Assembly: GCF_009184545.1 (NCBI RefSeq)
Contig: NZ_QJOW01000001.1
Span: 124,001-188,000 of the forward strand
Reading direction: 5' to 3'
Source of the DNA: Halosegnis rubeus
GTDB taxonomy: Archaea > Halobacteriota > Halobacteria > Halobacteriales > Haloarculaceae
Length of the DNA stretch: 64,000 bases
The notes beneath the pieces were generated by a model. That model saw only the letters and a list, made by a program, of their open reading frames with translations, had not been told where the DNA came from and did no database searches. Positions 1 to 64,000 of the stretch are shown piece by piece. The translations under genes were made by a program, and so were the position numbers. Each line of letters starts with the position of its first letter. Positions within the stretch are counted from its first letter, which is position 1.

Positions 1-464
1 CTCTCGCCGTAGACGGCGACGACGACAGCCGAGGTGTACGCCTCGGCGTCGGGGTCGGCGACGACGAGCTGATGTGTTTGGCCGGTGAACGGCCAGTCAC
101 GCAGCGAGCGCCCGCTGGTGATTCCTTCTGTGACCGCGCCCCGGACCGTGCTCTCGTCGCGACCCGACGCCTCGTAGAACAGGCCCCTCCCCGAGTCGGT
201 CGTCGCCCAGGCCAGCCCGGCACAGGCAGGGTCGCGGTCGCCGACGGGGACGGTTTCGTGTGCTTGAACGACCGTGAGTCGGTTCCCGACCGGGCCGAGG
301 TCCGGTGCGGTGTCGGTTTCCTCGACGGTCGCGCCGTCGGGAATCACCGACGAGACGGCGACGAGATTGTAGTTCTCGATGCCGGCCGCTGCAAGCGCCG
401 CGTCGTAGGCAGCCATCTCCGTCGCCGCACGTCCGGTCCCCCAGACGACGCGAATCGGCTCCAT
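1..464 (-). CDS. pdaD: pyruvoyl-dependent arginine decarboxylase, C-terminus cut by window edge
   Basis: Converts arginine to agmatine, the first step of archaeal polyamine synthesis and of agmatidine modification of tRNA-Ile2. The reading frame is open from the ATG at 464 to the window edge, 154 codons. The N-terminus reads MEPIRVVWGTGRAATEM and the self-cleavage region reads NLVAVSSVIPDG. By family knowledge the proenzyme cuts between the two serines (here Ser38-Ser39) to make the pyruvoyl cofactor. The family is about 155-165 residues, so only a few residues are missing. It is divergent from the small gene at 559. The call rests on the N-terminal motif and the conserved cleavage serines. 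Confidence 0.85.
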   Translation of the reverse strand, partial: MEPIRVVWGTGRAATEMAAYDAALAAAGIENYNLVAVSSVIPDGATVEETDTAPDLGPVGNRLTVVQAHETVPVGDRDPACAGLAWATTDSGRGLFYEASGRDESTVRGAVTEGITSGRSLRDWPFTGQTHQLVVADPDAEAYTSAVVVAVYGE

Positions 465-558
465 ACCGAGCGTGGGGGAGTCGTCGGTATCCCGATTACG
501 ATTCGGCGAAGCCTCCCGCGACCGAAATCCCCTACATCCTCGCCGTCCACCGGCAAGT

Positions 559-861
559 ATGAGCGACTTCGAAGCCGACCTGACGCCGGTGTTCACCGAA
601 CAGTACGGCGCTGACCGAGCGACCGCCGAGACGGCGGCCGCCAACGTCACCGAGTTCCACGAGACGCACGCCGAGGACCTCACGACCGAGCAGTTCCTCG
701 ACGCGCTCGAATCGGCCGACGCGTATGACGAGTTCCCCCACCGGTTCGACCTCGCCATCGGTGAACTCGCCGCCGCCCACGAGGACTGCACCGACTCGCG
801 GCCGTTCCGACTCGGCGGCTTCGATTCTTTCGCCGCAGACGAGTCTATCGGCGCGGATTGA
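559..861 (+). CDS. small acidic haloarchaeal protein, unknown function
   Basis: A 100-residue acidic protein starting MSDFEADLTPVF, with no signal peptide, membrane segment or Cys motif, probably helical and cytoplasmic. An in-frame upstream ATG at 472 exists but would start inside the promoter region shared with the arginine decarboxylase, so I chose the ATG at 559. It is convergent with malate synthase, with 40 bp between the stops. Codon use matches core neighbours. I do not recognise a family; it looks like a conserved haloarchaeal hypothetical. Confidence 0.7.
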   Translation: MSDFEADLTPVFTEQYGADRATAETAAANVTEFHETHAEDLTTEQFLDALESADAYDEFPHRFDLAIGELAAAHEDCTDSRPFRLGGFDSFAADESIGAD

Positions 862-901
862 CCTCGAAACTTCGATAAAACGAGAAAGGGTCGGGTAGCC
901 C

Positions 902-2200
902 TTAGTTGCCGACGCTCGCTGCTCGCTCGACCACGTCCTCGCTGTACAGCTCCGCGAGGTCGTCGTGCTGGTCCGGACGGTGCTCGTACACGTCCTGGAA
1001 CAGCGTAATCGGCGTTTTCGCGGCCTGATACGTCGCCTCGTCCCACATTCGGTCGGTGGCGATGTCCATCTCGACGCCGTCGATGTCGAGCGTCGCCGAG
1101 CGGGTGATGGCGATTGCGCCGGTGCCGGCGTCGCGGGCCGCTTCGAACTCCTCCATCGAGTCGACGATGTCGTCCATGCTCGGGACGTAGGAGGTGAGAC
1201 CGAGCAGTTCGTCGACGAGTTCGTCCTCATCGAGCGTCTGCTCGTCGCCCCCGACCGCGAGGGTGTACTCGTCGCCCTCCTCGGTGAGGCTGATGCGGTC
1301 GCCGTTGTAGACGAAGACGCCGTCCTCCTCGGTGAGTTCGACCTCGCGGCCGTCGGCGTCGAGGAGCCAGCTCCCGGTCGCCGGCGGGAGCGGATTCGTG
1401 TTCGCTTCCACGACCTGTCCCGGCGTGAGCGACCAGATGCCGAGCATCCCCTTCGCCTGATTGTCGGTCATGCGCTCGTTGTAGCCGTCCACGTCGCGAA
1501 TGTCGTCGTAGGGACCGTCCACGGCGATACAGCCGGCCGCGCTCGCGCCGCGGGAGGTGTTGTGACGGAGCTCCGGCCACTCCGGCAGCCCGCCCGTCGG
1601 GGTAATCGCGCGCATATCCTTCGTGTAGTCGACCTCACCGTCCACGAGCAGGAACATGCGTTCGAGGTTGTTGTCCGGCTTGCCCATCTCGTCGCGAAGT
1701 TTGCGCATCGCCAGCTCGGCCGCGCCCGACTCGATGATGACGGACATCGCGAGCGACCCCTCTTCGAGGTCGTGCTCGTGTTCGACGATGGTGAAGAACT
1801 CGTCTGCCTTCTTCCAGTCGTCGATACCGCCGACTTCGGGAATGACGAAGCCGTCGAGATTGTCGATAGCGCCGTTGTCCGGGTCGGCGATTTCGAGCAT
1901 GTGTTTGAATCCCTGATGGCGGGTCGTCGGGCTGTCGCGGTGCCAGACGACGCGCGGGTGGACCTCACCCGGGAACCCGTCGCCCTTCTCGGCGAGCACG
2001 TCGATGATGTTCTGTGCGCCCTCGTCGCGCATTGACGGGGCCGTGGCGTCCTCGTTGTCTGGGACCCACACGTCCGGCGCCTCCATCCCGCGGAGGTCTG
2101 CCGCACGGTTGAGCATCTTCGCCGAGTCCTCTTCTCCTTCCAGTGCCGTCGGCGTCGTGAAGAACGTCCGAACGAACTTGCGTGTGTGTCGTCGTTGCAT
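902..2200 (-). CDS. aceB: malate synthase, haloarchaeal type
   Basis: Condenses glyoxylate and acetyl-CoA to malate, the second step of the glyoxylate bypass. The protein is 432 residues, the size of the short haloarchaeal form (malate synthase H), which is related to the CitE/malyl-CoA lyase family rather than to bacterial forms A or G. The N-terminus FVRTFFTTPTALEGEEDSAK followed by APDVWVPDNEDATAPSMRDE is the diagnostic stretch. An ATG 75 bp upstream adds unrelated residues, so the start at 2200 is preferred. It lies directly downstream of isocitrate lyase on the same strand. The 185-bp gap between them carries palindromic repeats, so the two may not share one uninterrupted transcript. Confidence 0.93.
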   Translation of the reverse strand: MQRRHTRKFVRTFFTTPTALEGEEDSAKMLNRAADLRGMEAPDVWVPDNEDATAPSMRDEGAQNIIDVLAEKGDGFPGEVHPRVVWHRDSPTTRHQGFKHMLEIADPDNGAIDNLDGFVIPEVGGIDDWKKADEFFTIVEHEHDLEEGSLAMSVIIESGAAELAMRKLRDEMGKPDNNLERMFLLVDGEVDYTKDMRAITPTGGLPEWPELRHNTSRGASAAGCIAVDGPYDDIRDVDGYNERMTDNQAKGMLGIWSLTPGQVVEANTNPLPPATGSWLLDADGREVELTEEDGVFVYNGDRISLTEEGDEYTLAVGGDEQTLDEDELVDELLGLTSYVPSMDDIVDSMEEFEAARDAGTGAIAITRSATLDIDGVEMDIATDRMWDEATYQAAKTPITLFQDVYEHRPDQHDDLAELYSEDVVERAASVGN

Positions 2201-2284
2201 ATGTTGGTGTCTCAGTTGGTACCCGCTCGTCACAAATAATCGACGGATGCGGCCAACGCGGGTCGGCCACAACACGTCAGCCCT

Positions 2285-2381
2285 CGCCCCGCGTCCGCGT
2301 GGTCGGCGGGCGCGTCAGCGCGCCCGCGTGTTCGCGGTCGGCGAGCACTTCAGCCTCCGTCGTGCGTCCGCGGTCGACGGA
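2285..2381. repeat. cluster of REP-like imperfect palindromes (3 copies)
   Basis: Three related GC-rich imperfect palindromes lie between isocitrate lyase and malate synthase. The clearest is 2356-2381, with arms TCCGTCG and CGACGGA around a core resembling GTGCGTCCGCGGT. Two decayed copies lie at about 2285-2312 and 2321-2345. The same family occurs at 11973-12034 and 12734-12834. Confidence 0.6.
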
Positions 2382-2385
2382 CGCT

Positions 2386-3456
2386 TCAGTCGTCGTCGTC
2401 CTGTTCGCTCGACAGCACGGCTTCGCCCTCCTCGGTGAAGCCCGCGGAGTCCTCCATTCGGGACTGGGCCTCGGGGTCGAACTGCGCCTCGACGTCCTGG
2501 AACCGCGGAACGAAGGAGAGTTGGTGGTGGCTCTCCGTTTCGTGGCCGAGGTAGCGGTCTTCGAGGTCCCACTGGGCCTGCTCGTCGTTTTCCGAGATGT
2601 TCTTCATGTCCTCGTACACCGAGTGCGCACCGGAGTGGAGCGCGTACAGCGTGATGAACTGGTAGACGTAGCCCAGGTCGCCCAGCTCCTGGAACGTGAG
2701 CGGGTCCTCCTCTTCGGACCACGCGAACGACGAGGAGTAGTTGAAGGCGAGATCGAGGTCTGGGTGGGTCTCGTGGATGGTCTCGGCGTAGTTGACGGCG
2801 TCCTCACGCGACGGGTCCGGCATCTCGGGCCACACGAGGTCGACGCCGGCGTCGGCGTAGATGCGACCGCGCTCGAGGTGTTCCTCCCAGTCGCCGTTGG
2901 CGGAGCCGTACGCGTCCGTGCGGGCGATGATGATGGTGTCTTCCGACTGCTTGGCGTCGACGGCTGCCTCGAATCGCGAGCGCGCTTTGTCTCGCGAGAC
3001 GATCTGCTTGCCCGCGATGTGGCCACACCGCTTCGGCGAGGTCTGGTCCTCGATGTGGATGGCGGCGACGCCGGCCTTCTCGTACTCGCGGACGGCGCGG
3101 CGGACGTTGTGGACGCCACCGTAGCCGGTGTCAGCGTCGGCGACGACCGGGAGGTTCGTCGCTTCGACGATGCGCTTTGCGTTCTCGACCATCTCGGTCA
3201 TCGTGACCATCTCCAGATCCGGGAAGCCGAACTGGCCCAGCACCGTCGAGTAGCCCGACATGTACGCAGCGTCGAGCCCGGCCATCTCGGCCAGCCGCGC
3301 GTCCAGCGCGTGGTACAGGCCCGGCGCGAACACGTAGTCCTGCTCTTCGAACTTCTGTCGCAGCTCGCGGGCCGCGTGGTTGTCGACGTCTCGAATCATG
3401 GAGTCCGTGTCGCGGACGTTCTCTGCAACGGGGTCCGAATCTTTCTCGTGTGCCAT
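2386..3456 (-). CDS. aceA: isocitrate lyase
   Basis: Cleaves isocitrate to glyoxylate and succinate, the first step of the glyoxylate bypass, needed for growth on acetate or fatty acids. It is 356 residues of the isocitrate/2-methylisocitrate lyase family. The active-site cysteine motif reads KRCGH in [12 protein letters not shown], a variant of the KKCGH of classical enzymes, and the metal/substrate region reads [11 protein letters not shown]. The start at 3456 has a strong Shine-Dalgarno (GGGAGGT) a few bases upstream; longer starts would cover it. Malate synthase follows 185 bp downstream. A methylisocitrate lyase role is possible in principle, but the aceB neighbour supports the glyoxylate cycle. 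Confidence 0.92.
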
Positions 3457-3640
3457 CTGTACCTCCCTGTCTCGGGTGGCGGTATAAGAACGTTGTGAAC
3501 AATAATGATAATATTTCTTAATCACCTCTGTTCACCACGAGGCATGCACATACCTAATATGTGGGTAGTTATCACGAAATCGGTCGTCGACGAACGGGTT
3601 CGGACGGTGGGACTTAGCCCACCCCGCGTCTCCCGTCGGT
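3457..3640. promoter_or_regulatory. divergent promoter region of aceA and an SDR gene
   Basis: This 184-bp AT-rich intergenic stretch separates the isocitrate lyase start from the epimerase gene at 3641. It includes the run AATAATGATAATATTTCTTAA around 3500-3522, a likely promoter element for aceA. I see no gene in it and no clear operator. Confidence 0.4.
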
Positions 3641-4519
3641 ATGGAGCTACTCGTCACCGGCGGTCGTGGACAGTCGGGCCGTTGGGTCCTCGACCGACTC
3701 GCCGCCGACCACGACGTGACCTGTCTCGACCGGACGAACCCCGACCCCGGCGCGGGCCACCCAGACGTGGCGTATCGCGCCCTCGACCTGACGGACGCCG
3801 GCAGCGTCTTCGATGTCGTCACCGACCTCGACCCCGACGGCGTCGTCCACTGGGCGGCTATCCCCGTCGCCGGCACGCGCCCGGGCGTCGACGTGTACCA
3901 GAACAACACCCTCGCCGCGCACAACGTCCTCACCGCGGCGGGCCGCGTCGGCGCTCGCGTCGTCCAGGCCTCCTCCGACGGAGCCTACGGTTTCTTCTTC
4001 GCCGAGGAGACGCCCGTCCCCGACCGGCTCCCGATTCCAGAATCTCACCCGCTCCGCCCGGAGGACCCGTACGGGCTTTCGAAGGTCGTCACCGAAGAAA
4101 TCGGACGGACGGTCGCCCGCCGCGACGGCGTGTCGGTCACTTCGATTCGCCCCTCGTGGATTCAGGAGCCGGGCGCGTACCCCTGTCGCGACCCCGAGTA
4201 CGTCGAGAACCTCGACGCCGGCGCGGGCAACTTCTGGTCGTACGTCGATGCCCGCGACGTAGCCGAACTGGTCGCCGCCGCGCTTGAGTCCCCGCACTCG
4301 GGCCACGAGGCGGTCAACTGCGTCGGCCCGGACAACGCCCTCGGTCGCCCGCTCCGAGAGCTGATGCGCGAGCAGTACGGTCGTTTCCCCGACGACTGCG
4401 CTGTCGAGGGTGACGCTGCGGCCTACTCGCTCGCGAAGGCCGAGCGACTGTTCGGCTGGGAGCCGACTCGCTCGTGGCGGGAGGCGAGCGACGAGGAGGT
4501 GGAGCCGCCGAACGCGTAG
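3641..4519 (+). CDS. NAD-dependent epimerase/dehydratase family protein (extended SDR)
   Basis: A 292-residue Rossmann-fold oxidoreductase of the extended SDR family. The nucleotide-binding motif near the N-terminus reads VTGGRGQSGRW, and the catalytic pair appears in YGLSK (YxxxK) near residue 146. A serine-rich strand QASSDGAYG precedes it. Such enzymes act on nucleotide sugars or uronates; no substrate can be read from the sequence. It stands alone between aceA and the integrase remnant, so context gives no pathway. Confidence 0.8.
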   Translation: MELLVTGGRGQSGRWVLDRLAADHDVTCLDRTNPDPGAGHPDVAYRALDLTDAGSVFDVVTDLDPDGVVHWAAIPVAGTRPGVDVYQNNTLAAHNVLTAAGRVGARVVQASSDGAYGFFFAEETPVPDRLPIPESHPLRPEDPYGLSKVVTEEIGRTVARRDGVSVTSIRPSWIQEPGAYPCRDPEYVENLDAGAGNFWSYVDARDVAELVAAALESPHSGHEAVNCVGPDNALGRPLRELMREQYGRFPDDCAVEGDAAAYSLAKAERLFGWEPTRSWREASDEEVEPPNA

Positions 4520-4669
4520 TTACCTCGTGGACAGAACCAATCTACCCCCTACAGCGGTGAGTCCGATTGGGGTGAGGACTGCCGGAAGCGGGATACTACA
4601 CTCATTCGCTCCATCGGGTGTGTACAGTAGGCTTGCATCCTGAACCCCGAGGATGCTGACTCCTTGCCC

Positions 4670-4810
4670 CTATCCCGCTGGGACCCCGACATCCGTACAG
4701 CCACCGAACAGCATCCCGGGGAATGTCCCAAGCTGCGCGAGGCCAATACTCACCCCGAGGATAAGTAGAACGCCGCCCAGAAGCCTTCGCCGTTTGAGTG
4801 TGGCAGCCAT
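4670..4810 (-). CDS. possible small membrane protein (46 aa)
   Basis: A short frame, ATG at 4810 to TAG at 4670, encoding MAATLKRRRLLGG, then a hydrophobic segment (VLLILGVSIGLAQL) and a short Gly/Cys-containing tail. A basic N-terminus followed by one hydrophobic helix is the layout of a small single-pass membrane protein or uncleaved signal. A TATA-like GTTATACT lies about 25 bp upstream on the same strand. It has no recognised family, and the call rests only on composition and the promoter-like sequence. Confidence 0.35.
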   Translation of the reverse strand: MAATLKRRRLLGGVLLILGVSIGLAQLGTFPGMLFGGCTDVGVPAG

Positions 4811-4852
4811 CACCCACTGATTCTACTGTTGGAGTATAACAGCGAGGTAGAC

Positions 4853-5245
4853 TCAAAGAGTTCCATTACCCATCTCAGACACTATACTCCCCGCAGCAAA
4901 GGACAGAGGAACAGTCCCCTCGATGGCGTGGCGTACGACTGAGGACGACCGGAGCCACCGGAAGACAATTTCGAGCTTGTAGTGTGTCGACTGAAGCGTA
5001 CTCTGTGCGAGGCCCTGGCCTTTCTCTGGGTGTTTCCCGTACGAGCCGAGCCACGAGAGTACCTCCTGTTTGAAGTCGCGGTAATCGTCGACCATGTTGA
5101 GCCCGTATGCTTCGAGGTCTTCGCGTGAGCGTCCACTGACGAGCGGGAAATCAAACTCGACCGTTTCCGGAGCCGGCGGAAGGCCCTCGCGCGGAGTACC
5201 ATCCCCCGCGGGGAGGTTGTCGAGCGGATCGGGCTGGTTGGTCAT
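4853..5245 (-). pseudogene. truncated tyrosine recombinase (integrase), N-terminal part only
   Basis: A 130-codon frame starting MTNQPDPLDNLPAGDG. It contains the N-terminal SAM-like core-binding domain of haloarchaeal XerC/D-type integrases, seen in NMVDDYRDFKQEVLSWL and STHYKLEIVFRWL. After that it runs into unrelated sequence and a stop; the catalytic domain with the R..HxxR..Y residues is absent in all frames. Its start overlaps the stop of a 33-codon leader frame (ATGA), and a tRNA-Thr gene lies 156 bp upstream in the same orientation. This is the usual arrangement of an element integrated into a tRNA 3' end, here reduced to a scar. Confidence 0.7.
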
Positions 5246-5343
5246 CCCTGTACACCTCGTTTTATTTGTGTGCCATGACACTTTCCGGAATCGCAAGACG
5301 GCGCGGCTATCGGGTTGTAGTTTTTTCGGGTGTCCTTAGACAT
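5242..5343 (-). CDS. 33-aa leader ORF of the integrase remnant
   Basis: ATG at 5343 to TGA at 5242, coding MSKDTRKNYNPIAAPSCDSG and then KCHGTQIKRGVQG, with a pair of cysteines. Its stop overlaps the integrase start as ATGA, implying translational coupling. I do not recognise a family. It may be a small DNA-binding or regulatory peptide of the integrated element. The overlap is the main support. Confidence 0.45.
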   Translation of the reverse strand: MSKDTRKNYNPIAAPSCDSGKCHGTQIKRGVQG

Positions 5344-5400
5344 CGTTGGTCTCTCCTGAGAAGGATGAAATCAGGCGAGAGAGACGCTAAGGCAACGGAA

Positions 5401-5471
5401 GCCTAGGCCGGAATTTGAATCCGGGGTCTCGTCCTTACCAAGGACGCGCTTTACCGCTAAGCTACCCAGGC
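5401..5471 (-). tRNA. tRNA-Thr (anticodon GGT)
   Basis: Reading the minus strand, the acceptor arms GCCTGGG and CCTAGGC pair (one G-U). The D-arm GCTT/AAGC, anticodon stem CGTCC/GGACG with loop TTGGTAA, a 5-nt variable region and the T-arm CCGGA-TTCAAAT-TCCGG are all intact. The anticodon GGT reads ACC and ACU. No intron is present and CCA is not encoded. The integrase remnant downstream of its 3' end makes it a probable attachment site. Confidence 0.95.
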
Positions 5472-5498
5472 GCACTTTCACGTATCGCGGTTGCGTTG

Positions 5499-6137
5499 TT
5501 AGTCGTTTCGATTCAGGGGCCGTCCGCTACCGCCTGTCACGGCCTCGATTCGCTCGCGGGCGGCGGTGTCGAACAGGATACCGGGGTCGGGAAAGCCGCC
5601 CGTGTCGTCGTAGTGCTCGGCGAACTTACGGGCGAGGGCATCCGTTTCAAGCGGCATTCCGCCGCCGGTCGATGCCCCGGCTACGAGCGCGAGTTCGAGG
5701 ATATCGACTTCGAGTTCGTTGTTCTGCACGCCCGTTTTGTGGCTGACCGTCTGGTCGTGGCCGAACGACTGGACGACGGCGACGGCGTCCGTCGCGGCTT
5801 CCGTCTCGGCGAGCAGATAGAAACCCCGGGCGACGAGTACGTCCGCCGCGAGGATGTCGATGTTGGCCTGCGTGGGGTCGTCGGTATCGGTCCACGGCGG
5901 GTCGGCCGCGAGCCGGCGGGTGAGCCGGAGGCCGTCGTAGATGAGTTCGACGCCGACGGCACGGTCGAGCACGTCCGGGGTGTCGCGGCCGACGCTGTCG
6001 GCGGCGAGCAGGGTCAAGACGCCCGGAACAAACGAGCCCTCGTCGAGAAACGCCACGATATCGTCGTGAAAGGTCTCCGGGACGACATCGCCGACGGTCG
6101 ATACTGCTCCGTCACGGACCGCGGCGATTTCTTCCAT
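5499..6137 (-). CDS. conserved haloarchaeal protein, DUF7114-like
   Basis: A 212-residue soluble helical protein starting MEEIAAVRDGA. Stretches such as FVPGVLTLLAAD, AVGVELIYDGLRLTRRLA and NIDILAADVLVARGFYLLA resemble the haloarchaeal DUF7114 family, whose helical pattern recalls isoprenoid-synthase folds but lacks clear DDxxD motifs. The start at 6137 was chosen because upstream residues overlap the promoter of the divergent crotonase. No enzymatic role can be assigned. Family name given from memory of such proteins. Confidence 0.65.
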   Translation of the reverse strand: MEEIAAVRDGAVSTVGDVVPETFHDDIVAFLDEGSFVPGVLTLLAADSVGRDTPDVLDRAVGVELIYDGLRLTRRLAADPPWTDTDDPTQANIDILAADVLVARGFYLLAETEAATDAVAVVQSFGHDQTVSHKTGVQNNELEVDILELALVAGASTGGGMPLETDALARKFAEHYDDTGGFPDPGILFDTAARERIEAVTGGSGRPLNRND

Positions 6138-6196
6138 TGCGTGAATATTGGCTTGCGAGTGGCAAAGACCTTTGGAAGCCGGGGTCACCGCAGCGT

Positions 6197-6904
6197 ATGA
6201 TACACACACGCGACGACGACGGCGTCCGGGTCGTCACGCTCTCGCGGCCGGACGCGCGCAACGCACTCACGCTCGACGGACTGGATGCCCTCGCGACCGC
6301 TGTCGAGGCGTCCCCTGAATCGGTCGTGCTCGTCCGGGGTGCGGGCGAGGCCTTCTGTGCCGGTGCGGACCTCGCGACCGTCGCCGAGGTCGCGACCGAC
6401 GCGGACCGCGCTCGTGCCTTCATCGACCGGGGACAGGAGACGATGACGCGCATCGAACAGGCCGCCCCCGTGGTCGTCGCGGGTATCGACGGCCCCGCCC
6501 GCGGCGGCGGGGTCGAACTCGCGCTCGCCTGTGACGTGCGGGTCGCCACGCCTGACGCCACCCTCGCAGAGCCGGGGGTCACCTTCGGACTGTTCGGGGC
6601 GTGGGGCGGGACCGTCCGACTCCCCGAGGCGGTCGGGACGACCCACGCGAACGACCTCTCGCTGTCCGGGCGGGTCGTCGACGCCGACGAGGCGCGGTCG
6701 ATGGGGCTCGTCTCGCGTGTCGTGGCCGACCCGCGGACGGTCGCCGACGAACTCGCAGCCAACGATTCGGGTGCGCTCCGGGCGCTCGGCCGACTCGGCT
6801 CCCACCGCGGGTCGACGGCCGACCGCGAACGGGCCGAACGCGAGGCGTTCGTCTCGCAACTCCGAGCGCACGCCGACGCGCTCGCCGAGCACCGAAACAG
6901 GTAG
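6197..6904 (+). CDS. enoyl-CoA hydratase/isomerase family protein
   Basis: A 235-residue crotonase-fold protein, likely acting on acyl-CoA thioesters. The oxyanion-hole motifs are GAGEAFCAGADL and GPARGGGVELALACDV, and the segment LAEPGVTFGLFGAWGGTVRL holds the region where a catalytic glutamate usually sits. The start at 6197 (MIHTRDDDGV) fits the family, whose first strand is VRVVTLSRPDARNALT. It is slightly shorter than the typical 255-260 residues. The divergent neighbour gives no pathway clue, so hydratase, isomerase or another crotonase activity cannot be separated. Confidence 0.85.
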   Translation: MIHTRDDDGVRVVTLSRPDARNALTLDGLDALATAVEASPESVVLVRGAGEAFCAGADLATVAEVATDADRARAFIDRGQETMTRIEQAAPVVVAGIDGPARGGGVELALACDVRVATPDATLAEPGVTFGLFGAWGGTVRLPEAVGTTHANDLSLSGRVVDADEARSMGLVSRVVADPRTVADELAANDSGALRALGRLGSHRGSTADRERAEREAFVSQLRAHADALAEHRNR

Positions 6905-6928
6905 GGCGCTCGGGTGGCGACAGAGTGT

Positions 6929-7561
6929 ATGCCCGACTGCGACTACTGCGGGGAGTCGTTCGACGCCGAGGCTGCGTATCTCTCGCATCTCGGGGCCGAA
7001 CACGCCGACGAACTCGGCGCAATCGAACAGCGCCAGGTCGCCAACGCGACCGACGAGGACGACTCCGGTGTCGGCGTCGTCCCGCTGGCGCTCGCCGGCG
7101 CGATTCTGCTGGCGGCGGTCGTCGGTGGCTACCTGTTCCTCGCCGGCGGCGACGGTGGCGGCTCCGGTGACCTCCCCCAGAGTGTCACGCAAGTCGCACA
7201 GGAACCACAGTACAACGCGGCCGGTGACACCCACGAGCACGGCCAACTCTCCATGACGGTCATGGGGTCGACGGTCGATTTCACGCAAGACCAGTACCAG
7301 GTCGGCGAGACGCGCAACCGCCACTTCCACTTCGAAGGTGACGGCCGGTGGCACAAACACACGCCCGGCGTCACGCTGGAGTACGCCATGTCCACGCTCG
7401 ACATCGGTGTTCAGAACGGCGGGGTGTGGTACGACGGCACCCGCTACGTCGGCGGCGAGAGCGCCAGCGTCTCCATCACGGTCAACGGCGAATCGGTGGA
7501 CCCGACCAGCTACGTGATTCGCGACGGCGACGAGGTCAGCATCACGGTCACCGAGAGCTGA
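6929..7561 (+). CDS. membrane protein with N-terminal zinc finger and external beta-rich domain
   Basis: A 210-residue protein of unusual layout. Residues 1-25 form a C2H2-like zinc finger (CDYCGESFDAEAAYLSHL followed by GAEH). A single membrane helix (VVPLALAGAILLAAVVGGYL) spans about residues 46-66. The rest is a His- and Gly-containing domain ending VIRDGDEVSITVTES. The likely topology is a zinc finger in the cytoplasm and the C-terminal domain outside, by inference. A GTG five codons upstream is an alternative start. It lies 24 bp after the crotonase in the same direction. Function unknown. Confidence 0.75.
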   Translation: MPDCDYCGESFDAEAAYLSHLGAEHADELGAIEQRQVANATDEDDSGVGVVPLALAGAILLAAVVGGYLFLAGGDGGGSGDLPQSVTQVAQEPQYNAAGDTHEHGQLSMTVMGSTVDFTQDQYQVGETRNRHFHFEGDGRWHKHTPGVTLEYAMSTLDIGVQNGGVWYDGTRYVGGESASVSITVNGESVDPTSYVIRDGDEVSITVTES

Positions 7562-7599
7562 ACGCGGCTCTTTTGGGCGTCTCCACCCAACGTCGTGCA

Positions 7600-8157
7600 A
7601 TGAGTGCAGAGACAGCGGCGGGGACGACCGACGACTACGGCGGACTGCTCACCGCGTTCCCGTACGCGTTCCGACACAGCGACTCGCGGCTGTTCAGACT
7701 GTACACCGTCGTCGGTGGCCTGTTCGCGCTACTCCTGGGTATCGCCTTCGCGCTCGCAGCTATCATCTCCATCTCGCAGTCGGCCGGCCTGGCCGTCGGC
7801 GGTACCGACGCGTTCGTCCGCACGTTCGTCGTCATCGTCGGGTTCATCGTCGTCGTGCCCGTGGTCGCGCCCGTCCTGCTGGTCGCGCGTCGCCACCGCC
7901 GCGAGCAATCGACGCCGGCGTACGACCGCGCGCTCGCCGTCGCCGGACTCGTCTATCTCCTCTCGCTGTACCTGATGCTCGTCGCTTCCATCCCGGAGAC
8001 GTTCACGCTCGACGGCGAGACGGTTCCGCGTCCGCCCGCGACTGGGCTGTTCGGGCCTGTCCTCTCCGGCCTGTACGCGGTTCCGCCGATCGCCTCGCCC
8101 GTGATTCCCGTCGTGGCTGCGGCCGCCGGCTGGCTCGTCCACCGGCGCTACCGGTGA
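7600..8157 (+). CDS. haloarchaeal multi-pass membrane protein, unknown function
   Basis: A 185-residue protein with about four hydrophobic segments: LYTVVGGLFALLLGIAFALA, FVVIVGFIVVVPVVAPVLLV, VAGLVYLLSLYLMLVAS and IPVVAAAAGWLVH. The N-terminus (MSAETAAGTTDDYGG) is soluble and acidic. No catalytic motif is visible. A longer in-frame start lies inside the upstream gene, so the ATG at 7600, 38 bp after that gene's stop, is preferred. Same-strand neighbours suggest a loose cluster rather than a known operon. Confidence 0.75.
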   Translation: MSAETAAGTTDDYGGLLTAFPYAFRHSDSRLFRLYTVVGGLFALLLGIAFALAAIISISQSAGLAVGGTDAFVRTFVVIVGFIVVVPVVAPVLLVARRHRREQSTPAYDRALAVAGLVYLLSLYLMLVASIPETFTLDGETVPRPPATGLFGPVLSGLYAVPPIASPVIPVVAAAAGWLVHRRYR

Positions 8158-8194
8158 CCGACGGGGTGAAACGGCTCGCGGTCGTCCCGCTGGT

Positions 8195-8710
8195 ATGAGC
8201 GACGACACCACAGACATCGAGACCGCAGACGTGGAGGTGGACGGCGAGTCGACGCGGTACGTCGTCACCCACGCCGAGGACGACTCCGCCGTGCTCCGCG
8301 ATATCGACTCCGGTCAGGTCCACACGCTCGCCGACAATCCCGGTGTCGAGGCCGGCGACGTACTCGACGCGACGCTCGCCCCCGAGCCGCCGCTCGAAAT
8401 CGCCGACCGCATCGTCGAGGTCGATTCGCGCCGCCACGTCCGCCGCCACGAGAGCGAGGAGCCGCCGACCGCCCACGAACGGGACCTCGCTACGGACCAG
8501 GCGGTCGGTGAACTCACCCGGCACGAACGCGCTGGCATGGGTGAAATTCACGTCATCACCGTCCCCGCCGAGGACACGAGCGAAGCCGTCCAAGACGTGC
8601 TCGAGGACGAGGGCACGCTCGAACGCGCCGGGAGAATGGAAAACGTCGTCCGCGTCGAGGTTCGCTCCGACGAGGAGACCGGCACCATCAGCGTCCGGTA
8701 TCTGCCCTGA
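8195..8710 (+). CDS. DUF5812 family protein
   Basis: A 171-residue acidic cytoplasmic protein. The segment YVVTHAEDDSAVLRDIDSGQ followed by VHTLADNPGVEAGDVL is typical of the haloarchaeal DUF5812 family, and the C-terminal half (EIHVITVPAEDTSEAVQDVL) looks like a second alpha/beta domain. No enzymatic motif is visible and the family has no assigned role. Its last 23 bp overlap the 3' end of the convergent MOSC gene, so the two genes share coding DNA on opposite strands. Confidence 0.8.
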   Translation: MSDDTTDIETADVEVDGESTRYVVTHAEDDSAVLRDIDSGQVHTLADNPGVEAGDVLDATLAPEPPLEIADRIVEVDSRRHVRRHESEEPPTAHERDLATDQAVGELTRHERAGMGEIHVITVPAEDTSEAVQDVLEDEGTLERAGRMENVVRVEVRSDEETGTISVRYLP

Positions 8711-9494
8711 CCGTCTCGCCGATTTCGAGTTTTTCACCTACCGATAGCGTCGCCCCCACGGTTTCGCGTGGGACGCGCGTGTTCACCATCAGCCGGAAGT
8801 AGTGGTCGTACCAGTCCTCGTTTGCCCACTCGGGGAGGGTCGCCTTTCGCTCGCTGACGAATCGCTCGCGAAACCCGGACGTCTCCGCGCCGGTGTCGGG
8901 GTCACGCGTCGGCACGACGCACCGCTGGCAGGGATTGCGTCCCTCGAAGCTCGTCCCGCCGATGGTAAACGCGACCGCCGACTCGCGGTCGGCGTACAAT
9001 CTGTCCTCCCAGAACGGCTCGACGCCGCCGACGATGAGATTCGGCCGGAGCCGTCGCCGGAGTTCCGTGGCGTCGATGTCGTCGTACCAGCTCGCCACGG
9101 TCTCCAGCGTTCCACGGGAGATGAGCGTCGGCCCGGCCGCGTGGGTGTCGTCCGGAAACCCACCGGACGGGTCGCGGTCGATGGTCACCGCGTAGCCGAA
9201 GTGGTCGCTAAGATAGTTGCTCGCGGCCGCGCGCTCCTCGGGAAGCTGGAACGCTTCACGCTCTCCTTCGCGGGGACCGACGGTCCATGCGCCGGTGTCG
9301 GGGTCGAAGCTGCTCGCGAGCCGGTGGACCGCCCGTTCGCGCTTCCCGTTGACGTATTCGCCGTCCCCGTCGCGGATGGCGTACTCGCGGTCGAACTCCA
9401 AGCCGCCCGCCTCGCGGACGGTCGTCTGGTCTGGCTCGATACCGTCAAGCGACTTGACCGGGTAGACGTGGATCGATTCGAGTGTCGCTGTCAT
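8688..9494 (-). CDS. MOSC domain-containing protein
   Basis: A 268-residue protein with the MOSC N-terminal beta-barrel domain (ESIHVYPVKSLDGIEPDQ, residues 5-22) followed by the MOSC domain, which carries the conserved cysteine in NPCQRCVVPTRDPDTG. MOSC proteins bind molybdenum cofactor and include mARC-type reductases and cofactor sulfurases. The substrate here is unknown. An ATG seven codons upstream is possible. It is divergent from secF with a 79-bp gap. Confidence 0.9.
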   Translation of the reverse strand: MTATLESIHVYPVKSLDGIEPDQTTVREAGGLEFDREYAIRDGDGEYVNGKRERAVHRLASSFDPDTGAWTVGPREGEREAFQLPEERAAASNYLSDHFGYAVTIDRDPSGGFPDDTHAAGPTLISRGTLETVASWYDDIDATELRRRLRPNLIVGGVEPFWEDRLYADRESAVAFTIGGTSFEGRNPCQRCVVPTRDPDTGAETSGFRERFVSERKATLPEWANEDWYDHYFRLMVNTRVPRETVGATLSVGEKLEIGETVRADTGR

Positions 9495-9573
9495 TGGCTG
9501 CTCTGTGGCACCCACCGGCTTGTACCCTCTGCTGTTTGAGAAGGCTTATCGGGTGTCTCACACGAGTGCCCGT

Positions 9574-10434
9574 ATGGTAGAGTTCGAGATACCGGATGTT
9601 GATTACACCCGGTACTCAAACCGTCAGCTCGTCGCGATCCCCCTCGCGATACTCGGGCTGGCGCTCGTCATCCTGCTCGGCAACTTCCTCATCACGGGAA
9701 CGTCACCGGTCTCGCTCGGCATGGCCTTCACCGGCGGGACAGAGCTTCGCATCCAGACAGCCGACACCCAACCACAGATCGAGCGCACCTTCGACGCCGA
9801 CGTCGAGTCGATTGCGCCGATCCGCTCGGAGGAAAACGAGTACATCGTCACCTTCCCGCCGAGCGACGCGGACCCCCAACAGCAGGCGCAAGCCGCCGGC
9901 TACGAAGTGATATCGAGTCAGGAACGGGCCGCCTCCTTCGGCGCTGATACCCAACGGCAGGCGTTCCTCGGAATCGGCGCCGCCTTCCTCGGGATGGCGC
10001 TGCTGGTCTTCGGACTGTTCCGCACGTTCATCCCCTCGATTGCCGTCGTCGCGTCAGCCTTCTCCGATATCGTCATCCCGGTCGCGCTGATGAGCATCTT
10101 CGACATCCCGCTCACGCTCGGGACCGTCGCCGCTCTCCTGATGCTCATCGGGTACTCCGTGGACTCGGATCTCCTGTTGAACAACCACATCCTCCGGCGG
10201 CGCGGTGACTTCTACGAGTCGACCTACCGGGCGATGCGGACCGGTGTCACGATGACGCTCACCTCCATCGCTGCGATGACCGCGATGACGATTGCGGCGA
10301 GTCTCCTCGCGATCGACCTGCTACCCTCGGTGGGTATCATCCTCGTGTTCGGGCTCGTCGCCGACCTGATGAACACCTATCTGCTCAACGTGAGTCTCCT
10401 CCGTTACTACAAGTACGAGGCGGTCGCACAATGA
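9574..10434 (+). CDS. secF: protein translocase subunit SecF
   Basis: A 286-residue membrane protein that with SecD forms the archaeal SecDF accessory complex of the Sec translocon. It has one N-terminal membrane helix (about residues 23-42), an external P1 domain (MAFTGGTELRIQTAD onward) and about five further helices beginning FLGIGAAFLGMALLVFG, with the conserved SVDSDLLLNNHILRRRGDFY loop. The start at 9574 skips residues that read through the shared promoter with the MOSC gene. The stop overlaps the secD start as ATGA. The F-then-D order is usual in haloarchaea. Confidence 0.95.
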   Translation: MVEFEIPDVDYTRYSNRQLVAIPLAILGLALVILLGNFLITGTSPVSLGMAFTGGTELRIQTADTQPQIERTFDADVESIAPIRSEENEYIVTFPPSDADPQQQAQAAGYEVISSQERAASFGADTQRQAFLGIGAAFLGMALLVFGLFRTFIPSIAVVASAFSDIVIPVALMSIFDIPLTLGTVAALLMLIGYSVDSDLLLNNHILRRRGDFYESTYRAMRTGVTMTLTSIAAMTAMTIAASLLAIDLLPSVGIILVFGLVADLMNTYLLNVSLLRYYKYEAVAQ

Positions 10435-11963
10435 TTCGGAAAAACTGGCGGCTCATCCTGCTGGTCGTGCTCGTGCTCGGTGGCTCGCTTGCCCTGTTCG
10501 GTCCCCTCGGAGCCGGTGGCGGCGAAGGACCGACGAATCTCCAGTACGGGCTCGAACTCTCCGGCGGAGCCAGCGTCCGCGCCCCCCTCGTCGGGATGAC
10601 CGCCGACCCGGTCGACCTAGAGGGGACCTCCGGGCAGGACCTCGAACGCAACATCGCCGAAGAGCTCGGGCTTTCGCCGCCGACTATCGAAGTGCGGCAT
10701 CCCGATTCGGATGAGGCGACCACCGAGGGCACCGTCGAGGTGTACAACGAGTCGGTCACGCAAGCCGAGTTCGCGGCCGCGCTCCAAGCGGTCGGACTCG
10801 ACGCCGACGAGTCGGTCATCGAAGCCGGACTCACCCGGGCGACGTACGACACGGCAGAGCGCGTCCTCGACAGCAAGATTAACGCCGGCGGGCTGACCGG
10901 CGGCGACGCCAGCGTCACCACCGGCGCGAACCAGACGTATCTGACCGTCGAGGTGCCGAACGCAAACCGCTCGCAGGTGCTCGAACTCGTCGGTGACCCC
11001 GGGCGCGTCCAGATCGTCGGGCTTCACCCCGCAGAGGGAGGTTACGAGCGTGTCCCGCTGTTCGATCAGGAGACGCTCAACGTCAACGGCGTCAGCCAGA
11101 ACCAACGGACCGGTCAGTGGGGCGTCGACGTGTCCGTCGCGACCCGTGAGGCAGCCCAGCGGTTCTCGACCATCATGCAGGAAGAAGGGTACACGGACAA
11201 TCAGGGCCAGTGTAACTACGAGATCGGCTCCGGCCCGGACGGTGACAACGCCTACTGTCTATTGACCGTCCGCAACGGAGAGGTCGTGGACGCAGTCAGT
11301 ATGGGCGACCTCGCCACTACTATCGAGAGCGGTGACTTCGTCGAGGATCCGCGCTACTTCATCAGCTCGAACTCACAGGAAGACGCCCGCGAACTCGAAA
11401 TCAATCTCCGTGCCGGCGCGCTCCCGAGTGCCCTCGACGTGGAGAGCGGGACGAACTACTTCCTCCAGCCGTCGCTCGCACAGGACTTCAAGTTCCTCTC
11501 GCTGGTGACCGGTGTCATCGCCGTGCTCGCGGTGTCGCTCACCGTGTTCATCCGCTACCGCGAGCCGGGCGTCGCCCTCCCGATGATCCTGACCGCCGGT
11601 GCCGAGGTGTATCTGCTCCTCGGCTTCGCGTCGCTCATCGGACTCGCGCTTGACTTATCCCACATCGCGGGCTTCATCGCCGTCATCGGAACGGGGGTGG
11701 ACGACCTCATCATCATCGCCGACGAGATTCTCCAGGGCGAGCGCGTCTCCACCGGCCGGGTGTTCGAGTCCCGGTTCCGGAAGGCGTTTTGGGTCATCGG
11801 TGCCGCAGCCGCGACCACCATCATCGCGATGAGTCCCCTCGCCGTGCTCTCGTTGGGTGACCTCCAAGGGTTCGCCATCGTCACCATCGTCGGTGTCCTG
11901 CTCGGCGTGCTCGTCACCCGGCCGGCGTACGGGAACATCCTCCGGAACGTCGTCCTCGATTAG
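10431..11963 (+). CDS. secD: protein translocase subunit SecD
   Basis: A 510-residue partner of SecF. An N-terminal membrane helix (LILLVVLVLGGSLALFG) is followed by the P1 region (NLQYGLELSGGASVRAPLVG) and a long external domain to about residue 350. The C-terminal membrane bundle includes ALDLSHIAGFIAVIGTGVDD, the SecD signature helix. The start overlaps secF by 4 bp, so the genes are co-translated. The 3' end is followed by REP-like palindromes and the convergent RNase HII gene. Confidence 0.95.
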   Translation: MIRKNWRLILLVVLVLGGSLALFGPLGAGGGEGPTNLQYGLELSGGASVRAPLVGMTADPVDLEGTSGQDLERNIAEELGLSPPTIEVRHPDSDEATTEGTVEVYNESVTQAEFAAALQAVGLDADESVIEAGLTRATYDTAERVLDSKINAGGLTGGDASVTTGANQTYLTVEVPNANRSQVLELVGDPGRVQIVGLHPAEGGYERVPLFDQETLNVNGVSQNQRTGQWGVDVSVATREAAQRFSTIMQEEGYTDNQGQCNYEIGSGPDGDNAYCLLTVRNGEVVDAVSMGDLATTIESGDFVEDPRYFISSNSQEDARELEINLRAGALPSALDVESGTNYFLQPSLAQDFKFLSLVTGVIAVLAVSLTVFIRYREPGVALPMILTAGAEVYLLLGFASLIGLALDLSHIAGFIAVIGTGVDDLIIIADEILQGERVSTGRVFESRFRKAFWVIGAAAATTIIAMSPLAVLSLGDLQGFAIVTIVGVLLGVLVTRPAYGNILRNVVLD

Positions 11964-11972
11964 GGATTAGGC

Positions 11973-12034
11973 TCCGCCGTGCGTTCGCGGTCGACGGACC
12001 CCTCCGGCCCCGCCGTGCGTTCGCGGTCGGCGGA
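11973..12034. repeat. two REP-like palindromes between secD and rnhB
   Basis: Two tandem imperfect palindromes, 11973-11998 (arms TCCGCCG and CGACGGA, one mismatch) and 12009-12034 (arms CCCGCCG and CGGCGGA), both with the core GTGCGTTCGCGGT. They fill the 74-bp gap between two convergent stop codons, a position where they could act as a bidirectional transcription end or an RNA stability hairpin. Confidence 0.6.
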
Positions 12035-12037
12035 CCT

Positions 12038-12667
12038 TCAGAAATAGTCGAGCGCTGACTGTTCTGCCGCCGCCAACACGTCCTCGCTCGTTTTCCACGA
12101 CGCTCTCGCACAGTCCGGCAGCTCGCCGTGCTCGGACACGTACTCACGGAGAAACTCGCGTGTCGCTGAATCCGAGGGATAGCCGCTCCCCACCGCACCG
12201 TACGTCTCGGCTAACGACGCGACGTGGTCGTCACGGGCCACTTTCGCGATGATTGAGCCGGCGGCGACAAGCGAATTATCCTCATCGGCACGGTGGCGCG
12301 CGTCTACCTCGACAGCGCGCTCACAGCTGTCGGCGACCCGGCGTGCAAACCGCGATTCGGAGGTGTCGCCCGCGTCACACAGGCCCGTGTCCCCGTCCCT
12401 CGCGCCGGCGTTGATGGCCTCGGCGTGGGCGCGGACGGTCAGCGTGTTCATATCCTCCTCGCCGTCGATGCTAGCCACCGGAATCTCGGCGACTCCCACG
12501 TCGCAGGCGTCACGAATCGCGGTGTCGAGCGCCTCACGACGCGTGGGTGACAGCCGCTTCGAGTCGGCCACGCCGTCGGGCAGGTCCTCTCGATTGCCGC
12601 GCACACAGGCCGCGAACATCGACCCGAGCACCGGTCCCTTCCCTGCCTCGTCGACGCCGAAGTGCAT
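12038..12667 (-). CDS. rnhB: ribonuclease HII
   Basis: A 209-residue enzyme that cuts the RNA strand of RNA-DNA hybrids and single ribonucleotides in DNA. The start MHFGVDEAGKGPVLGSM carries the first two catalytic acids (Asp6, Glu7) and the GKG loop. Further conserved segments are DSKRLSPTRREALD, VEVDARH (third acid) and NSLVAAGSIIAKVARD. The frame is open far upstream, but those residues translate the tandem palindromic repeats and cannot be genuine. It converges with secD. Confidence 0.93.
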   Translation of the reverse strand: MHFGVDEAGKGPVLGSMFAACVRGNREDLPDGVADSKRLSPTRREALDTAIRDACDVGVAEIPVASIDGEEDMNTLTVRAHAEAINAGARDGDTGLCDAGDTSESRFARRVADSCERAVEVDARHRADEDNSLVAAGSIIAKVARDDHVASLAETYGAVGSGYPSDSATREFLREYVSEHGELPDCARASWKTSEDVLAAAEQSALDYF

Positions 12668-12733
12668 GGCTGGTCGTTGCGTGCAGGTGAAAAAAGGCTC
12701 GCGGTGGGCTACGACTCGCGGTGACTGTTCTGG

Positions 12734-12834
12734 CTCGCCGTGCGTTCGCTGGCCGGCGAGACCTGTTAGTCTCCGCCGTGCGTTCGCAGTCGGCGGAACT
12801 GTCAGTCTCCGCCGTGCGTTCGCTGGTCGGCGAG
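12734..12834. repeat. tandem array of REP-like palindromes (3 units)
   Basis: Three units at 12734-12760 (arms CTCGCCG/CGGCGAG), 12772-12797 (TCCGCCG/CGGCGGA) and 12808-12834 (TCCGCCG/CGGCGAG). They are repeated every 36-38 bp with the spacer CTGTYAGTC, and a partial fourth begins at about 12845. The array lies upstream of rnhB, just after the small acidic gene. Arm changes are matched on both sides in two of the three units. Confidence 0.65.
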
Positions 12835-12839
12835 ACCTG

Positions 12840-13025
12840 TCAGTCTCCGCTTGGGGTCGGTGCGACCGGTTCCGTCTCGGCGTCAGGCTCCGGTTCGTGC
12901 TCGGCTCCATCCCCGACCGGCTCGGCCGCAGGGCGTTCCTCGGGTGGCTCCTCGCCCTCTTCTTCGTGCTCGCCGGTCAGTTCGCGCATCCGCTCCAGGT
13001 CGCCGATTGGTTGTCGGTGGCACAT
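12840..13025 (-). CDS. small acidic protein, unknown function
   Basis: A 61-residue protein starting MCHRQPIGDLERMRELTGEH, followed by a Glu/Pro-rich tail (EEEGEEPPEERPAAEPVG). A GTG four codons upstream is an alternative start. The N-terminal part has the look of a short structured helix and the remainder is probably disordered. It sits between pus10 and rnhB on the same strand, and its stop abuts the palindromic array. Family unknown; the biased, strongly acidic composition supports translation in a haloarchaeon. Confidence 0.5.
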   Translation of the reverse strand: MCHRQPIGDLERMRELTGEHEEEGEEPPEERPAAEPVGDGAEHEPEPDAETEPVAPTPSGD

Positions 13026-13083
13026 AGCTTGCGACACCAGAATCTAGTATGTGAGTGAGTCACATAAATTCCGTCCCGAACGG

Positions 13084-14370
13084 CTACTCGTCGCGGAAGT
13101 AGTCAGGGTGTTCGAACGGTTCGTCCTCGCCCTCGACTGAGAGCACGTCGAGTGCCGTGACGGTCGCTGCGGTGTCGAGCAAGCCCGCCAGCGACGGCTC
13201 CGTCCGCCCCTCGTCACTGGAGATGAGTTCCTTGATGTACAGCCCGCCGGCACCGTGTACGTCGATGGTCGCGTGGGTGTCGTCGACGAGTTCGCCGTCG
13301 ATTTCGTACACCTCGCGCTCGCGCACGAGGTCGGCTCGCCGGTGGTCGACCCGGTGGGGCGTTCGCTGTTCGACGGTCGCACCCTCTAGGGTTTCGAGTG
13401 CGTCTGCCAGCGCGGCCTCGTCAACGGACGCATCGAACTCGACCTCCGCGCGGTAGGTCTTCGAGGCGTCGTGCTCTTTCACGCGAGCGGTCATCTCGTG
13501 GGTCGCGAACCGGAGGTCGTCGACTTTCACCGCGTCGCTGGCTTTGTTGATTTCGTCCTCGATAGTCGCGAGGTCCACGTCGCGCCGGTGGGGGTGTTTC
13601 ACCTCCAGCACGAACGGGCGACCGTCACCGAGCATCAGCGCGTCCACGTCCTCGCGTCCGGCACCGTGAAAGACGCCTTCGTCGCCGCGCAGCGCCGTGA
13701 CGAGCGGCGGGGCGACCTCCTGTTCGACGCTCGTGTGATACCGGTAGCCCGTGCCGTTACACTCCGGACAGGCGCGTCCGCCGTGGAGCTGTCCGGACTC
13801 CCCGCAGTTCGAGCAGGGCCACTCCGTCTGGGGCACGTCCCGTTCGACCTTCCGGTAGCGCCCGTAGACGGCGACGGAGTTGATTGTCACGTCGATCTCG
13901 TCGGTGTCGAGGTCGATGAGCAGTTGCACGTCCGGCCGCTCGAAACCGACCTCCTTGCCCGTCCGCTGGCCGACGCGCTTCCCTACCTCCCGATTGAACT
14001 CCGATTTCAGCAGTTCGCCCGCCTCGGGGTCGAGCCCAGCGTCCACGCGCAGCAGTTCGCCGTTCTCCTCCACCAGCGGGGGGACGCGTGTCCCCACCTG
14101 ATACGTGAAGAAGTCGATTCCCTCGAGCGCCTCGACGACGCGGTCGGCGCACTCCTCGAACCGGCCACACAGTCCCTCACAGACCCAACACGCCTCGATG
14201 TCGGGCGATTCGTACGGTTCGTCGGCATCGAGCGCGAGCGTCGTTCGCAGCGCCCGGCCGCGCTCGTCGTTGCCGAGCCCGAAGCTCCGGTCGGCGAAGG
14301 GGCGACCGAGACAGGCATCACACACGGGACCTGTGGCCGCCAGTCCTTCGGCGTCGTCGAGAATCGTCAT
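13084..14370 (-). CDS. pus10: tRNA pseudouridine synthase Pus10
   Basis: A 428-residue archaeal enzyme that makes pseudouridine 54 and 55 in the tRNA T-loop. The N-terminal zinc site is visible as CDAC (17-20) and CWVC (61-64), followed by a THUMP-like region. A second zinc ribbon is CSNC (186-189) and CPEC (201-204). The catalytic segment is GREDVDALMLGDGRPF, with the active aspartate at about 241-243. The start at 14370 (MTILDDAEGL) is chosen over far-upstream codons that cross the promoter of the divergent undecaprenyl-diphosphatase. Confidence 0.93.
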   Translation of the reverse strand: MTILDDAEGLAATGPVCDACLGRPFADRSFGLGNDERGRALRTTLALDADEPYESPDIEACWVCEGLCGRFEECADRVVEALEGIDFFTYQVGTRVPPLVEENGELLRVDAGLDPEAGELLKSEFNREVGKRVGQRTGKEVGFERPDVQLLIDLDTDEIDVTINSVAVYGRYRKVERDVPQTEWPCSNCGESGQLHGGRACPECNGTGYRYHTSVEQEVAPPLVTALRGDEGVFHGAGREDVDALMLGDGRPFVLEVKHPHRRDVDLATIEDEINKASDAVKVDDLRFATHEMTARVKEHDASKTYRAEVEFDASVDEAALADALETLEGATVEQRTPHRVDHRRADLVREREVYEIDGELVDDTHATIDVHGAGGLYIKELISSDEGRTEPSLAGLLDTAATVTALDVLSVEGEDEPFEHPDYFRDE

Positions 14371-14458
14371 TACCGTCGTTCGGATGGCTCGCGGGAAGTG
14401 TGTGTCGGCTCGCCCGTCCAATCGCCGGGTTGAAGCCTCCCGCTTTCCGCGTTCGCGT

Positions 14459-15253
14459 ATGTCGGAGTTCCGTATCGCCGTCATCGTGGGTATCCTCCAG
14501 GGTATCTTCGAGTGGCTGCCCATCTCCTCTGAGGGGAACATCGCGCTGTATCTCACCGCCGTCGAGGGTCTCACGCCGGCGGCGGCGACGGATTTCGCCC
14601 TCTTTCTCCACGCCGGGACGGCTGTCTCGGCGGCCGTCTACTACCGTGGCGAGCTCGCCACGCTCGCGCGTCGGCTCCCCGAGTGGCGGGCGACGCGGGA
14701 CCGCGAACTCTCCTTCCTCGCGGTGGCGACCGTCGCCTCGGCGGTTGTCGGACTCGCCGCCTACGCAACCATCGAAGAGCTCTTTTCGGCGCTCACCGGC
14801 GGGGCGTTCATCGTCCTCGTCGGTCTCCTGCTCGTCGCGACGGGCCTGTTCCAGCGGGTCGCGAACGCTCGCCTCGGCTCGCGCACGGAGCCGACGCTGT
14901 TCGACGGCCTGCTCGTCGGTGTCCTGCAGGGACTCGCCATCCTGCCGGGCGTCTCGCGGTCGGGATCGACCGTGTCGGCGCTGCTGTTCCGCGGTTACGA
15001 CCCGGAAGCCTCGTTCCGACTCTCCTTCCTGCTCTCGATTCCGGCCGCCCTCGGTGCCGGCGTGCTCACGCTCGCCGACGGCGTGCCAGAACTGTCGCTG
15101 GTGGCCGGCGTGGTCGCAACGGCCGTCGCGGCCGTCGTCGGCTATCTCACCATCGACGCGCTCTTGCGCGTGGTCTCGCGGGTCGCCTTCTGGGCGGTGT
15201 GTCTCGGGCTGGGCGGACTGGCCATCGTCGGTGGAGTTGCGACGGTGCTGTAG
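14459..15253 (+). CDS. uppP: undecaprenyl-diphosphatase-type phosphatase (UppP/BacA family)
   Basis: A 264-residue polytopic membrane protein. The two family motifs are GIFEWLPISSEGNI (residues 14-27) and LPGVSRSGSTVS, which together form the membrane-embedded active site. In archaea the substrate is presumably dolichyl or other polyprenyl diphosphate released by glycan transfer at the outer face, recycling the lipid carrier for N-glycan or exopolysaccharide synthesis. It is divergent from pus10. The longer frame upstream reads antisense to pus10 and is rejected. Confidence 0.9.
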   Translation: MSEFRIAVIVGILQGIFEWLPISSEGNIALYLTAVEGLTPAAATDFALFLHAGTAVSAAVYYRGELATLARRLPEWRATRDRELSFLAVATVASAVVGLAAYATIEELFSALTGGAFIVLVGLLLVATGLFQRVANARLGSRTEPTLFDGLLVGVLQGLAILPGVSRSGSTVSALLFRGYDPEASFRLSFLLSIPAALGAGVLTLADGVPELSLVAGVVATAVAAVVGYLTIDALLRVVSRVAFWAVCLGLGGLAIVGGVATVL

Positions 15254-15318
15254 CTGACTGGCTCTCCTCGTTGTGACGGACCGTCGGGCGTAAGGCACCT
15301 ACCCCCGAACGGCGTGGT

Positions 15319-15543
15319 ATGCAGGACCCGTTCAAGGAGCTGATGTTCCGCTCCTTCAAAGACGCGATGGACCTCGCCGACGACTACAATCGGTGGGCTG
15401 CGGAGGCGTTCGACGAGCCGCTCGCGGTGCAGGCGAGTGCGATTCCCCAGATGGCGATGATGCTCTACCGGTGTCGACTCCAGGCGCGACTCGGTGACGA
15501 TTCTATCGAGTTCCCCGAAGCCGACGAGCGCATGTTCGATTGA
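15319..15543 (+). CDS. small conserved haloarchaeal protein
   Basis: A 74-residue helical protein starting MQDPFKELMFRSFKDAMDLA, rich in Met and Asp/Glu, with no membrane segment. It lies 40 bp before the sugar nucleotidyltransferase and 65 bp after uppP, in the same direction. No family or function is recognised. Core-like codon use and a tight position in the cluster support it. Confidence 0.65.
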   Translation: MQDPFKELMFRSFKDAMDLADDYNRWAAEAFDEPLAVQASAIPQMAMMLYRCRLQARLGDDSIEFPEADERMFD

Positions 15544-15582
15544 CGGACAAAGCGTTTACCACCCGTCCCGGTAACTGTCGGT

Positions 15583-16770
15583 ATGACAGTTTCGACGGGA
15601 GTCGTCTTGGCGGCCGGCGAGGGGACTCGGCTCCGCCCGCTCACCAGCACACGCCCGAAGCCGATGTTGCCGGTCGCCAATCGTCCGATTCTCGAATACG
15701 TGCTCGACGCGCTCGTCGACGCCGGAATCTCCGATCTCGTCCTCGTCGTCGGCTACAAGCGCGACCGCGTCCAGAACCACGTCGGCTCGACCTACCGCGG
15801 CGTACCCGTCACCTACGTCCATCAGGCAAAGCAGTTGGGCAGCGGACACGCCCTCCTCCAGGCTCGCGAGGCGGTCGACGGTCCGTTCCTCACCGTCAAC
15901 GGCGACCGCGTCATCGACCCCCAGACAGTCGGAGACGCGCTCGATGCCTTCGACGGCACCCCGACGATGGCCGTCCGGGACCACCCGAACGCGAACGAAT
16001 ACCCAAACGGCGCGGTTCGACTTGACGGTGACCGCGTCACAGAGCTCGTCGAACAGCCCGACGGTCCCTATCGGCTCATCAACGCCGGCGTCTACGCCTT
16101 CCCGGCCGGCTGGTTCGACCGGCTCGCGGCGACGAAGCGGCGCGGCGGCGACCTGTATCTCCCCGACGCCATCGTCGAACTCGCCGCCGAACGCGGCGTC
16201 GTCGGCGTCCGTACCGAGGGGTTGTGGGTCGATATCACCTACCCGTGGGACCTGCTCGAAGCGACCCGTCAACTCCTCGGAGCGGGTCTCGTTGACGAGC
16301 AGGCGCACGAATCCGGTGTCTACGTCCACGAGACGGCCCGCGTCCACGAGGACGCGACCCTCCAGGGCCCCGTCGTGGTCGGTCCGGACGCTGAAATCGC
16401 GGCGGGCGTCGTCGTCGGTCCCGACACCGCCGTCGGGCGCAACATCACGGTCGAGGCGAACGCGACGATCGAACGCTCGCTCGTCGGCGCGGACACACGC
16501 GTCGGCTCCGGCGCGACGCTCTGTGACTGTGTCACCGGAATGGCCGGCGAAATCGGTCCCGGCGTGGTCGTCCCCGGCGGCGAGACCGACGTACGAATCG
16601 GCACCGACATCCACGAGCGCGAACGGCTCGGCGCGGTCGTCGGTGACCGGGTGACACTCGCCGGCGGGTCGACGCTTGGGCCCGGAACGCTTCTCGGCGT
16701 CGGCGCGACCGTCGGGGTCGGTGCCATCGCCCGCGACCACGTCGCCGCCGGCGCGGAGGTGGTCCGCTGA
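15583..16770 (+). CDS. bifunctional-type sugar-1-phosphate nucleotidyltransferase with left-handed beta-helix
   Basis: A 395-residue protein. The nucleotidyltransferase domain (residues 1-230) carries the signature GEGTRLRPLTSTRPKPMLPV. The C-terminal part (about 240-395) shows hexapeptide repeats of a left-handed beta-helix (VHEDATLQGPVVVGPDAEIA). Haloarchaeal paralogues include GlmU-like enzymes making UDP-GlcNAc and glucose-1-phosphate thymidylyl/uridylyltransferases. The TGATG overlap with glmS downstream favours the UDP-N-acetylglucosamine pathway. Confidence 0.85.
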   Translation: MTVSTGVVLAAGEGTRLRPLTSTRPKPMLPVANRPILEYVLDALVDAGISDLVLVVGYKRDRVQNHVGSTYRGVPVTYVHQAKQLGSGHALLQAREAVDGPFLTVNGDRVIDPQTVGDALDAFDGTPTMAVRDHPNANEYPNGAVRLDGDRVTELVEQPDGPYRLINAGVYAFPAGWFDRLAATKRRGGDLYLPDAIVELAAERGVVGVRTEGLWVDITYPWDLLEATRQLLGAGLVDEQAHESGVYVHETARVHEDATLQGPVVVGPDAEIAAGVVVGPDTAVGRNITVEANATIERSLVGADTRVGSGATLCDCVTGMAGEIGPGVVVPGGETDVRIGTDIHERERLGAVVGDRVTLAGGSTLGPGTLLGVGATVGVGAIARDHVAAGAEVVR

Positions 16771-18554
16771 TGTGTGGGATTATCGGCTGTGTCGGCCGCG
16801 GCGACGACACGCTCGACACGCTGCTCGACGGACTCGACACGCTCGAATACCGTGGCTACGACTCCGCGGGCGTCGCCCTCGCCAACGGCTCCGTTCAGAC
16901 GGCAAAGAAGGCCGGCGAACTCGACGCCCTGCGTGAACACCTCGCCGACTGGTCGCCGTCGGGGACGGTCGGCATCGGCCACACCCGCTGGTCGACCCAC
17001 GGACCGCCGACGGACGCCAACGCCCACCCGCACTGCGACTGCACCGGTGAGGTTGCCGTCGTCCACAACGGCATCATCGAGAACTACCAGACGCTTCGCG
17101 ACGAACTCGCGACCGACCACGAGTTCGTCTCCGACACCGACACCGAGGTGATTCCCCACCTCATCGAGGACGCGCTCGCCGACCACGGTCCCGAGGCTGC
17201 GGTCCGAGCGACCCTCGACCGCCTCGAAGGGAGCTTCGCCATCGCCGTCGTCATCGCCGGCACGGACGCCATCTTCGCCGCCCGGCAGGATTCCCCGCTC
17301 GTGCTCGGTATCGACGACAACGCCACGTACCTCGCCAGCGACGTGCCCGCGTTTCGCGTCCACACCGACCGCGTCGTCTATCTCGACGACGGACAGTTCG
17401 TCCGGCTCGATGCCGACGGCTACACCGTCACCGACTTCGACGGGACGCCGCGCTCCCCCTCGGTCGAGACCGTCGACTGGGACCCCGAGGCGACCGGCAA
17501 GGCCGGCTACGACCACTTCATGCTGAAAGAGATTCACGAACAGCCACGTGCCCTCAGACAGTGTCTCCAGGGCCGGGTCGACGAACTCGCCGGCGATGTC
17601 ACGCTCGACATCGACCCCGACATCGACCGGGTCCAGTTCGTCGCCTGCGGGACCTCCTATCACGCCGCCCTCTACGGGGCCGCGCTGTTCCGGGCGGCCG
17701 GCGTCCCGGCACAGGCGTTCCTCGCCCACGAGTACGCGATTCAGACCCCGCCCGTCGAGGACGACCTCGTGGTCGCCGTCTCCCAGTCGGGCGAGACGGC
17801 CGACACGCTCGCGGCAATTCGTGAAGCCGACCGTCGTGGGGCCGATACCCTCGCGCTCACCAACGTCGTCGGCTCCACGATGGCGCGTGAGTGTACGGAC
17901 GCGCTGTTCATCCGCTCGGGGCCGGAAATCGGCGTCGCGGCCTCGAAGACCTTCTCCGCGCAGCTGACGGCCGTAAACCTCCTCGCGCTGGCGACCGTCG
18001 GTGCCGGCGACGAAGACGTACGCGACCTCATCGGCGCGTTGCGCGACCTCCCGGCGGACATCCAGACGATTCTCGATGCGTCTGGTGCCCGCGAGGTGGC
18101 CCGCGAGTACGTGGACAGCGAGAGCTTCTTTTTCATCGGGCGGGGGTACCACCACCCCGTCGCGCTGGAGGGGGCACTCAAGCTGAAGGAGATCTCCTAC
18201 ACCCACGCCGAGGGGTTTGCTGCCGGCGAACTCAAACACGGGACGCTCGCGCTCGTGACGCCCGACACGCCCGTCTTCGCAGTCGTCACTGGCGACGGCG
18301 AGGCTGCCCGCAAGACCATCGGGAACGTGAAAGAAGTCGAAGCACGCGGTGCCCCCGTGATTGCCGTCACCGACGGCGAGAGTGACGTGGAGCGGTACGC
18401 CGACGCCGTGCTCGAGATTCCGTCGACTCACGCCCGGACCGCGGCCGTGCTCGCGAACGTCCAGCTCCAGCTCGTCGCCTACCACGTCGCGAACGAACTC
18501 GGCCGTTCCATCGACAAGCCGCGCAACCTCGCGAAATCCGTCACGGTCGAGTAG
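16770..18554 (+). CDS. glmS: glutamine-fructose-6-phosphate aminotransferase (isomerizing)
   Basis: A 594-residue enzyme that makes glucosamine-6-phosphate, the entry step to UDP-GlcNAc. The N-terminal glutaminase domain starts MCGIIGCVGRGDD, where the cysteine becomes the N-terminal nucleophile, and contains THTRWSTHG-type residues (GHTRWSTHGPPTDANAHP). The C-terminal half has two SIS sugar-isomerase domains (FVACGTSYHAAL; FFIGRGYHHPVALEGALKLK) and ends KPRNLAKSVTVE. Its ATG overlaps the stop of the nucleotidyltransferase by one base, so the two form an operon. Confidence 0.95.
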   Translation: MCGIIGCVGRGDDTLDTLLDGLDTLEYRGYDSAGVALANGSVQTAKKAGELDALREHLADWSPSGTVGIGHTRWSTHGPPTDANAHPHCDCTGEVAVVHNGIIENYQTLRDELATDHEFVSDTDTEVIPHLIEDALADHGPEAAVRATLDRLEGSFAIAVVIAGTDAIFAARQDSPLVLGIDDNATYLASDVPAFRVHTDRVVYLDDGQFVRLDADGYTVTDFDGTPRSPSVETVDWDPEATGKAGYDHFMLKEIHEQPRALRQCLQGRVDELAGDVTLDIDPDIDRVQFVACGTSYHAALYGAALFRAAGVPAQAFLAHEYAIQTPPVEDDLVVAVSQSGETADTLAAIREADRRGADTLALTNVVGSTMARECTDALFIRSGPEIGVAASKTFSAQLTAVNLLALATVGAGDEDVRDLIGALRDLPADIQTILDASGAREVAREYVDSESFFFIGRGYHHPVALEGALKLKEISYTHAEGFAAGELKHGTLALVTPDTPVFAVVTGDGEAARKTIGNVKEVEARGAPVIAVTDGESDVERYADAVLEIPSTHARTAAVLANVQLQLVAYHVANELGRSIDKPRNLAKSVTVE

Positions 18555-18598
18555 CGGGCGGGTGCGCCGGCGCACGGGTCGCTGGCGGATAACGCGGC

Positions 18599-18850
18599 TC
18601 AGTCGGCCGTGAGTTCGGTCGTCGACTCTACACTCTCACTCGCCGACGGCTCCGTGACCGACTCGTCGAGCGCTCGCGCCAACGCGAACACGGCGTCCTC
18701 GTGGCTGCGTTTCGACGCGTGAATGGAGTTCGGCCGTACCCGTAGCCTCTCGTAGGTCTCGGTGTCGACCTCCGTGTCGAGCGTCGTCTCACAGAACTGT
18801 TCGACAGCGGCCAACAGCGCGTGAACGTGGAGTAGCTCCTGTTTGCGCAT
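18599..18850 (-). CDS. UPF0058 family protein
   Basis: An 83-residue soluble helical protein starting MRKQELLHVHALLAAVEQF, with the conserved RVRPNSIHASKRSHEDAVFA segment of the archaeal UPF0058 family. The role of the family is unknown. The start at 18850 matches family starts (MRKQEL); upstream in-frame residues are not conserved in pattern. It is convergent with glmS. Its upstream region holds paired palindromes at 18994-19037. Confidence 0.85.
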   Translation of the reverse strand: MRKQELLHVHALLAAVEQFCETTLDTEVDTETYERLRVRPNSIHASKRSHEDAVFALARALDESVTEPSASESVESTTELTAD

Positions 18851-18993
18851 TGCATACCACACTGTGTCCCACACGACAACCAATTACGGACCGAACATCT
18901 TCGTTCCAACTGCCTCGTTCTGCTATATTGCCCTCTGGTCGTTCGGCTGTGACTGTCATCGCCGCATTCGAATTGAGCGCTTCTTACGGCTCT

Positions 18994-19037
18994 ATAAAAC
19001 GTTTAGCCGCCGCAAAACCCGGGATAAAACGTTTTAT
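18994..19037. promoter_or_regulatory. paired AT-rich palindromes, candidate operator
   Basis: The perfect palindrome ATAAAACGTTTTAT at 19024-19037 and its near copy ATAAAACGTTTAG at 18994-19006 have centres 30 bp apart, about three helical turns. They stand out in otherwise GC-rich DNA between the divergent UPF0058 gene and the small membrane protein at 19140. A TATA-like GTATATG near 19110 would serve the latter. They look like binding sites for a dimeric repressor or activator. Confidence 0.45.
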
Positions 19038-19139
19038 ACACTCCCTATCGACGCAGCTGTCCGGTGAATCGACGCGAAAACGAACTCAGCGTCGACCCGG
19101 TATATGTGGGTAGCCATTCAACGCCTGAGCAGAGAGATA

Positions 19140-19382
19140 ATGTCCACCGAGTCCTCTCCCATCGACGCCCTCCCTGACGCGACGCCGTCGCGACTCGCAC
19201 AGGTCACGCGAGCTGCCGGCACCGTCACCCGCGGACTCGCCTTCTGGACCGGCATCACGCTCGCGTTCGCACAGGTCCCCCTCTTCGCCGTCGGGGTGAC
19301 GAGCACCGACCCGACGCTGTTGGTCGCGCTCCTCGTCGCCAACCTCGCGGCGTTCGCACTCGGCAGCGACTACCGCGCTTAA
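19140..19382 (+). CDS. small two-helix membrane protein
   Basis: An 80-residue protein, MSTESSPIDALPDATPS, then two hydrophobic stretches (GLAFWTGITLAFAQVPLFAV and LLVALLVANLAAFAL). No motif or family is recognised. The start at 19140 is about 30 bp after a TATA-like GTATATG at about 19110, which would give a leaderless or nearly leaderless transcript. Its stop overlaps the stop of the convergent gene by 4 bp. Confidence 0.6.
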   Translation: MSTESSPIDALPDATPSRLAQVTRAAGTVTRGLAFWTGITLAFAQVPLFAVGVTSTDPTLLVALLVANLAAFALGSDYRA

Positions 19383-19807
19383 CGGTCGTCGCGAGCGTCC
19401 TCACTGCGGTCCTCGGGTTCCGGCGGCACGAACAGTCGGGCGAGCCACCGTACGACCCGCGACGACTCGGCGAGTCGCCGGCCGCGGTCGCTGAGTGCTG
19501 TTGCCACCTCGTTGAGTCGCGACTGCTCCCATCGTGTTACCATCGGTGTGACCAATCGCTCCAGGAGTCCGAGTACCGGTCCGATGGTGTACGTCTCTCG
19601 GAGGTTGATGGTCACGACCGTCGGGTCCGGTTCCGCGGTGAGCCACTGGTAGAGTCGCGAGGTATGGAGTTGCCGACCCACTGCCCGTTCGAGCCGTTGA
19701 GCCGTCGTCACGGGAAGCGTTGCTGCGAGTCGGTCACGAGCGGTCCTTGCGACTCGTCCAACTACCGATTCGCTCAGGGCCGTCCCGATACGCTGGTCTC
19801 GACTCAC
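19379..19807 (-). CDS. haloarchaeal protein of unknown function next to DUF4330 gene
   Basis: A 142-residue, arginine-rich protein (MSRDQRIGTALSESVVGRVA) with helices but no clear membrane span or catalytic motif; the C-terminus is charged. It uses a GTG start overlapping the upstream DUF4330 gene stop as GTGA, so the two are translationally coupled and probably functionally linked. I do not recognise the family. Confidence 0.65.
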   Translation of the reverse strand: MSRDQRIGTALSESVVGRVARTARDRLAATLPVTTAQRLERAVGRQLHTSRLYQWLTAEPDPTVVTINLRETYTIGPVLGLLERLVTPMVTRWEQSRLNEVATALSDRGRRLAESSRVVRWLARLFVPPEPEDRSEDARDDR

Positions 19808-20541
19808 TGTTCGACGCTGTCGACCTCACCCACGAATTCGTACTCATCGGTTGCGACAGTGAGTTGTCGGCCGATTCGAATTGGTTCGCCTCCGTACATC
19901 GGTCCTGCAACCGTGTCTCTCGCCACGAACTGCATCTCGATGGTGAGTCGTTCGCGGTCTCCCATCGTTTGGCCACGAGTCACGTCCTGTACTGTCACGA
20001 CCGTCTGTCCAGCAAGCTGGTATTCGTCGCCCGTCCCGACCGCATCAGCAACCGCCGTCGAAACGTTTGCCGTCAACGTCGCAGTGACCGAGGTCGTCAC
20101 GATTCCCTCTGTCTGTCCAATATTGATGACGGTCGCCTCGACAGTGTAAGCTGGTGTGGTCAGCCGCCGGACCGTCCCGTACCGGAGTTCCGCTCCCTCT
20201 GTCGTGAACACGTCGTCTTCGACGATACCGTCGACTCGAACTGCGGCCACGATGCGAATTCCATCGTCTGTCGGCGTCCGGTACACGCCGGTCAGCGTGT
20301 GGTTCTGCCCGGCAAACGTGACCGTACCGGATTCGATGAGCGCTGCTCCATCCGGCGGATGTGTCCCTAACTCGACTGTTACTGTCCGGGTCACTTGTTG
20401 TTCGCTTGGCTCGCCCGATTCGTCCGAACCGACGACGAGCGCGATGCCGGCGACGGCGACTGCGAGCACGAACAGCACGACGAGCAGATCGATGATGTTG
20501 ACGATACCGAACACACGACCGTGCTCGTCCAGCAGTTCCAT
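19804..20541 (-). CDS. DUF4330 domain-containing membrane protein
   Basis: A 245-residue protein with an N-terminal membrane anchor (FGIVNIIDLLVVLFVLAVAV, residues 10-29) followed by an external beta-rich domain of about 200 residues. The N-terminal pattern LxDExGRxFGxxNxxD with a helix is that of DUF4330 proteins. The function is unknown, but members are often near surface polysaccharide genes, as here, with three sugar epimerase genes immediately divergent. A GTG eight codons upstream is an alternative start. Confidence 0.75.
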   Translation of the reverse strand: MELLDEHGRVFGIVNIIDLLVVLFVLAVAVAGIALVVGSDESGEPSEQQVTRTVTVELGTHPPDGAALIESGTVTFAGQNHTLTGVYRTPTDDGIRIVAAVRVDGIVEDDVFTTEGAELRYGTVRRLTTPAYTVEATVINIGQTEGIVTTSVTATLTANVSTAVADAVGTGDEYQLAGQTVVTVQDVTRGQTMGDRERLTIEMQFVARDTVAGPMYGGEPIRIGRQLTVATDEYEFVGEVDSVEQ

Positions 20542-20629
20542 ACCCGGAGGTCGGGTGTCGGTCACATAACGGCTTCCGTCTTCCAGCGGGATACGAAGCT
20601 ACTTGTGGCCGGTGGCGCAACGTCGGATT

Positions 20630-21790
20630 ATGTCGATTCTCGTCACCGGCGGCGACGGCTACATCGGGTGGCCGACCGCCCTCCGCATCGCTACCCGCAC
20701 GGACGAGCGCGTCATCGCCGTGGACAACTGCGCCCGCCGTGAGTGGGTCGCGGAAGTCGGCGCGACCAGTGCGACGTCTGTCGCCGACCCCGAGACCCGC
20801 ATCGAGGCCGCGCGTGAGGTCCACGGCGCGGCGAATCTCTCCTTCGTCGAGGGCGACCTCACGGACCGCGAGTTCGTGCTCCGCCTGCTCGACACGCACG
20901 AGCCGTCGGTCGTCGTGCATACGGCGGCCCAGCCGTCTGCGCCGTATTCGCAGATTAACGGCGAGCGGGCGAACTTCACGCAGCACAACAACATGCAAGC
21001 GACGCGGAATCTCCTGTTCGGGCTGTCCGAACAGGGGCTGACGGACACGCATTTCATCGAGACGACGACGACCGGCGTCTACGGTGCGCCCGAATTCCCG
21101 ATTCCCGAGGGCGGGGCGACGATGGAACACGCGGGCGAACAGGACGAGGTGCCGTTCCCGGCGATGGCGGGGTCGTGGTATCACCTTTCGAAATCACATG
21201 ACGCGGCGAATCTCCGACTCGCCCACGACCAGTTCGATATGCCGATTTCGGACGTGCGGACGGCGATTACCTACGGGGCGGAGACGGAGGAGACGCGGCC
21301 GGACGACCGACTTGCGACGCGGTTCGACTTCGACTACTACTTCGGCGTTGTCGCCCACCGATTCGCGGCACAGGCCGTCGCCGGCTACCCGCTGACGGTG
21401 TACGGCAAAGGCGAGCAGCGGAAGCCGTTCGTCTCGCTTGAGGATGCAGTCGAGGGACTTGCACGGCTTGCGCTTGGGGAGACGCCCGACGGACATACCG
21501 TGTACAATCAGGTGACGCGGCCGATTGCCATCGTCGAGATGGCCGAGACGATTCGCGAGGTTGCTGCCGAGCACGACCTCAATGTTGAGGTCACGCACGT
21601 CGAGAACCCTCGCGACGAGGACGAGACCCACCAGATGGAGATCGACAACGACCGGTACATGGACGTAATTGACGAGCAGCGAGCCACGTTCGCCGACGGG
21701 ATTGACGACGTGTTGGAGACGCTGCTCGCGCACCGAGAGACCATCGTGAGCCACGAGGACCGCTTCCTCCCGGATGCCCTACAGGAATGA
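20630..21790 (+). CDS. UDP-sulfoquinovose synthase-like NAD-dependent epimerase
   Basis: A 386-residue extended SDR. The start MSILVTGGDGYIGWPTA, the strand HTAAQPSAPYSQI, the segment ANFTQHNNMQATRNLLF and the catalytic Tyr/Lys in WYHLSKSHDA match the SQD1/Agl3 family. These enzymes form UDP-sulfoquinovose from UDP-glucose and sulfite, used in sulfolipids in plants and in an N-glycan of Sulfolobus. The stop overlaps the next epimerase as ATGA. A related dehydratase specificity without sulfite cannot be excluded. Confidence 0.8.
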   Translation: MSILVTGGDGYIGWPTALRIATRTDERVIAVDNCARREWVAEVGATSATSVADPETRIEAAREVHGAANLSFVEGDLTDREFVLRLLDTHEPSVVVHTAAQPSAPYSQINGERANFTQHNNMQATRNLLFGLSEQGLTDTHFIETTTTGVYGAPEFPIPEGGATMEHAGEQDEVPFPAMAGSWYHLSKSHDAANLRLAHDQFDMPISDVRTAITYGAETEETRPDDRLATRFDFDYYFGVVAHRFAAQAVAGYPLTVYGKGEQRKPFVSLEDAVEGLARLALGETPDGHTVYNQVTRPIAIVEMAETIREVAAEHDLNVEVTHVENPRDEDETHQMEIDNDRYMDVIDEQRATFADGIDDVLETLLAHRETIVSHEDRFLPDALQE

Positions 21791-22728
21791 ACGTTCTCGT
21801 CACCGGGGGGTGTGGCTACATCGGGAGCGTCCTGATACCACTGCTCCAGCGTGACGACCGTGTGGAGCAGGTCACGGTACTCGATGATTTCTCGGCGAGT
21901 TCGCCGCGGTCGCTGTTCGGCAGTATCGGTTCGGATCTGACCTTTCACAACGGCGACGTGCGCGAGTACGGCGACGTGGAGACGGCGTGTCGCGGGGTCG
22001 ACACGGTCGTCCATCTGGCGGCAATTACCGGGGCTGGCAGTACCCACGAGCGACGGGAGGAGACGTTCGCGACGAATCTGGAGGGCACACGAAATATCCT
22101 CAACGCTGCCGGGAAGACGGGTGTCGACAACGTCGTGCTCGCCTCGTCGTGTAACATCTATGGGCGAGCGCCGGCTCGTGATATCGACGAGTCGGTCGAG
22201 CCGGAGCCGCTGAATCCGTACGCGGAGACGAAAGCTGAATCTGAGTCGCTGCTCCGGGAGGCGAAGGCAGCGTTCGGCTTCGAGGGGACGGCGTTGCGGC
22301 TGGCGACGAACTACGGGAACGCGCCGGGCGTCCGGTTCAACCTCGTCGTGAACCACTTCGTGTTCCGGGCGCTCACGGACCGGCCGCTGACGGTGTACGG
22401 CGACGGATCGAACTGGCGACCGTTCATTCACGTGCGTGACGCGGCACGGGCCTACAAGCACGCGGCACTCGCGCCCGACGACTGGGTCCACGACGTGTAC
22501 AACGTCGGGAGCAACGACGAGAACTACCGGATTGCGACGATTGCGGATATCGTAAGCGAGGAAGTCGCTCCCGTGGATATTTCCTATCTCGACGACGAGC
22601 ACCCCGGGCCGTCGTATCACGTGAACTTCGATCGCCTCGGGGCGACGGGCTACGAGACCGAGTGGACGCTTCGCGAGGGTGTGCGTGACCTCCGGGATGC
22701 GTTCCGTGGCGACGTGGAATCCACCTGA
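21787..22728 (+). CDS. NAD-dependent epimerase/dehydratase (nucleotide-sugar epimerase)
   Basis: A 313-residue extended SDR with the binding motif TGGCGYIGSVLI, the strand ASSCNIYGRAP and the catalytic NPYAETKAESE (YxxxK). Substrate is probably UDP-glucose or a similar sugar, by resemblance to GalE-like enzymes; the exact reaction cannot be read. It overlaps the sulfoquinovose synthase-like gene by 4 bp and is followed 29 bp later by another epimerase, so the three form one sugar-modification operon. Confidence 0.85.
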   Translation: MNVLVTGGCGYIGSVLIPLLQRDDRVEQVTVLDDFSASSPRSLFGSIGSDLTFHNGDVREYGDVETACRGVDTVVHLAAITGAGSTHERREETFATNLEGTRNILNAAGKTGVDNVVLASSCNIYGRAPARDIDESVEPEPLNPYAETKAESESLLREAKAAFGFEGTALRLATNYGNAPGVRFNLVVNHFVFRALTDRPLTVYGDGSNWRPFIHVRDAARAYKHAALAPDDWVHDVYNVGSNDENYRIATIADIVSEEVAPVDISYLDDEHPGPSYHVNFDRLGATGYETEWTLREGVRDLRDAFRGDVEST

Positions 22729-22757
22729 CTTTTGCTCGCGGCCGTCCGCGTTCGGGT

Positions 22758-23726
22758 ATGAGCGAGCCGCCACACGTCGCCGTCACCGGAGCCGCGGGGT
22801 TCATCGGGAGCCGCGTACTCGGGCAACTCCGACGCGACCACCCCGACTGGGAGCTCACCGCGCTGGACAACTTCTACCGTGGCGACATCCGGGAGGTCGA
22901 AGGCGTGCCGGTCGAGCACGTCGACATTCGCCACCGCGACCAACTCACCGACGCGCTCGCGGGCGCGGACGTGGTGGTCCATCTGGCGGCGCTGTCGGGC
23001 GTCGAGAGCTGTGACGCCGACCCAGATCTGGCGTACGAGACGAACGTTGTCGGGACGACGAACGTCGCGTACACGTGCAAGCGCGAGGAGATCGCCCTCG
23101 TCTTTCCGTTCTCGGCGGCCGTGCTCGGCGACCCAACCGAGTTCCCGATTACGACGGCAATGGAGCGCGAGCCGCTGAACTGGTACGGCGAGACGAAGGT
23201 GCTGGGCGAGCAGGCCATCGAGACGCTGGCCGACGGCTCCTTTCCGGCCCACCAGTTTCTCGTGGCGAATCTCTACGGCCAACACACGGTCGGTGACCGG
23301 ACCGTCTCGAAGGATGTCGTCATCGACTTCTTCGTCGAGCGAGCGCTGGCGGACGAGCCGCTGACCGTGTACGAACCGGGGACGCAGGCGCGGAACTTCG
23401 TCCACGTGAACGATGTCGCAAACGCGTTCTGTCTGAGTGCGGAACACCTGCTCGACGCCCACGCGCGCGGGGAGACCGGCAGTACGGCCTTCGAACTCGG
23501 AACCGAGGAAGCGCCGAGCGTGATGGAGATGGCTGAGCTGGTCGCCGCGATTGCTCGCGAGGAACGGGGGCTGGACCCGACGGTCGAACTCGTGGAGAAC
23601 CCGCGTGCGGCCGAGACGCTCGTGGACGAGTTCGGTGTCGAGACGACTGCGGTTCGCGAGACGCTCGGGTGGGAGCCACACCACACAGTCGAGGCGACGA
23701 TTCGCGAGCAACTTCGTGAGGCGTAA
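22758..23726 (+). CDS. NAD-dependent epimerase/dehydratase, third of the cluster
   Basis: A 322-residue extended SDR with TGAAGFIGSRVLGQL at the N-terminus, FPFSAAVLGDPTEF before the active site and WYGETKVLGEQ as the YxxxK motif. It differs from its two upstream neighbours in having FPFS rather than a TSS-type motif, suggesting a distinct substrate. Last gene of the operon; convergent with the small secreted protein at 23791. Confidence 0.82.
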   Translation: MSEPPHVAVTGAAGFIGSRVLGQLRRDHPDWELTALDNFYRGDIREVEGVPVEHVDIRHRDQLTDALAGADVVVHLAALSGVESCDADPDLAYETNVVGTTNVAYTCKREEIALVFPFSAAVLGDPTEFPITTAMEREPLNWYGETKVLGEQAIETLADGSFPAHQFLVANLYGQHTVGDRTVSKDVVIDFFVERALADEPLTVYEPGTQARNFVHVNDVANAFCLSAEHLLDAHARGETGSTAFELGTEEAPSVMEMAELVAAIAREERGLDPTVELVENPRAAETLVDEFGVETTAVRETLGWEPHHTVEATIREQLREA

Positions 23727-23790
23727 TTTCTGGATGTCGACGAGAACAAGAGCCGGCCAACGGACGAGAACGCCGTAGAATTGAATCGGA

Positions 23791-24231
23791 TTAGTTCGCC
23801 GTCGCCGTCTCGGTTGGTGTCGCGGTGGCCGTCTCACAGTCGATCGTAACGTCCCGTGTAACTTCGACCGACACGTCCTCCCCGTCGGCCGTGACAGTCA
23901 CTGTTCCGGCCGGGGACTGGGTGCTGTCTGCACACGACAGCGCGACTGTCTCCGACGCGCCGGCTGCTAACTCGTTTGGAACACTGTCTGTCACGATTGA
24001 CGCCGGCGTCTCGACTTCGGTCACTGTCAGCAGCGTCCCGAAGTTGTTGGTCAATTGGAGATCACCAGTTGCGGCGTCGTATGCGATACCGACATACGCG
24101 CTGTCATCGTCGGTCGTCCCGATGTCGACGTTTCGATCTGCGTTCAGCGCAGTGAAGCTCCCCGTTCCGACTGACAGGGTGAGTGTCGCAGCGATGACGA
24201 GTGCGAAGACGGCAGCGTGTGTGCGTTTCAT
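23791..24231 (-). CDS. secreted TasA/camelysin-like small protein
   Basis: A 146-residue exported protein. The N-terminus MKRTHAAVFALVIAATLTLS, then VGTGSFTALNADRNVDI, has the GTGxFT motif shared with the two larger surface proteins at 25061 and 27447. The body is an all-beta domain with two cysteines near the end and a short Thr/Pro tail (ATATPTETATAN). It is the downstream gene of an ATGA-coupled pair with the wHTH membrane regulator at 24228. I infer that it is a substrate of the SipW-like peptidase at 29048. Confidence 0.7.
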   Translation of the reverse strand: MKRTHAAVFALVIAATLTLSVGTGSFTALNADRNVDIGTTDDDSAYVGIAYDAATGDLQLTNNFGTLLTVTEVETPASIVTDSVPNELAAGASETVALSCADSTQSPAGTVTVTADGEDVSVEVTRDVTIDCETATATPTETATAN

Positions 24232-24815
24232 GAATTCATCTCCACAGGCGTGTCGCCGCGACCCAGTTGTGACTGGGTGGCGTAGTAGTTGTGATAGACG
24301 GCCGAGACCAGCAGCGTGACTGCGCTTGCGGCCACCAGCCACGCGATATCGGGCAGCAGGACGAACGGGTACGCGTCGACGGCGACGGCCGCGGTCAACG
24401 CTGCGCCGAGCGCCGCCAGTCCGAGATAGTATTCGCTCCACGGGATGTCGTTACCGCGGACCACGTCCAGATACACTTCACACTCCGCTAATCCCGGTGT
24501 TGGCTCGACGAATCCGGCCCGCTTGTCGAACCGCACCAGCCCCGCGTCGTCCAACCGCGGCAGATGTGACTGCTGCAGTGACGTGTACACGCGCTTGCGC
24601 TCCGTCGAATCCACGGCCGCAATCTCCTTTTCGAGTTCCCACGCCGCGACCTGCTCTGCCAGATCACCGAGCTCGATACCCTCTGTTCCCATCAGCGCCT
24701 CCAGCGCGTAGCGCCGTCGCCGGTTCGACAGCGCATCGAACAGCTCACCTTCGGGAACGTGTTTGTCTGTCTCCCCATGCTGGACCCCCACCTGCTGAGC
24801 TTCGGTCGTCCCCAT
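24228..24815 (-). CDS. membrane-anchored winged-helix protein, DUF7344-type
   Basis: A 195-residue protein. Residues 20-105 form a winged-helix domain (LFDALSNRRRRYALEALMG; SLQQSHLPRLDDAGLVRFDK) typical of haloarchaeal DUF7344 regulators. Two membrane helices follow (YYLGLAALGAALTAAVAVDA and DIAWLVAASAVTLLVSAVYH). It probably senses a membrane or envelope state and controls the surface locus. The start at 24815 is preferred, since upstream codons cross an AT-rich promoter. Its stop overlaps the secreted-protein gene as ATGA. Confidence 0.8.
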   Translation of the reverse strand: MGTTEAQQVGVQHGETDKHVPEGELFDALSNRRRRYALEALMGTEGIELGDLAEQVAAWELEKEIAAVDSTERKRVYTSLQQSHLPRLDDAGLVRFDKRAGFVEPTPGLAECEVYLDVVRGNDIPWSEYYLGLAALGAALTAAVAVDAYPFVLLPDIAWLVAASAVTLLVSAVYHNYYATQSQLGRGDTPVEMNS

Positions 24816-25060
24816 ATGATAACACATATATAGATCGTAGTTCATGAGTAATAAAATCACGGCTTTCGTGTGAGTAAATTGGTGCGATAGGTTTGATTGT
24901 ACTCGCCGATTAAAAATATCGATTTTCGCCGTTTCAGGCTGTTGTTGAAGGTTAAATCGCCGACTCAAACGCTCGTTGAACTGTTTCAACAGCCCCAATA
25001 CAGAGTGTGTATGGGTGCACGCGTCTGGTAAGCACGCCCTGTGAGCGTGCGGGACACATC
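24816..25060. promoter_or_regulatory. AT-rich divergent promoter region of the surface locus
   Basis: A 245-bp stretch between the wHTH regulator and the beta-helix protein. It holds several TATA-like elements: TATATA near 24827-24832, TTAAAAATATC near 24919-24929 and GGTTAAATC near 24950. The last two would leave a 5' leader of about 80-110 bases before the ATG at 25061. No gene or repeat is seen. Confidence 0.4.
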
Positions 25061-27439
25061 ATGGAACGACGGAAGTTCATCATCGGCGCAGGGGCATTGG
25101 GAGCTGGAATCAGTACGGCCATCGGCACGGGAGCGTTCACCTCCGTCGAAGCCGAGCGGTCGTTCTCGGTCGCGACCGCCGGAGACGCGGAAGCGTATCT
25201 CCGCATGACGGCCGCTGATAGCCCGAACGCACAGTACGTTGACGAACAGTCTGACACGCTTTCAGTAACGCTTGACTCGCTGAACGAGAATGCTGTCACG
25301 ACTGTCGACGATCTCTTCCTCCTGCAAAACGAGGGAACGCAGGCCATCTCGGTGTATCTCACGGACTCGTCTGATGCGGTGACGTTCGAAGCCGACGGAA
25401 GCTCCGTTGAGGGAGTCGACGGCGCTGTGCGACTCGGCGTCGGTGAGTCAGTCACTGTCGATGTCGAGGTCGACACGACAGACGCGTCCGGTTCGCTGCT
25501 CGACTCCGTCACCGTCATGGCGAAATCACAGGTGTTCGCTGCGGGCGACGACGGCGTCGTGACTGTCGGACCGAGCGGCTCGGGCGTGGACCACAACACG
25601 ATCCAGGCAGGGGTTGATGCGGCTGCTCAACAGGCTGCAAGCGCTGTGCTCGTCGAAACCGGGACCTACGAAGAACAAGTCACGGTTGATTATGATGGTC
25701 TGACTGTTCGAGCAGCACAGAACGGTTCCCCAGTAGTTTCTTCTCCGGATAGCGCAACCCAGACGGTTGAGATTGCCGGCGACGATATCACTACCGAAGG
25801 TCTGACTATTGAGAATGAAGTTGGTGACCATGGTATCTTCCTCGCTGACGATGTGAGCGGGGTCTCTATCGTTGAGAATACTATCCAGAACGTCGGCACC
25901 GGCGACGGCGCTTCGGGTAATCAGCAGGGACTTGCTGGCGATGGTGGTCAAGAAGGAATCAGCATCGTCGGAAATGAGTTCACCAGCATCAGTTCATCAA
26001 TTGGCGAGAACGGATACACTGCCAAGGCAATTTGGCTCTCTGCCAATCCGAACAGCAATGTCAACCCCATTCAAGATGTCACGATTCGCGGAAACAGTAT
26101 CACAGACGTGACGAGCGAGGTGGCAGCATACGGCATCCAACTTCAGTCTGATATCTCTAACGTTGAGATTGATGGAAACATCATTGAGGGCGTCGCTGGA
26201 GACCCGGATAATGATGTCAACGACCGTAGTGATTGGGCGGCAGCCGTGAACCTGAGCAAGGGATCACAAGCCGCCGGCCCGCGTGATATCTCAATCGTTG
26301 ATAACTATCTTGATGCTGTCTCGGCGACAGCTGACGACCCATACCCCGGAACCTCCGTCGTTGTTGAAGGGGAAGCGGAGGCGCGTTCCATCGATGTCAA
26401 CCGTAATGACATCGAAGCACTCGGTGGGATTGTTAACAAGACCAGCTACGGAGTGGTTGATGCGACGAACAACTGGTGGGGCGCACCTACCGGGCCATCG
26501 GGCTTCCAAGAAAACGAGACTGCAACGGCAGTCGACTCTGCTGGAAGCGCGACTGCAAACGGGGACGGCGTTCGTGTTCTCGACTGGAATAACGACGGGA
26601 CGGCGGAAGTCAACTTCGACAACTTCGCTACCGAACCGTTCTACTCGGAGACGCACACAGTTGCAGCCGACTCCTCGGCGGACTTCCAGAGTGTACAGGC
26701 AGCGGTTGACGCCGCACAGCCGACCGATACGATTGAACTGGCTCCTCAAGAATTTAATGGGTCGATCGACGTTCCCGTTGACGACCTAAGTATCAAGGGG
26801 GCAGGCGAAGGTGAAACCATCATCGACACCAGCGCTGATCGAGACTATGGTGTCTCTGTCAGCGGCACTAATTTCACACTTAGCAACCTCACCGTCATCG
26901 GCCCAGACGGTCCCGAATCATCGGGCTATGGTGTCAAGATATCGGACTCTCCCACTCGTGCCCTCAGCAACGTCACTGTGGAGAACGTAACTGTCGAAGG
27001 ATCTGCTCGGTCTGAACTTGACCTCAACTACGTCTCCGATGTGACAATCGACAACGTCACGCTGAACGGAAACGGAACGGGTGGCGTCGGCCTAGCCCTC
27101 ACCGAGTGTACCAATGTGAGTATCTCGAACATCGCGACCAGCGGTAACACCTGGGGCGGTGTCGGGCTTTACTCATACGGTGAAGGCGATTCGAACTACC
27201 AGCGTGACACGGACGGTGTGACGTTCTCTGGTGATAACAGCTACGCCGAGTCGCTCCCAGTCTACCAAGATCCGGCCACCGCCGTGACGAACGTCACCAT
27301 TGGCAGCACGCTGAGCCACAAGCTCTCGACCGACGACGATGCGTTTGTCCGCTACTTCGCGTCTGAGGCAGATGCACAGGCATTTGTCGAATCAGCTGAG
27401 GATTTAACCCCCAGCAACTCAACAATAGAGGAACTGTAG
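25061..27439 (+). CDS. surface protein: DUF1102-like domain fused to right-handed beta-helix
   Basis: A 792-residue exported protein. The signal region is MERRKFIIGAGALGAGISTA followed by IGTGAFTSVEAERS. Residues 30-165 form a DUF1102/TasA-like beta domain (VYLTDSSDAVTFEADGSSVE). From about residue 170 repeated strands such as VTIRGNSITDVTSE and ISIVDNYLDAVSA indicate parallel beta-helix repeats, as in carbohydrate-active or adhesive surface proteins. It ends TPSNSTIEEL with no PGF-CTERM anchor. Codons turn clearly AT-richer from about 25,600, as if the helix part had a different history. The 27447 protein follows 7 bp later. Confidence 0.82.
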   Translation: MERRKFIIGAGALGAGISTAIGTGAFTSVEAERSFSVATAGDAEAYLRMTAADSPNAQYVDEQSDTLSVTLDSLNENAVTTVDDLFLLQNEGTQAISVYLTDSSDAVTFEADGSSVEGVDGAVRLGVGESVTVDVEVDTTDASGSLLDSVTVMAKSQVFAAGDDGVVTVGPSGSGVDHNTIQAGVDAAAQQAASAVLVETGTYEEQVTVDYDGLTVRAAQNGSPVVSSPDSATQTVEIAGDDITTEGLTIENEVGDHGIFLADDVSGVSIVENTIQNVGTGDGASGNQQGLAGDGGQEGISIVGNEFTSISSSIGENGYTAKAIWLSANPNSNVNPIQDVTIRGNSITDVTSEVAAYGIQLQSDISNVEIDGNIIEGVAGDPDNDVNDRSDWAAAVNLSKGSQAAGPRDISIVDNYLDAVSATADDPYPGTSVVVEGEAEARSIDVNRNDIEALGGIVNKTSYGVVDATNNWWGAPTGPSGFQENETATAVDSAGSATANGDGVRVLDWNNDGTAEVNFDNFATEPFYSETHTVAADSSADFQSVQAAVDAAQPTDTIELAPQEFNGSIDVPVDDLSIKGAGEGETIIDTSADRDYGVSVSGTNFTLSNLTVIGPDGPESSGYGVKISDSPTRALSNVTVENVTVEGSARSELDLNYVSDVTIDNVTLNGNGTGGVGLALTECTNVSISNIATSGNTWGGVGLYSYGEGDSNYQRDTDGVTFSGDNSYAESLPVYQDPATAVTNVTIGSTLSHKLSTDDDAFVRYFASEADAQAFVESAEDLTPSNSTIEEL

Positions 27440-27446
27440 ACGCCAA

Positions 27447-28718
27447 ATGAACCAGACACGCACGCTGGCCGCACTCACCGCGCTCCTGTTGCTCGCCGCT
27501 GCGGGAGCAACAGCCACAGGTGCGTTCTCGGGGTCGCCCGACGCGGTCGCGGCCGAACTGGACGCGACCCCGGCCGACGGGCCGAACGGCGCGTACGCGA
27601 CCGTCAGCGAGGACGGCCAGCTCGCAGTCGATCTCGGTGAACGAATCAATCGCCGCGGTGTGACGCGGTTCGCGGGCGTGTTCGAGCTCTCGTACACCGG
27701 GGAAGAATCCGCGACGGTGTGGCTCACGGACGATTCGGACGCGGTGACGTTCACCGCGTTATCGAACTCCATCGAGGGCGAATCGAACGCCATCGAACTC
27801 GGTCCCGGCGAGTCACTCAGCGTCGGCGTGACGGTCGATTCGACCGCCGCTGGGAGTCTCTCGGCCGAGCGCGTGACGCTCCGCACGCTCGTCGACGAGA
27901 ACGGCGAGACCGTCGTCGAGGTCTCACAGCCCGAACCCGGTGTCGTCGAGGCGGAGACGACCGACGCCGCGCCCGACGACCCGGTCGTCATCGACACGAC
28001 GGCAGTCAACGCCGACGCCGAGGCGTCTGACCCGACGCTCGACTCGCTGTCGGTGACGACGACCGAGGAGACCGACCTCACGGTCGAGGTGTCGACCAAC
28101 GACGAGCCGGAGGCTGCACCGGAGCTCGAATCCGAAATCGACGGAGAGACGTTCGGCTATCTCGACGTCGCACACCCGGACACTGTCGACGCGGACATCG
28201 GCGGTGCGAGCTTCGAGTTCTCCGTGCCGAAGGCGACACTCGACGACGCGGGACTCGACCCGGCGGACGTGACGCTCTACCGGTTCAACGCCGGCACGTG
28301 GAACGAGGTGCCGACCTCGGAAGTCGGCGAGTCGCCGGACGCGTTCCTGTTCCGGGCCGACTCGCCCGGACTCTCGGAGTTCGCTATCGGTGAACGCACG
28401 GTCAACGCCGACCCGACGCCGGAGCCGCCGACGGAGACGGACACCCCGACAGCGACACCGACACCGACGGCGACACCGACGGCGACACCGACGGCGACGG
28501 CGACCGAGACCGACGACGGCACCGCGACGCCGACGGCGACGGACACGCCGGAGCCGACGACGACGCCAACCGAAACGGCGACCCCGTCCGCGACGCCAGC
28601 ACCGACCGAGACCGCACCCGCGACGGAGACGAGCGGGAGCCAGCCCGGCTTCGGTGTGCTCGCTGCCCTGGTCGTCGTGGCCGGGACGCTCGCGGCGTAC
28701 CGCCGCCGACAGAGCTGA
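27447..28718 (+). CDS. PGF-CTERM surface protein with DUF1102-like and PGF-pre-PGF domains
   Basis: A 423-residue exported protein. Signal peptide residues 1-27 (LAALTALLLLAAAGATATGA). Residues 35-155 are paralogous to the N-domain of the preceding gene (VWLTDDSDAVTFTALSNSIE). About 185-315 is a PGF-pre-PGF domain (VTLYRFNAGTWNEVPTSEVG; SPGLSEFAIGE). A Thr/Pro linker likely to be O-glycosylated runs to residue 393. The tail SQPGFGVLAALVVVAGTLAA plus an Arg cluster is the PGF-CTERM signal cut by archaeosortase A, giving a lipid-anchored product. It lies 7 bp after the beta-helix gene, same operon. Confidence 0.88.
   Translation: MNQTRTLAALTALLLLAAAGATATGAFSGSPDAVAAELDATPADGPNGAYATVSEDGQLAVDLGERINRRGVTRFAGVFELSYTGEESATVWLTDDSDAVTFTALSNSIEGESNAIELGPGESLSVGVTVDSTAAGSLSAERVTLRTLVDENGETVVEVSQPEPGVVEAETTDAAPDDPVVIDTTAVNADAEASDPTLDSLSVTTTEETDLTVEVSTNDEPEAAPELESEIDGETFGYLDVAHPDTVDADIGGASFEFSVPKATLDDAGLDPADVTLYRFNAGTWNEVPTSEVGESPDAFLFRADSPGLSEFAIGERTVNADPTPEPPTETDTPTATPTPTATPTATPTATATETDDGTATPTATDTPEPTTTPTETATPSATPAPTETAPATETSGSQPGFGVLAALVVVAGTLAAYRRRQS
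28431..28620 (+). repeat. low-complexity Thr/Pro codon repeats
   Basis: Repeats of units such as ACACCGACGGCG encode the TPT/ATPT linker of the PGF-CTERM protein. Similar stretches occur at 32110-32240 and 39610-39745 in other surface genes. They are prone to length change by slippage or recombination. Confidence 0.7.
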
Positions 28719-28727
28719 CGACCTCGA

Positions 28728-28749
28728 GATTCGAGCCAACGCTCGAATC
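28728..28749 (+). terminator. perfect hairpin after the PGF-CTERM gene
   Basis: GATTCGAGC-CAAC-GCTCGAATC gives a 9-bp perfect stem with a 4-nt loop, starting 10 bp after the stop at 28718, followed by a pyrimidine-rich CCCCTTCTTTC. It fits a transcript end or stabilising 3' hairpin. The next 270 bp to the signal peptidase hold no gene that I can support. Confidence 0.5.
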
Positions 28750-29019
28750 GCCGAACCCCTTCTTTCGACGCCGCTGACCGCCCGAGTCACGTCGCCGTCC
28801 GTCGCTGTCAGGCGGCGTTTCGCTGCCGGGTTCGCCACGGCTGGGTACGTCGCCAACACCGCGATCGGTGTGCTCGAGCGCCCGCGTCACTCCCGGCTTC
28901 CCCGACCGAGCCGGGGCCTCTGGAACCGGCCGCCGTCGCCGCCGTGGTGTGGCGGCGGTCTCGTTCGTCGCCGGCCACGTGGCGCAGCCGGGGGTTCGAA
29001 CTGCGTGGCTCCGCAGCGC

Positions 29020-29026
29020 TTAATAT
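29020..29026 (+). promoter_or_regulatory. TATA box of the signal peptidase gene
   Basis: TTAATAT in the context GCGCTTAATATCAC is centred 25 bp upstream of the GTG at 29048. That spacing implies transcription starting at or very near the start codon, a leaderless mRNA, and supports the GTG as the true start. Confidence 0.55.
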
Positions 29027-29047
29027 CACACCAAGTAACAGTTCGCC

Positions 29048-30178
29048 GTGTCGTGGGGCCACCGCGTTCGCGTTCTCTGTCTGGGACTCGCCGCACTCGT
29101 GGTGGCATCGCTGTTCGTCGGGCAGGTGCTCGGCCAGCCCGTGCTCTTGGGCTTCGTCGAGACCGGAAGCATGGAACCGACGCTCCAGCCCGGTGACGGG
29201 TTCATCGCGCTACCCGCCGCTGTCGCCGGGCCAATCGAGGAGGGTGACGTGGTCACGTTCCGCGCGACGACCGTCGGGGGTGGCGGTCTGACGACCCACC
29301 GCGTCGTTGAGACGCAGGGCGGGCAGTTCACGACGAAAGGCGACGCGAATCCGTTCACCGACCAGGCAAGCGGCGAGCCGCCGGTGACGCGAGCGCGAAT
29401 CGTCGCCGTCGCTCCGCAGGTCGGCGGCTCGATTCTCGTCCTCCCGGAACTCGGGACGGTCGCCGTCGGGTCCCAGCAGGTCCTCAACACCGCTGCCCGA
29501 CCCGTCTCGCAGGCCACCGGACTTCCGGTCGCCACAGCCCGTGGCTTCGTCACCGTCGGCTTGACCGTCGGCTTAGCGCTCGCGCTCACGTCCGAGGGAA
29601 CCGGCCCTCCGGCACGCGACCTCGCCCGCGATGTCGGCGTCAACCGCCACCGCATTACGCAGGTCGTCACCGCCGCGGTCGTGGTCGCCGTGACGGCCGC
29701 GATGGTTCTGCCCGCCGGGGCGGCGGCCTTCGAAATCGTCAGCGCCGAACAGGACGCCCCCGGGCCGCGTGTCATCGAACAGGGGGACTCGGAGCAGGCG
29801 AACTACACGGTCGCGAACGGCGGCGTCGTCCCCGTGGTGAGTTATCTCTCCGGCAGCGAGCGAGCGAGCGTCGCCACGGAGCGTGTCGTCACCGCGGCGC
29901 GAAGCCAACAGCAGACGACCGTGACGCTGTCCGCGCCGGCCGAGACGGGGCTGTACCGAGCGACGGTGTCGGAACAGCGGTATCTGGCCGTACTCCCGGT
30001 CGGCGTCATCGACCGGCTGCACGTCGTACATCCCCTCGCCCCGGTCATCGCTATCGACCTCTGGATTGGGGCTGTCGTCTACGGTCTCTTCCGGGTCACG
30101 TTGGGGACGGGACGAACACGACGACGACGCGCGGACCGACCGGGGGCGGTCGCGCGTCGACTGCGGAGGTATCTCTGA
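29048..30178 (+). CDS. SipW-like (ER-type) signal peptidase I with C-terminal membrane domain
   Basis: A 376-residue protein. The peptidase domain carries the catalytic Ser41 in ETGSMEPTLQPGD, His84 in TTHRVVE and Asp99 in TKGDANPF. The Ser-His-Asp arrangement is that of archaeal, eukaryotic ER and Bacillus SipW peptidases, not the Ser-Lys bacterial type. Helices follow at about 165-182 and 212-232, then an external beta domain and a last helix near 345. That C-terminal half is extra compared with minimal peptidases. The GTG start is leaderless. The stop overlaps the DUF5305 gene by one base. It probably processes the TasA-like proteins encoded upstream. Confidence 0.88.
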   Translation: MSWGHRVRVLCLGLAALVVASLFVGQVLGQPVLLGFVETGSMEPTLQPGDGFIALPAAVAGPIEEGDVVTFRATTVGGGGLTTHRVVETQGGQFTTKGDANPFTDQASGEPPVTRARIVAVAPQVGGSILVLPELGTVAVGSQQVLNTAARPVSQATGLPVATARGFVTVGLTVGLALALTSEGTGPPARDLARDVGVNRHRITQVVTAAVVVAVTAAMVLPAGAAAFEIVSAEQDAPGPRVIEQGDSEQANYTVANGGVVPVVSYLSGSERASVATERVVTAARSQQQTTVTLSAPAETGLYRATVSEQRYLAVLPVGVIDRLHVVHPLAPVIAIDLWIGAVVYGLFRVTLGTGRTRRRRADRPGAVARRLRRYL

Positions 30179-31326
30179 TGGACGAACAGACTCTACTCAC
30201 GCTCCGGCGAACCGTTGTGAACAACAGCACCGTCCTGCTCGCGGCGGTCGTCGTGCTCGCACTCGTCGGGGGTGGCGTGGCCTACACCGCCCACTTCGAT
30301 CCCGGGACCGAGTCGGTCGAAGACACCGTCGCCACGTGGGAGACGACCACCGCCTACGACCACTCGGCGAGCGTCACGCGCGAGAACCCGCTCTTCGAGC
30401 AGGGCGTCGTCCTCGCGAACCGAGACGCGTACTTCCTGCGCATCACGCCCGTCCTCGACGGGAGCCACCGGTTTAGCTACGGCGCACCGGCCGGTTCGAT
30501 GACCGTCAGTCTCGACTCGACGCTCGTCATCGAAGCCGTTGACGACGACGGCGAGACGACGTACTGGCAGCGAACGCGACCGCTCGACTCGTTCGAGCGG
30601 TCGAACGTCGCTCCCGGCGAGACCCTTCGACTCCCGTTCAGCGTGAACATCTCGGCGGTCAATCAGGACGTCGAGGAGATTCAAGCCGCAGTGGGGCAAA
30701 CGCCCGGCGAGACGACGGTCGCGATTCGGACCACGGCGACCTACGAGGGAACAATCGAGGGCCAGTCGGTCCGCCGGAGTCGGACGACCGAACTCCCCAT
30801 CCGACTCGCGACCGCGACGTACACCGTCTCCGAGGGGGAGACTGGTCGCCAACAGCGGACGATTACCGAGTCCCGAACCGTGACGCGGAGCTACGAGCCA
30901 CTGTGGACGGTCGGCGGTCCGCTAGCGTTGCTGTTCGGGCTGGTCGGCGTGGTCGCGCTCTCGGTGATCGACACCGACCGCCTCGCGCTGTCCGCGACCG
31001 AGGCGGCCCGGCTCACCTATCTGCGCGACCGCGCGGAGTACCGCGAGTACCTCTCGGAGATTGCGCCGCCGGCCGACCTGTCTGCCCCATCCACGGCGTC
31101 GTCGCTCGCCGCGCTGGTGGATTATGCCATCGACAGCGACTGCGGCGTGTTGGCCGACCACGACGCCGAACCGACGCGCTATCACGTCGTCGACGGCGAC
31201 CGGCACTACGTCTACGAGCCACCGGCCCGGACACAGCCGCCGGCGCTCGGTTCGCTAATTTCAGTTCCGGGTCGAGCCGACGGGACCGACGACACGGAGA
31301 CGCCAGACACAGACGACGACACCTGA
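30178..31326 (+). CDS. DUF5305 family membrane protein
   Basis: A 382-residue protein with two membrane helices, VLLAAVVVLALVGGGVAY (about residues 19-36) and GPLALLFGLVGVVALSVID (about 245-265). Between them is an external beta-rich domain of about 200 residues, and the cytoplasmic tail ends in an acidic stretch. Haloarchaeal DUF5305 proteins are found beside signal peptidases of this kind. TGATG overlap with the peptidase gene indicates co-translation. A role as assembly factor or chaperone for the exported fibre-like proteins is an inference. Confidence 0.8.
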   Translation: MDEQTLLTLRRTVVNNSTVLLAAVVVLALVGGGVAYTAHFDPGTESVEDTVATWETTTAYDHSASVTRENPLFEQGVVLANRDAYFLRITPVLDGSHRFSYGAPAGSMTVSLDSTLVIEAVDDDGETTYWQRTRPLDSFERSNVAPGETLRLPFSVNISAVNQDVEEIQAAVGQTPGETTVAIRTTATYEGTIEGQSVRRSRTTELPIRLATATYTVSEGETGRQQRTITESRTVTRSYEPLWTVGGPLALLFGLVGVVALSVIDTDRLALSATEAARLTYLRDRAEYREYLSEIAPPADLSAPSTASSLAALVDYAIDSDCGVLADHDAEPTRYHVVDGDRHYVYEPPARTQPPALGSLISVPGRADGTDDTETPDTDDDT

Positions 31327-31335
31327 CCCGCGCCG

Positions 31336-31602
31336 TTAGACGCTCGCTCGCCGCTTCCAGTGAAGCAGATACAGCAGATACACACTCGCCCCGACCACCA
31401 ATACGCCACCGGCCCCGTACGCGAGCGTTGCCACACCCGCACCGGCGAGTGCAATCTGGACCAACTGGACCCCGACCAGGACAGCAAACAGCGCTGTAAT
31501 CGTCCAGAACACCGTCGAGAGGAGCGACCAGCCTGCCTTCGGTAACTCCTCGCGGACGATTCGCCGAACGTCGGCGTCGGTGAGCTCGTCGGCGTCGCTC
31601 AT
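31336..31602 (-). CDS. small two-helix membrane protein
   Basis: An 88-residue protein. An acidic N-terminus (MSDADELTDADVRRIVREEL) is followed by two membrane helices (LLSTVFWTITALFAVLVGVQ and GAGGVLVVGASVYLLYLL) and the basic end HWKRRASV. It resembles many haloarchaeal small membrane proteins without known role. It converges with the DUF5305 gene, with only 9 bp between the stops. Confidence 0.7.
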   Translation of the reverse strand: MSDADELTDADVRRIVREELPKAGWSLLSTVFWTITALFAVLVGVQLVQIALAGAGVATLAYGAGGVLVVGASVYLLYLLHWKRRASV

Positions 31603-31642
31603 GACACTCTGTTGTCGTGGCTCACAATGAGCATTGTGCCGG

Positions 31643-32341
31643 TCAACAGACGGCGACCGTCACGTAGACGTACTCGCCGCTCGCGGCGACGCCGACGCCG
31701 ATGTGCTCGGCGTTTTCTAACTCCAGCGTGCGACGCGCTTGGTCGTCAGAGAGCAGGCGGTCGACGAGGCGCTGGCCGACTGTCGCGGGGTCGGCACCCG
31801 AACGCGGCACGCGGGCAAAGCCCTCCATCGTCTCTTTTGCGACGACGTACTGCTCTTGGTTGTTGACGACCCGGCAGTTCGCGATAGTCGAATTCTGTGC
31901 GTAGCGGTCGGCCGTCGTGGAGCCGTCGATGGTGTGGGCGAGTCGCTCGGCGGTCGCCATCTGCTCGCTGTGGCGTTCAGCCATCGCCGAGAGCGCGGCC
32001 GGAAGCTGTCCCTCGGTGCTCATCGCCTCGTTGCCGACCGTCGTCGGGTCGTCCTGGAAGGCCGCGATGTCCCGCTCGACGGCTCGTTCGACACGGACCG
32101 TATCGAGCGTCGGCACTGGCGTCGGGGTCGATGTTGGCGTCGCGGTCGGCGTCGGTGTCGCCGTTCCGTCGTCCGTCGGTGTCGCTGTCGGTGTTGTGGT
32201 CCCGTTGGTAGTCGGTGTGGCCGTCGGCGTCGGCGACTCCGGCGTCGACGGAGCTGGGCCTTGACCCCCGAGCTGTGTCGCGCCGAGACCGACGACGACC
32301 GCGAGCACGACCACTGCGACCGCGAGGAGATTCTTGTTCAC
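31643..32341 (-). CDS. secreted CAP-domain (SCP-like) protein
   Basis: A 232-residue exported protein using a GTG start. The signal or anchor is NKNLLAVAVVVLAVVVGLGA, followed by a Thr/Pro-rich linker (residues 30-75) and a CAP/SCP domain. CAP features are MAERHSEQMATAERLAH, the IANCRVVNNQEQYVVAKE strand and the end HIGVGVAASGEYVYVTVAVC. CAP proteins are often extracellular and bind lipids, metals or cell-surface components. The frame stays open upstream, but a TATA-like element (TTTAACT on this strand near 32413) favours a start near 32341. Confidence 0.78.
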   Translation of the reverse strand: MNKNLLAVAVVVLAVVVGLGATQLGGQGPAPSTPESPTPTATPTTNGTTTPTATPTDDGTATPTPTATPTSTPTPVPTLDTVRVERAVERDIAAFQDDPTTVGNEAMSTEGQLPAALSAMAERHSEQMATAERLAHTIDGSTTADRYAQNSTIANCRVVNNQEQYVVAKETMEGFARVPRSGADPATVGQRLVDRLLSDDQARRTLELENAEHIGVGVAASGEYVYVTVAVC

Positions 32342-32482
32342 CGGCGGCCCCCGCGGCGGTGATCGGACCGGTCGTGCGACGCTGCCATACAGTCGCAGGT
32401 CGCCCGCACACGAGTTAAAGGGTCCGTCACTCCCGGCTCCTGTAGCCAGTACGTCTATTGCCGATGGGGTAGACATTCGGGT

Positions 32483-33106
32483 ATGCCACTCAGTCGCCGC
32501 GCGTTTCTCGCGAGTGCTGGCGTTGCCGCGGGCGGGAGCACGCTCGCCGACCGCGTCGCCCCGGCGACCGGGATGCTCGCGGAGGCTCTCCGTCACACGG
32601 CGTCACAGGAGGACCAAGACGACAACGACGGTTTGGTCAGAACCTTCGAGGACGAGTTTCGACTCCGACGGGACGACCGCCAGACGTACGATTTCGAGTT
32701 CGACACGTCGGTGACCATTCGCTATGACGCCATCGTCCGGTGGGGGAACGCCCAGCCCGGCGTCGACTTCCTGTTTTTCCAGTCCGACGAAGAGTTCGAA
32801 GCCTACCTCGCGGGTCGGCGTGCCCGCTACACGAATCCCGGCTCGCTGTTCGGCGTCGCCAACGTCAACGACTACGTGTTTCAAGATGTCGACGCCGGAC
32901 GCTATCACCTCGCCGTCGACAACACCGACTGGACCGACGGCTTCGGTGAGCCGCTCAACGGCGACCCCCGCGACATCAACGAGACGCCGAACGTCCCCGG
33001 TGGCTCTGCCTCCGACGGCTCCGACGTGCTCGGTATCGATTTCAACTTTCAGGCGACCGAGTTCAATCAGTCCACATCCGATGACTCGAACGGGTCGGAG
33101 ACGTAG
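32483..33106 (+). CDS. Tat-exported protein of unknown function
   Basis: A 207-residue protein with a twin-arginine signal, MPLSRRAFLASAGVAAGGST. The mature part is beta-rich and acidic (TYDFEFDTSVTIRYDAIV; ARYTNPGSLFGVANVNDYVF) and may be a beta-sandwich exposed outside the cell. The C-terminal region is Ser/Asp-rich. No family is recognised. It is divergent from the CAP gene with a 141-bp gap. Confidence 0.72.
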   Translation: MPLSRRAFLASAGVAAGGSTLADRVAPATGMLAEALRHTASQEDQDDNDGLVRTFEDEFRLRRDDRQTYDFEFDTSVTIRYDAIVRWGNAQPGVDFLFFQSDEEFEAYLAGRRARYTNPGSLFGVANVNDYVFQDVDAGRYHLAVDNTDWTDGFGEPLNGDPRDINETPNVPGGSASDGSDVLGIDFNFQATEFNQSTSDDSNGSET

Positions 33107-33111
33107 CCGCG

Positions 33112-33564
33112 CTACTCCGTTCGCTCGTCCGGCGAGATGCCGGTGTCGGCCGTTTCTGCGTCGAGTGAGTCCAACTGCGTCTCAGGCTGGAGCGTCAGTT
33201 TCGGGTCTTCCTCTTCCGGCTGCCCGTCGGCTCGGTGTTGTTCGATTGCGTCGACGAGCGTCTCGGTCGTGTCGGGGTCGTCGAAGCCGTAGCTGTCGGT
33301 GTCGTATTTGAACTCGAGGTGGAGCACGCCCTCGGCCGCACGGTAGGTGTCGAGCCGGTCCAATCGCACGCCGGAAATCGTCGACTCGAGGCCGATGACC
33401 TTCACGAGGAGGAGTCGCTGGTCGGTCACGACGACGTGTGTCGCCCAGCGGTCGAGCAGGCCGTCGGTGGTCGTCGCTGCCGTAACGAACTGCTCGTCGG
33501 GCATCAACAGCGAGCCCACGCGCTTTTTGACTCGCCCCGGCAGCTCGTTGACAGACTGGTACAC
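33112..33564 (-). CDS. PH-like domain protein (bPH/YokE type)
   Basis: A 150-residue cytoplasmic protein. The core LLMPDEQFVTAATTTDGLLD followed by HVVVTDQRLLLVKVIGLEST and FKYDTDSYGF is the pattern of bacterial and archaeal PH-like domains (YokE/bPH families), thought to bind membranes or partners. The C-terminal 40 residues are acidic and probably disordered. It converges with the Tat protein gene, stops 5 bp apart. Confidence 0.75.
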   Translation of the reverse strand: MYQSVNELPGRVKKRVGSLLMPDEQFVTAATTTDGLLDRWATHVVVTDQRLLLVKVIGLESTISGVRLDRLDTYRAAEGVLHLEFKYDTDSYGFDDPDTTETLVDAIEQHRADGQPEEEDPKLTLQPETQLDSLDAETADTGISPDERTE

Positions 33565-33603
33565 GCCGTGATATTCGCTGGCTGGCTGGTAAACCTTCCT
33601 CCC

Positions 33604-33800
33604 TCACGCAGTCCACGGCGACCCCTCGGGGTCGAAGCGTCGGTAGCGGCGGTCGATGGAATCTAACGTCTCGATGGCGTCGTCGTCGAGATCGAGCGCA
33701 GCGGCTCGGGCGTTCTCTGCGATATGGGCACGGCTCGTCGCCTTCGGAATTGCGGCCACGTCGTGGCTCGCCAGCCACGCGAGACACCCTCGCAGATGAC
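33604..33800 (-). pseudogene. aldo/keto reductase remnant, C-terminal 60 residues
   Basis: The frame ending at 33604 encodes CLAWLASHDVAAIPKATSRA and RRYRRFDPEGSPWTA, the closing part of haloarchaeal aldo/keto reductases (helix with AIPKATS, then the DPxxxPW tail). The catalytic Asp-Tyr-Lys-His part is missing. Sequence upstream of about 33,800 shows no reductase in any frame and instead carries an IS200/IS605-like right end, so the 5' part was lost with an insertion or deletion. Confidence 0.75.
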
Positions 33801-33852
33801 ACTCACAACGTTCCAAGAGTCGAAACCCACTGCCAGCGACGACTGACTGGCA

Positions 33853-33900
33853 TTCCCACCGTGTGGGAAGCCCCGCCGTTCACGGCGGGGAGGATGTCAC
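33853..33900 (+). mobile_element. orphan IS200/IS605-type right end (reRNA/omegaRNA scaffold-like)
   Basis: Two adjacent perfect hairpins, TTCCCAC-CGT-GTGGGAA (33853-33869) and CCCCGCCG-TTCA-CGGCGGGG (33871-33890), are followed by AGGATGTCAC (33891-33900). This double hairpin plus AGGATGTCA is the familiar right end of haloarchaeal IS1341/IS605-group elements, transcribed as the sotRNA/reRNA that guides TnpB. No tnpB frame is present nearby, so it is an orphan end or a solo guide-RNA scaffold. Confidence 0.6.
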
Positions 33901-33940
33901 CTGACGACCCACACTGAGCGTCCAGTGTCTGTATTCCAGG

Positions 33941-33973
33941 TTCACCGATATATTTATAACTACATCGGTTGAA
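33941..33973 (+). promoter_or_regulatory. promoter with inverted repeat around the TATA box
   Basis: TTTATAA at 33953-33959 lies 27 bp before the ATG at 33983 and fits a leaderless start. It is flanked by TTCACCGAT (33941-33949) and ATCGGTTGAA (33964-33973), an inverted repeat with one bulged base. This is a natural position for autorepression by the HTH protein encoded downstream. Confidence 0.5.
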
Positions 33974-33982
33974 TTGGAATAT

Positions 33983-35644
33983 ATGAGAGAAGCGGAGCTA
34001 CGGGTTATCGACTGTTTGCGGGATCTGTCCTACTCTGTTGGCGAATTAGCCGATGCAATCGATAAGAGTCAGAGCTGGACGTCGGAGGTCGTTGGCGACC
34101 TCGAAAACGCCCATCTTGTAGACCGAACTGACGGCGTCCAACTGGCCCCCACATACGAAGCATCACTGCTTGCCGAACTCCTCGACCGCTACGCACTCGA
34201 GAACGTGCTGATCGGGACGAAAGAGGACATTTTGGGTGCGCTGCTCGACGGTCCGAAGACGATTTCGGAGTTACAAACACAGGGGTTCGCCAAGTCCACG
34301 CTCTACAAGCATTTGAACGAGATCCAGGAGACGGGTGCGATCGCACACACGGACGACGGGTATGCTATCACCGATGACACGCTTCGGTCGTTCCTCGAAG
34401 CGAGAACCCGAACGACACCGTTCGAAACCGAATACCGCGCGAACGGCGACCGACTGGTCGCAACGAGCAAGGCCAACATCGATGGGACACCGACTGCGTT
34501 CTCGGCGTTCACTCGCTACGGTGTTGAGTATCACCCAGCGAAGACCTACGTCTATCAGGGTGATCGGTCGCTGGGACTCGAGGCGGTTCTGATCCATGCG
34601 GTGACCGTCGCTGAGAACAAGAAACAGATGGCGATGGCTGGCGTATTCTATCTGACCCACAGCGCGACCCTCAACGCCAGCGACCTGTGGCGGCTCGCAA
34701 ACAGGTGGGAGTGCGTCGAAAAATGGGCAGATCTCTTTGCATACATCGACCAGCGGGAGGTCCACCGCGATGAGCTCTTTCTCCCGTGGGAGGAATTCAT
34801 CGATCTCGCGAACGACTATGGGGTCTATCCGCGCGGCCAACATCCAGAAGATAGCCTTCGACGGGGGCTCGAAGAGCTTGGCGACCACCTGGAGACGCCT
34901 GTCGACGTGTATCTTCTCGGAGGCGGCAACCTCATTCTACGTGGGTTGAAAGATTCGACGAAAGACGTCGACATCGTCGTTGAGGACGGACAGACGTTCT
35001 TTGCACTCGCCGAATCGCTTCAGGACCTGGGATACGAGGAGCGTAGTGACTTGGAAGCGGCATACAACCAGCTTGATCCCAGTATTGTGCTGGAGAAAGA
35101 AGGGTTTCCGCGCTGGGATATTTTCCTGGAGGCGGTCGCCGGCCAGCTCCAGCTGACGCCGGCGATGATCGAGCGGTGTGACCAGTCATTCGAGTACGGC
35201 AATCTTCACGTACATCTGCTCTCGCTGACCGATATCTTCGTGTTCAAATCGATTACGGAACGCGAAGGCGATCTTGAAGATGCCGCACTGATCGCCAGAC
35301 AAGCCGACCTCGACTGGGAGAGCATCTTCCAAGAGATCAAGACCCAAGAAGATCGCACTGGCCAATTCTTCTCGTTTGCTGTGCTCGATACGCTCGATGT
35401 CCTCGACGAGCGGCATAATATCGTCTCCCCAATCACGGACCGGCTCGTCTCGTACTGTCTCGAGAACGCGCTCCTCGTCTCGCTGGATGCCCCGAAAACA
35501 ATCGAAGACCTCCGAGAAGAGCTGGATTTTCCCGATCACCAGATCTACAACAAACTCCGAAAGCTCGAAGAGGAAGGACAGATCACCGTCGATCGTAGCG
35601 GTCGGCTCAATACGTACCAGCGAGCTGACTCAACTGACCGTTGA
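33983..35644 (+). CDS. multi-wHTH protein fused to a nucleotidyltransferase domain
   Basis: A 553-residue protein. It has winged-helix domains at about 1-65 (SVGELADAIDKSQSWTSEVV), 75-140 (TISELQTQGFAKSTLYKHLN) and 495-550 (TIEDLREELDFPDHQIYNKL). The middle holds a polymerase-beta-type nucleotidyltransferase motif, LLGGGNLILRGLKDSTKDVD followed by IVV, i.e. GG..(x12)..DxD. The layout resembles a fused form of the HTH and nucleotidyltransferase pair at 35847-37213, and by family logic AbiE/MenT-like toxin-antitoxins. A TTG three codons upstream is an alternative start. Its TGA lies in a second IS605-end-like sequence. Confidence 0.72.
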   Translation: MREAELRVIDCLRDLSYSVGELADAIDKSQSWTSEVVGDLENAHLVDRTDGVQLAPTYEASLLAELLDRYALENVLIGTKEDILGALLDGPKTISELQTQGFAKSTLYKHLNEIQETGAIAHTDDGYAITDDTLRSFLEARTRTTPFETEYRANGDRLVATSKANIDGTPTAFSAFTRYGVEYHPAKTYVYQGDRSLGLEAVLIHAVTVAENKKQMAMAGVFYLTHSATLNASDLWRLANRWECVEKWADLFAYIDQREVHRDELFLPWEEFIDLANDYGVYPRGQHPEDSLRRGLEELGDHLETPVDVYLLGGGNLILRGLKDSTKDVDIVVEDGQTFFALAESLQDLGYEERSDLEAAYNQLDPSIVLEKEGFPRWDIFLEAVAGQLQLTPAMIERCDQSFEYGNLHVHLLSLTDIFVFKSITEREGDLEDAALIARQADLDWESIFQEIKTQEDRTGQFFSFAVLDTLDVLDERHNIVSPITDRLVSYCLENALLVSLDAPKTIEDLREELDFPDHQIYNKLRKLEEEGQITVDRSGRLNTYQRADSTDR

Positions 35645-35661
35645 CACCCTCCCCTCGGCGG
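35641..35661 (-). mobile_element. degenerate inverted copy of the IS605-type right-end terminus
   Basis: TTGACACCCTCCCC followed by TCGGCGGG reads, on the opposite strand, as the GGCGGGGAGGATGTCA-like terminus with changes. It is inverted relative to the intact right end at 33853-33900, so the fused HTH/nucleotidyltransferase gene lies between two inverted end-like sequences. The match is short and imperfect. Confidence 0.4.
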
Positions 35662-35673
35662 GCGCTGATAAAC

Positions 35674-35715
35674 TTAACCAACAAATACCGATCAATCGTC
35701 TCCTCTGTTGGTTAA
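35674..35715. repeat. 10-bp inverted repeat with 22-bp spacer
   Basis: TTAACCAACA (35674-35683) and TGTTGGTTAA (35706-35715) are exact inverse complements. They lie 30 bp after the fused gene and 130 bp before the next start. A terminator, an operator of the second module, or an insertion-sequence remnant are all possible. Confidence 0.45.
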
Positions 35716-35820
35716 TTCCTCTCTGCTCGAATGCTGCGCCGGATCGGACTACCGGAGCTAAGGATAGTATATCTGTATAGCGATAACGTCATGGGAAATA
35801 CGGGGGACAAGACTAATACT

Positions 35821-35845
35821 GTTAGATACGATACCGATAACTAAC
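35821..35845 (+). promoter_or_regulatory. inverted repeat just upstream of the split TA-like pair
   Basis: GTTAG (35821-35825) and CTAAC (35841-35845) flank an AT-rich spacer immediately before the ATG at 35847, and a TATA-like TAATACT lies at about 35814-35820. As with the fused gene, a short inverted repeat at the start fits autoregulation. Confidence 0.35.
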
Positions 35846-35846
35846 G

Positions 35847-36521
35847 ATGATGGAGTACGTCGACGAGACCGCGGCGAAGATCATGGTCGCGGCCCGGCCG
35901 GGTGACTCGATCCGGCGAATCGCCCAGAAGATCGACGGCTCCTACTCGTGGGTCTACGACTGGATCGAGCGGTTGGAGGACGCAGGCTTCATCCGGCGTG
36001 AGGACGGCATCTACATCGAGAAGTACGCTGTCAGGGATCGCTACTACGATCTCGTCGCGGCCATCTCTCGCGCTGTTCCCCCCTCGATCGACGACGCCTA
36101 CGTCATTCCGCACTTCGCCGGGATGCCCTTTGCGTACACGAAAATCGACGCCGTCTACGTCTGGACCCACGGCGGCTATCAGATTGCCCGCGGCCACGAC
36201 GATTATCCGATCTTTATCCAGGTCGCCGACCAGGACGTCGAACGGTGGACGGCGTTCTTCGATGAGTTCGGGATTCCGAGCCGGATCGAAGAGCGGCCGG
36301 ACGCGACCGACTCCGACGCGGCCGTCTCGTACGTGTTGTTCCCGACGAGTGGGGAAATCACTCGCGAGTGGGTTGACGGCAATCCGGTTATTCCGTTGGA
36401 TGAGGCAATCGAGCACATGTTGGAGTACCGGGTGAACTACGAGCCGGCGTTGGAGATGATCGCCGACGAGTACGACCGTGATATTGACGCGTCCCACGAG
36501 GATCCGCGTCTCAATGCATGA
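35847..36521 (+). CDS. winged-helix protein, putative antitoxin-like partner
   Basis: A 224-residue protein starting MMEYVDETAAKIMVAARPGD. Residues 15-60 form a winged-helix (SIRRIAQKIDGSYSWVYDWI, ERLEDAGFIRREDG). The remaining part is an alpha/beta domain (IPHFAGMPFAYTKIDAVYVW) resembling the centre of the fused protein at 33983. A second ATG follows immediately. The stop overlaps the nucleotidyltransferase gene as ATGA. The order, regulator then nucleotidyltransferase, parallels AbiEi-AbiEii type IV toxin-antitoxins, though I do not claim membership of that family. Confidence 0.7.
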   Translation: MMEYVDETAAKIMVAARPGDSIRRIAQKIDGSYSWVYDWIERLEDAGFIRREDGIYIEKYAVRDRYYDLVAAISRAVPPSIDDAYVIPHFAGMPFAYTKIDAVYVWTHGGYQIARGHDDYPIFIQVADQDVERWTAFFDEFGIPSRIEERPDATDSDAAVSYVLFPTSGEITREWVDGNPVIPLDEAIEHMLEYRVNYEPALEMIADEYDRDIDASHEDPRLNA

Positions 36522-37213
36522 GCCTCGGTGAACGCGAAGATGAATTGCTGGATACGCTGGAGGCAGTCATTGACGCTGACCTGCCGTACGTGCTCGTCGG
36601 TGGGTGGGCAATCGCGGCGTTCAATCAACGCTTCACCACGGACGTCGACGTCGTCATCCTGGCACAAGCGGTCGACGACTACACCGATTTTCTCACCGAC
36701 CACGGCTACGAGAAAACGGCCGATGTCGAGCGAAACGAACTCTACAAGGGCCGGACTATCCGGTTTACGAAAGATATCGGGAATCCGGTTCAGTTCGACG
36801 CGATGGTGGACGCGCTGGGCTGTCGCCAGACGGAAGCTGAATGGTCGTATCGTTATCTGGCCCAGCACTCTGTCACTGAGGAACTACGAACCGGCCGCCC
36901 GGTAACAGCCAGGATTCCGGAACGGGAGCTGCTGTTTGCCGTGAAACTTCACAGTGGCCGCAAGGCAGACTCCCGGGATCTGGTGGTGCTTGCTGCTGGC
37001 GCGGATTTCAACCGGATCGCGACTCATCTGCATCGCGGGGAGTCCGAGAAGCTCGCTGGTCGCATCGAGACTGTCCTCGACCGACTCACGTCGGAGGATT
37101 TCGCGGACGCATTCAAAGGTGTCTTCGAACAGCAAACGGTTCCCGAACAGGATATTGATGCCGTCGTCAAGTTCCTTCGTGACCAGCAGCGCCGAATCGA
37201 TTCTGAATCATAA
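36518..37213 (+). CDS. nucleotidyltransferase, putative toxin-like (AbiEii/MenT-type fold)
   Basis: A 231-residue protein whose N-terminal half holds PYVLVGGWAIAAFNQRFTTD followed by VDVVI, the GG..(x12)..DxD motif of the polymerase-beta nucleotidyltransferase superfamily. A downstream helical region contains RELLFAVKLHSGRKADSRDL, with the KL...R..D pattern seen in AbiEii-type proteins. By analogy it may transfer nucleotides to tRNA or protein targets and inhibit growth. It overlaps the wHTH gene by 4 bp. Whether it is toxic, and the partner relation, are inferences. Confidence 0.72.
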   Translation: MSLGEREDELLDTLEAVIDADLPYVLVGGWAIAAFNQRFTTDVDVVILAQAVDDYTDFLTDHGYEKTADVERNELYKGRTIRFTKDIGNPVQFDAMVDALGCRQTEAEWSYRYLAQHSVTEELRTGRPVTARIPERELLFAVKLHSGRKADSRDLVVLAAGADFNRIATHLHRGESEKLAGRIETVLDRLTSEDFADAFKGVFEQQTVPEQDIDAVVKFLRDQQRRIDSES

Positions 37214-37338
37214 CCTCGAGTGTCGGTGGACTATGTCTTGGGGTCGATCGAAACACGCAGGGTCGGACGCCGAACGAATTAACGAACAGTGTGGACAAAG
37301 TACCTCCAGGCGTTGGTTAACAGCCAGGGAAGGCGTGT

Positions 37339-38157
37339 TCACCCCTCGGCGACTGTCCCGATGATCTTCTGCGCGGTCGAGCTGATCCGGCCGAGACGCT
37401 CCTGGATGCCTGCCGCATCGCCGTCCTGCCACGCGGCGAGGTAGAACGCTGACCCGCTCGTATCCAGGTCGAAAATACCGCCCGACGATGTACGCGACGG
37501 CTTCGACCTCGCGTTTCGCGTGCTCTGGTTCGTCGCCGACGTCGAAATGCAACAGCACGTGGGCGTACTCGTGAATCAGTGTCACTGCGAGGTCGGCCTG
37601 ATTCGAGCGGCTTTCGCCTCAACGACAGGGCGGTCGTTGTCTCCACTCCGATGTTTACAGATCTTTTCGCGTCGCTATGCTCCCATTCGGCAGCGTCGAC
37701 GGTCTCCACAATCACGCCGAGGTCATCAGCAGTATCCCTGAGTGCGGGCACCAACCCTTCGCCGTCCCCAGTGGCCTCGGTTTCGAGTTCGGGAAGCGGC
37801 TCGCCCTCAGTCTGGGGGACATCGAACACCGGCGCGGGTTTGAACCCGACCAGGCCCTCGGACCACTCCCCGGGCGACGTCTCGTCGTACTCACCGTTCT
37901 GCCTTCGTGGTAGCTCGGCGAGCTCTCGCACTCCGGGCACTGCTTCGTGATGATCGGCGCACAGATCCAAATGGCCGATTCCCCTTCTGTGCGTGGCGGT
38001 CGAACTCCTCCTGCCACGTTCGGTAGCCCGCGACGCGCGTCGCCTCGGGACACTGCCGCTTGATGATGAGCGTGTTGCGGTAAGAGGAGTGGTGGTTTGG
38101 GAGGGAGCCCGAAAAATGCGGGCTCGTGGGTAATCGTCCGTAGTACTGATTGTACAT
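37339..38157 (-). pseudogene. broken ArdC-like antirestriction/zincin protein
   Basis: Pieces of one haloarchaeal ArdC-like protein lie in different frames. SSYRNTLIIKRQCPEATRVA and GYRTWQEEFDRHAQKG are near 38,000-38,110; AIWICAPIITKQCPECESSP near 37,950; EWSEGLVGFKPAPVFDVPQT near 37,840. The metallopeptidase motif region VTLIHEYAHVLLHFDV (HExxH) is near 37,580 and the end RISSTAQKIIGTVAEG at 37,340. At least three frameshifts separate them. Intact relatives combine an N-terminal ssDNA-binding domain with a zincin domain and protect incoming plasmids from restriction. Confidence 0.75.
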
Positions 38158-38443
38158 CTCTAATTGCTCTGTGAGTCTTCTTTGCTGGTGTCTCCACCGG
38201 TGAGCCGTCGTTCCCTGCCTGTTCTGTAGTGGTGCAGGTGTGTTTCTCTACGGGTCTCTCGGTCGTTGTTGTAGGGTGTGAGACGTGTCCTACGTCGGGA
38301 CGGCTGATGGATCAACCGATGTGATTGTACAGTCCAAGCGACTGGCCTCGTTTAGCCGCGCTTATGCTTCGATCGCTTGCGACGTTTCGCCTGGGTCATC
38401 TGTAGCCATCTTCTTGTGTGCGTGAGAAAACGGTCTACGCACG
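38158..38443. other. 286-bp stretch without a supported gene
   Basis: Between the ArdC-like remnant and the gene at 38444. It contains short open frames without recognisable features. The 5' end of the broken gene may extend into it. No hairpin or promoter stands out except a weak AT-rich area near 38330. Confidence 0.4.
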
Positions 38444-39232
38444 ATGGAACTGCATATGGCCCGCTGGGTACTCGAACTCTTTGCGACCAGTCACACTGAC
38501 CGCACTGGGGCTGTAGCGACTCCCCGCCCGATTACAGGCGAGTTTTCGACCCAGCCCGATGTGGATACTCCCGATGGGTCACCAGCCACCGACACCGCAC
38601 CGTCGGAGGTCGTTGTCTCGCCAGCAGAAGCGCTGGATTACTATGCGCTCAACTTTGGACAGGTCCCAACTCGTGTGTGGAGTCAGCTACGTGATCGAAG
38701 CAAGACTGCCGTCCGGAAGAATCGTCGACAGGCCGAAGCAACTCTCGCCGAAGAGCGTGGTCATGGCGTGGCTGGGTTCCAACATACTGTGTATCCGGCC
38801 GCGCCGACCACACTCACGGCGCTCACGGCCACGCATATGGCACAGTGGATTGTCCACGTGCTGAACACATTCCCCCCGCGTGAGACACTGAATCCGTTGC
38901 GCGCAACGGAGTACACACGGGCGGAGTTTGATGCGCTGTCGGCCGACGCCCAAGACGAGATTATGGACTGTTGGACGCCTCGCCAACGGCAATTCTTCGA
39001 TGAGCCAGCGACCGATAAGCCGACGCCTGTTGAGCTGTGTGATTACTACTTCACTGAGTTTCACGAGTTTTCGCATACTGAATGGGGAGCGCTTCGAAAT
39101 CGTAGTCGTGAGGCTGTTCGCAAGAACACGTGGCAGGTTGGCAAGAAGTTCCAGTCGTTGCGTGACCAGTCGTATCTCGACGTGAGTGTTGCGACGTTTC
39201 CACTGCCTCAGCGATCACTTACGCTGGCGTGA
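38444..39232 (+). CDS. internally duplicated protein of unknown function
   Basis: A 262-residue protein made of two copies of one unit. Unit 1 (about residues 5-105) starts MARWVLELFATS and ends with DYYALNFGQVPTRVWSQLRD then RSKTAVRKNRRQAE. Unit 2 (about 132-240) starts MAQWIVHVLNTF and ends with DYYFTEFHEFSHTEWGALRN then RSREAVRKNTWQVGK. The conserved core is DYYxxxF..(V/S)xxxWxxLRxRSxxAVRKNxxQ, with basic ends that could bind nucleic acid. A second ATG is four codons in. No family is recognised; it is probably a plasmid or provirus protein. Confidence 0.6.
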   Translation: MELHMARWVLELFATSHTDRTGAVATPRPITGEFSTQPDVDTPDGSPATDTAPSEVVVSPAEALDYYALNFGQVPTRVWSQLRDRSKTAVRKNRRQAEATLAEERGHGVAGFQHTVYPAAPTTLTALTATHMAQWIVHVLNTFPPRETLNPLRATEYTRAEFDALSADAQDEIMDCWTPRQRQFFDEPATDKPTPVELCDYYFTEFHEFSHTEWGALRNRSREAVRKNTWQVGKKFQSLRDQSYLDVSVATFPLPQRSLTLA

Positions 39233-39504
39233 GTGGTTTCGGGATGTGCAATTCTCGTCTAGACACTGCTGGATATTAGCTCGGTGGCCAGTTGGGCTGC
39301 TTTCTGTCCTTTAGATTCAGTTTGCTGGTTCGCCGTAGGACCACCTCCGTTTGCTGAGTATCAGTTGTTACCATCGCCCGCTGCAGACTCAGCACTGATA
39401 GTAGCTGCATCGGGGGCACAGGCGGGTGCTATCGCTGTCGGATGTAGCGTACGAAAGAAAAATCCAGTTTGGTAAACCGGTGAGGTCCGGTTAGTTAGCT
39501 CTCG
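39233..39504. other. 272-bp stretch without a supported gene
   Basis: Lies between the duplicated-unit gene and the end of the surface glycoprotein gene. A 63-codon frame at 39284-39475 has an unusual non-acidic composition (Cys- and Ala-rich), no promoter and no family resemblance. I see nothing else. Confidence 0.35.
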
Positions 39505-42186
39505 TTAGTTGCCGCGGCGGAGCGCGATGAGCGCTGCGCCAGCGAGGGCAACAATCGCGACTGCGCCACCGAAGCCAGGCTGGCTTCCGGAGGTCTCAGT
39601 CTCGGTTGGACCGCCCTCGGTCGGCGTGTCCGTCGCGGGCTCCGGCGTCGGCGTGTCCGTTGCCGGCTCCGGCGTCGGAGTCGGCGTGTCCGTTGCCGGC
39701 TCCGGCGTCGGCGTGTCCGTTGCCGGCTCCGGCGTCGGCGTGGCCGCTGCCTCGCCAACCGTGCCGTCGATAGTGACAGTCTCAGCGAAGGACTGGCTCG
39801 TGGAAGCCGTCACGGTGAACGTCGTGTCCGAGGCCACGTCCGAGAAGTCGAACGTACCGGAGAACGTTCCATCAGCACCAACGGTGACACCGTTGGCGGT
39901 CTTCAGGAACGGGTTGCTACCCGACGCGCGTGCGCGGATGTTGATCTCCGTGCCCGGTGCGACGTTCGTCGTACCGGTGATTTCCTGACCGGATGCGGCT
40001 TCGACAGTGATGTCGTCGCCACCGTTCAGTTCTGCCGTGCGCTCCTCCACGCTGAAGGAAGCGGTCACGAGTTCGTCCTCGTCACCGGAGACAAGCGCGC
40101 TCTGTGCGAGCACACCGAACTCAACGTCGAAGGTCTGACCGAGGAGGTCAGCCGGTTCGACATCGCCAGCACCCAGTTCCGTGCCGCCACGGGTGAGGGC
40201 TGGGTCTGCCGGGTCAGAGTCATCGAACAGGTTCGTCGTGTCCACTGCAACGAACACGGTGTTGTTCGCGTCGTCTGCAACAACGTTCAGGCCCCCGTTC
40301 TCGTCAAGTTCGCTGAAGTCGACCGTCAGCGGCTCACTGTTCGGGAAGTTCCCTGCCTGCGTTGCAGAGAGCGTGAGCGGGTCACTTGCGTCGCCGTTAG
40401 CCAGCTCGAGAAGAGCTGCTTCGGCATCAGAGTTGTTGGCGTCCATCTCATCAACGAGGGCACCGTAGATGCCGGAGACCTCGATCTGGTGGACAAGCTC
40501 GTCCTGGAATGCGATGGTGGAGTCCTGCGTGATTGCGCCCGCTTCGAGCGCATCGTAGACTGCTTCTTGATCAGCGTCCGTCGGCAGGTCGGCTGCCGTC
40601 CAGAGCTGCATCGAGTCGGTCGAGCGTTCGGTCACCACGAAGGTGCCGACGCCGACGTCATCACCAGCCGAGTCCTGCAGGACGATTTCGTAGTCTGCGG
40701 TTGCGAGCGGGCCGTCAGGCATGATGCCCGGACCATCTTTGGTCGCAGATGCTGTAACCGAATCGTCAGTGTCTGCAGGAGTGAATGCTGCACTGCCTTC
40801 GTCCGCACGGAACGTGTTGAGGTTGACCGTGACTGTACCGTCGGCGTCACCGCCGTTGCCACCGTCTTCCAGCTCAATTTGTGCTTCGTAATTGACGCTA
40901 TCACCGCCAAGGATAATCGTCGCCTCGTCGGTGTTCTCGAGGTTCACAGTGATCTGACCGACGTCACCGCGCTCCTCGGACACGATACCCTCTTCGAGGG
41001 AAACCTGACCCTCTGCGGGGTCGCTGACCGTGAACGTTGCAGAGTCAGCTGCGGTCGTGTCTTCGACACTGAAGTCGAGGGTAAACTCGCCGTTCTTGGC
41101 GTCAGATGGGAACGTTGCCGTAATCGTGTCGCCCTGACCCGAGCTGACACGGACACCGCTCTCATCGGACTCGTAGTCCGTGGCATCGGTGATGACCGAT
41201 GCGAGTTCAGCGTCAGTGTAGTCGGACGAGTCGACAATGATGTTGTATGAACCACCACGGTTCGAGTCAACATCGAAGTCGACCGAGGAACCGTCGCTCG
41301 TGACCGTGTCACTGGACGGGTCAATCGTCAGGCTCTGTTCTGCAATCTCGACACCAGCAACGCCGTCGTCAGAGTTAGTACCTGTCTCGACACCGTTGGA
41401 GCCGAAGAGGAGGAAATCCGAACTGTCCGGGTCCGAGAACACGTAGGTACCCTGCTGGAGGGTACTTGAATCGATGATAGCCTCGCCGTTACCGTCAAGG
41501 GTAACCTCGCGAACGAGGGTCGTCGTCGTGTCGCCCGTGACGCGTCGCAGCGCGAGCGTCTGGTCAGCGTTGGAGTTATCCTTCACGAACATCGTCTGGC
41601 CCTGCCAGCGGATGGAAGCGCTGTCGAAGGTCGTGTCAGCGTCGCCCGAAGAGACGGGCGACGTGGAAGTGCTGATTGTGTAGCTGCCGGTTACTGCATT
41701 CGTTGAGCTCTGTGGGTTCTGGACGAAGGATACATCGTAGGTCTCTACATCAGATGGGTTCGTCACATCATTGAACTTCAGCACAATCGTGTCACCAGCG
41801 TTCAGTGCGGAGCTTCCACCAGCCGTAAGGGTCAGCGTTTGACCGTTGTTGCTGCTGGAAACGCCGGAAACGTCATTGACAGTGGTACCACCCACAGTGA
41901 ACGTTTCGATGTCGCTAGTTCCGACGTCAGCGACGGAGCCATCAAAGTTGCCGTCTGCGCTGAAGTCTACTTCAAATCCATTGAGCGAGCCGGCCTCGTT
42001 GGGGCCGACATCAAGCGATACCTCGTATGTGCCAGTGGCACCTGCCTCTGTGTTAACGGATACAGAAGCGGAGCCGTTGGCGGCCGCAGCAGCGGACCCG
42101 GCAAACGCGATGGAGCCTCCGAAGACGGAGACGACCATCAGCGCCGTCAGGATCAGGCTGCGAACCTTTGTGTTTGTGTCTGTCAT
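39505..42186 (-). CDS. S-layer-type surface glycoprotein with PGF-CTERM anchor
   Basis: An 893-residue exported protein. MTDTNTKVRSLILTALMVVS followed by VFGGSIAFAGSAAAA is the signal peptide of haloarchaeal cell-surface glycoproteins. The mature part is a long row of Asp/Thr/Ser-rich beta domains with several N-x-S/T sites (for example NNTVF, ANNSD), matching BGTF-type S-layer proteins. The Thr/Pro linker (repeats of TPEPATD) and the C-terminal SQPGFGGAVAIVALAGAALI plus ALRRGN form a PGF-CTERM signal for archaeosortase A. The start at 42186 fits the signal peptide; 20 upstream codons do not. It sits among accessory genes. Confidence 0.9.
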   Translation of the reverse strand: MTDTNTKVRSLILTALMVVSVFGGSIAFAGSAAAAANGSASVSVNTEAGATGTYEVSLDVGPNEAGSLNGFEVDFSADGNFDGSVADVGTSDIETFTVGGTTVNDVSGVSSSNNGQTLTLTAGGSSALNAGDTIVLKFNDVTNPSDVETYDVSFVQNPQSSTNAVTGSYTISTSTSPVSSGDADTTFDSASIRWQGQTMFVKDNSNADQTLALRRVTGDTTTTLVREVTLDGNGEAIIDSSTLQQGTYVFSDPDSSDFLLFGSNGVETGTNSDDGVAGVEIAEQSLTIDPSSDTVTSDGSSVDFDVDSNRGGSYNIIVDSSDYTDAELASVITDATDYESDESGVRVSSGQGDTITATFPSDAKNGEFTLDFSVEDTTAADSATFTVSDPAEGQVSLEEGIVSEERGDVGQITVNLENTDEATIILGGDSVNYEAQIELEDGGNGGDADGTVTVNLNTFRADEGSAAFTPADTDDSVTASATKDGPGIMPDGPLATADYEIVLQDSAGDDVGVGTFVVTERSTDSMQLWTAADLPTDADQEAVYDALEAGAITQDSTIAFQDELVHQIEVSGIYGALVDEMDANNSDAEAALLELANGDASDPLTLSATQAGNFPNSEPLTVDFSELDENGGLNVVADDANNTVFVAVDTTNLFDDSDPADPALTRGGTELGAGDVEPADLLGQTFDVEFGVLAQSALVSGDEDELVTASFSVEERTAELNGGDDITVEAASGQEITGTTNVAPGTEINIRARASGSNPFLKTANGVTVGADGTFSGTFDFSDVASDTTFTVTASTSQSFAETVTIDGTVGEAAATPTPEPATDTPTPEPATDTPTPTPEPATDTPTPEPATDTPTEGGPTETETSGSQPGFGGAVAIVALAGAALIALRRGN
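39610..39745 (-). repeat. tandem coding repeats of the TPEPATD linker
   Basis: Near-identical units of 24-30 bp (GTGTCCGTTGCCGGCTCCGG and similar on the plus strand) repeat four times and encode the Thr/Pro/Glu linker before the membrane segment of the S-layer-type protein. Unit number is expected to vary between strains. Confidence 0.7.
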
Positions 42187-42284
42187 TGTTGTTGTATTCC
42201 AATCGGCGGAGACTGAATCGGCGAGCCGCGGTTCGTCGCTCGCCACACAGCGTCCACCATGGGTAGGGGTACGAGGAGATGGGT

Positions 42285-42302
42285 ACGTATTAGATAAATA
42301 CC
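42285..42302 (-). promoter_or_regulatory. promoter of the surface glycoprotein gene
   Basis: On the minus strand TATTTATCTAATACG (about 42,286-42,300) is the strongest TATA-like element upstream of the ATG at 42186. It implies a 5' leader of about 75-85 bases. This is longer than for most haloarchaeal genes. Confidence 0.45.
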
Positions 42303-43297
42303 TTGTGTTGACACGAGTTCACATGGATTGGGCTATGCGGGCCTGTTGTTCGGGAATTCTCCACATGCTCTGATTCGGTCGTCTGTCTCGAACTCGGTGT
42401 TTGATCTGGTTGCAATGCGACTCGCCTGGGTTCTTTCGTGGCACACATGTGTCGGCATAGGCCATCCATCGCGCACACGCACGTTGTCCAGTTTGCGCGT
42501 GAGGACTGATTCTTGTTGATTAATCCTTCCAAACCGTGATATCGACACTCCGTAGCTTGGAAGCTCGAAGCTGCGACCGGATTGGACAGCAACATGCGTT
42601 CTAGCCAGCGGGCTGGTCTCTTGCCGGCACCAGTCGTAGCGGAATCATCTGAGTGTGCAACGATGCATGGCGTTCCCGATGCGGAGAATAGGGGCGCTTA
42701 CGCTTGGAATCCACATTCTCCCACGCGCGAACGCGCGTAGAGGTGGAGGAAGGTGAGTTACGAAGAGATTTGGCTTAGAACGTCCCTATGCATACTCGAC
42801 CTGAGATGCTGTCCGCAACCCACTGTATCGTGGTAATGTGGGCCAACGGTGGTGATCGCTGCGAGCGGCTACGGTCATGTTTATCCCCCTGTTGAGTAAA
42901 TGAATTCAGTCTCGTCACCTCACAGTAGACGAGTCGATTTGCGATGATTGTGCGACGGGCCTGATCTCTCGGCTTCTCGTCACGATTCAGGATGGCTGTG
43001 GGGCTGTATGTGGGCCTCACTTGTCCTGCGCTGACCGGTAGGAGATGGTGGTCTGAAAATCGAGGGTGTCCACGGTAGTATGAACATGGCGGTGCATGCG
43101 TCTCGGGCGTGCTTTGGCAGTAGTGGGTCACCTACGCTGTCGGTATCGCCAGCCACGCCTCTCGTCGTACTGCCGGCGATGGTGGATGTACGTAGACGAC
43201 ACGGCTTCCCGACCGTACCCCTTGGCATCCGACCGCTTATGCCTCCAGCGTACACATACACACTCGTAGTTCCGCTGGAACCAAGACAAAAATTCCG
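42303..43297. other. about 1 kb without a supported gene, upstream of Orc1/Cdc6
   Basis: Short frames on both strands lack family resemblance and haloarchaeal acidic bias. A structured spot at 42711-42748 contains the perfect palindrome ACGCGCGAACGCGCGT (42723-42738) inside outer arms CCAC/GTGG. Position next to an Orc1/Cdc6 gene makes a replication origin possible, but I could not recognise repeated origin-box sequences. Confidence 0.4.
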
Positions 43298-44515
43298 ATG
43301 ACCGACTACGACGACCTCTTTGCGGAGACTGCTCCTGACGAGAGTGTTTTCGCGGATAAGCAGGCGTTAGACCCGTTGCAACCGCCCGATACAATCCGTG
43401 GCCGCGACGAGCACCAGCGCCAGATTGCGGGTATGCTCAACGGGGTGACCGAGGGGTATCTCCCGCCGACGGTCACGATTCATGGCCCACCGGGTACCGG
43501 GAAGACGGTGACGACACGCCGAGTGTGTCAGGAGTTTGCGGCTCGCCACGACAGTGTGGCCGTTGAGTACGTGAATCTCAAGGAGTGTCGGTCGATTTTC
43601 AGTGCCGCTCGTGAGATTAATCTTGAGTTGACGGGTGAGTCTGTCGGCGCGTACGAAGGCGTGGATGGAGCCTTCACCGGAATCTGGGAGGCGTTGGCTG
43701 ACTATCCAGCGTGGACCGTTCTGATTCTGGACGAGATCGACCAGATCAAACAGGATGCGAACTACGACCCCTCTGATTTCCTCTATCGGTTGTTGCGTGG
43801 TGAAGGGAAGTTGAAACGCGATATTCAGTTGTCGGCCTGGCTTATCAGTAATGAGTTAGTGGAGGTTGATCTGCGGCTGGACAGTCGTGTTGAGAGTGCA
43901 ATGAGTGATGAAGCGGTGTTCTTCGGGCCGTATGGGCACACTGAGCTCTTGACGATTTTGAGCCCGCGGCTTGAGCGAGCGTTCGTTGAGGGCGCGTGTC
44001 CCGAAGATGTCGTCAAGAACGGTGTCAGCAGAGCGGCACACCACTGGGGAGATATCCGCAAGACACTGACCCTGTTTCGCCATGCTGGCGAGTTGGCCAA
44101 CGAACGGGGGCTTGACGCAGTGACGATCGAATGTCTTACCGAGAGTATGGAGGCCACCGAGAAAGACACTACGAGCGAGAAGTTACTCAGCCTCCCCACA
44201 CAGCACTTCTTAGTCCTGCTCGCCGCTGCGAGTCTCCGAGATCAGCGAACAGGAGAACTCGTCCAGCCAGTGACGAGTGGCCAGCTTCATGATACCTATA
44301 CACAAATTGCCTCCACTGATACGCAAGTCGGCGAGCGTGCACGTCGGGAGATTCTGACTGACTTGGAGACGATGGGGCTCATCAACACCTGGATAGACTC
44401 TCGGGGTAGTGAGGGGCGAGTCAAACAGATTGAAACAACGTTTGACCCCGAATGGGTTTCAGACGTGCGCGAGCAATTCATTGAGGAAACACCTGGACTA
44501 AGCACAGAGCCCTGA
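43298..44515 (+). CDS. Orc1/Cdc6 family replication initiator
   Basis: A 405-residue AAA+ ATPase. Walker A is HGPPGTGKTVTTRR, Walker B is WTVLILDEIDQIKQD, and sensor 2 lies in the HHWGDIRKTLTLFRHAGELA region. A C-terminal winged helix follows (TDLETMGLINTWIDSRGSEG). Such proteins bind origin boxes and load the MCM helicase. Haloarchaea carry many copies, several tied to plasmids and integrated elements; this one is in an accessory island with no second replication gene. It converges with a small wHTH gene. Confidence 0.88.
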   Translation: MTDYDDLFAETAPDESVFADKQALDPLQPPDTIRGRDEHQRQIAGMLNGVTEGYLPPTVTIHGPPGTGKTVTTRRVCQEFAARHDSVAVEYVNLKECRSIFSAAREINLELTGESVGAYEGVDGAFTGIWEALADYPAWTVLILDEIDQIKQDANYDPSDFLYRLLRGEGKLKRDIQLSAWLISNELVEVDLRLDSRVESAMSDEAVFFGPYGHTELLTILSPRLERAFVEGACPEDVVKNGVSRAAHHWGDIRKTLTLFRHAGELANERGLDAVTIECLTESMEATEKDTTSEKLLSLPTQHFLVLLAAASLRDQRTGELVQPVTSGQLHDTYTQIASTDTQVGERARREILTDLETMGLINTWIDSRGSEGRVKQIETTFDPEWVSDVREQFIEETPGLSTEP

Positions 44516-44533
44516 CTGATGCGATGAGGGCCG

Positions 44534-44773
44534 TTATGCTGGTGAGTCCGTCTGGTCGCGGGGATCCTCAGCGAGTTCGTAAAGACCAGTGTGGACCTTT
44601 TGAACGATTCCAGCCATGACGAGATCGCGCAACCGCTGTGAGACTAACTGTCGGCTTTCCCCGGTCTGTTCCGCAAGGTAACTGGGGGTGCAGCGGCCGT
44701 CACGTAACTCCTCGATAATCGACCAGTGGAGATCGTCCAAATCTTCGGCGTCTGCCATCTTTGCTAATGTCAT
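44534..44773 (-). CDS. small winged-helix DNA-binding protein
   Basis: A 79-residue protein, MTLAKMADAEDLDDLHWSII, then a winged-helix domain (CTPSYLAEQTGESRQLVSQR, LRDLVMAGIVQKVHTGLYEL). It is typical of small regulators on haloarchaeal plasmids and proviruses. A second ATG five codons in (44758) is an alternative start. It is convergent with orc1/cdc6 and divergent from the operon at 44950, so it may regulate the latter. Confidence 0.75.
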   Translation of the reverse strand: MTLAKMADAEDLDDLHWSIIEELRDGRCTPSYLAEQTGESRQLVSQRLRDLVMAGIVQKVHTGLYELAEDPRDQTDSPA

Positions 44774-44949
44774 GTGTCTACTGGCGTTATATTTGTCCTC
44801 TTTTATATTGGCCTTTTCGACCGCATCTCAATACAGATTTACAACGTAAAAGCTATTAGAAACGAGTGCATAGCTGTGTTTGAGAAGCGTGCGGCCAGAA
44901 GTGGCCAGGTGGTGGTGCACCCGACCGCGCTTCTCGGGAATGAGAAGCA
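44774..44949. promoter_or_regulatory. AT-rich divergent promoter region
   Basis: A 176-bp region between the small wHTH gene and the three-gene operon at 44950. The first half is AT-rich (TTATATTTGTCCTCTTTTATA at about 44,788-44,808) and can hold promoters for both sides. The stretch GTAAAAGCTATTAG near 44,846 is another candidate. Confidence 0.35.
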
Positions 44950-45096
44950 ATGGTAACTACGAACGTACTGCCTGAAAAGGCTACTGAGCAGAAGAACTGT
45001 GAGAATGACTGGTGTGACGGCCCGACTGGTGACACGCTGCCGTGCTTCGCGTGTTTCGATTCGGACCAGACGTACAATGTGGGGGCGAGTAAATGA
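44950..45096 (+). CDS. small Cys-rich protein (48 aa), first gene of a three-gene operon
   Basis: ATG at 44950 to TGA at 45096. It starts MVTTNVLPEKATEQKN, then CENDWC and, after GPTGDTLP, CFAC: four cysteines in C-x4-C ... C-x2-C spacing that would suit a zinc site. The stop overlaps the next start as ATGA, and that gene also overlaps its follower, so this short frame is well supported by context. Function unknown; small zinc proteins of this sort are common in haloarchaeal proviruses and plasmids. Confidence 0.55.
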   Translation: MVTTNVLPEKATEQKNCENDWCDGPTGDTLPCFACFDSDQTYNVGASK

Positions 45097-45497
45097 CCGA
45101 CGAACTGGTACGGGATCGCGAGCGACCCGGCGACAATCAAGCTCAACCATCGACGACGGTTCAGGCGGCACCACGCGAACTCTTGAGAGGAGCGTCAGTG
45201 GGGATCTCGCGTACCCGTGTCGTCTGTCTCGGCTGTGGTGCTAATCTGGGTGAGGGACGGGCTGTGACGGTGTACGGCTATCGTGGGGCCGACAGTGAGA
45301 CGTGGAATCTGCGTCGGTGCTACTGTACAGACTGTGCGCCGACGGCAATCGGTGAGCCGACGCTCGGTGTGTCGGAACTATTGGTGCAGGCATGGCTCGG
45401 AAGCATTGCGCTGCCACGGACGCGAACCCATGAGCTGTGTCTCACGGAAGTCGAGGTTGTTGACGCCAGTCCACCGACGGCGGGGAGCGACCCATGA
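45093..45497 (+). CDS. zinc-ribbon protein, plasmid/virus-like, unknown function
   Basis: A 134-residue protein. The first 30 residues are polar and probably disordered. A zinc ribbon follows, with CLGCGANLGEGRAVTVYGY and RRCYCTDC, giving two CxxC pairs. The C-terminal 50 residues form an alpha/beta tail. It is the second gene of the operon, with ATGA overlaps on both sides. No function can be assigned beyond likely nucleic-acid or protein binding. Confidence 0.65.
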   Translation: MTDELVRDRERPGDNQAQPSTTVQAAPRELLRGASVGISRTRVVCLGCGANLGEGRAVTVYGYRGADSETWNLRRCYCTDCAPTAIGEPTLGVSELLVQAWLGSIALPRTRTHELCLTEVEVVDASPPTAGSDP

Positions 45498-46102
45498 CTG
45501 ACGAAGATGCGCTTCGTGAACGCGTCGATGCGTTGGAAGCCACCGTGGACGCGCTTGCACAGCGGCTTGACACGGCGATGAATCGCGATATTCCGCTGTT
45601 GAAAGGGACCGTTCGCGCGATAGTGGATGCTGATATTGATGAGATTGGGGAGTTGCCCGACGCAGGGCGCTCGTTCCACCGGACTGTTGTGACACAGACA
45701 GAGCGACTGGCGACGGTCGAAGAGCAAGTGGCGGCGTTCGGCGATGTGGATGCCACGAAGACGACGAAGGCGCAGAAGTTGGCGGCGATTTGTGCCTTTG
45801 CACAGAACAAACACAACAGTCAATCCTCGACGGTGGCGGTGACAGCAGCGGAGATTCGTGGCTGTGTCGGTGTCTCTCGACGGTACGCATACGAGCTCAT
45901 CGATGATGCGGCAGCAGAGCTTGCAGGTGCCCGTGTTCGGAACGCGACGAGCGGGGAGTCGAGTGGGGCATCGAAAAAGAAGGCGCTGCTGGTCGATTGT
46001 GAGCAGGTTCACGTGGAGACGGGTGGTGTGAACCAGTTCACCACAGGGGAAATCGGTCGAGAGGGGGAACGAGCGGAGGTGACGACGACAGGGCGGGAGT
46101 AA
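45494..46102 (+). CDS. coiled-coil plus helix-turn-helix protein, last gene of the operon
   Basis: A 202-residue protein. Residues 3-35 have a heptad pattern (LRERVDALEATVDALAQRLD) suggesting a coiled coil. Residues about 95-155 look like a helix-turn-helix region (VTAAEIRGCVGVSRRYAYEL). The tail is rich in Gly, Glu and Thr. The plan, dimerising coil plus DNA-binding domain, fits a plasmid partition or copy-control protein, but I do not recognise the family. Start overlaps the previous gene as ATGA. Confidence 0.65.
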   Translation: MTDEDALRERVDALEATVDALAQRLDTAMNRDIPLLKGTVRAIVDADIDEIGELPDAGRSFHRTVVTQTERLATVEEQVAAFGDVDATKTTKAQKLAAICAFAQNKHNSQSSTVAVTAAEIRGCVGVSRRYAYELIDDAAAELAGARVRNATSGESSGASKKKALLVDCEQVHVETGGVNQFTTGEIGREGERAEVTTTGRE

Positions 46103-46681
46103 TCAGAGTCGAGAAGTTTGGATTACGGGGATTGGGTGTGAACGCAAAGCTTGGTTACTAGCGGGTCTGTTTGGAACGACGCTCGGCGACGCTTCACACC
46201 GTCGGCTGTCGTAACCACTCGCACAAATTTCGTGTGGTGAGCTAGCTCACAGATGGGTTGGCTCCCAGTATGTGCTGCAGCGCTGGTTAGCTAATTCGAT
46301 TCGACCCGAGTAATCATGTGATCAGTCTGCCACAGGTACGGTTCGGCTAAAGGACTGTCACAGTTATCGACGCTTCACATGCAACGGTGGGGTGTCTGTG
46401 TCGTCTCGCTGCGAGCGCTTCTATCACGCCAGCTGTACTACCGGCGTGCGTTCTATCGCAGGGCGTATAGTCCGAGAACGCAGTTTGGAGGGTTGTCATC
46501 GACTCGGTTGGGCATCTCACACGCTGTCATTTCGCTCTAGGTTTTGCTCCTATCGCGTTCCCGTCAGAGATCTATCGATATCGTAGCACAAAATGTTGCC
46601 ACTCGTCTTCAACCTGTCTAGAGTTGTAAATACGGTCAGCGGACGCCACAGTTAAGCCGTTGGTTGAATTGAAATTATACA
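46103..46681. other. 579-bp stretch without a supported gene
   Basis: Lies between the accessory operon and the first polysaccharide gene. Short frames show no acidic bias or family motif. Near the right end AAATTATAC (46,672-46,680) is directly in front of the sugar-transferase ATG, too close to be its TATA box; GTTAAGCC at about 46,651 is better spaced. It probably marks the island boundary. Confidence 0.4.
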
Positions 46682-48103
46682 ATGAATGGGGGGTGGCGAT
46701 ACCGACTCCTGAGTGTCGTCGGTGTCGCTGCACTAACCGTCGGTGCTGTCGGCGTTGCAAATCTTGAGCCAGTTCAACAGGTGTTCTCGCTCTTGCCAGT
46801 TGTTGGACCGCTCCCTTTTGACAGTGCAGTAGGCGTGGAGTTCGCTTGGGAGGCAGCAATTGCAACTGTTGTCGTGCTTGGAGCGGTATTTTCCCTGTAC
46901 AAGCCGCGGCCACGTCGGATTCTCGATACGTGGTTTTACGCGCTCAAGCGGGTGGTAGTTGCCCTGCTTGCAATGGCGGCAATTGGCTATGCCGACGCGA
47001 CGTATGCACTGCCCCGCGCGACGCTCATCGTGACTGGCCTGTTGCTCGTCGTTACACTGCCGGTGTGGTTCGTGGTGATTCGCCGCCGCCCCCGTACCGA
47101 CGGTGAGCGGACGATCATTATCGGCGATGATCCTACGAAAATCGCTGACGTGCTGACAGCGATTGACGGGCCCGTGCTTGGGTACGTTTCGCCCCCATCA
47201 TCGTACGATGACTCTTGGCCCGTGTCACTGACGTCGCAACTAACTGATGGTGGCGAGCCAATTGGGACGGATGACCTGCCGAATCTCGGTGGACTCTCAC
47301 GGCTTGATGATGTGCTCGTCGAGTACGACGTTGGAACCGCCGTCCTTGCGTTTGCACGCCCAGACCGCGCGGAGTTCTTTGGAGCGCTTGATACGTGTTA
47401 CGAGCACGGCGTGGCCGCGAAGGTACACCGAACACACGCAGATGTGGTGTTGACCCGTGGCCCGATGGATGGTGCCTTGGTCGACATTGATCTTGAGCCG
47501 TGGGACTGGCTTGATCACGTCACGAAGCGACTCTTTGATGTGGTTTTCGCGGGGACCGCGTTACTCGTGTTGAGTCCGCTCATTGCTGCTATCGCTGTTG
47601 CGATTAAACTCGACAGCGCTGGGCCTGTGCTGTATCGCCAGACCCGGACTGCTGCCTTTGGTGATACGTTTACGATTGCGAAGTTTCGGAGTATGTATCC
47701 AGAAAGTGAAGACGCTGCGCCAGTGGACGACGACGAGAACGACCGCATTACGCGGGTGGGACGGGTGCTCCGGCGGACACATCTTGATGAGATTCCCCAG
47801 TTGTGGCCGATTCTCCGTGGTGAGATGAGTGTTGTTGGGCCGCGAGCAGCATGGACAACCGAAGAAGAACTCTTGGAAGCTGAGACGGACCAGTGGCGGC
47901 GTCGGTGGTTTGTCAAGCCAGGGTTGACTGGGTTAGCGCAGGTTAATGATGCAAGTAGCACTAATCCCGAGGCAAAACTCCGCTACGATACTGAGTACAT
48001 TCGATGTCAATCACTCTGGTTTGATCTGAAGATTGTCATTCGGCAGCTGTGGATGGTTGCAACCGATATTGCTTCTGCGGTTGCTCAGCGTGTGAACAAC
48101 TAA
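46682..48103 (+). CDS. polyprenyl-phosphate sugar-1-phosphate transferase (WcaJ/WbaP-like)
   Basis: A 473-residue membrane enzyme that transfers a sugar phosphate from a nucleotide sugar to a polyprenyl phosphate, starting repeat-unit synthesis. About four N-terminal helices (TVVVLGAVFSLYK; VVVALLAMAAIGYA) and a Rossmann-like middle region precede the catalytic bacterial sugar transferase domain from residue 275. That domain has KRLFDVVFAGTALLVLSPLI, the KFRSMYPESEDA strand, RRTHLDEIPQLWPILRGEMS then VVGPRA, and KPGLTGLAQVN. It heads the polysaccharide locus. The initiating sugar cannot be read. Confidence 0.9.
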   Translation: MNGGWRYRLLSVVGVAALTVGAVGVANLEPVQQVFSLLPVVGPLPFDSAVGVEFAWEAAIATVVVLGAVFSLYKPRPRRILDTWFYALKRVVVALLAMAAIGYADATYALPRATLIVTGLLLVVTLPVWFVVIRRRPRTDGERTIIIGDDPTKIADVLTAIDGPVLGYVSPPSSYDDSWPVSLTSQLTDGGEPIGTDDLPNLGGLSRLDDVLVEYDVGTAVLAFARPDRAEFFGALDTCYEHGVAAKVHRTHADVVLTRGPMDGALVDIDLEPWDWLDHVTKRLFDVVFAGTALLVLSPLIAAIAVAIKLDSAGPVLYRQTRTAAFGDTFTIAKFRSMYPESEDAAPVDDDENDRITRVGRVLRRTHLDEIPQLWPILRGEMSVVGPRAAWTTEEELLEAETDQWRRRWFVKPGLTGLAQVNDASSTNPEAKLRYDTEYIRCQSLWFDLKIVIRQLWMVATDIASAVAQRVNN

Positions 48104-48201
48104 CTGTGTAATTGCACTCACTGGCCAATGTGTGGTAGTAGTGGTTCTACAGTATAGTCACACTACAATAACCCATTTCGGATTCAACAGGCGCTGAGCT
48201 A

Positions 48202-48660
48202 CTACCCATCGATCATCTGTAGATATCGCTCCACATACCGATGCAATTCAGGATACGGTTCGGAGACGACACGCAGTCCGTCGTGTTGGTCGTCGCTCAC
48301 TGTTGGCTCGGATGTAGGCCTGACGACGAAGCCGTTTGCCACGTAGTGCTTGCTGTCGATGCCTGAGAGTTCGGAGGTGTCGTAGAAATGCTCGAAGACA
48401 CCGAGTGACTCGACAATCTCAACCGTACATCCCAACTCTTCGTCTGCAACGCGGTGGACGGCCTCGGTCAGTCGCTCGTTCTTCAGGACGGTTCCACCGG
48501 GGACGAACCACTCGCCTTTCGCCGGTTCGTTCTCGCGTTTGCCCAGCAGGATACCACCATCGTATCTGACCACGAGATCGACCGAGACGAGCGGGATGTT
48601 CTCGATGATAGTGCGCCACTCGGCGTCGGGAATCGGCTGGTCGTCGCTGGGGTCACTCAC
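48202..48660 (-). CDS. NUDIX hydrolase, GDP-mannose mannosyl hydrolase-like
   Basis: A 152-residue protein using a GTG start. The NUDIX region reads KGEWFVPGGTVLKNERLTEA then VHRVADEELGC, a shortened box like that of GDP-mannose mannosyl hydrolases, which lack the usual REVxEE helix, and it also has the GVFEHFYD segment typical of that group. It may remove or balance nucleotide sugars. Its start lies inside the last codons of rfbB (8-bp overlap), indicating translational coupling. Confidence 0.8.
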   Translation of the reverse strand: MSDPSDDQPIPDAEWRTIIENIPLVSVDLVVRYDGGILLGKRENEPAKGEWFVPGGTVLKNERLTEAVHRVADEELGCTVEIVESLGVFEHFYDTSELSGIDSKHYVANGFVVRPTSEPTVSDDQHDGLRVVSEPYPELHRYVERYLQMIDG

Positions 48661-49567
48661 GGTAGTACGCGACCGTCTTGGCGAGTCCCTCCTCGAAGGA
48701 GACAGTTGGCTCCCAGCCGAGCGTGCGAACCCGCTGCGTATCGAGCGCATAGCGCTGGTCGTGGCCGGGACGGTCCTCGACGAACTCGATGAGGTCCTCG
48801 GAGGCGTCGACCGCGGCACACACCGTCCGGGCAATCTCTAAGTTCGTCTGCTCATCGCCGGAGCCGATGTTGTACACTTCTCCTGTCTCGCCGTTCTGTC
48901 GGACGGTCTCGACGGCTCGGCAGTTGTCCGTGACGTACGTCCACTCGCGAACGTTTGAGCCGTCGCCGTAGATTGGGAGTGTGTCGCCGTTCGATGCCCG
49001 GCGAATGAGCTTCGGAATGAGTTTCTCCGTGTGTTGGCGCGGTCCGTAGTTGTTCGAGGACCGGGTAATGACGACCGGCACGTCGTGGGTGACGTGGTAG
49101 CTTCGGGAGAGCAGGTCAGCGCCCGCTTTCGTCGCGGCGTAGGGGTTCCGTGGCGTGAGTTTGTCTCCCTCCACGAATTCGCCCTCGGCGATTTCACCGT
49201 ACACTTCGTCCGTCGAGATCTGGACGAAGCGGTCGATACCGTGCTCGACACAGGCATCGAGGAGCGTGGCGACGCCTTCGACATTGCTCTGGACGAACGT
49301 CGCTGCACCGTCGATAGAGCGGTCGACGTGGGATTCGGCCGCGAAGTTCACGATTTGATCGGCGTCGACGACGAGGTCGTTTACGAGCTCGCGGTTCGTG
49401 ATATCGCCCTCAACGAACTCGTGGCGGTCGTGGTCGGGGAAGTTCGAGCGATTGCCGGCGTACGTGAGCGCGTCGACCGTCGTGACGTGTGCATCGGTCG
49501 CCTCCAGCACGTGGCGGACGTAGTTGGAGCCGATGAAGCCAGCGCCACCGGTGACGAGGATGTTCAT
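48653..49567 (-). CDS. rfbB: dTDP-glucose 4,6-dehydratase
   Basis: A 304-residue extended SDR, second step of dTDP-L-rhamnose synthesis (dTDP-glucose to dTDP-4-keto-6-deoxyglucose). The N-terminus is MNILVTGGAGFIGSNYVRHV. Family features are TVDALTYAGNRSNF, FAAESHVDRSIDG, the ISTDEVYG strand with the Asp-Glu pair, NPYAATKAGAD (YxxxK) and RSSNNYGPRQ. The start at 49567 is 52 bp from the divergent rfbD. The NUDIX gene follows with an overlap. Confidence 0.93.
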   Translation of the reverse strand: MNILVTGGAGFIGSNYVRHVLEATDAHVTTVDALTYAGNRSNFPDHDRHEFVEGDITNRELVNDLVVDADQIVNFAAESHVDRSIDGAATFVQSNVEGVATLLDACVEHGIDRFVQISTDEVYGEIAEGEFVEGDKLTPRNPYAATKAGADLLSRSYHVTHDVPVVITRSSNNYGPRQHTEKLIPKLIRRASNGDTLPIYGDGSNVREWTYVTDNCRAVETVRQNGETGEVYNIGSGDEQTNLEIARTVCAAVDASEDLIEFVEDRPGHDQRYALDTQRVRTLGWEPTVSFEEGLAKTVAYYRE

Positions 49568-49619
49568 ACGTTCGGCTATCGAGCACAACGCAAATGCCTA
49601 CCGGTCACGGTGTGCGGGT

Positions 49620-50498
49620 ATGCGACTGCTCGTCACCGGGGCAAACGGCCTGCTCGGGAGTACGCTTGTCCGACAGGCAACTACAGCTGGCCACTCCACT
49701 ATTGCCGCGTACCACTCCACCGTGCCCGGTATCGGGACCGAGCAAGTGCAGTTGGATATTACCAACGAGAAAGCAGTCGAACGAATCGTCGGCCAGTCGG
49801 ATGTGGACGCAGTCGTGAACTGCGCCGCGATGACCGACGTGGACGGCTGTGAAACAGCACCGGACGAGGCGGAGGCTGTGAACGCGGTCGCTCCCGAGCG
49901 GCTGGCCGAACACGCCTCCGAGCAGAACGCGCAGTTCGTTCACGTGTCGACCGATTACGTGTTTGACGGTGAGGCCGACACACCCTACACGACCGACGCT
50001 GAGCCCGCGCCCGTGCAGGTGTACGGCCGGACCAAGTTGGCCGGAGAGCGAGCTGTACTGAACACTCATCCCGGGGCATTCGTCCCACGGCTGTCCTTCG
50101 TCTACGGTTGCCACGGGACAACGGACGAGCTAACTGGGTTTCCTGCATGGGTACGCGATCGGCTGCAGGCGGGTGAGTCTGTGCCGCTGTTCATCGACCA
50201 GTGGGTGACTCCGACCCGTGCAGGGGAGGCAGCGACGACGATTCTCGATGCACTCGGCGCGAAGCTCAGCGGGCGTGCCCACGTAGCTGCACGCTCGTGT
50301 GTAACGCCGTTCGAGTTCGGTGAGCGACTCGCACGAGAACTGGGTGCAGACGCGTCGCTGCTGAAACAAGGCTCGGCTGAGGATATCGACCGGACGGCCG
50401 AACGTCCCTCCTACACCTGTCTCGATGTGTCCAAAATCGAGACAGCACTCGGTCGACCGCAGCCGACGTTCCGCGAGGATTTGAAGAAGCTGTTCTGA
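49620..50498 (+). CDS. rfbD: dTDP-4-dehydrorhamnose reductase
   Basis: A 292-residue SDR, last step of dTDP-L-rhamnose synthesis. It shows MRLLVTGANGLLGSTLVRQA, AAMTDVDGCETAPDEAEAVN (the AYTxVDxAE region), HVSTDYVFDGEADTPYTTDA and VYGRTKLAGE (YxxxK). It is divergent from rfbB and converges with the small zinc-ribbon gene, stops immediately adjoining. Start at 49620 was chosen by family alignment; an earlier in-frame ATG lies within the rfbB start. Confidence 0.92.
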   Translation: MRLLVTGANGLLGSTLVRQATTAGHSTIAAYHSTVPGIGTEQVQLDITNEKAVERIVGQSDVDAVVNCAAMTDVDGCETAPDEAEAVNAVAPERLAEHASEQNAQFVHVSTDYVFDGEADTPYTTDAEPAPVQVYGRTKLAGERAVLNTHPGAFVPRLSFVYGCHGTTDELTGFPAWVRDRLQAGESVPLFIDQWVTPTRAGEAATTILDALGAKLSGRAHVAARSCVTPFEFGERLARELGADASLLKQGSAEDIDRTAERPSYTCLDVSKIETALGRPQPTFREDLKKLF

Positions 50499-50681
50499 TT
50501 ACTCCAGTCGGTAGCGGTCGCGGTTCGTTTCGTAGTGTTCGCGAACCTCCTCGGAGAGATCAGTGAAGTCGAGAATCTCTCCACAGTCGAGCCCGGGACA
50601 GCGAAGCCGACGGTCTCGTTCCAGTACGTTCGCCGCGACGACGGTTCCACAGTTCGGACAGGTGTGTGTTTCGACGCGCAT
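50499..50681 (-). CDS. small zinc-ribbon protein
   Basis: A 60-residue protein, MRVETHTCPNCGTVVAANVL, then RRLRCPGLDCGEILDF, with C-x2-C and C-x4-C pairs of a zinc ribbon, and a helical C-terminus (LSEEVREHYETNRDRYRLE). It sits between rfbD and rfbA with only 2 bp to the rfbA stop, so it is probably the last gene of the rfbC-rfbA transcript. Function unknown. Confidence 0.7.
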   Translation of the reverse strand: MRVETHTCPNCGTVVAANVLERDRRLRCPGLDCGEILDFTDLSEEVREHYETNRDRYRLE

Positions 50682-50683
50682 GG

Positions 50684-51757
50684 CTACAGTTTGAGATTGG
50701 AGTTCTCGCCGACGACGAGTCGGTTCCCCTCCGGAAGGAGTCCGTCGGCGCTCGCGATGTTCGCGCCACGGCCGAGGAGACAGTCGACAAGTCGTGTGTC
50801 GGCGGTCAGTTCGCTCTTCCCAACGACGACGCTATTCTCGATGTGTGGTCCGCCGACGGTCGAATCGTCACCGATGGCGGTGTACGGCCCAATATACGAA
50901 TCTGGACCGACAGTCACGTTCTCACCAAGTCGAACTGGGCCGCGAATCACGGCTCCAGCTTTGATAGTCGTGCCAGTGCCGATATCCACTCGACCGGTCA
51001 GGTCGGCCTCCGGATGGACCTCACCATCGTTCGTCGCCTCGATATCTTCAAGTACGAGCCGATTCGCACCGATGATGTCCTCCGGTTTGCCGGTATCCTT
51101 CCACCAGCCGTCGACGACGTGTGAGTCAATGGCGTGGCCGTCCTCAATGAGCGACTGGATGGCGTCGGTGATTTCCAGCTCGCCGCGCCACGACGGCTCC
51201 AGTTCGTCGATTGCGTCGAAGATGGCCGATGAGAACAGATACACGCCGACAAGCGCGAGGTCCGTTGGTGGCTCGTCGGGCTTCTCGATAAGTTCCGTGA
51301 CGGTTCTCTCGCCGTCCACATTTGCGATACCGAACTGTCGGGGCGTGTCGACATGCTGGAGCGCGATACTCGCGGCGTATTCGCCCGTCTCATACCGTTC
51401 GACCATCTCCGTCAGTCCGCGCTTGAAGATATTGTCCCCAAGATACATCACAAAGTCGTCGTCGCCGACGAAATCACGCGCACAGGCGGCAGCATGGGCA
51501 AGACCCAAGGGCTCACCTTGGATGATGTAGGTGATATTCACGCCGAATTCTGAGCCGTCGCCGAGGAACGACTGAATCTCCTCGCGACCCTTGTCGCCGA
51601 GAACGATTCCGATTTCCGTGATACCGGCCTCGCGGAGATCCTCGATGCCGTACTGAATGACCGGCTTATTCGCTACTGGAACGAGCTGTTTCGGGCCGGT
51701 GTGGGTAATCGGTCGGAGTCGTGAGCCGGTTCCGCCGGCAAGTATGAGTCCCTTCAT
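50684..51757 (-). CDS. rfbA: glucose-1-phosphate thymidylyltransferase (long form)
   Basis: A 357-residue enzyme making dTDP-glucose, first step of dTDP-rhamnose synthesis. The N-terminus MKGLILAGGTGSRLRPITHT then GPKQLVPVANKPV is diagnostic. Compared with bacterial RmlA (about 290 residues), it has a C-terminal extension with left-handed beta-helix repeats (GRVDIGTGTTIKAGAVIRGP), the archaeal and Streptomyces type. Its ATG overlaps the rfbC stop (ATGA). Confidence 0.93.
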   Translation of the reverse strand: MKGLILAGGTGSRLRPITHTGPKQLVPVANKPVIQYGIEDLREAGITEIGIVLGDKGREEIQSFLGDGSEFGVNITYIIQGEPLGLAHAAACARDFVGDDDFVMYLGDNIFKRGLTEMVERYETGEYAASIALQHVDTPRQFGIANVDGERTVTELIEKPDEPPTDLALVGVYLFSSAIFDAIDELEPSWRGELEITDAIQSLIEDGHAIDSHVVDGWWKDTGKPEDIIGANRLVLEDIEATNDGEVHPEADLTGRVDIGTGTTIKAGAVIRGPVRLGENVTVGPDSYIGPYTAIGDDSTVGGPHIENSVVVGKSELTADTRLVDCLLGRGANIASADGLLPEGNRLVVGENSNLKL

Positions 51758-52218
51758 TTGTGTGGTTCAGCGTCCCAATCGAGGGGAATCCGGTCGGTAT
51801 CGTATGGGATGCGCTCCTCGTCAGGATCCTCGTAGTCGTACAGCTTCGTCGGGAAGTTCAACAACATCGCCTGCTCGTCGCCGAGCACTTTGAAGCCATG
51901 CCAGCAGTCACCCGGAATTCGAATCGCTTGCTGCTTGTGCTCGCCGATGACGAACGTGTTCAGTTCGCCCTCGGTCGGGGAGTCTTCTCGTTCGTCGTAG
52001 ATGCCGATCTTGACGCGACCCTTCGGACAGACGAAGTGGTCGATTTGACCTTCGACGTGTCGGTGCCACGCTCGGACGACGCCCGGATACGATAGGGAGT
52101 AGTACGACATCGCCGGGTCAGGGTCATAGATATCCCAGTCTTCACGGAACGTCTCGACGAGGTGGCCGCGCTCGTCGGCGTTGACTTGGAGGTCGCGTGT
52201 TTCGACATCTTCAATCAT
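51754..52218 (-). CDS. rfbC: dTDP-4-dehydrorhamnose 3,5-epimerase
   Basis: A 154-residue cupin-fold epimerase, third step of dTDP-rhamnose synthesis. It shows NADERGHLVETFRED, YYSLSYPGVVRAWHRHVEGQ (active-site His region) and IRIPGDCWHGFKVLG. It is a little shorter than bacterial RmlC (about 180). The start at 52218 (MIEDVETRD) is preferred over one four codons upstream. It begins the minus-strand rfbC-rfbA-zinc ribbon transcript. Confidence 0.9.
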   Translation of the reverse strand: MIEDVETRDLQVNADERGHLVETFREDWDIYDPDPAMSYYSLSYPGVVRAWHRHVEGQIDHFVCPKGRVKIGIYDEREDSPTEGELNTFVIGEHKQQAIRIPGDCWHGFKVLGDEQAMLLNFPTKLYDYEDPDEERIPYDTDRIPLDWDAEPHK

Positions 52219-52303
52219 TACTTGATTCAACAGAAAGCGTGCTATTCGTCTTTTCGATGACTATCTGAAGACTCTTGTATCGGCTAACCGACACACCGAA
52301 CAG

Positions 52304-53938
52304 ATGGATACGCTCGTCTTCGGTCTTGATGGTGGAGAATGGGATGTAATCAATCCTATGATTGAAGACGGGAAGCTACCAAATCTTGAATCACTAATAA
52401 GCACCGGCGTCTCAGGCCCACTTAAATCGATTACTCCGCCTGTATCCCCACCAGCATGGAATTCAATTCAGACAGGAACCAACCCTGGGAAACACGGCGT
52501 CTTTGACTTTAGTACATTTGATGATGAGTATGTGAGACGGTCAATTAACACGTCTGACCGCCAGTCGACACCATTCTGGCGAGTAATGAACGACTATGAT
52601 GTCTCTACTGGTCTATTCAAAACACCGTTCACGTATCCCCCCGGTCAAATTTCCGGATTTATAGTAACAGGCTTTCCCACTCCAAGTCGGGCAAATGACT
52701 TTGCCAAGCCTGAATCAATTGTCGAACGCGTGGGGCCAGTGCAGGACCTGCTTGAAGACTGGAGTTATCAACAAGCGGGGGACTACGAAGCGTTCAAAAA
52801 AGACCTCATACAGGTGGCGAACCACCAGACAGAGGTCTTCCTTGACCTGCTAAATGAATACGACACAGACTTGGCGATGACCGTCTACGATGGTTCGGAC
52901 CGAATCCAGCACTTCTTCTGGAAATACTTCGACGAATCTCATCCAAGATACGAACCGAATTCACAATTCTCAGGAGCTATAGAGGAGTACTACCAAACTG
53001 TAGACGAGGGGTTAGGCCGAATCTTGGAGACAGCTAATCCCCCCTGTGACGTTGTCGTCCTCTCTGATCACGGATTTGGGCCGTTATCGTATGATATTAA
53101 TATTGATCAGTGGTTAGAAAAAGAGGGATTCTTGACGAGAAAGTCAGATGATAATCCACAGAAGCAAGCTACTGATATCGTAGCTCTCACCCTCAGGGCT
53201 AGCTGGGACGCGATCGAGAAAGCGAATATCGCAAACCAGGTGAAATCCATCCTTCCCTCCGCGTGGTTTGAGTTCGGCCAACAACTGCAAGATGATGCCC
53301 ACCGTGATATCGAGTGGGACCAAACTGAGGCGTTTTTTACCACTCTATCGGGCCAAGCGATCTTTGTCAATTTGGAAGAACGGTTTGTTGATGGTACCGT
53401 TCCTCAGGAGGAGTACGAGAAAATCGTCAGTGAACTTCAGGACTCGCTCCTCTCAATGCGTCACCCTCAGACGAATGAGAAGTTGGTGGAAGAAGTTATT
53501 CGGAGTGACGAGGTGTTTGAGGGGTGGGCACTTGACGACAGCCCAGACCTCATCATTCGCTCCAAGCCAGAATACACGATGAGTGGCGGTCGATCTAACT
53601 CGCTGCTGCGGTCCTCAGCACAGAACGGACACGACCGATCTGGCGACCATCGGACTGATGGTATATTCGTCGCCAGCGGTCCGAGTTTCTCGGAGGGTCA
53701 TTACGAACAGGCTAGCGTGCTTGATATCGCGCCAACGCTTCTCTATCTGCAAGAATGTCCGGTACCCAGTAGTGTTGACGGAGAGGTTATCAACAGTATA
53801 TTTACCGATGAGGCCCATTCACAGCGGAGCTTGGACTACACTGACGAATACGGCCGGACGGATACTGAGGGGCGGCAGTGGAACGCAGATGAAGAACAGG
53901 AACTGGAAAATCGGTTGAACGATATGGGATATCTCTGA
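52304..53938 (+). CDS. alkaline phosphatase-superfamily phosphodiesterase/phosphotransferase
   Basis: A 544-residue soluble protein. The N-terminal metal site is LVFGLDGGEWDVI (Asp9). The nucleophile region is TPPVSPPAWNSIQTGTNPGK, putting Ser48 at the nucleophile position. Further metal ligands are in MTVYDGSDRIQHFFW and VVLSDHGFGPLSY. It ends RLNDMGYL, an ending shared with the proteins at 59146 and 60759. The type is nucleotide pyrophosphatase-like rather than classical phosphatase. It starts an AT-richer block, divergent from rfbC. Substrate unknown, perhaps a nucleotide sugar or phosphodiester-linked glycan. Confidence 0.82.
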   Translation: MDTLVFGLDGGEWDVINPMIEDGKLPNLESLISTGVSGPLKSITPPVSPPAWNSIQTGTNPGKHGVFDFSTFDDEYVRRSINTSDRQSTPFWRVMNDYDVSTGLFKTPFTYPPGQISGFIVTGFPTPSRANDFAKPESIVERVGPVQDLLEDWSYQQAGDYEAFKKDLIQVANHQTEVFLDLLNEYDTDLAMTVYDGSDRIQHFFWKYFDESHPRYEPNSQFSGAIEEYYQTVDEGLGRILETANPPCDVVVLSDHGFGPLSYDINIDQWLEKEGFLTRKSDDNPQKQATDIVALTLRASWDAIEKANIANQVKSILPSAWFEFGQQLQDDAHRDIEWDQTEAFFTTLSGQAIFVNLEERFVDGTVPQEEYEKIVSELQDSLLSMRHPQTNEKLVEEVIRSDEVFEGWALDDSPDLIIRSKPEYTMSGGRSNSLLRSSAQNGHDRSGDHRTDGIFVASGPSFSEGHYEQASVLDIAPTLLYLQECPVPSSVDGEVINSIFTDEAHSQRSLDYTDEYGRTDTEGRQWNADEEQELENRLNDMGYL

Positions 53939-54087
53939 TAACACAAATCGGTCGTCGTTGTTGTCTGTTCTGGATGAATCAACGATGAAGAAATGATGCG
54001 TTTTGCCGGTTGACTGGGAGGGTTACGACTGAATACCAAACCGCTGGGTTCAACATTTGATGTTGAGTAACAGCAGATGATTACCTG

Positions 54088-55572
54088 ATGGCGACCTATG
54101 CTGATGACATCAAACAGCTTGCGGGGGATTCATTGCTCGTTCTCTTCGGGCAGGTTGTCACGGTTGGGGGAGGATTCTTGATACACACGCTTCTGATTAG
54201 GAACCTGACTCCTTCGGTATTTGGAATACTCACGCTGGCTCTGACTGTCGTGTCTATTGCGAGCAGTTTTGCTGTGGTTGGGATGAACCAGGCTGTAGCT
54301 CGTTTTATTAGCGGGTCAGAGAGTGAGGCGGCAAGCGACTATATTATCATTGCACTTTCGGTGGTTTTCGGTAGTAGCACACTCGTCGCATTTCTAATAT
54401 GGGGTCTTCGCGAAGAGATTGGACTTTTGTTTTCAACTCCAGAAGTAAAAAATCTCCTTGGGCTGTTTATCGCTTTGATTGCTCTCCGCCCGCTCTCTAA
54501 CGTGCTCCTAGGTGTTGTGAGAGGTTTTGAGAAGACCAAGTGGAAAATAATTAGCAGTGATATACTTCCATTTCTAATCTCATTTCCTCTAATAGTCTAT
54601 TTGATTGAACGCGGTGATGTGTTGCTCGGAGCGGTTGTCTTCTACACCGTACAACCCATAGTACGAATCGGATTACTCAGCTTGAATCTGCAGCGTTCGG
54701 GAGACTGGCAATTTCGACTGGCTGTTCCCACCCGAAAAAAATATTCAGAGGTCTTCTCGTTTGCTTGGCCACTAGCATTTGAGACGATTGTAGTTGTCTT
54801 TATGGGCAGTATAGATATCCTGATGCTGGGATGGTTTCTTGACTCAGCGGAGGTCGGTTACTACAGGTCTATTCAGCCAATCTCAAAGATATTAATATTT
54901 TTCCTCCAGGCGCTTACCTTTATTTACTTACCGATTGCAACACGCTATTTTGAACAGGGGAAATTGGAAGAAATAGGTACGATATATAAAGCGTCAACAA
55001 GATGGATTACTGTTGCTACTTTTCCACTTCTTGTTTTCTTTGTATTCTTTGGGAAAGAACTTCTACAGGTTCTTTTCTCCTCAGAATATATTGTCGCTTG
55101 GCTATCACTTGCTATTCTGTCCGTAGGGATGTATTCTCGAGTTATCACCGGCCCGAACGGCATGACAATCAAGGCGATTAACCGAACGCGTGAGGACCTT
55201 CTAGCCTCCGTCAGTGCTCTTGTCACAAATATTAGCCTAAACTTCATGTTAATACCAAGATACGGGATCGCTGGAGCAGCACTCGCTACTGCAATGAGTT
55301 ACTTGGTTTACAACTGCATCGATTTATATATCGTGTATAAATATGCGAATATTTTCCCTCTCGATACCTCGCTACTGATGCCTTTGATTCCTACTACAAT
55401 ACTCACAATTATATTCACTCAACTCGTCCAAACAAGTGGTTCATCTCTAATCGAGTTGGTCTTGCTAGGTGTTGGGATATCGATTGTACACTTGCTGTCA
55501 ACTATCCTCACGACCGGCTTTACTCACGAAGACAAAGTTCTACTAAGCAATCTCCGCGGAGGCGACGAGTAA
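54088..55572 (+). CDS. oligosaccharide flippase (Wzx/MOP family)
   Basis: A 494-residue polytopic membrane protein with about 12-14 helices (LAGDSLLVLFGQVVTVGGGF at the start). The N-terminal pattern LxxxxFGILTLALTVVSIAS and the polar residues in helices match the polysaccharide exporters of the MOP superfamily. It probably moves lipid-linked repeat units to the outer face. The start at 54088 follows a 149-bp gap without a gene. The stop is 3 bp before the GT2 gene. Codon use is AT-rich compared with the core. Confidence 0.88.
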   Translation: MATYADDIKQLAGDSLLVLFGQVVTVGGGFLIHTLLIRNLTPSVFGILTLALTVVSIASSFAVVGMNQAVARFISGSESEAASDYIIIALSVVFGSSTLVAFLIWGLREEIGLLFSTPEVKNLLGLFIALIALRPLSNVLLGVVRGFEKTKWKIISSDILPFLISFPLIVYLIERGDVLLGAVVFYTVQPIVRIGLLSLNLQRSGDWQFRLAVPTRKKYSEVFSFAWPLAFETIVVVFMGSIDILMLGWFLDSAEVGYYRSIQPISKILIFFLQALTFIYLPIATRYFEQGKLEEIGTIYKASTRWITVATFPLLVFFVFFGKELLQVLFSSEYIVAWLSLAILSVGMYSRVITGPNGMTIKAINRTREDLLASVSALVTNISLNFMLIPRYGIAGAALATAMSYLVYNCIDLYIVYKYANIFPLDTSLLMPLIPTTILTIIFTQLVQTSGSSLIELVLLGVGISIVHLLSTILTTGFTHEDKVLLSNLRGGDE

Positions 55573-55575
55573 TCT

Positions 55576-56661
55576 ATGGGTGGGAGTTCTTTTCACCTAC
55601 TATATGTGTCCTGTCTGGCATGGGGCTTTGAAACAACATATAAGCGAATCTGGAAATCAAGTGCAATAGTGAGTAACAACGCGGGTACAATTTCGAACGA
55701 AAAACAGTCTGACCAGCCAGAGGTAGCTGTTATCATCCTCAATTGGAATAACTATGAGGATACTAAGAGTTGCATAGAATCAAGTTTTAAACAGTCGTAC
55801 TCAAATCATACTATTTACATCGTTGATAATGGGTCACAAGACGGATCTGGTAGCCGCCTGGCCAGGGAATATCCAGACTGTGAATTCATCCACAATAGCA
55901 GTAACTTGGGATTCTCAGCAGGTGTGAACAAGGGTATAATAGCAGCTAAGGATAAATCTGATTATATTTTATTGATGAACAACGATTGCGATTTTAGATA
56001 TGCCAATTGTCTCCAACAAGCTGTTGACTTAGCTGAAAATCGCTCAGATGCTGGAATCGTAGGGGGGAAAATTTACTACGATAGAACAAAGAAAATTTGG
56101 TCTGCGTGTGGCGAAATTGATTGGACACGTGGACGTGGTATACACTATGGACATGATGAACTTGACACCGGTAGATACGACAACATTGAGCAAGTGGGAT
56201 TTGTCTCTGGGGCTCTAATGCTCATATCTTCCGATGTCGTTGATGACGTTGGTCTACTACCTGAAGAATACTTCTTTGGCGCAGAAGAGTGGGACTACTC
56301 AGTACAGGTAAATCGGAGTGAGTATAATCTCTACCGCTGTCCAGGATTTGTTGTTGATCACGAGGTTGGAGCAAGTCACAAAACGTTTGACCAGCGTTTT
56401 ATATACAATACCTATCGAAACAAATTGTTATTCCAACGTAGAAATCTCCCGAAGTACTATTGGGCCATTTGGTATCTCATATTTCGGGTATACAGTTTGA
56501 CACTCCTCCGACGTAAGCTTAAACAACGCATCAAGCAATCTGACGAATCTGCAGACGTATCGGAGGTAATGAATGCAGTTAATACCGCAATTAAAGATGA
56601 TAATCCCACGTCACCAAGTGTGAAAAAAGAAGATGTTGAACAGTTTGGGTCTCTCAGATAA
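55576..56661 (+). CDS. family 2 glycosyltransferase (rhamnosyltransferase-like)
   Basis: A 361-residue enzyme. The GT2 domain starts about residue 49 with VAVIILNWNNYEDTKSCIES, followed by IYIVDNGSQDGSGSRLA, LGFSAGVNKGI and the DxD-like LLMNNDCDF. A later EEYFFGAEEWDYSVQVNRSE holds the acceptor-site ED region, as in rhamnosyltransferases of the WbbL type. A GTG at 55669 would remove 31 non-family residues and is a plausible start. Donor is probably dTDP-rhamnose, given the rfb genes. Confidence 0.88.
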   Translation: MGGSSFHLLYVSCLAWGFETTYKRIWKSSAIVSNNAGTISNEKQSDQPEVAVIILNWNNYEDTKSCIESSFKQSYSNHTIYIVDNGSQDGSGSRLAREYPDCEFIHNSSNLGFSAGVNKGIIAAKDKSDYILLMNNDCDFRYANCLQQAVDLAENRSDAGIVGGKIYYDRTKKIWSACGEIDWTRGRGIHYGHDELDTGRYDNIEQVGFVSGALMLISSDVVDDVGLLPEEYFFGAEEWDYSVQVNRSEYNLYRCPGFVVDHEVGASHKTFDQRFIYNTYRNKLLFQRRNLPKYYWAIWYLIFRVYSLTLLRRKLKQRIKQSDESADVSEVMNAVNTAIKDDNPTSPSVKKEDVEQFGSLR

Positions 56662-57900
56662 ATGAAGATAGATACACCGCGTAGCAATCAAATAAAGGGC
56701 CTGAAAATACTAGATTTTATTTATTTATTGCTCCCAATTATTCTTGTCTTTTCAGTCGAAGTTCCAATCCCCGTCTCTGGCCTGTCCTATGTTTCGATTA
56801 ACTCAGAGGATCTTGCTATTGCGGTATTAGTAGCTATAACAGCTGGTTACACTCTCTTGGAAAGATCGTATAAGATTGATATCCTGACTCCACAGGTTGC
56901 GTGCGCCTTGCTCGCCAGTACGTTATGGATTATCACCTCTGTGACTGTGGCAGCTCTTCGGACACAAGGATCCATACTCGGCAGCACACTGTGGATGCTA
57001 AAGTGGATAGAAGATATCATGTTGTTTTTTGTATTATCAAAGACTATTACAAAAAATCGTGCAAAAATTGCACTCCATTCACTAATCTTCGCTGGCACGC
57101 TGCTCGGACTAATCGTACTTGTGCTCGGTGTCTCTGGAGCATACCGGCCACGGATCTTTTTTGGAAATCCAAATACTCTCTCTGCGTTTTTATTATTTCC
57201 AACAGGTATCTGGATTTCAAAAGCGGCTAATGTTGGGGCCTTCCGTGCGGCTGGTTCTGTCACACTTGCAGCAGCTCTCAGTATCGCAATTGCGGTCACT
57301 GGCTCTCGATCTGGATTGCTTGGCTTATTTGTTGTTGTGCTGGTTTCTATATTCTTAAACCGTAATAAATTGGGCTTTCGGGATTGGATGGGGATAGCTA
57401 CAACGTCAGTAGGTGCAATTTTTGCAGGATTTATAATTGCTGATAAAACCACTGTTCAGAGGTTAACGGGGTGGGTTGAATATGAATCCGGAACCCTCTC
57501 ACTCACAAACACTGTAGCAGCACGAAGTTTTCAGATTCGACTGGAATTGATACAAAAAGCAATTCGGCTCTTTCGAGAGTATCCCATCTTTGGTCACGGG
57601 TGGTACGCTTCCCCTACTAGAGTTGGTCCACTAGACGTGCACTACACGACACTGTTAGCTGAGATTGGATTTATAGGACTATGTTTGTTCGTGTGGATGT
57701 ATAGTACCTTCCTCCGGGTTTGGATACGAGCTCTCGTGGCCGGAGGATCTACTGTTGCATTTGGGGCCACTGCTTGGTATTGCGGGCTTCTTACCCAGAG
57801 TATTGGAGGTAACTTCCCACGTACCCCTCATCTTATGTTTATAACTATACTCTTACTTGTATGTGTAGCTGGTGATACGATTGGCAAAGCGACCAATTGA
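56662..57900 (+). CDS. O-antigen ligase/polymerase family membrane protein (Wzy-like)
   Basis: A 412-residue polytopic protein with about 11-12 helices. The large external loop holds ESGTLSLTNTVAARSFQIRL, ELIQKAIRLFREYPIFGHGW and DVHYTTLLAEIGFIGL, which is the Wzy_C pattern (F...P..G.G......H......EIG..G). It probably polymerises the lipid-linked units or ligates them to an acceptor. ATG follows the GT2 stop at once. AT-rich codons. Confidence 0.88.
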   Translation: MKIDTPRSNQIKGLKILDFIYLLLPIILVFSVEVPIPVSGLSYVSINSEDLAIAVLVAITAGYTLLERSYKIDILTPQVACALLASTLWIITSVTVAALRTQGSILGSTLWMLKWIEDIMLFFVLSKTITKNRAKIALHSLIFAGTLLGLIVLVLGVSGAYRPRIFFGNPNTLSAFLLFPTGIWISKAANVGAFRAAGSVTLAAALSIAIAVTGSRSGLLGLFVVVLVSIFLNRNKLGFRDWMGIATTSVGAIFAGFIIADKTTVQRLTGWVEYESGTLSLTNTVAARSFQIRLELIQKAIRLFREYPIFGHGWYASPTRVGPLDVHYTTLLAEIGFIGLCLFVWMYSTFLRVWIRALVAGGSTVAFGATAWYCGLLTQSIGGNFPRTPHLMFITILLLVCVAGDTIGKATN

Positions 57901-57926
57901 ATATTACTCCCAAATAAAATCCATAT

Positions 57927-59144
57927 ATGCCGCAAACTGAAAATGACTCTTGTCACGTCGTTTTTGTCACTCTTGTCGATCCAACTGGGGCTTCTGGCCA
58001 GAATATTTATTCTCGGGAAATAGCAGTTGCCCTCTCAAAGCGAAATGATATTTCACTTAGCTTGATATGCCCTAAGCCTGCGAATGAACTGCCACCTCCC
58101 CTGCGAAGTTCAAAACTGACAACTAAGTTCCTACCAACGAAACAACCACGTTCAATTCGGTGGCACGCAGCAAGCCAGAAACCACTATATGATGCTCTCA
58201 CAGCTATACACCAGAAATGTAAAATCGATGGCATAGTCACAACACTAAAACCTTCACTTATAACTCCTCCAATATTTTCTCGAAAGAATTCAATCAAACA
58301 AATATTACTTGTTGAGGGAATGATGTCTCGTAATATCCGAGAGATGAATCCTTTTCCGGGATCTAGCACACTTGCCAACGTCATAACGACTGTTAACGCA
58401 AGCACAAGTTACCACATATACACGGCTTATACTGAGGCACAGGAATGGGTTCAATCTCTGCCGTTTGTAACCAAGGATAAAGTGTCTATATTTCACCACG
58501 GAGTTAACACTGATGAGATGGATTCGATGTCAATATCAGATGCGAGAAATCAGATTGATGTTAACCTACAGCCCAATCACTTTATACTCGGATTTGTTGG
58601 GAGTTTCAAATCATACCATCGTCTGGACTTACTCGTTGATGCTGCTGCATCGCTTCGTTCGAAAGGTTGTCCCGTTCACCTCCTGTTTATAGGCACGGGG
58701 CCGCAGCTCGATGCTATCAATAAGCGCTGTGCCGACCGTGGTATCAAAGATTCTGTTACATTTACTGGATTTGTCGAACATGAATTAATAAACCAATACA
58801 TATGTGCCTGCAATGCGCTCTACGGTGTGGTTGACCCCGACCATTGGGGTAGCCCTATGAAAGTATATGAGTACTTAGCCTGTGGGCGACCTGTTATCGC
58901 GTTCAATTCTGACGAATTGAAATTCATAGAAACCCAAGATATGGGTTCACTTGTTTCAGAAATGTCGGTAAACAATGTCGTTCAGGCGACGGAAAAAATA
59001 ATTAACCACAGCAAAGAGAAACGACTAGATATGGGCGCTAACGGACGAGAATACATCGTAAATCATAGGACCTGGGATGCTTTGGCAGACCGTATCGTAG
59101 GTCGTTTACGCGGCGATGAAATACAAGCGGTTACCAACAACTAA
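57927..59144 (+). CDS. family 4 glycosyltransferase
   Basis: A 405-residue enzyme with the GT-B fold. The N-terminal domain has VTLVDPTGASGQNIYSREIA. The C-terminal domain begins FILGFVGSFKSYHRLDLLVD and carries the donor-site LLFIGTGPQLDAI and WGSPMKVYEYLACGRPVIAF (E-x7-E-like region). It adds a sugar from a nucleotide donor to the growing lipid-linked chain. It is 26 bp after the polymerase and 1 bp before the next gene, so it lies in one operon. Confidence 0.88.
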   Translation: MPQTENDSCHVVFVTLVDPTGASGQNIYSREIAVALSKRNDISLSLICPKPANELPPPLRSSKLTTKFLPTKQPRSIRWHAASQKPLYDALTAIHQKCKIDGIVTTLKPSLITPPIFSRKNSIKQILLVEGMMSRNIREMNPFPGSSTLANVITTVNASTSYHIYTAYTEAQEWVQSLPFVTKDKVSIFHHGVNTDEMDSMSISDARNQIDVNLQPNHFILGFVGSFKSYHRLDLLVDAAASLRSKGCPVHLLFIGTGPQLDAINKRCADRGIKDSVTFTGFVEHELINQYICACNALYGVVDPDHWGSPMKVYEYLACGRPVIAFNSDELKFIETQDMGSLVSEMSVNNVVQATEKIINHSKEKRLDMGANGREYIVNHRTWDALADRIVGRLRGDEIQAVTNN

Positions 59145-59145
59145 T

Positions 59146-60756
59146 ATGACTGATTTGATAATTCTTGGGCTTGATGGTGCAACGTGGGATTTAGTTGATG
59201 AGCTGATTGAAGCAGGCAGACTTCCGAATATTGAGTCGCTACGTAAACAAGGAGTGGATGGAACACTAGAGAGCACATTTCCTCCAATCACTGGTCCTGC
59301 ATGGCTTTCCATGGCTACAGGAATGAATCCCGGCAAAACAGGAGTCTTCTACTTTCAGAATCGCACCGACCCCGACTCGTTTGAGTTTAAAACTCTCGGA
59401 TCAGATGCTTTCCAGGGAAAAGCTATCTGGGACATTCTAAATAGCCGTGGTCACTCCGTTGGTATATTTAATTACCCAATGTTCTATCCTCCGTACGATA
59501 TTGATGGCTTTGCAGTAAGTGGTTTGGGATCTCCTGAAGACGACACAATTACATACCCTTCTAGTTTAAAGAGTGAACTTGACGAAGTTTCTGATGAGTA
59601 TGTGGTTAAAGTTCCATATGCGGACCCAAAGTATAGTAATCGTCCCGAGGCCTTACTCGAAGACCTCTTGGAGATAGTTGAAAAACGAGAAGCTGCCATC
59701 GAATACCTCCTCGACTCAAAAAACCCTGATGTGTTTACAGGTGTAATCAGTGCTACTGATTGGGTTCAACACTATTTTTGGCGATATCATGATGAGGAAC
59801 ACATACTGCATGACCCAACAGATCCTCGAAATGATATAGACGCTATTGGCCAGGTTTGGGAGAGAGTTGACCAGACGGTTGGTCGGGTTGCTGAGATTGC
59901 TAAAGATGAAGATGCACAACTTCTAATTATTTCGGACCATGGCTTTGGTCCAGTCAATGACACATTCCATTCAAATACCTGGCTAAAAGATGCGGGTTTT
60001 ACTTTCGAGTCTGATAATTCTTTCTTTCAGCGCATAATGACAAAATACTTCCCCCACCTCCGGCGAATTGGTGAACCCATTGTTAGTGCGATTCCTGAAT
60101 TAAACAATATTGCTACTTCTCTTGGGAAGAAAATTCGTGGATGTCCCGGCGATGCAATCGATTGGGACCGTAGCGTCGCCTTCGCCCCTCAGCAAAATCT
60201 TACATGTGGAATGTTATATATGTTGTCAGAGGACGAGAATGATATTAATTCGGTTCTTAACTCACTCAAATCGCTTGAAGAATCAGAACCAACTGTCGAA
60301 TCTATTGACGTATATCGGCCTGATGAACTATATCATGGACCTAAGATTGAATTGGCACCTGACATCCTGTTTACAATTAATGAGTTTGGATGTGCTGTTG
60401 ACCCCCGAGCTGTGAGCGATAGTAGAACATTCTCTGAGGGACCACCGATGGCCGCGAGAAGTGGTGGCCACCGTCGAAATGGCATTTACCTATTTAATGG
60501 GCCTCAGAGTACAAAAGGTGATGGAGATAATGCAAAGCTAATTGATATTGCTCCGACCGTTCTATGGGCTTTAGGAGAACCCATTCCCCAGGAGATGGAT
60601 GGTAACGTGCTGAAGTCTACATTCCATGACTCATTCAGGTCTAACCAGTCTGAACGATATGAGCCACTCTCCTCTATGGTTAACACGTCTGAATCTCATC
60701 AACGCAAAGACTCCGAAGCGGCCCAAGAGCGACTTGAGGATCTTGGATATCTGTAA
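59146..60756 (+). CDS. alkaline phosphatase-superfamily phosphodiesterase/phosphotransferase, paralogue
   Basis: A 536-residue soluble protein paralogous to the one at 52304. The metal site is LIILGLDGATWDLVDELIEA (Asp10). The nucleophile region FPPITGPAWLSMATGMNPGK puts Thr49 in place of the Ser of the first copy. Later ligands are in VISATDWVQHYFWRYHD and LLIISDHGFGPVND. It ends AQERLEDLGYL. Two members within 7 kb suggest separate substrates or positions in the glycan. The start at 59146 follows the GT4 stop. Confidence 0.82.
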   Translation: MTDLIILGLDGATWDLVDELIEAGRLPNIESLRKQGVDGTLESTFPPITGPAWLSMATGMNPGKTGVFYFQNRTDPDSFEFKTLGSDAFQGKAIWDILNSRGHSVGIFNYPMFYPPYDIDGFAVSGLGSPEDDTITYPSSLKSELDEVSDEYVVKVPYADPKYSNRPEALLEDLLEIVEKREAAIEYLLDSKNPDVFTGVISATDWVQHYFWRYHDEEHILHDPTDPRNDIDAIGQVWERVDQTVGRVAEIAKDEDAQLLIISDHGFGPVNDTFHSNTWLKDAGFTFESDNSFFQRIMTKYFPHLRRIGEPIVSAIPELNNIATSLGKKIRGCPGDAIDWDRSVAFAPQQNLTCGMLYMLSEDENDINSVLNSLKSLEESEPTVESIDVYRPDELYHGPKIELAPDILFTINEFGCAVDPRAVSDSRTFSEGPPMAARSGGHRRNGIYLFNGPQSTKGDGDNAKLIDIAPTVLWALGEPIPQEMDGNVLKSTFHDSFRSNQSERYEPLSSMVNTSESHQRKDSEAAQERLEDLGYL

Positions 60757-60758
60757 AT

Positions 60759-62225
60759 ATGAGTGCTAACAGACCAAATATTGTACTTGTCGTACTTGAC
60801 ACTGCTAGATTTGATGAGGTAATGACCTGTGTTAACGATATTCAGACGACACCATTCCTCCAGACTCTCGCCAACGAGGGAGCTACATATACAACTGCAT
60901 TCAGTCCGGCACCATGGACACTCCCCTCGCATGCCTCTCTGTTCACCGGCACTTATCCATCACGACACGGTGCCCACGCAGGTCATAAACAACTTAACCA
61001 CTCCATTCCAACCCTTACTGAGGCCTTCGCTGCTAATGATTACGAAACAGTTGGTGTTTCAAACAATACATGGATTAGTGGCGAATTCGGATTTGAGCGT
61101 GGATTTGAAACATTCCATCGAACGTGGCAGTATGTCCAGTCCGATACTGATCTTGGACGAGCAGCACGTACAAACGAGGGAGTTACGAAATACCGCGCCG
61201 TTGTCAAGGCGCTAATTGACGGAAATCCGCTTACGAACCTCCTAAATGCATTTTATGGAAAGTTCTTACGTAAGCAACATGACAAGGGCGCTATCCAGAC
61301 CAATGACTGGATTGAATCATGGCTTAGTGATCGAAATGACGACCCCTTCTTCTTATTCGTTAACTATCTTGAACCCCATTTGGAGTACCGTCCTCCCTCT
61401 GAACACGCTAAACAGTTCCTCCCTGACGGAATAAGCTATGATGAGGCGATGGAAATCCCACAGGACGCATGGAGGTATATTGCTAAAAAGACTGTACTTT
61501 CAGATGATGAATTGGACTCTCTACGCGCACTGTACCGCGCTGAAATCGCCTATTTAGATGAGCGCCTAAGAGAGCTACGCAGCATTTTACAAAAATCCAA
61601 TGAGTGGAAGAATACCATCTTTGTAGTCCTTGGTGATCATGGTGAAAATATTGGTGAATTTGGGCTTATGGATCATCAGTATTCATTAGCAGACACCTTG
61701 TTGCATGTCCCGCTTGTGATTCATGGTGGACCGTTCAATAATTATGGTCAGATTGACTCCCCAGTACAACTCGTTGATATTCCTGCCACCCTATTGGAAT
61801 GTGCTGGCATTGATCAGTCTATATTTAACAAATCCATACAAGGTCAATCATTCCACCCGGATTCCGATATGCGTCGAAGTAGGGTATTTGCCGAGTACCT
61901 CGCGCCACAACCATCTATGGAGGCACTGGAGCAGCGAGTTGGCAAACTCCCCGCTGGGGTCCGGACATACGATCGATCCCTTCGGACAATTCGCACTGAT
62001 GAGTGGAAACTCATTCGAGGCTCAGACGGAACCCGCCGACTATACCGAACAGAAGGTGAAGAAACTGATGACAAATCAGAACTATATCCAGATATAGCTG
62101 AGCATCTTGAAAACCAACTTGATGAGTGGCTTAACTCGTTTGAACACGCTGATGTGACTGATGATGCTGTTCGAATAAGTAAGGACACAAGAAACCGACT
62201 TGAGGAACTTGGCTATCTACAGTAA
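60759..62225 (+). CDS. sulfatase-family (alkaline phosphatase superfamily) protein with Thr nucleophile
   Basis: A 488-residue soluble protein of the sulfatase branch. It starts RPNIVLVVLDTARFDEV, with nucleophile region PAPWTLPSHASLFTGTYPSR, FFLFVNYLEPHLEYRPP, and FVVLGDHGENIGEFGLMDH with metal ligands. True sulfatases have Cys or Ser in C/SxPxR, oxidised to formylglycine; here Thr54 is in that place, as in phosphoglycerol and phosphoethanolamine transferases of the LtaS/EptA group. A phosphotransferase or hydrolase role is therefore more likely than sulfate removal. It ends RNRLEELGYLQ like the other two. It is 2 bp after the previous gene. Confidence 0.82.
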   Translation: MSANRPNIVLVVLDTARFDEVMTCVNDIQTTPFLQTLANEGATYTTAFSPAPWTLPSHASLFTGTYPSRHGAHAGHKQLNHSIPTLTEAFAANDYETVGVSNNTWISGEFGFERGFETFHRTWQYVQSDTDLGRAARTNEGVTKYRAVVKALIDGNPLTNLLNAFYGKFLRKQHDKGAIQTNDWIESWLSDRNDDPFFLFVNYLEPHLEYRPPSEHAKQFLPDGISYDEAMEIPQDAWRYIAKKTVLSDDELDSLRALYRAEIAYLDERLRELRSILQKSNEWKNTIFVVLGDHGENIGEFGLMDHQYSLADTLLHVPLVIHGGPFNNYGQIDSPVQLVDIPATLLECAGIDQSIFNKSIQGQSFHPDSDMRRSRVFAEYLAPQPSMEALEQRVGKLPAGVRTYDRSLRTIRTDEWKLIRGSDGTRRLYRTEGEETDDKSELYPDIAEHLENQLDEWLNSFEHADVTDDAVRISKDTRNRLEELGYLQ

Positions 62226-62400
62226 ATATAAAATAGTCAGTGCCGCTCCCAATTGAATCCCAGAAAAATTTTATCAGATTGTGCGAAAGCTGAAATCAGA
62301 AAACCCAAGTGTGTTGTTTCCACAGCTATTGTGTTGGCCATACGACATTCTCACATCTTACATCTAGAATAATAAACTTCTACTTAATAATGTGTATCTT

Positions 62401-62408
62401 CTTCAGCT
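62401..62408. repeat. left 8-bp target site duplication of the IS6 element
   Basis: CTTCAGCT here is repeated exactly at 63103-63110 on the other side of the element. Eight bases is the usual duplication of IS6-family transposition. Confidence 0.85.
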
Positions 62409-63102
62409 GGTAGTGTTCAGATACGCTGATTCCATGCGAAGGCGAACGCTTGAAGCCAATTTTCGACGGTGTCTGCTTCGGCGTGACTGAAACAGTTTGA
62501 GAACTGGTTTGTTCGGCGTTTTAGTTCCTGAAAGACACGTTCGAGGCATTCCGATTACCGTGTTTTTCATATCTGTAATCGAGACCGTGTCGATGGAGTG
62601 CTGCTTGCAGCCACGGTGCAGAATCGACGAGGAAGAGCGCATCATCGACGAGATGTTTCTCGCGGAGTTCCGCAAGGAACATCTCGGTTATCGCTTGATT
62701 TCTCGTCGGAGAGAGCTTCACATGTAGCAAGCGGTTTGTCTCGGAATCGACTGCAGCGTACAGCCAGAATCGTTCATCGTTGAGCTGGATCATGGTTTCG
62801 TCGACTGCAACGTGATCCGGGTCGGCACCATCTGTTGGCTGTAGATCGGCTTTCTGTACCCAGTTGTGGACGGTGGATCGACAACGCTCGACACCCAAAC
62901 TATCAAGAATCGAGATGATATTCGAAAGTGATAGTCCAGCCAAATGGAGTCGAATACGAACTTCATCGCTGGTTCGGGTGTCGCCTCTCGCTCCACAAAT
63001 TCTAACTCGAAGCGGTCGCTATCGCCGTTGAGGCGGGCGGTTTCGAGCATAGCCACTCAACAATCGTACCGCCTCATCCTTGATCCTTATCTGAACACCG
63101 CC
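62409..63102 (-). mobile_element. IS6-family insertion sequence, 694 bp
   Basis: The terminal inverted repeats are GGTAGTGTTCAGATA (62409-62423) and, reversed, GGCGGTGTTCAGATA (63088-63102), 13 of 15 identical. Flanked by the direct repeat CTTCAGCT. Length and a single DDE transposase frame match haloarchaeal IS6 elements. The transposase is frameshifted, so the copy is probably immobile. It lies in the 3' end of a glycosyltransferase gene read on the same strand. Confidence 0.85.
62417..63050 (-). pseudogene. IS6-family transposase, frameshifted twice
   Basis: The pieces are MLETARLNGDSDRFELEFVE (start 63050), then in another frame IRLHLAGLSLSNIISILDSL with VQKADLQPTDGADPDHVAVD, ERFWLYAAVD and FLVDSAPWLQAALHRHG. 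In a third frame come LERVFQELKRRTNQFSNCFS and WLQAFAFAWNQRI (end 62417). The DDE acids are visible (VAVDET, LVDSAPW, LERVF), but shifts near 62,990 and 62,535 break the protein. Confidence 0.82.
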
Positions 63103-64000
63103 CTTCAGCTTCTTCCACAACTCTATATAAATGCGATGTCGTCAGTTCAACTGTAGAGTCCCAATTATAATGCCCCTCAATTGCTGATCGTGGAGAGGAT
63201 GGTGTCTCGACAAGTACTTGTTTAATCGAAGTACTATAGCCGCTGATATTCCCTACTGTCACTGTCTCTCCCACATCATCAACGAGCGGTGCGACGTGTT
63301 CAAGGTCGCTCACGACGGCCGGGACCCCTGAAGCGAGGGCTTCCAACACCGTTCGTGGAAGACCCTCCGCTCTGGATGGTAGTATAAGCGCGTCTGCGCC
63401 ACGATACACTGCCGGCATCTCGTCGTACGCGACATGACCGAGGAAGGTAACTGCTTCTCCCATCCCACGGGCCGCTACCAGATCTTCCAGTCCCTCCTGC
63501 AGTGGGCCATCGCCACATACCACGAGATGGGCATCCGGCATATCCGCTCGGAGTTGGTCAACTGCGGCAACAGCGTCGCGTGGACGTTTCCCTTCAACGA
63601 GCCGTCCGACAAACAGTATCACCGGTCCGTCGCCGGTTGGTAGACGCTCGCTCACCGGACCATCTGGGGTAAATCGTGTTGTATCGATACCATTGTGGAC
63701 AACCTCGATTGGGGCTGTGACGCCAATCCCCCGCAGGCGGTCTCGGTCGGCTTCGGTATAGCAAAACGCTACCGACGCTCGATTAAACGTCCAGCGTCCA
63801 AGCGTCCGAAGGTAGGCGTCGAAGACCACCTTTGGAGCGGTTTGTGAGTAGAGTCCGTGGTTGGTCACGGCCAGTGGTACGTCGGAAAATCGGGTGGCTA
63901 GTGCCGCGAGATTCGTCGAGAAGTATAGGTGTGAGTGGGCGTGGACAACATCGTACTGCCCCGAGCTGACGGCATCAACTAGGAAGCGCCCGACACCGGT
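63074..64000 (-). CDS. family 4 glycosyltransferase, 5' end beyond window, C-terminus altered by IS6
   Basis: 308 codons are visible; the frame is open to the right edge. The GT-B C-terminal domain shows PVILFVGRLVEGKRPRDAV, HLVVCGDGPLQEGLEDL, VTFLGHVAYDEMPAVYRGAD and ILPSRAEGLPRTVLEALASG (E-x7-E). Residues 1-44 of the visible part include DVVHAHSHLYFSTNLAALA. The last nine codons (GRCSDKDQG) come from the IS6 end. Without the insertion the frame would read VVEEAEEDTHY and stop, using the sequence left of the element. The enzyme core is intact and probably active. Confidence 0.88.
   Translation of the reverse strand, partial: TGVGRFLVDAVSSGQYDVVHAHSHLYFSTNLAALATRFSDVPLAVTNHGLYSQTAPKVVFDAYLRTLGRWTFNRASVAFCYTEADRDRLRGIGVTAPIEVVHNGIDTTRFTPDGPVSERLPTGDGPVILFVGRLVEGKRPRDAVAAVDQLRADMPDAHLVVCGDGPLQEGLEDLVAARGMGEAVTFLGHVAYDEMPAVYRGADALILPSRAEGLPRTVLEALASGVPAVVSDLEHVAPLVDDVGETVTVGNISGYSTSIKQVLVETPSSPRSAIEGHYNWDSTVELTTSHLYRVVEEAEGRCSDKDQG
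63103..63110. repeat. right 8-bp target site duplication of the IS6 element
   Basis: CTTCAGCT, identical to 62401-62408. It lies within the glycosyltransferase coding sequence (codons for Glu-Ala-Glu on the minus strand). Confidence 0.85.

Follow-up and report, generated by a model that had tools for sequence, protein, structure and literature searches.

Results

Gene content of the locus

The window analyzed here is a 64,000-nt stretch of the Halosegnis rubeus contig NZ_QJOW01000001.1; all coordinates are positions within it, and genes are named by their first coordinate. Six genes were confirmed between positions 23791 and 31326, and their coordinates were refined. The features of the locus are as follows:

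23791..24231, minus strand: TafC-like small exported single-domain protein, 146 aa (NCBIfam TafC, 8e-16)
24228..24815, minus strand: DUF7344 regulator, a winged-helix domain and two C-terminal membrane helices, 195 aa (Pfam DUF7344, 2e-29)
24816..25060, no strand: AT-rich divergent intergenic region (sequence)
25061..27439, plus strand: TafE/TafA-like protein, pilin domain followed by a right-handed beta helix, 792 aa (TafE, 1e-18; Beta_helix; 9p0a; AlphaFold2)
25139..25531, plus strand: pilin (Taf/9p0a) domain of 25061, residues about 27-157 (alignment, AlphaFold2 model)
25643..27265, plus strand: beta-helix part of 25061, residues about 195-735 (Pfam, AlphaFold2 model, Foldseek)
27447..28718, plus strand: TafF-like protein (NCBIfam TafF, 9e-9; PGF_pre_PGF, 1e-14; PGF_CTERM, 1e-4)
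28719..29047, no strand: 329-base gap, the position of a rhomboid protease gene in many relatives (locus comparison)
29048..30178, plus strand: dedicated signal peptidase, catalytic part and C-terminal half (TIGR02228, 4e-14; invariant triad; SEC11A profile match)
30178..31326, plus strand: DUF5305 membrane protein (Pfam, 4e-47; AlphaFold2)

The start of 23791 was checked, while that of the regulator was picked from the length of its homologues and its membrane helices were read off the sequence. The stop and start codons of the regulator and the TafC-like gene overlap by 4 bases, the DUF5305 start overlaps the peptidase stop by one base, and the divergent intergenic region presumably holds promoters for both directions. 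A membrane-anchored winged-helix regulator and a DUF5305 protein coupled to the peptidase, both proposed in an earlier reading made from the sequence alone (hereafter, the sequence-only reading), were confirmed. The 64-kb window further includes a large cluster of glycan synthesis genes and an S-layer-like gene.

Taf-domain proteins

NCBIfam (June 2026) contains four models of Taf fimbriae (NF052520 TafA, NF052521 TafC, NF052522 TafE, and NF052523 TafF). The exported proteins 23791, 25061 and 27447 matched TafC, TafE and TafF, respectively, significantly, with all scores below the curated equivalog cut-offs. Profile comparison identified their common domain as the Taf/9p0a pilin domain, and Taf profiles built without the respective sequence matched the TafC-like protein at 1e-9 and the TafF-like protein at 7e-11. 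The shared signal end GTG(A/S)FT ascribed to all three proteins in the sequence-only reading was found in 23791 (GTGSFT) and 25061 (GTGAFT), whereas 27447 has the variant ATGAFS. Of the 320 Taf-type ORFs in the collected loci, 152 carry a strict version of the motif, G[TS]G[AS]F[ST], near the N-terminus, as against 1 of the 14,789 other ORFs, so that chance does not explain it. The TafC-like protein additionally contains two cysteines and a Thr-rich tail, and the signal of 25061 is of the twin-arginine type (MERRKFIIG..GTGAFT).

The pilin domain of 25061 matches the solved pilin 9p0a (2e-12), and its N-terminus is conserved as in the stand-alone pilins of relatives. In the AlphaFold2 model, a multi-strand beta domain was predicted confidently (pLDDT 86-96 at residues about 50-150) behind a loose N-terminal strand of low confidence, an arrangement that would fit an unplaced donor strand. 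The genome, which is 99.9% complete, encodes three Taf-domain proteins, all in this locus; a stand-alone pilin, including one of the TafA type, was not found in it, and its sole full-length pilin domain is the one fused to the beta helix. A long filament is therefore not assured. The proposal that fibre, anchor and adhesin are encoded together fits inexactly for the same reason: the anchored and beta-helix members are present, and a separate fibre subunit is absent.

The beta-helix member itself was recovered as proposed (PF13229, 2e-10). Foldseek of the 25061 model was dominated by this part, which is about 4 times the size of the pilin domain and matched, with low TM-scores, mostly GH87 enzymes, PL6 lyases, epimerases and esterases, and also the adhesin PfbA. 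No catalytic Pfam family was significant for it, only the general Beta_helix model, and it is probably an adhesin or a glycan-binding/cleaving domain. Since beta-helix and LamG fusions were also found in other loci, the fusion is a recurring theme rather than unique to H. rubeus.

Signal peptidase and DUF5305 protein

The candidate catalytic residues of the peptidase, Ser41 (29168-29170), His84 (29297-29299), and Asp99 (29342-29344), are identical in all 31 relatives compared, each of which also possesses the C-terminal half, comprising membrane helices and a beta domain. The protein scores above the cut-off of TIGR02228; its profile matches SEC11A (1e-5), and the match to the SipW model is weak (3e-7). 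From the Ser-His-Asp residues in the S26 boxes, 29048 was assigned to the SipW/Sec11-type signal peptidases I (S26B), of which the genome encodes two, and the sequence-only assignment of a SipW-type enzyme with an extra C-terminal half was upheld. The DUF5305 protein (PF17231, 160.8 bits against a gathering score of 29) is composed of a transmembrane helix, a long-stranded beta-sandwich ectodomain, a second transmembrane helix and a cytosolic tail (AlphaFold2 pLDDT 91); Foldseek of this model found nothing more specific than generic beta sandwiches, at low TM-scores.

Predicted membrane anchoring of the TafF-like protein

The TafF-like protein consists of the signal, the Taf domain, a PGF-pre-PGF domain, a Thr/Pro-rich stalk and a tail with a PGF motif, a hydrophobic stretch and an Arg cluster (QPGFGVLAALVVVAGTLAAYRRRQS). 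The PGF_CTERM model scored 21.9 bits, below its cut-off of 24.5, and archaeosortase ArtA is encoded in the genome (1e-94). These tail features and the presence of ArtA agree with the PGF-CTERM member proposed earlier, and suggest that 27447 is a substrate of ArtA, its processing being predicted.

Most relatives have a different tail and lie next to a rhombosortase-like rhomboid gene. In bacteria, rhombosortase pairs with GlyGly-CTERM proteins (PMC3237569); similarly, in many taf loci a rhomboid with the GxSG motif (55 of 55) adjoins a TafF with a C-terminal glycine motif, a membrane helix and Arg, and one such rhomboid matches TIGR03902 at 5e-5, below the cut-off. Unlike the bacterial enzymes, these rhomboids are archaeal and apparently dedicated to one fimbrial protein. 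The H. rubeus locus differs from both in having PGF-CTERM instead, and a rhomboid gene was found neither in the 28719..29047 gap nor anywhere in the genome.

Conservation and genomic placement

The module of pilin-like proteins, DUF7344 regulator, SipW/Sec11-type peptidase and DUF5305 protein recurs across Halobacteria. All four families are present in 53 of 59 long named loci, a DUF7344 homologue lies near DUF5305 in 31 of 40 loci, and DUF5305 and Taf proteins co-occur across 59 genomes (36/3/2/18, p = 3e-10). The co-occurrence that the sequence-only reading had suggested surveying is thus strong. Together with the gene content, it bears out a locus of the surface-fibre type with a dedicated peptidase, membrane partner and regulator. 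In annotated plasmids, such genes are named only generally ('hypothetical protein', 'signal peptidase I', 'DUF5305').

In two congeners, the locus lies between ferredoxin and amidase genes, which abut in H. rubeus, where the locus is found elsewhere. The empty site is clear, and the 29048 peptidase is 45-46% identical to those of the congeners; however, a clade with the congeners was not rejected in a tree test (p-AU 0.136), so horizontal replacement of the locus is not claimed.

Relation to known fimbriae

Taf fimbriae are an already catalogued system for which one pilin structure has been solved, and the locus is a known kind in altered form. Two of its features are unusual, the pilin fusion in a genome with no stand-alone pilin and the PGF-CTERM tail. 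The reference-type locus (L036/L037; in L036, TafA, TafC, TafE and TafF all exceed their cut-offs) has the protein families and the peptidase, DUF5305 and DUF7344 partners in common with the window. By comparison, the H. rubeus locus lacks a TafA-type stand-alone pilin and a rhomboid gene, its TafE-like domain is fused to a beta helix, its TafC-like protein is much shorter, its TafF-like protein carries PGF-CTERM, and its scores fall below the equivalog cut-offs. The pilin 9p0a, the only strong match of the pilin profile in the PDB (E 7e-41), shares 92% identity with a pilin of L054, a homologous locus with a regulator, a TafF position, peptidase and DUF5305. The two pilin domains and signal ends are homologous, but 9p0a is a stand-alone pilin of 215 aa, whereas the window domain carries about 600 further beta-helix residues. 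No paper on Taf fimbriae, 9p0a or DUF1102 was found in the open library searched.

Discussion

We propose, with a probability of roughly 0.6, that this haloarchaeal locus is of the Taf type and encodes a fimbria or adhesin in a reduced form with a fused adhesin part. This interpretation is supported by the Taf family matches of all three exported proteins, the partners shared with L036, the link between 9p0a and L054, the recurrence and co-occurrence of the module, and the presence of ArtA; it is weakened by the lack of a stand-alone pilin and by the Taf and PGF-CTERM scores below cut-offs. In the mechanism that we infer, the three Taf-domain precursors would be exported, 25061 probably via Tat, and cut by the dedicated peptidase at a site of the GTG(A/S)F(S/T) type. 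As in TasA and the bundling pili of archaea, the N-terminal segment released by this cut would insert as a donor strand into the pilin domain of an adjacent subunit. In 25061, the pilin domain would build the structure and display the beta helix as an adhesin; 27447 may be the base, lipid-anchored by archaeosortase A through PGF-CTERM, and 23791 a terminal or minor subunit. Judging from gene neighbourhood only, the DUF5305 protein and peptidase could form a membrane platform holding or handing over subunits, and the membrane-bound DUF7344 protein could control expression.

The absence of a stand-alone pilin among the Taf-domain proteins of this genome would suit a non-filamentous adhesion complex, in which 25061, 27447 and 23791 would join one to one via donor strands into a short lipid-anchored adhesin. 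We consider this somewhat unlikely, even though the beta helix dwarfs its pilin domain and two other loci (L044 and L131) likewise hold one giant Taf protein and lack a short pilin on the strand of the operon. In 25061, the pilin domain is complete and shares its conserved N-terminus with the stand-alone pilins of relatives, and the fusion does not exclude polymerization because known fibres can bear large variable outer domains. Less probable still is the surface display by Taf domains of a polysaccharide-active enzyme, the beta helix being an exopolysaccharide lyase, epimerase or hydrolase: the enzymes prevailing among the Foldseek matches and the glycan synthesis cluster and S-layer-like gene of the window would suit it, but the TM-scores are low, the fold is common to non-catalytic adhesins such as PfbA, catalytic families are missing from the significant Pfam matches, and LamG in place of the beta helix at another locus speaks for binding. 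That the locus truly belongs to the TasA/camelysin-SipW matrix-fibre family is very improbable despite the like signal end, the Ser-His-Asp peptidase and its weak SipW match, as the best genome match to PF12389 (Peptidase_M73), at 0.97, is not meaningful, the pilin profile aligned to TasA in hhalign with a probability of 0.5% (with a TasA query checked against PDB 8aur, the match spanning all 213 positions), and the PDB search returned 9p0a rather than TasA. The camelysin/TasA-like beta domain of the sequence-only reading was accordingly rejected on these profile tests, and the link is an analogy only.

The bundling pili formed by AbpA are an archaeal fibre of beta-domain subunits. TasA fibres assemble by donor strands, and Pyrobaculum AbpA is cited there as TasA-related and donor-strand-complemented (PMC9674648). 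In the PDB, AbpA was not among the matches of the pilin profile up to an E-value of 10, and it is likened here by description, as an archaeal beta-domain fibre with presumed donor-strand assembly. In B. subtilis tapA-sipW-tasA, a SipW-type peptidase is similarly found beside exported beta-domain fibre proteins, whose subunits have no detectable sequence homology to those described here; donor-strand assembly is our working model. We know of no Bacillus counterpart of the extra peptidase half, DUF5305, regulator and anchor.

The locus belongs to a widespread haloarchaeal surface module and connects it to three questions: the processing of archaeal donor-strand fibres by a peptidase of their own, the function of the DUF5305 protein encoded next to that enzyme, and the attachment of the base protein to the cell. 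In this last respect related loci seem to vary, with a rhomboid-linked tail in some, plain membrane helices in others and a lipid anchor added by archaeosortase in yet others. Tentatively, the H. rubeus locus may be a pilin-less Taf system, in which the sole polymerizing subunit carries the beta helix of about 600 residues, so that the cell would make a fibre studded with beta helices or else a lipid-anchored adhesin of a single unit, and rhomboid handling of TafF is replaced by archaeosortase anchoring. If so, the related loci would hold the first dedicated archaeal rhombosortase-type pair, and the variant in the window would set adhesin display apart from fibre building.

Gene content of the locus

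All six genes of the surface-fibre locus proposed by the sequence-only reading are present, arranged on two strands as follows.

23791-24231, minus strand: small TafC-like gene, overlapping the end of the DUF7344 regulator gene by 4 bases
24228-24815, minus strand: DUF7344 regulator gene
25061-27439, plus strand: TafE-like gene with a beta helix, ending 7 bases before gene 27447
27447-28718, plus strand: TafF-like gene
29048-30178, plus strand: signal peptidase gene, overlapping gene 30178 by 1 base
30178-31326, plus strand: DUF5305 gene

The three subunit proteins, named by gene start, match the NCBIfam families TafC (23791, 8e-16), TafE (25061, 1e-18) and TafF (27447, 9e-9), each under the curated cut-off, and a Taf profile trained on relatives with 27447 and 23791 left out detects both of these proteins. 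Further domains are a right-handed beta helix in 25061 and PGF-pre-PGF in 27447. The signal-end motif GTG(A/S)FT that all three were said to share holds for 23791 (GTGSFT) and 25061 (GTGAFT) but not for 27447 (ATGAFS); in the collected loci, a strict form of the motif, G[TS]G[AS]F[ST] near the N-terminus, is present in 152 of the 320 Taf-type ORFs versus 1 of 14,789 other ORFs.

The GC content of the Taf subunit genes (24000-28000) is 0.58-0.59, lower than in the peptidase region (0.70) and the upstream epimerases (0.65); the latter are three consecutive NAD-dependent sugar epimerase-like genes adjoining the locus (20603-23726). Downstream of the DUF5305 gene lie, on the minus strand, genes for an exported CAP-domain (SCP-like) protein with a Thr/Pro-rich stretch (31643-32596) and for a 913-aa S-layer glycoprotein-like protein with a Thr/Pro-rich stalk and a terminal PGF-CTERM-like tail (39505-42246). 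ORFs read by eye at 46600-64000 form a glycan synthesis island with a flippase, glycosyltransferases, nucleotide-sugar enzymes and sulfatase/phosphodiesterase-like genes, in which GC drops to 0.43-0.46 at 54-62 kb.

Relation to Taf fimbriae

Judged by sequence comparison, the system is of an already known kind, the Taf fimbriae, because proteins of one locus (L036) exceed the TafA, TafC, TafE and TafF cut-offs beside a regulator, a DUF5305 protein and a peptidase, and because the pilin profile has one strong match among solved structures, 9p0a (labelled 'Pilin', 7e-41), whose sequence is 92% identical to a pilin from the same kind of locus (L054). The order of the genes would make the regulator TafB and the DUF5305 protein TafD. 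The sequence-only reading had the general type right; membership in the TasA family is unsupported, since neither TasA nor camelysin was detected in profile comparisons. No paper on Taf fimbriae was found in the open-access literature searched.

Conservation and genomic position

The peptidase alignment recovered 273 relatives in a scan of named genomes. Among the best 80 loci, 59 span at least 18 kb; Taf proteins occur in all 59, DUF5305 in 56, the regulator in 56 and a rhomboid in 35, counts that are not independent, given that selection was by peptidase and that Halorubrum supplies many of the loci. The genes were expected to recur together, and they do: all four core families are found in 53 of these 59 loci, and per genome DUF5305 and Taf are both present in 36, one only in 3 and 2, and neither in 18 (p 3e-10). 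DUF5305 occurs in 39/59 relatives and extends past the order; near 40 DUF5305 genes we found the peptidase (36/40), a Taf protein (38/40) and the regulator (31/40). The usual arrangement places a TafC-like gene and the regulator on one strand, with pilins, a TafF-like gene, often a rhomboid, the peptidase and DUF5305 on the opposite one. A second, shorter locus type (L064, L066, L071, L072) has a peptidase of about 325-333 aa flanked by Taf-like proteins of 166-187 aa, then DUF5305.

In two congeners, the taf locus is flanked by ferredoxin and amidase genes. These genes are directly adjacent in the window genome, and the locus therefore occupies a different place there; it may have moved or been replaced.

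L162:8705-8711 (G000 C6, about 760700): clean empty site in the window genome, no taf locus
L049:5927-13999 and L046:3010-11737: filled sites in the congeners, taf locus of 8-9 kb

Predicted processing and anchoring

The 29048 peptidase is of the archaeal Sec11/SipW type, and its profile matches human SEC11A. Ser41, His84 and Asp99 are invariant across 31 relatives, among which the C-terminal half is likewise conserved; the window genome encodes just a single further member of this peptidase family. DUF5305 is modelled with high confidence (pLDDT 91) as anchored in the membrane, its ectodomain forming a long-stranded beta sandwich, and the fold search found no specific structural relative for it. 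Gene neighbourhood suggests that DUF5305 may be a membrane platform and the DUF7344 protein a regulator.

Protein 27447 ends in a PGF-CTERM tail, and ArtA is encoded in the window genome, which has no rhomboid of the taf-locus type. In about 30 loci besides L042, L043, L049, L079, L114 and L122, as in these six, a rhomboid with GxSG lies between the TafF-like gene and the peptidase, and the adjacent TafF tails carry E..GGFG or similar, a membrane helix and Arg. Across rhomboid-bearing loci, the protein at the TafF position has a C-terminal glycine motif (e.g. EEPGGFG), membrane helix and Arg in 34/38 cases, the remaining 4 being near variants; tails of this type occur in 3/13 such proteins from loci without a rhomboid, the window's own PGF tail among them. 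GxSG is kept in 55/55 rhomboids, and one matches the rhombosortase model (5e-5, under cut-off). The rhomboid and adjacent TafF are possibly an archaeal rhombosortase-type pair.

Proposed assembly

The three proteins of this locus are the only ones with a Taf domain in the window genome (99.9% complete). None is a stand-alone pilin, so that the separate fibre subunit implied by the sequence-only reading is missing; this is an unusual trait, as are the PGF-CTERM tail of 27447 and the genomic position of the locus. The pilin domain of 25061 aligns over its full length with relatives' stand-alone pilins. Fusion to a beta helix is seen again in L044, L077, L106 and L131, and L130 has a fusion to LamG. 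In L044 and L131, the operon strand likewise carries no short pilin.

Our preferred reading is that the locus would make a donor-strand surface structure, which could be a short adhesin or an extended fibre. Donor-strand assembly has been described for TasA and for some archaeal fibres (PMC9674648), and the predicted model of 25061, in which the beta domain is confident and the N-terminal segment is left unplaced, is compatible with such assembly, though this is a fit and not proof. Taf-domain precursors would be exported and cleaved by the dedicated peptidase, the freed N-terminus inserting into the next pilin domain; ArtA would lipid-anchor the TafF-like base protein, and the assembled structure would display the beta helix. 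The Taf system itself is known; what is new here is a variant without a separate fibre subunit.
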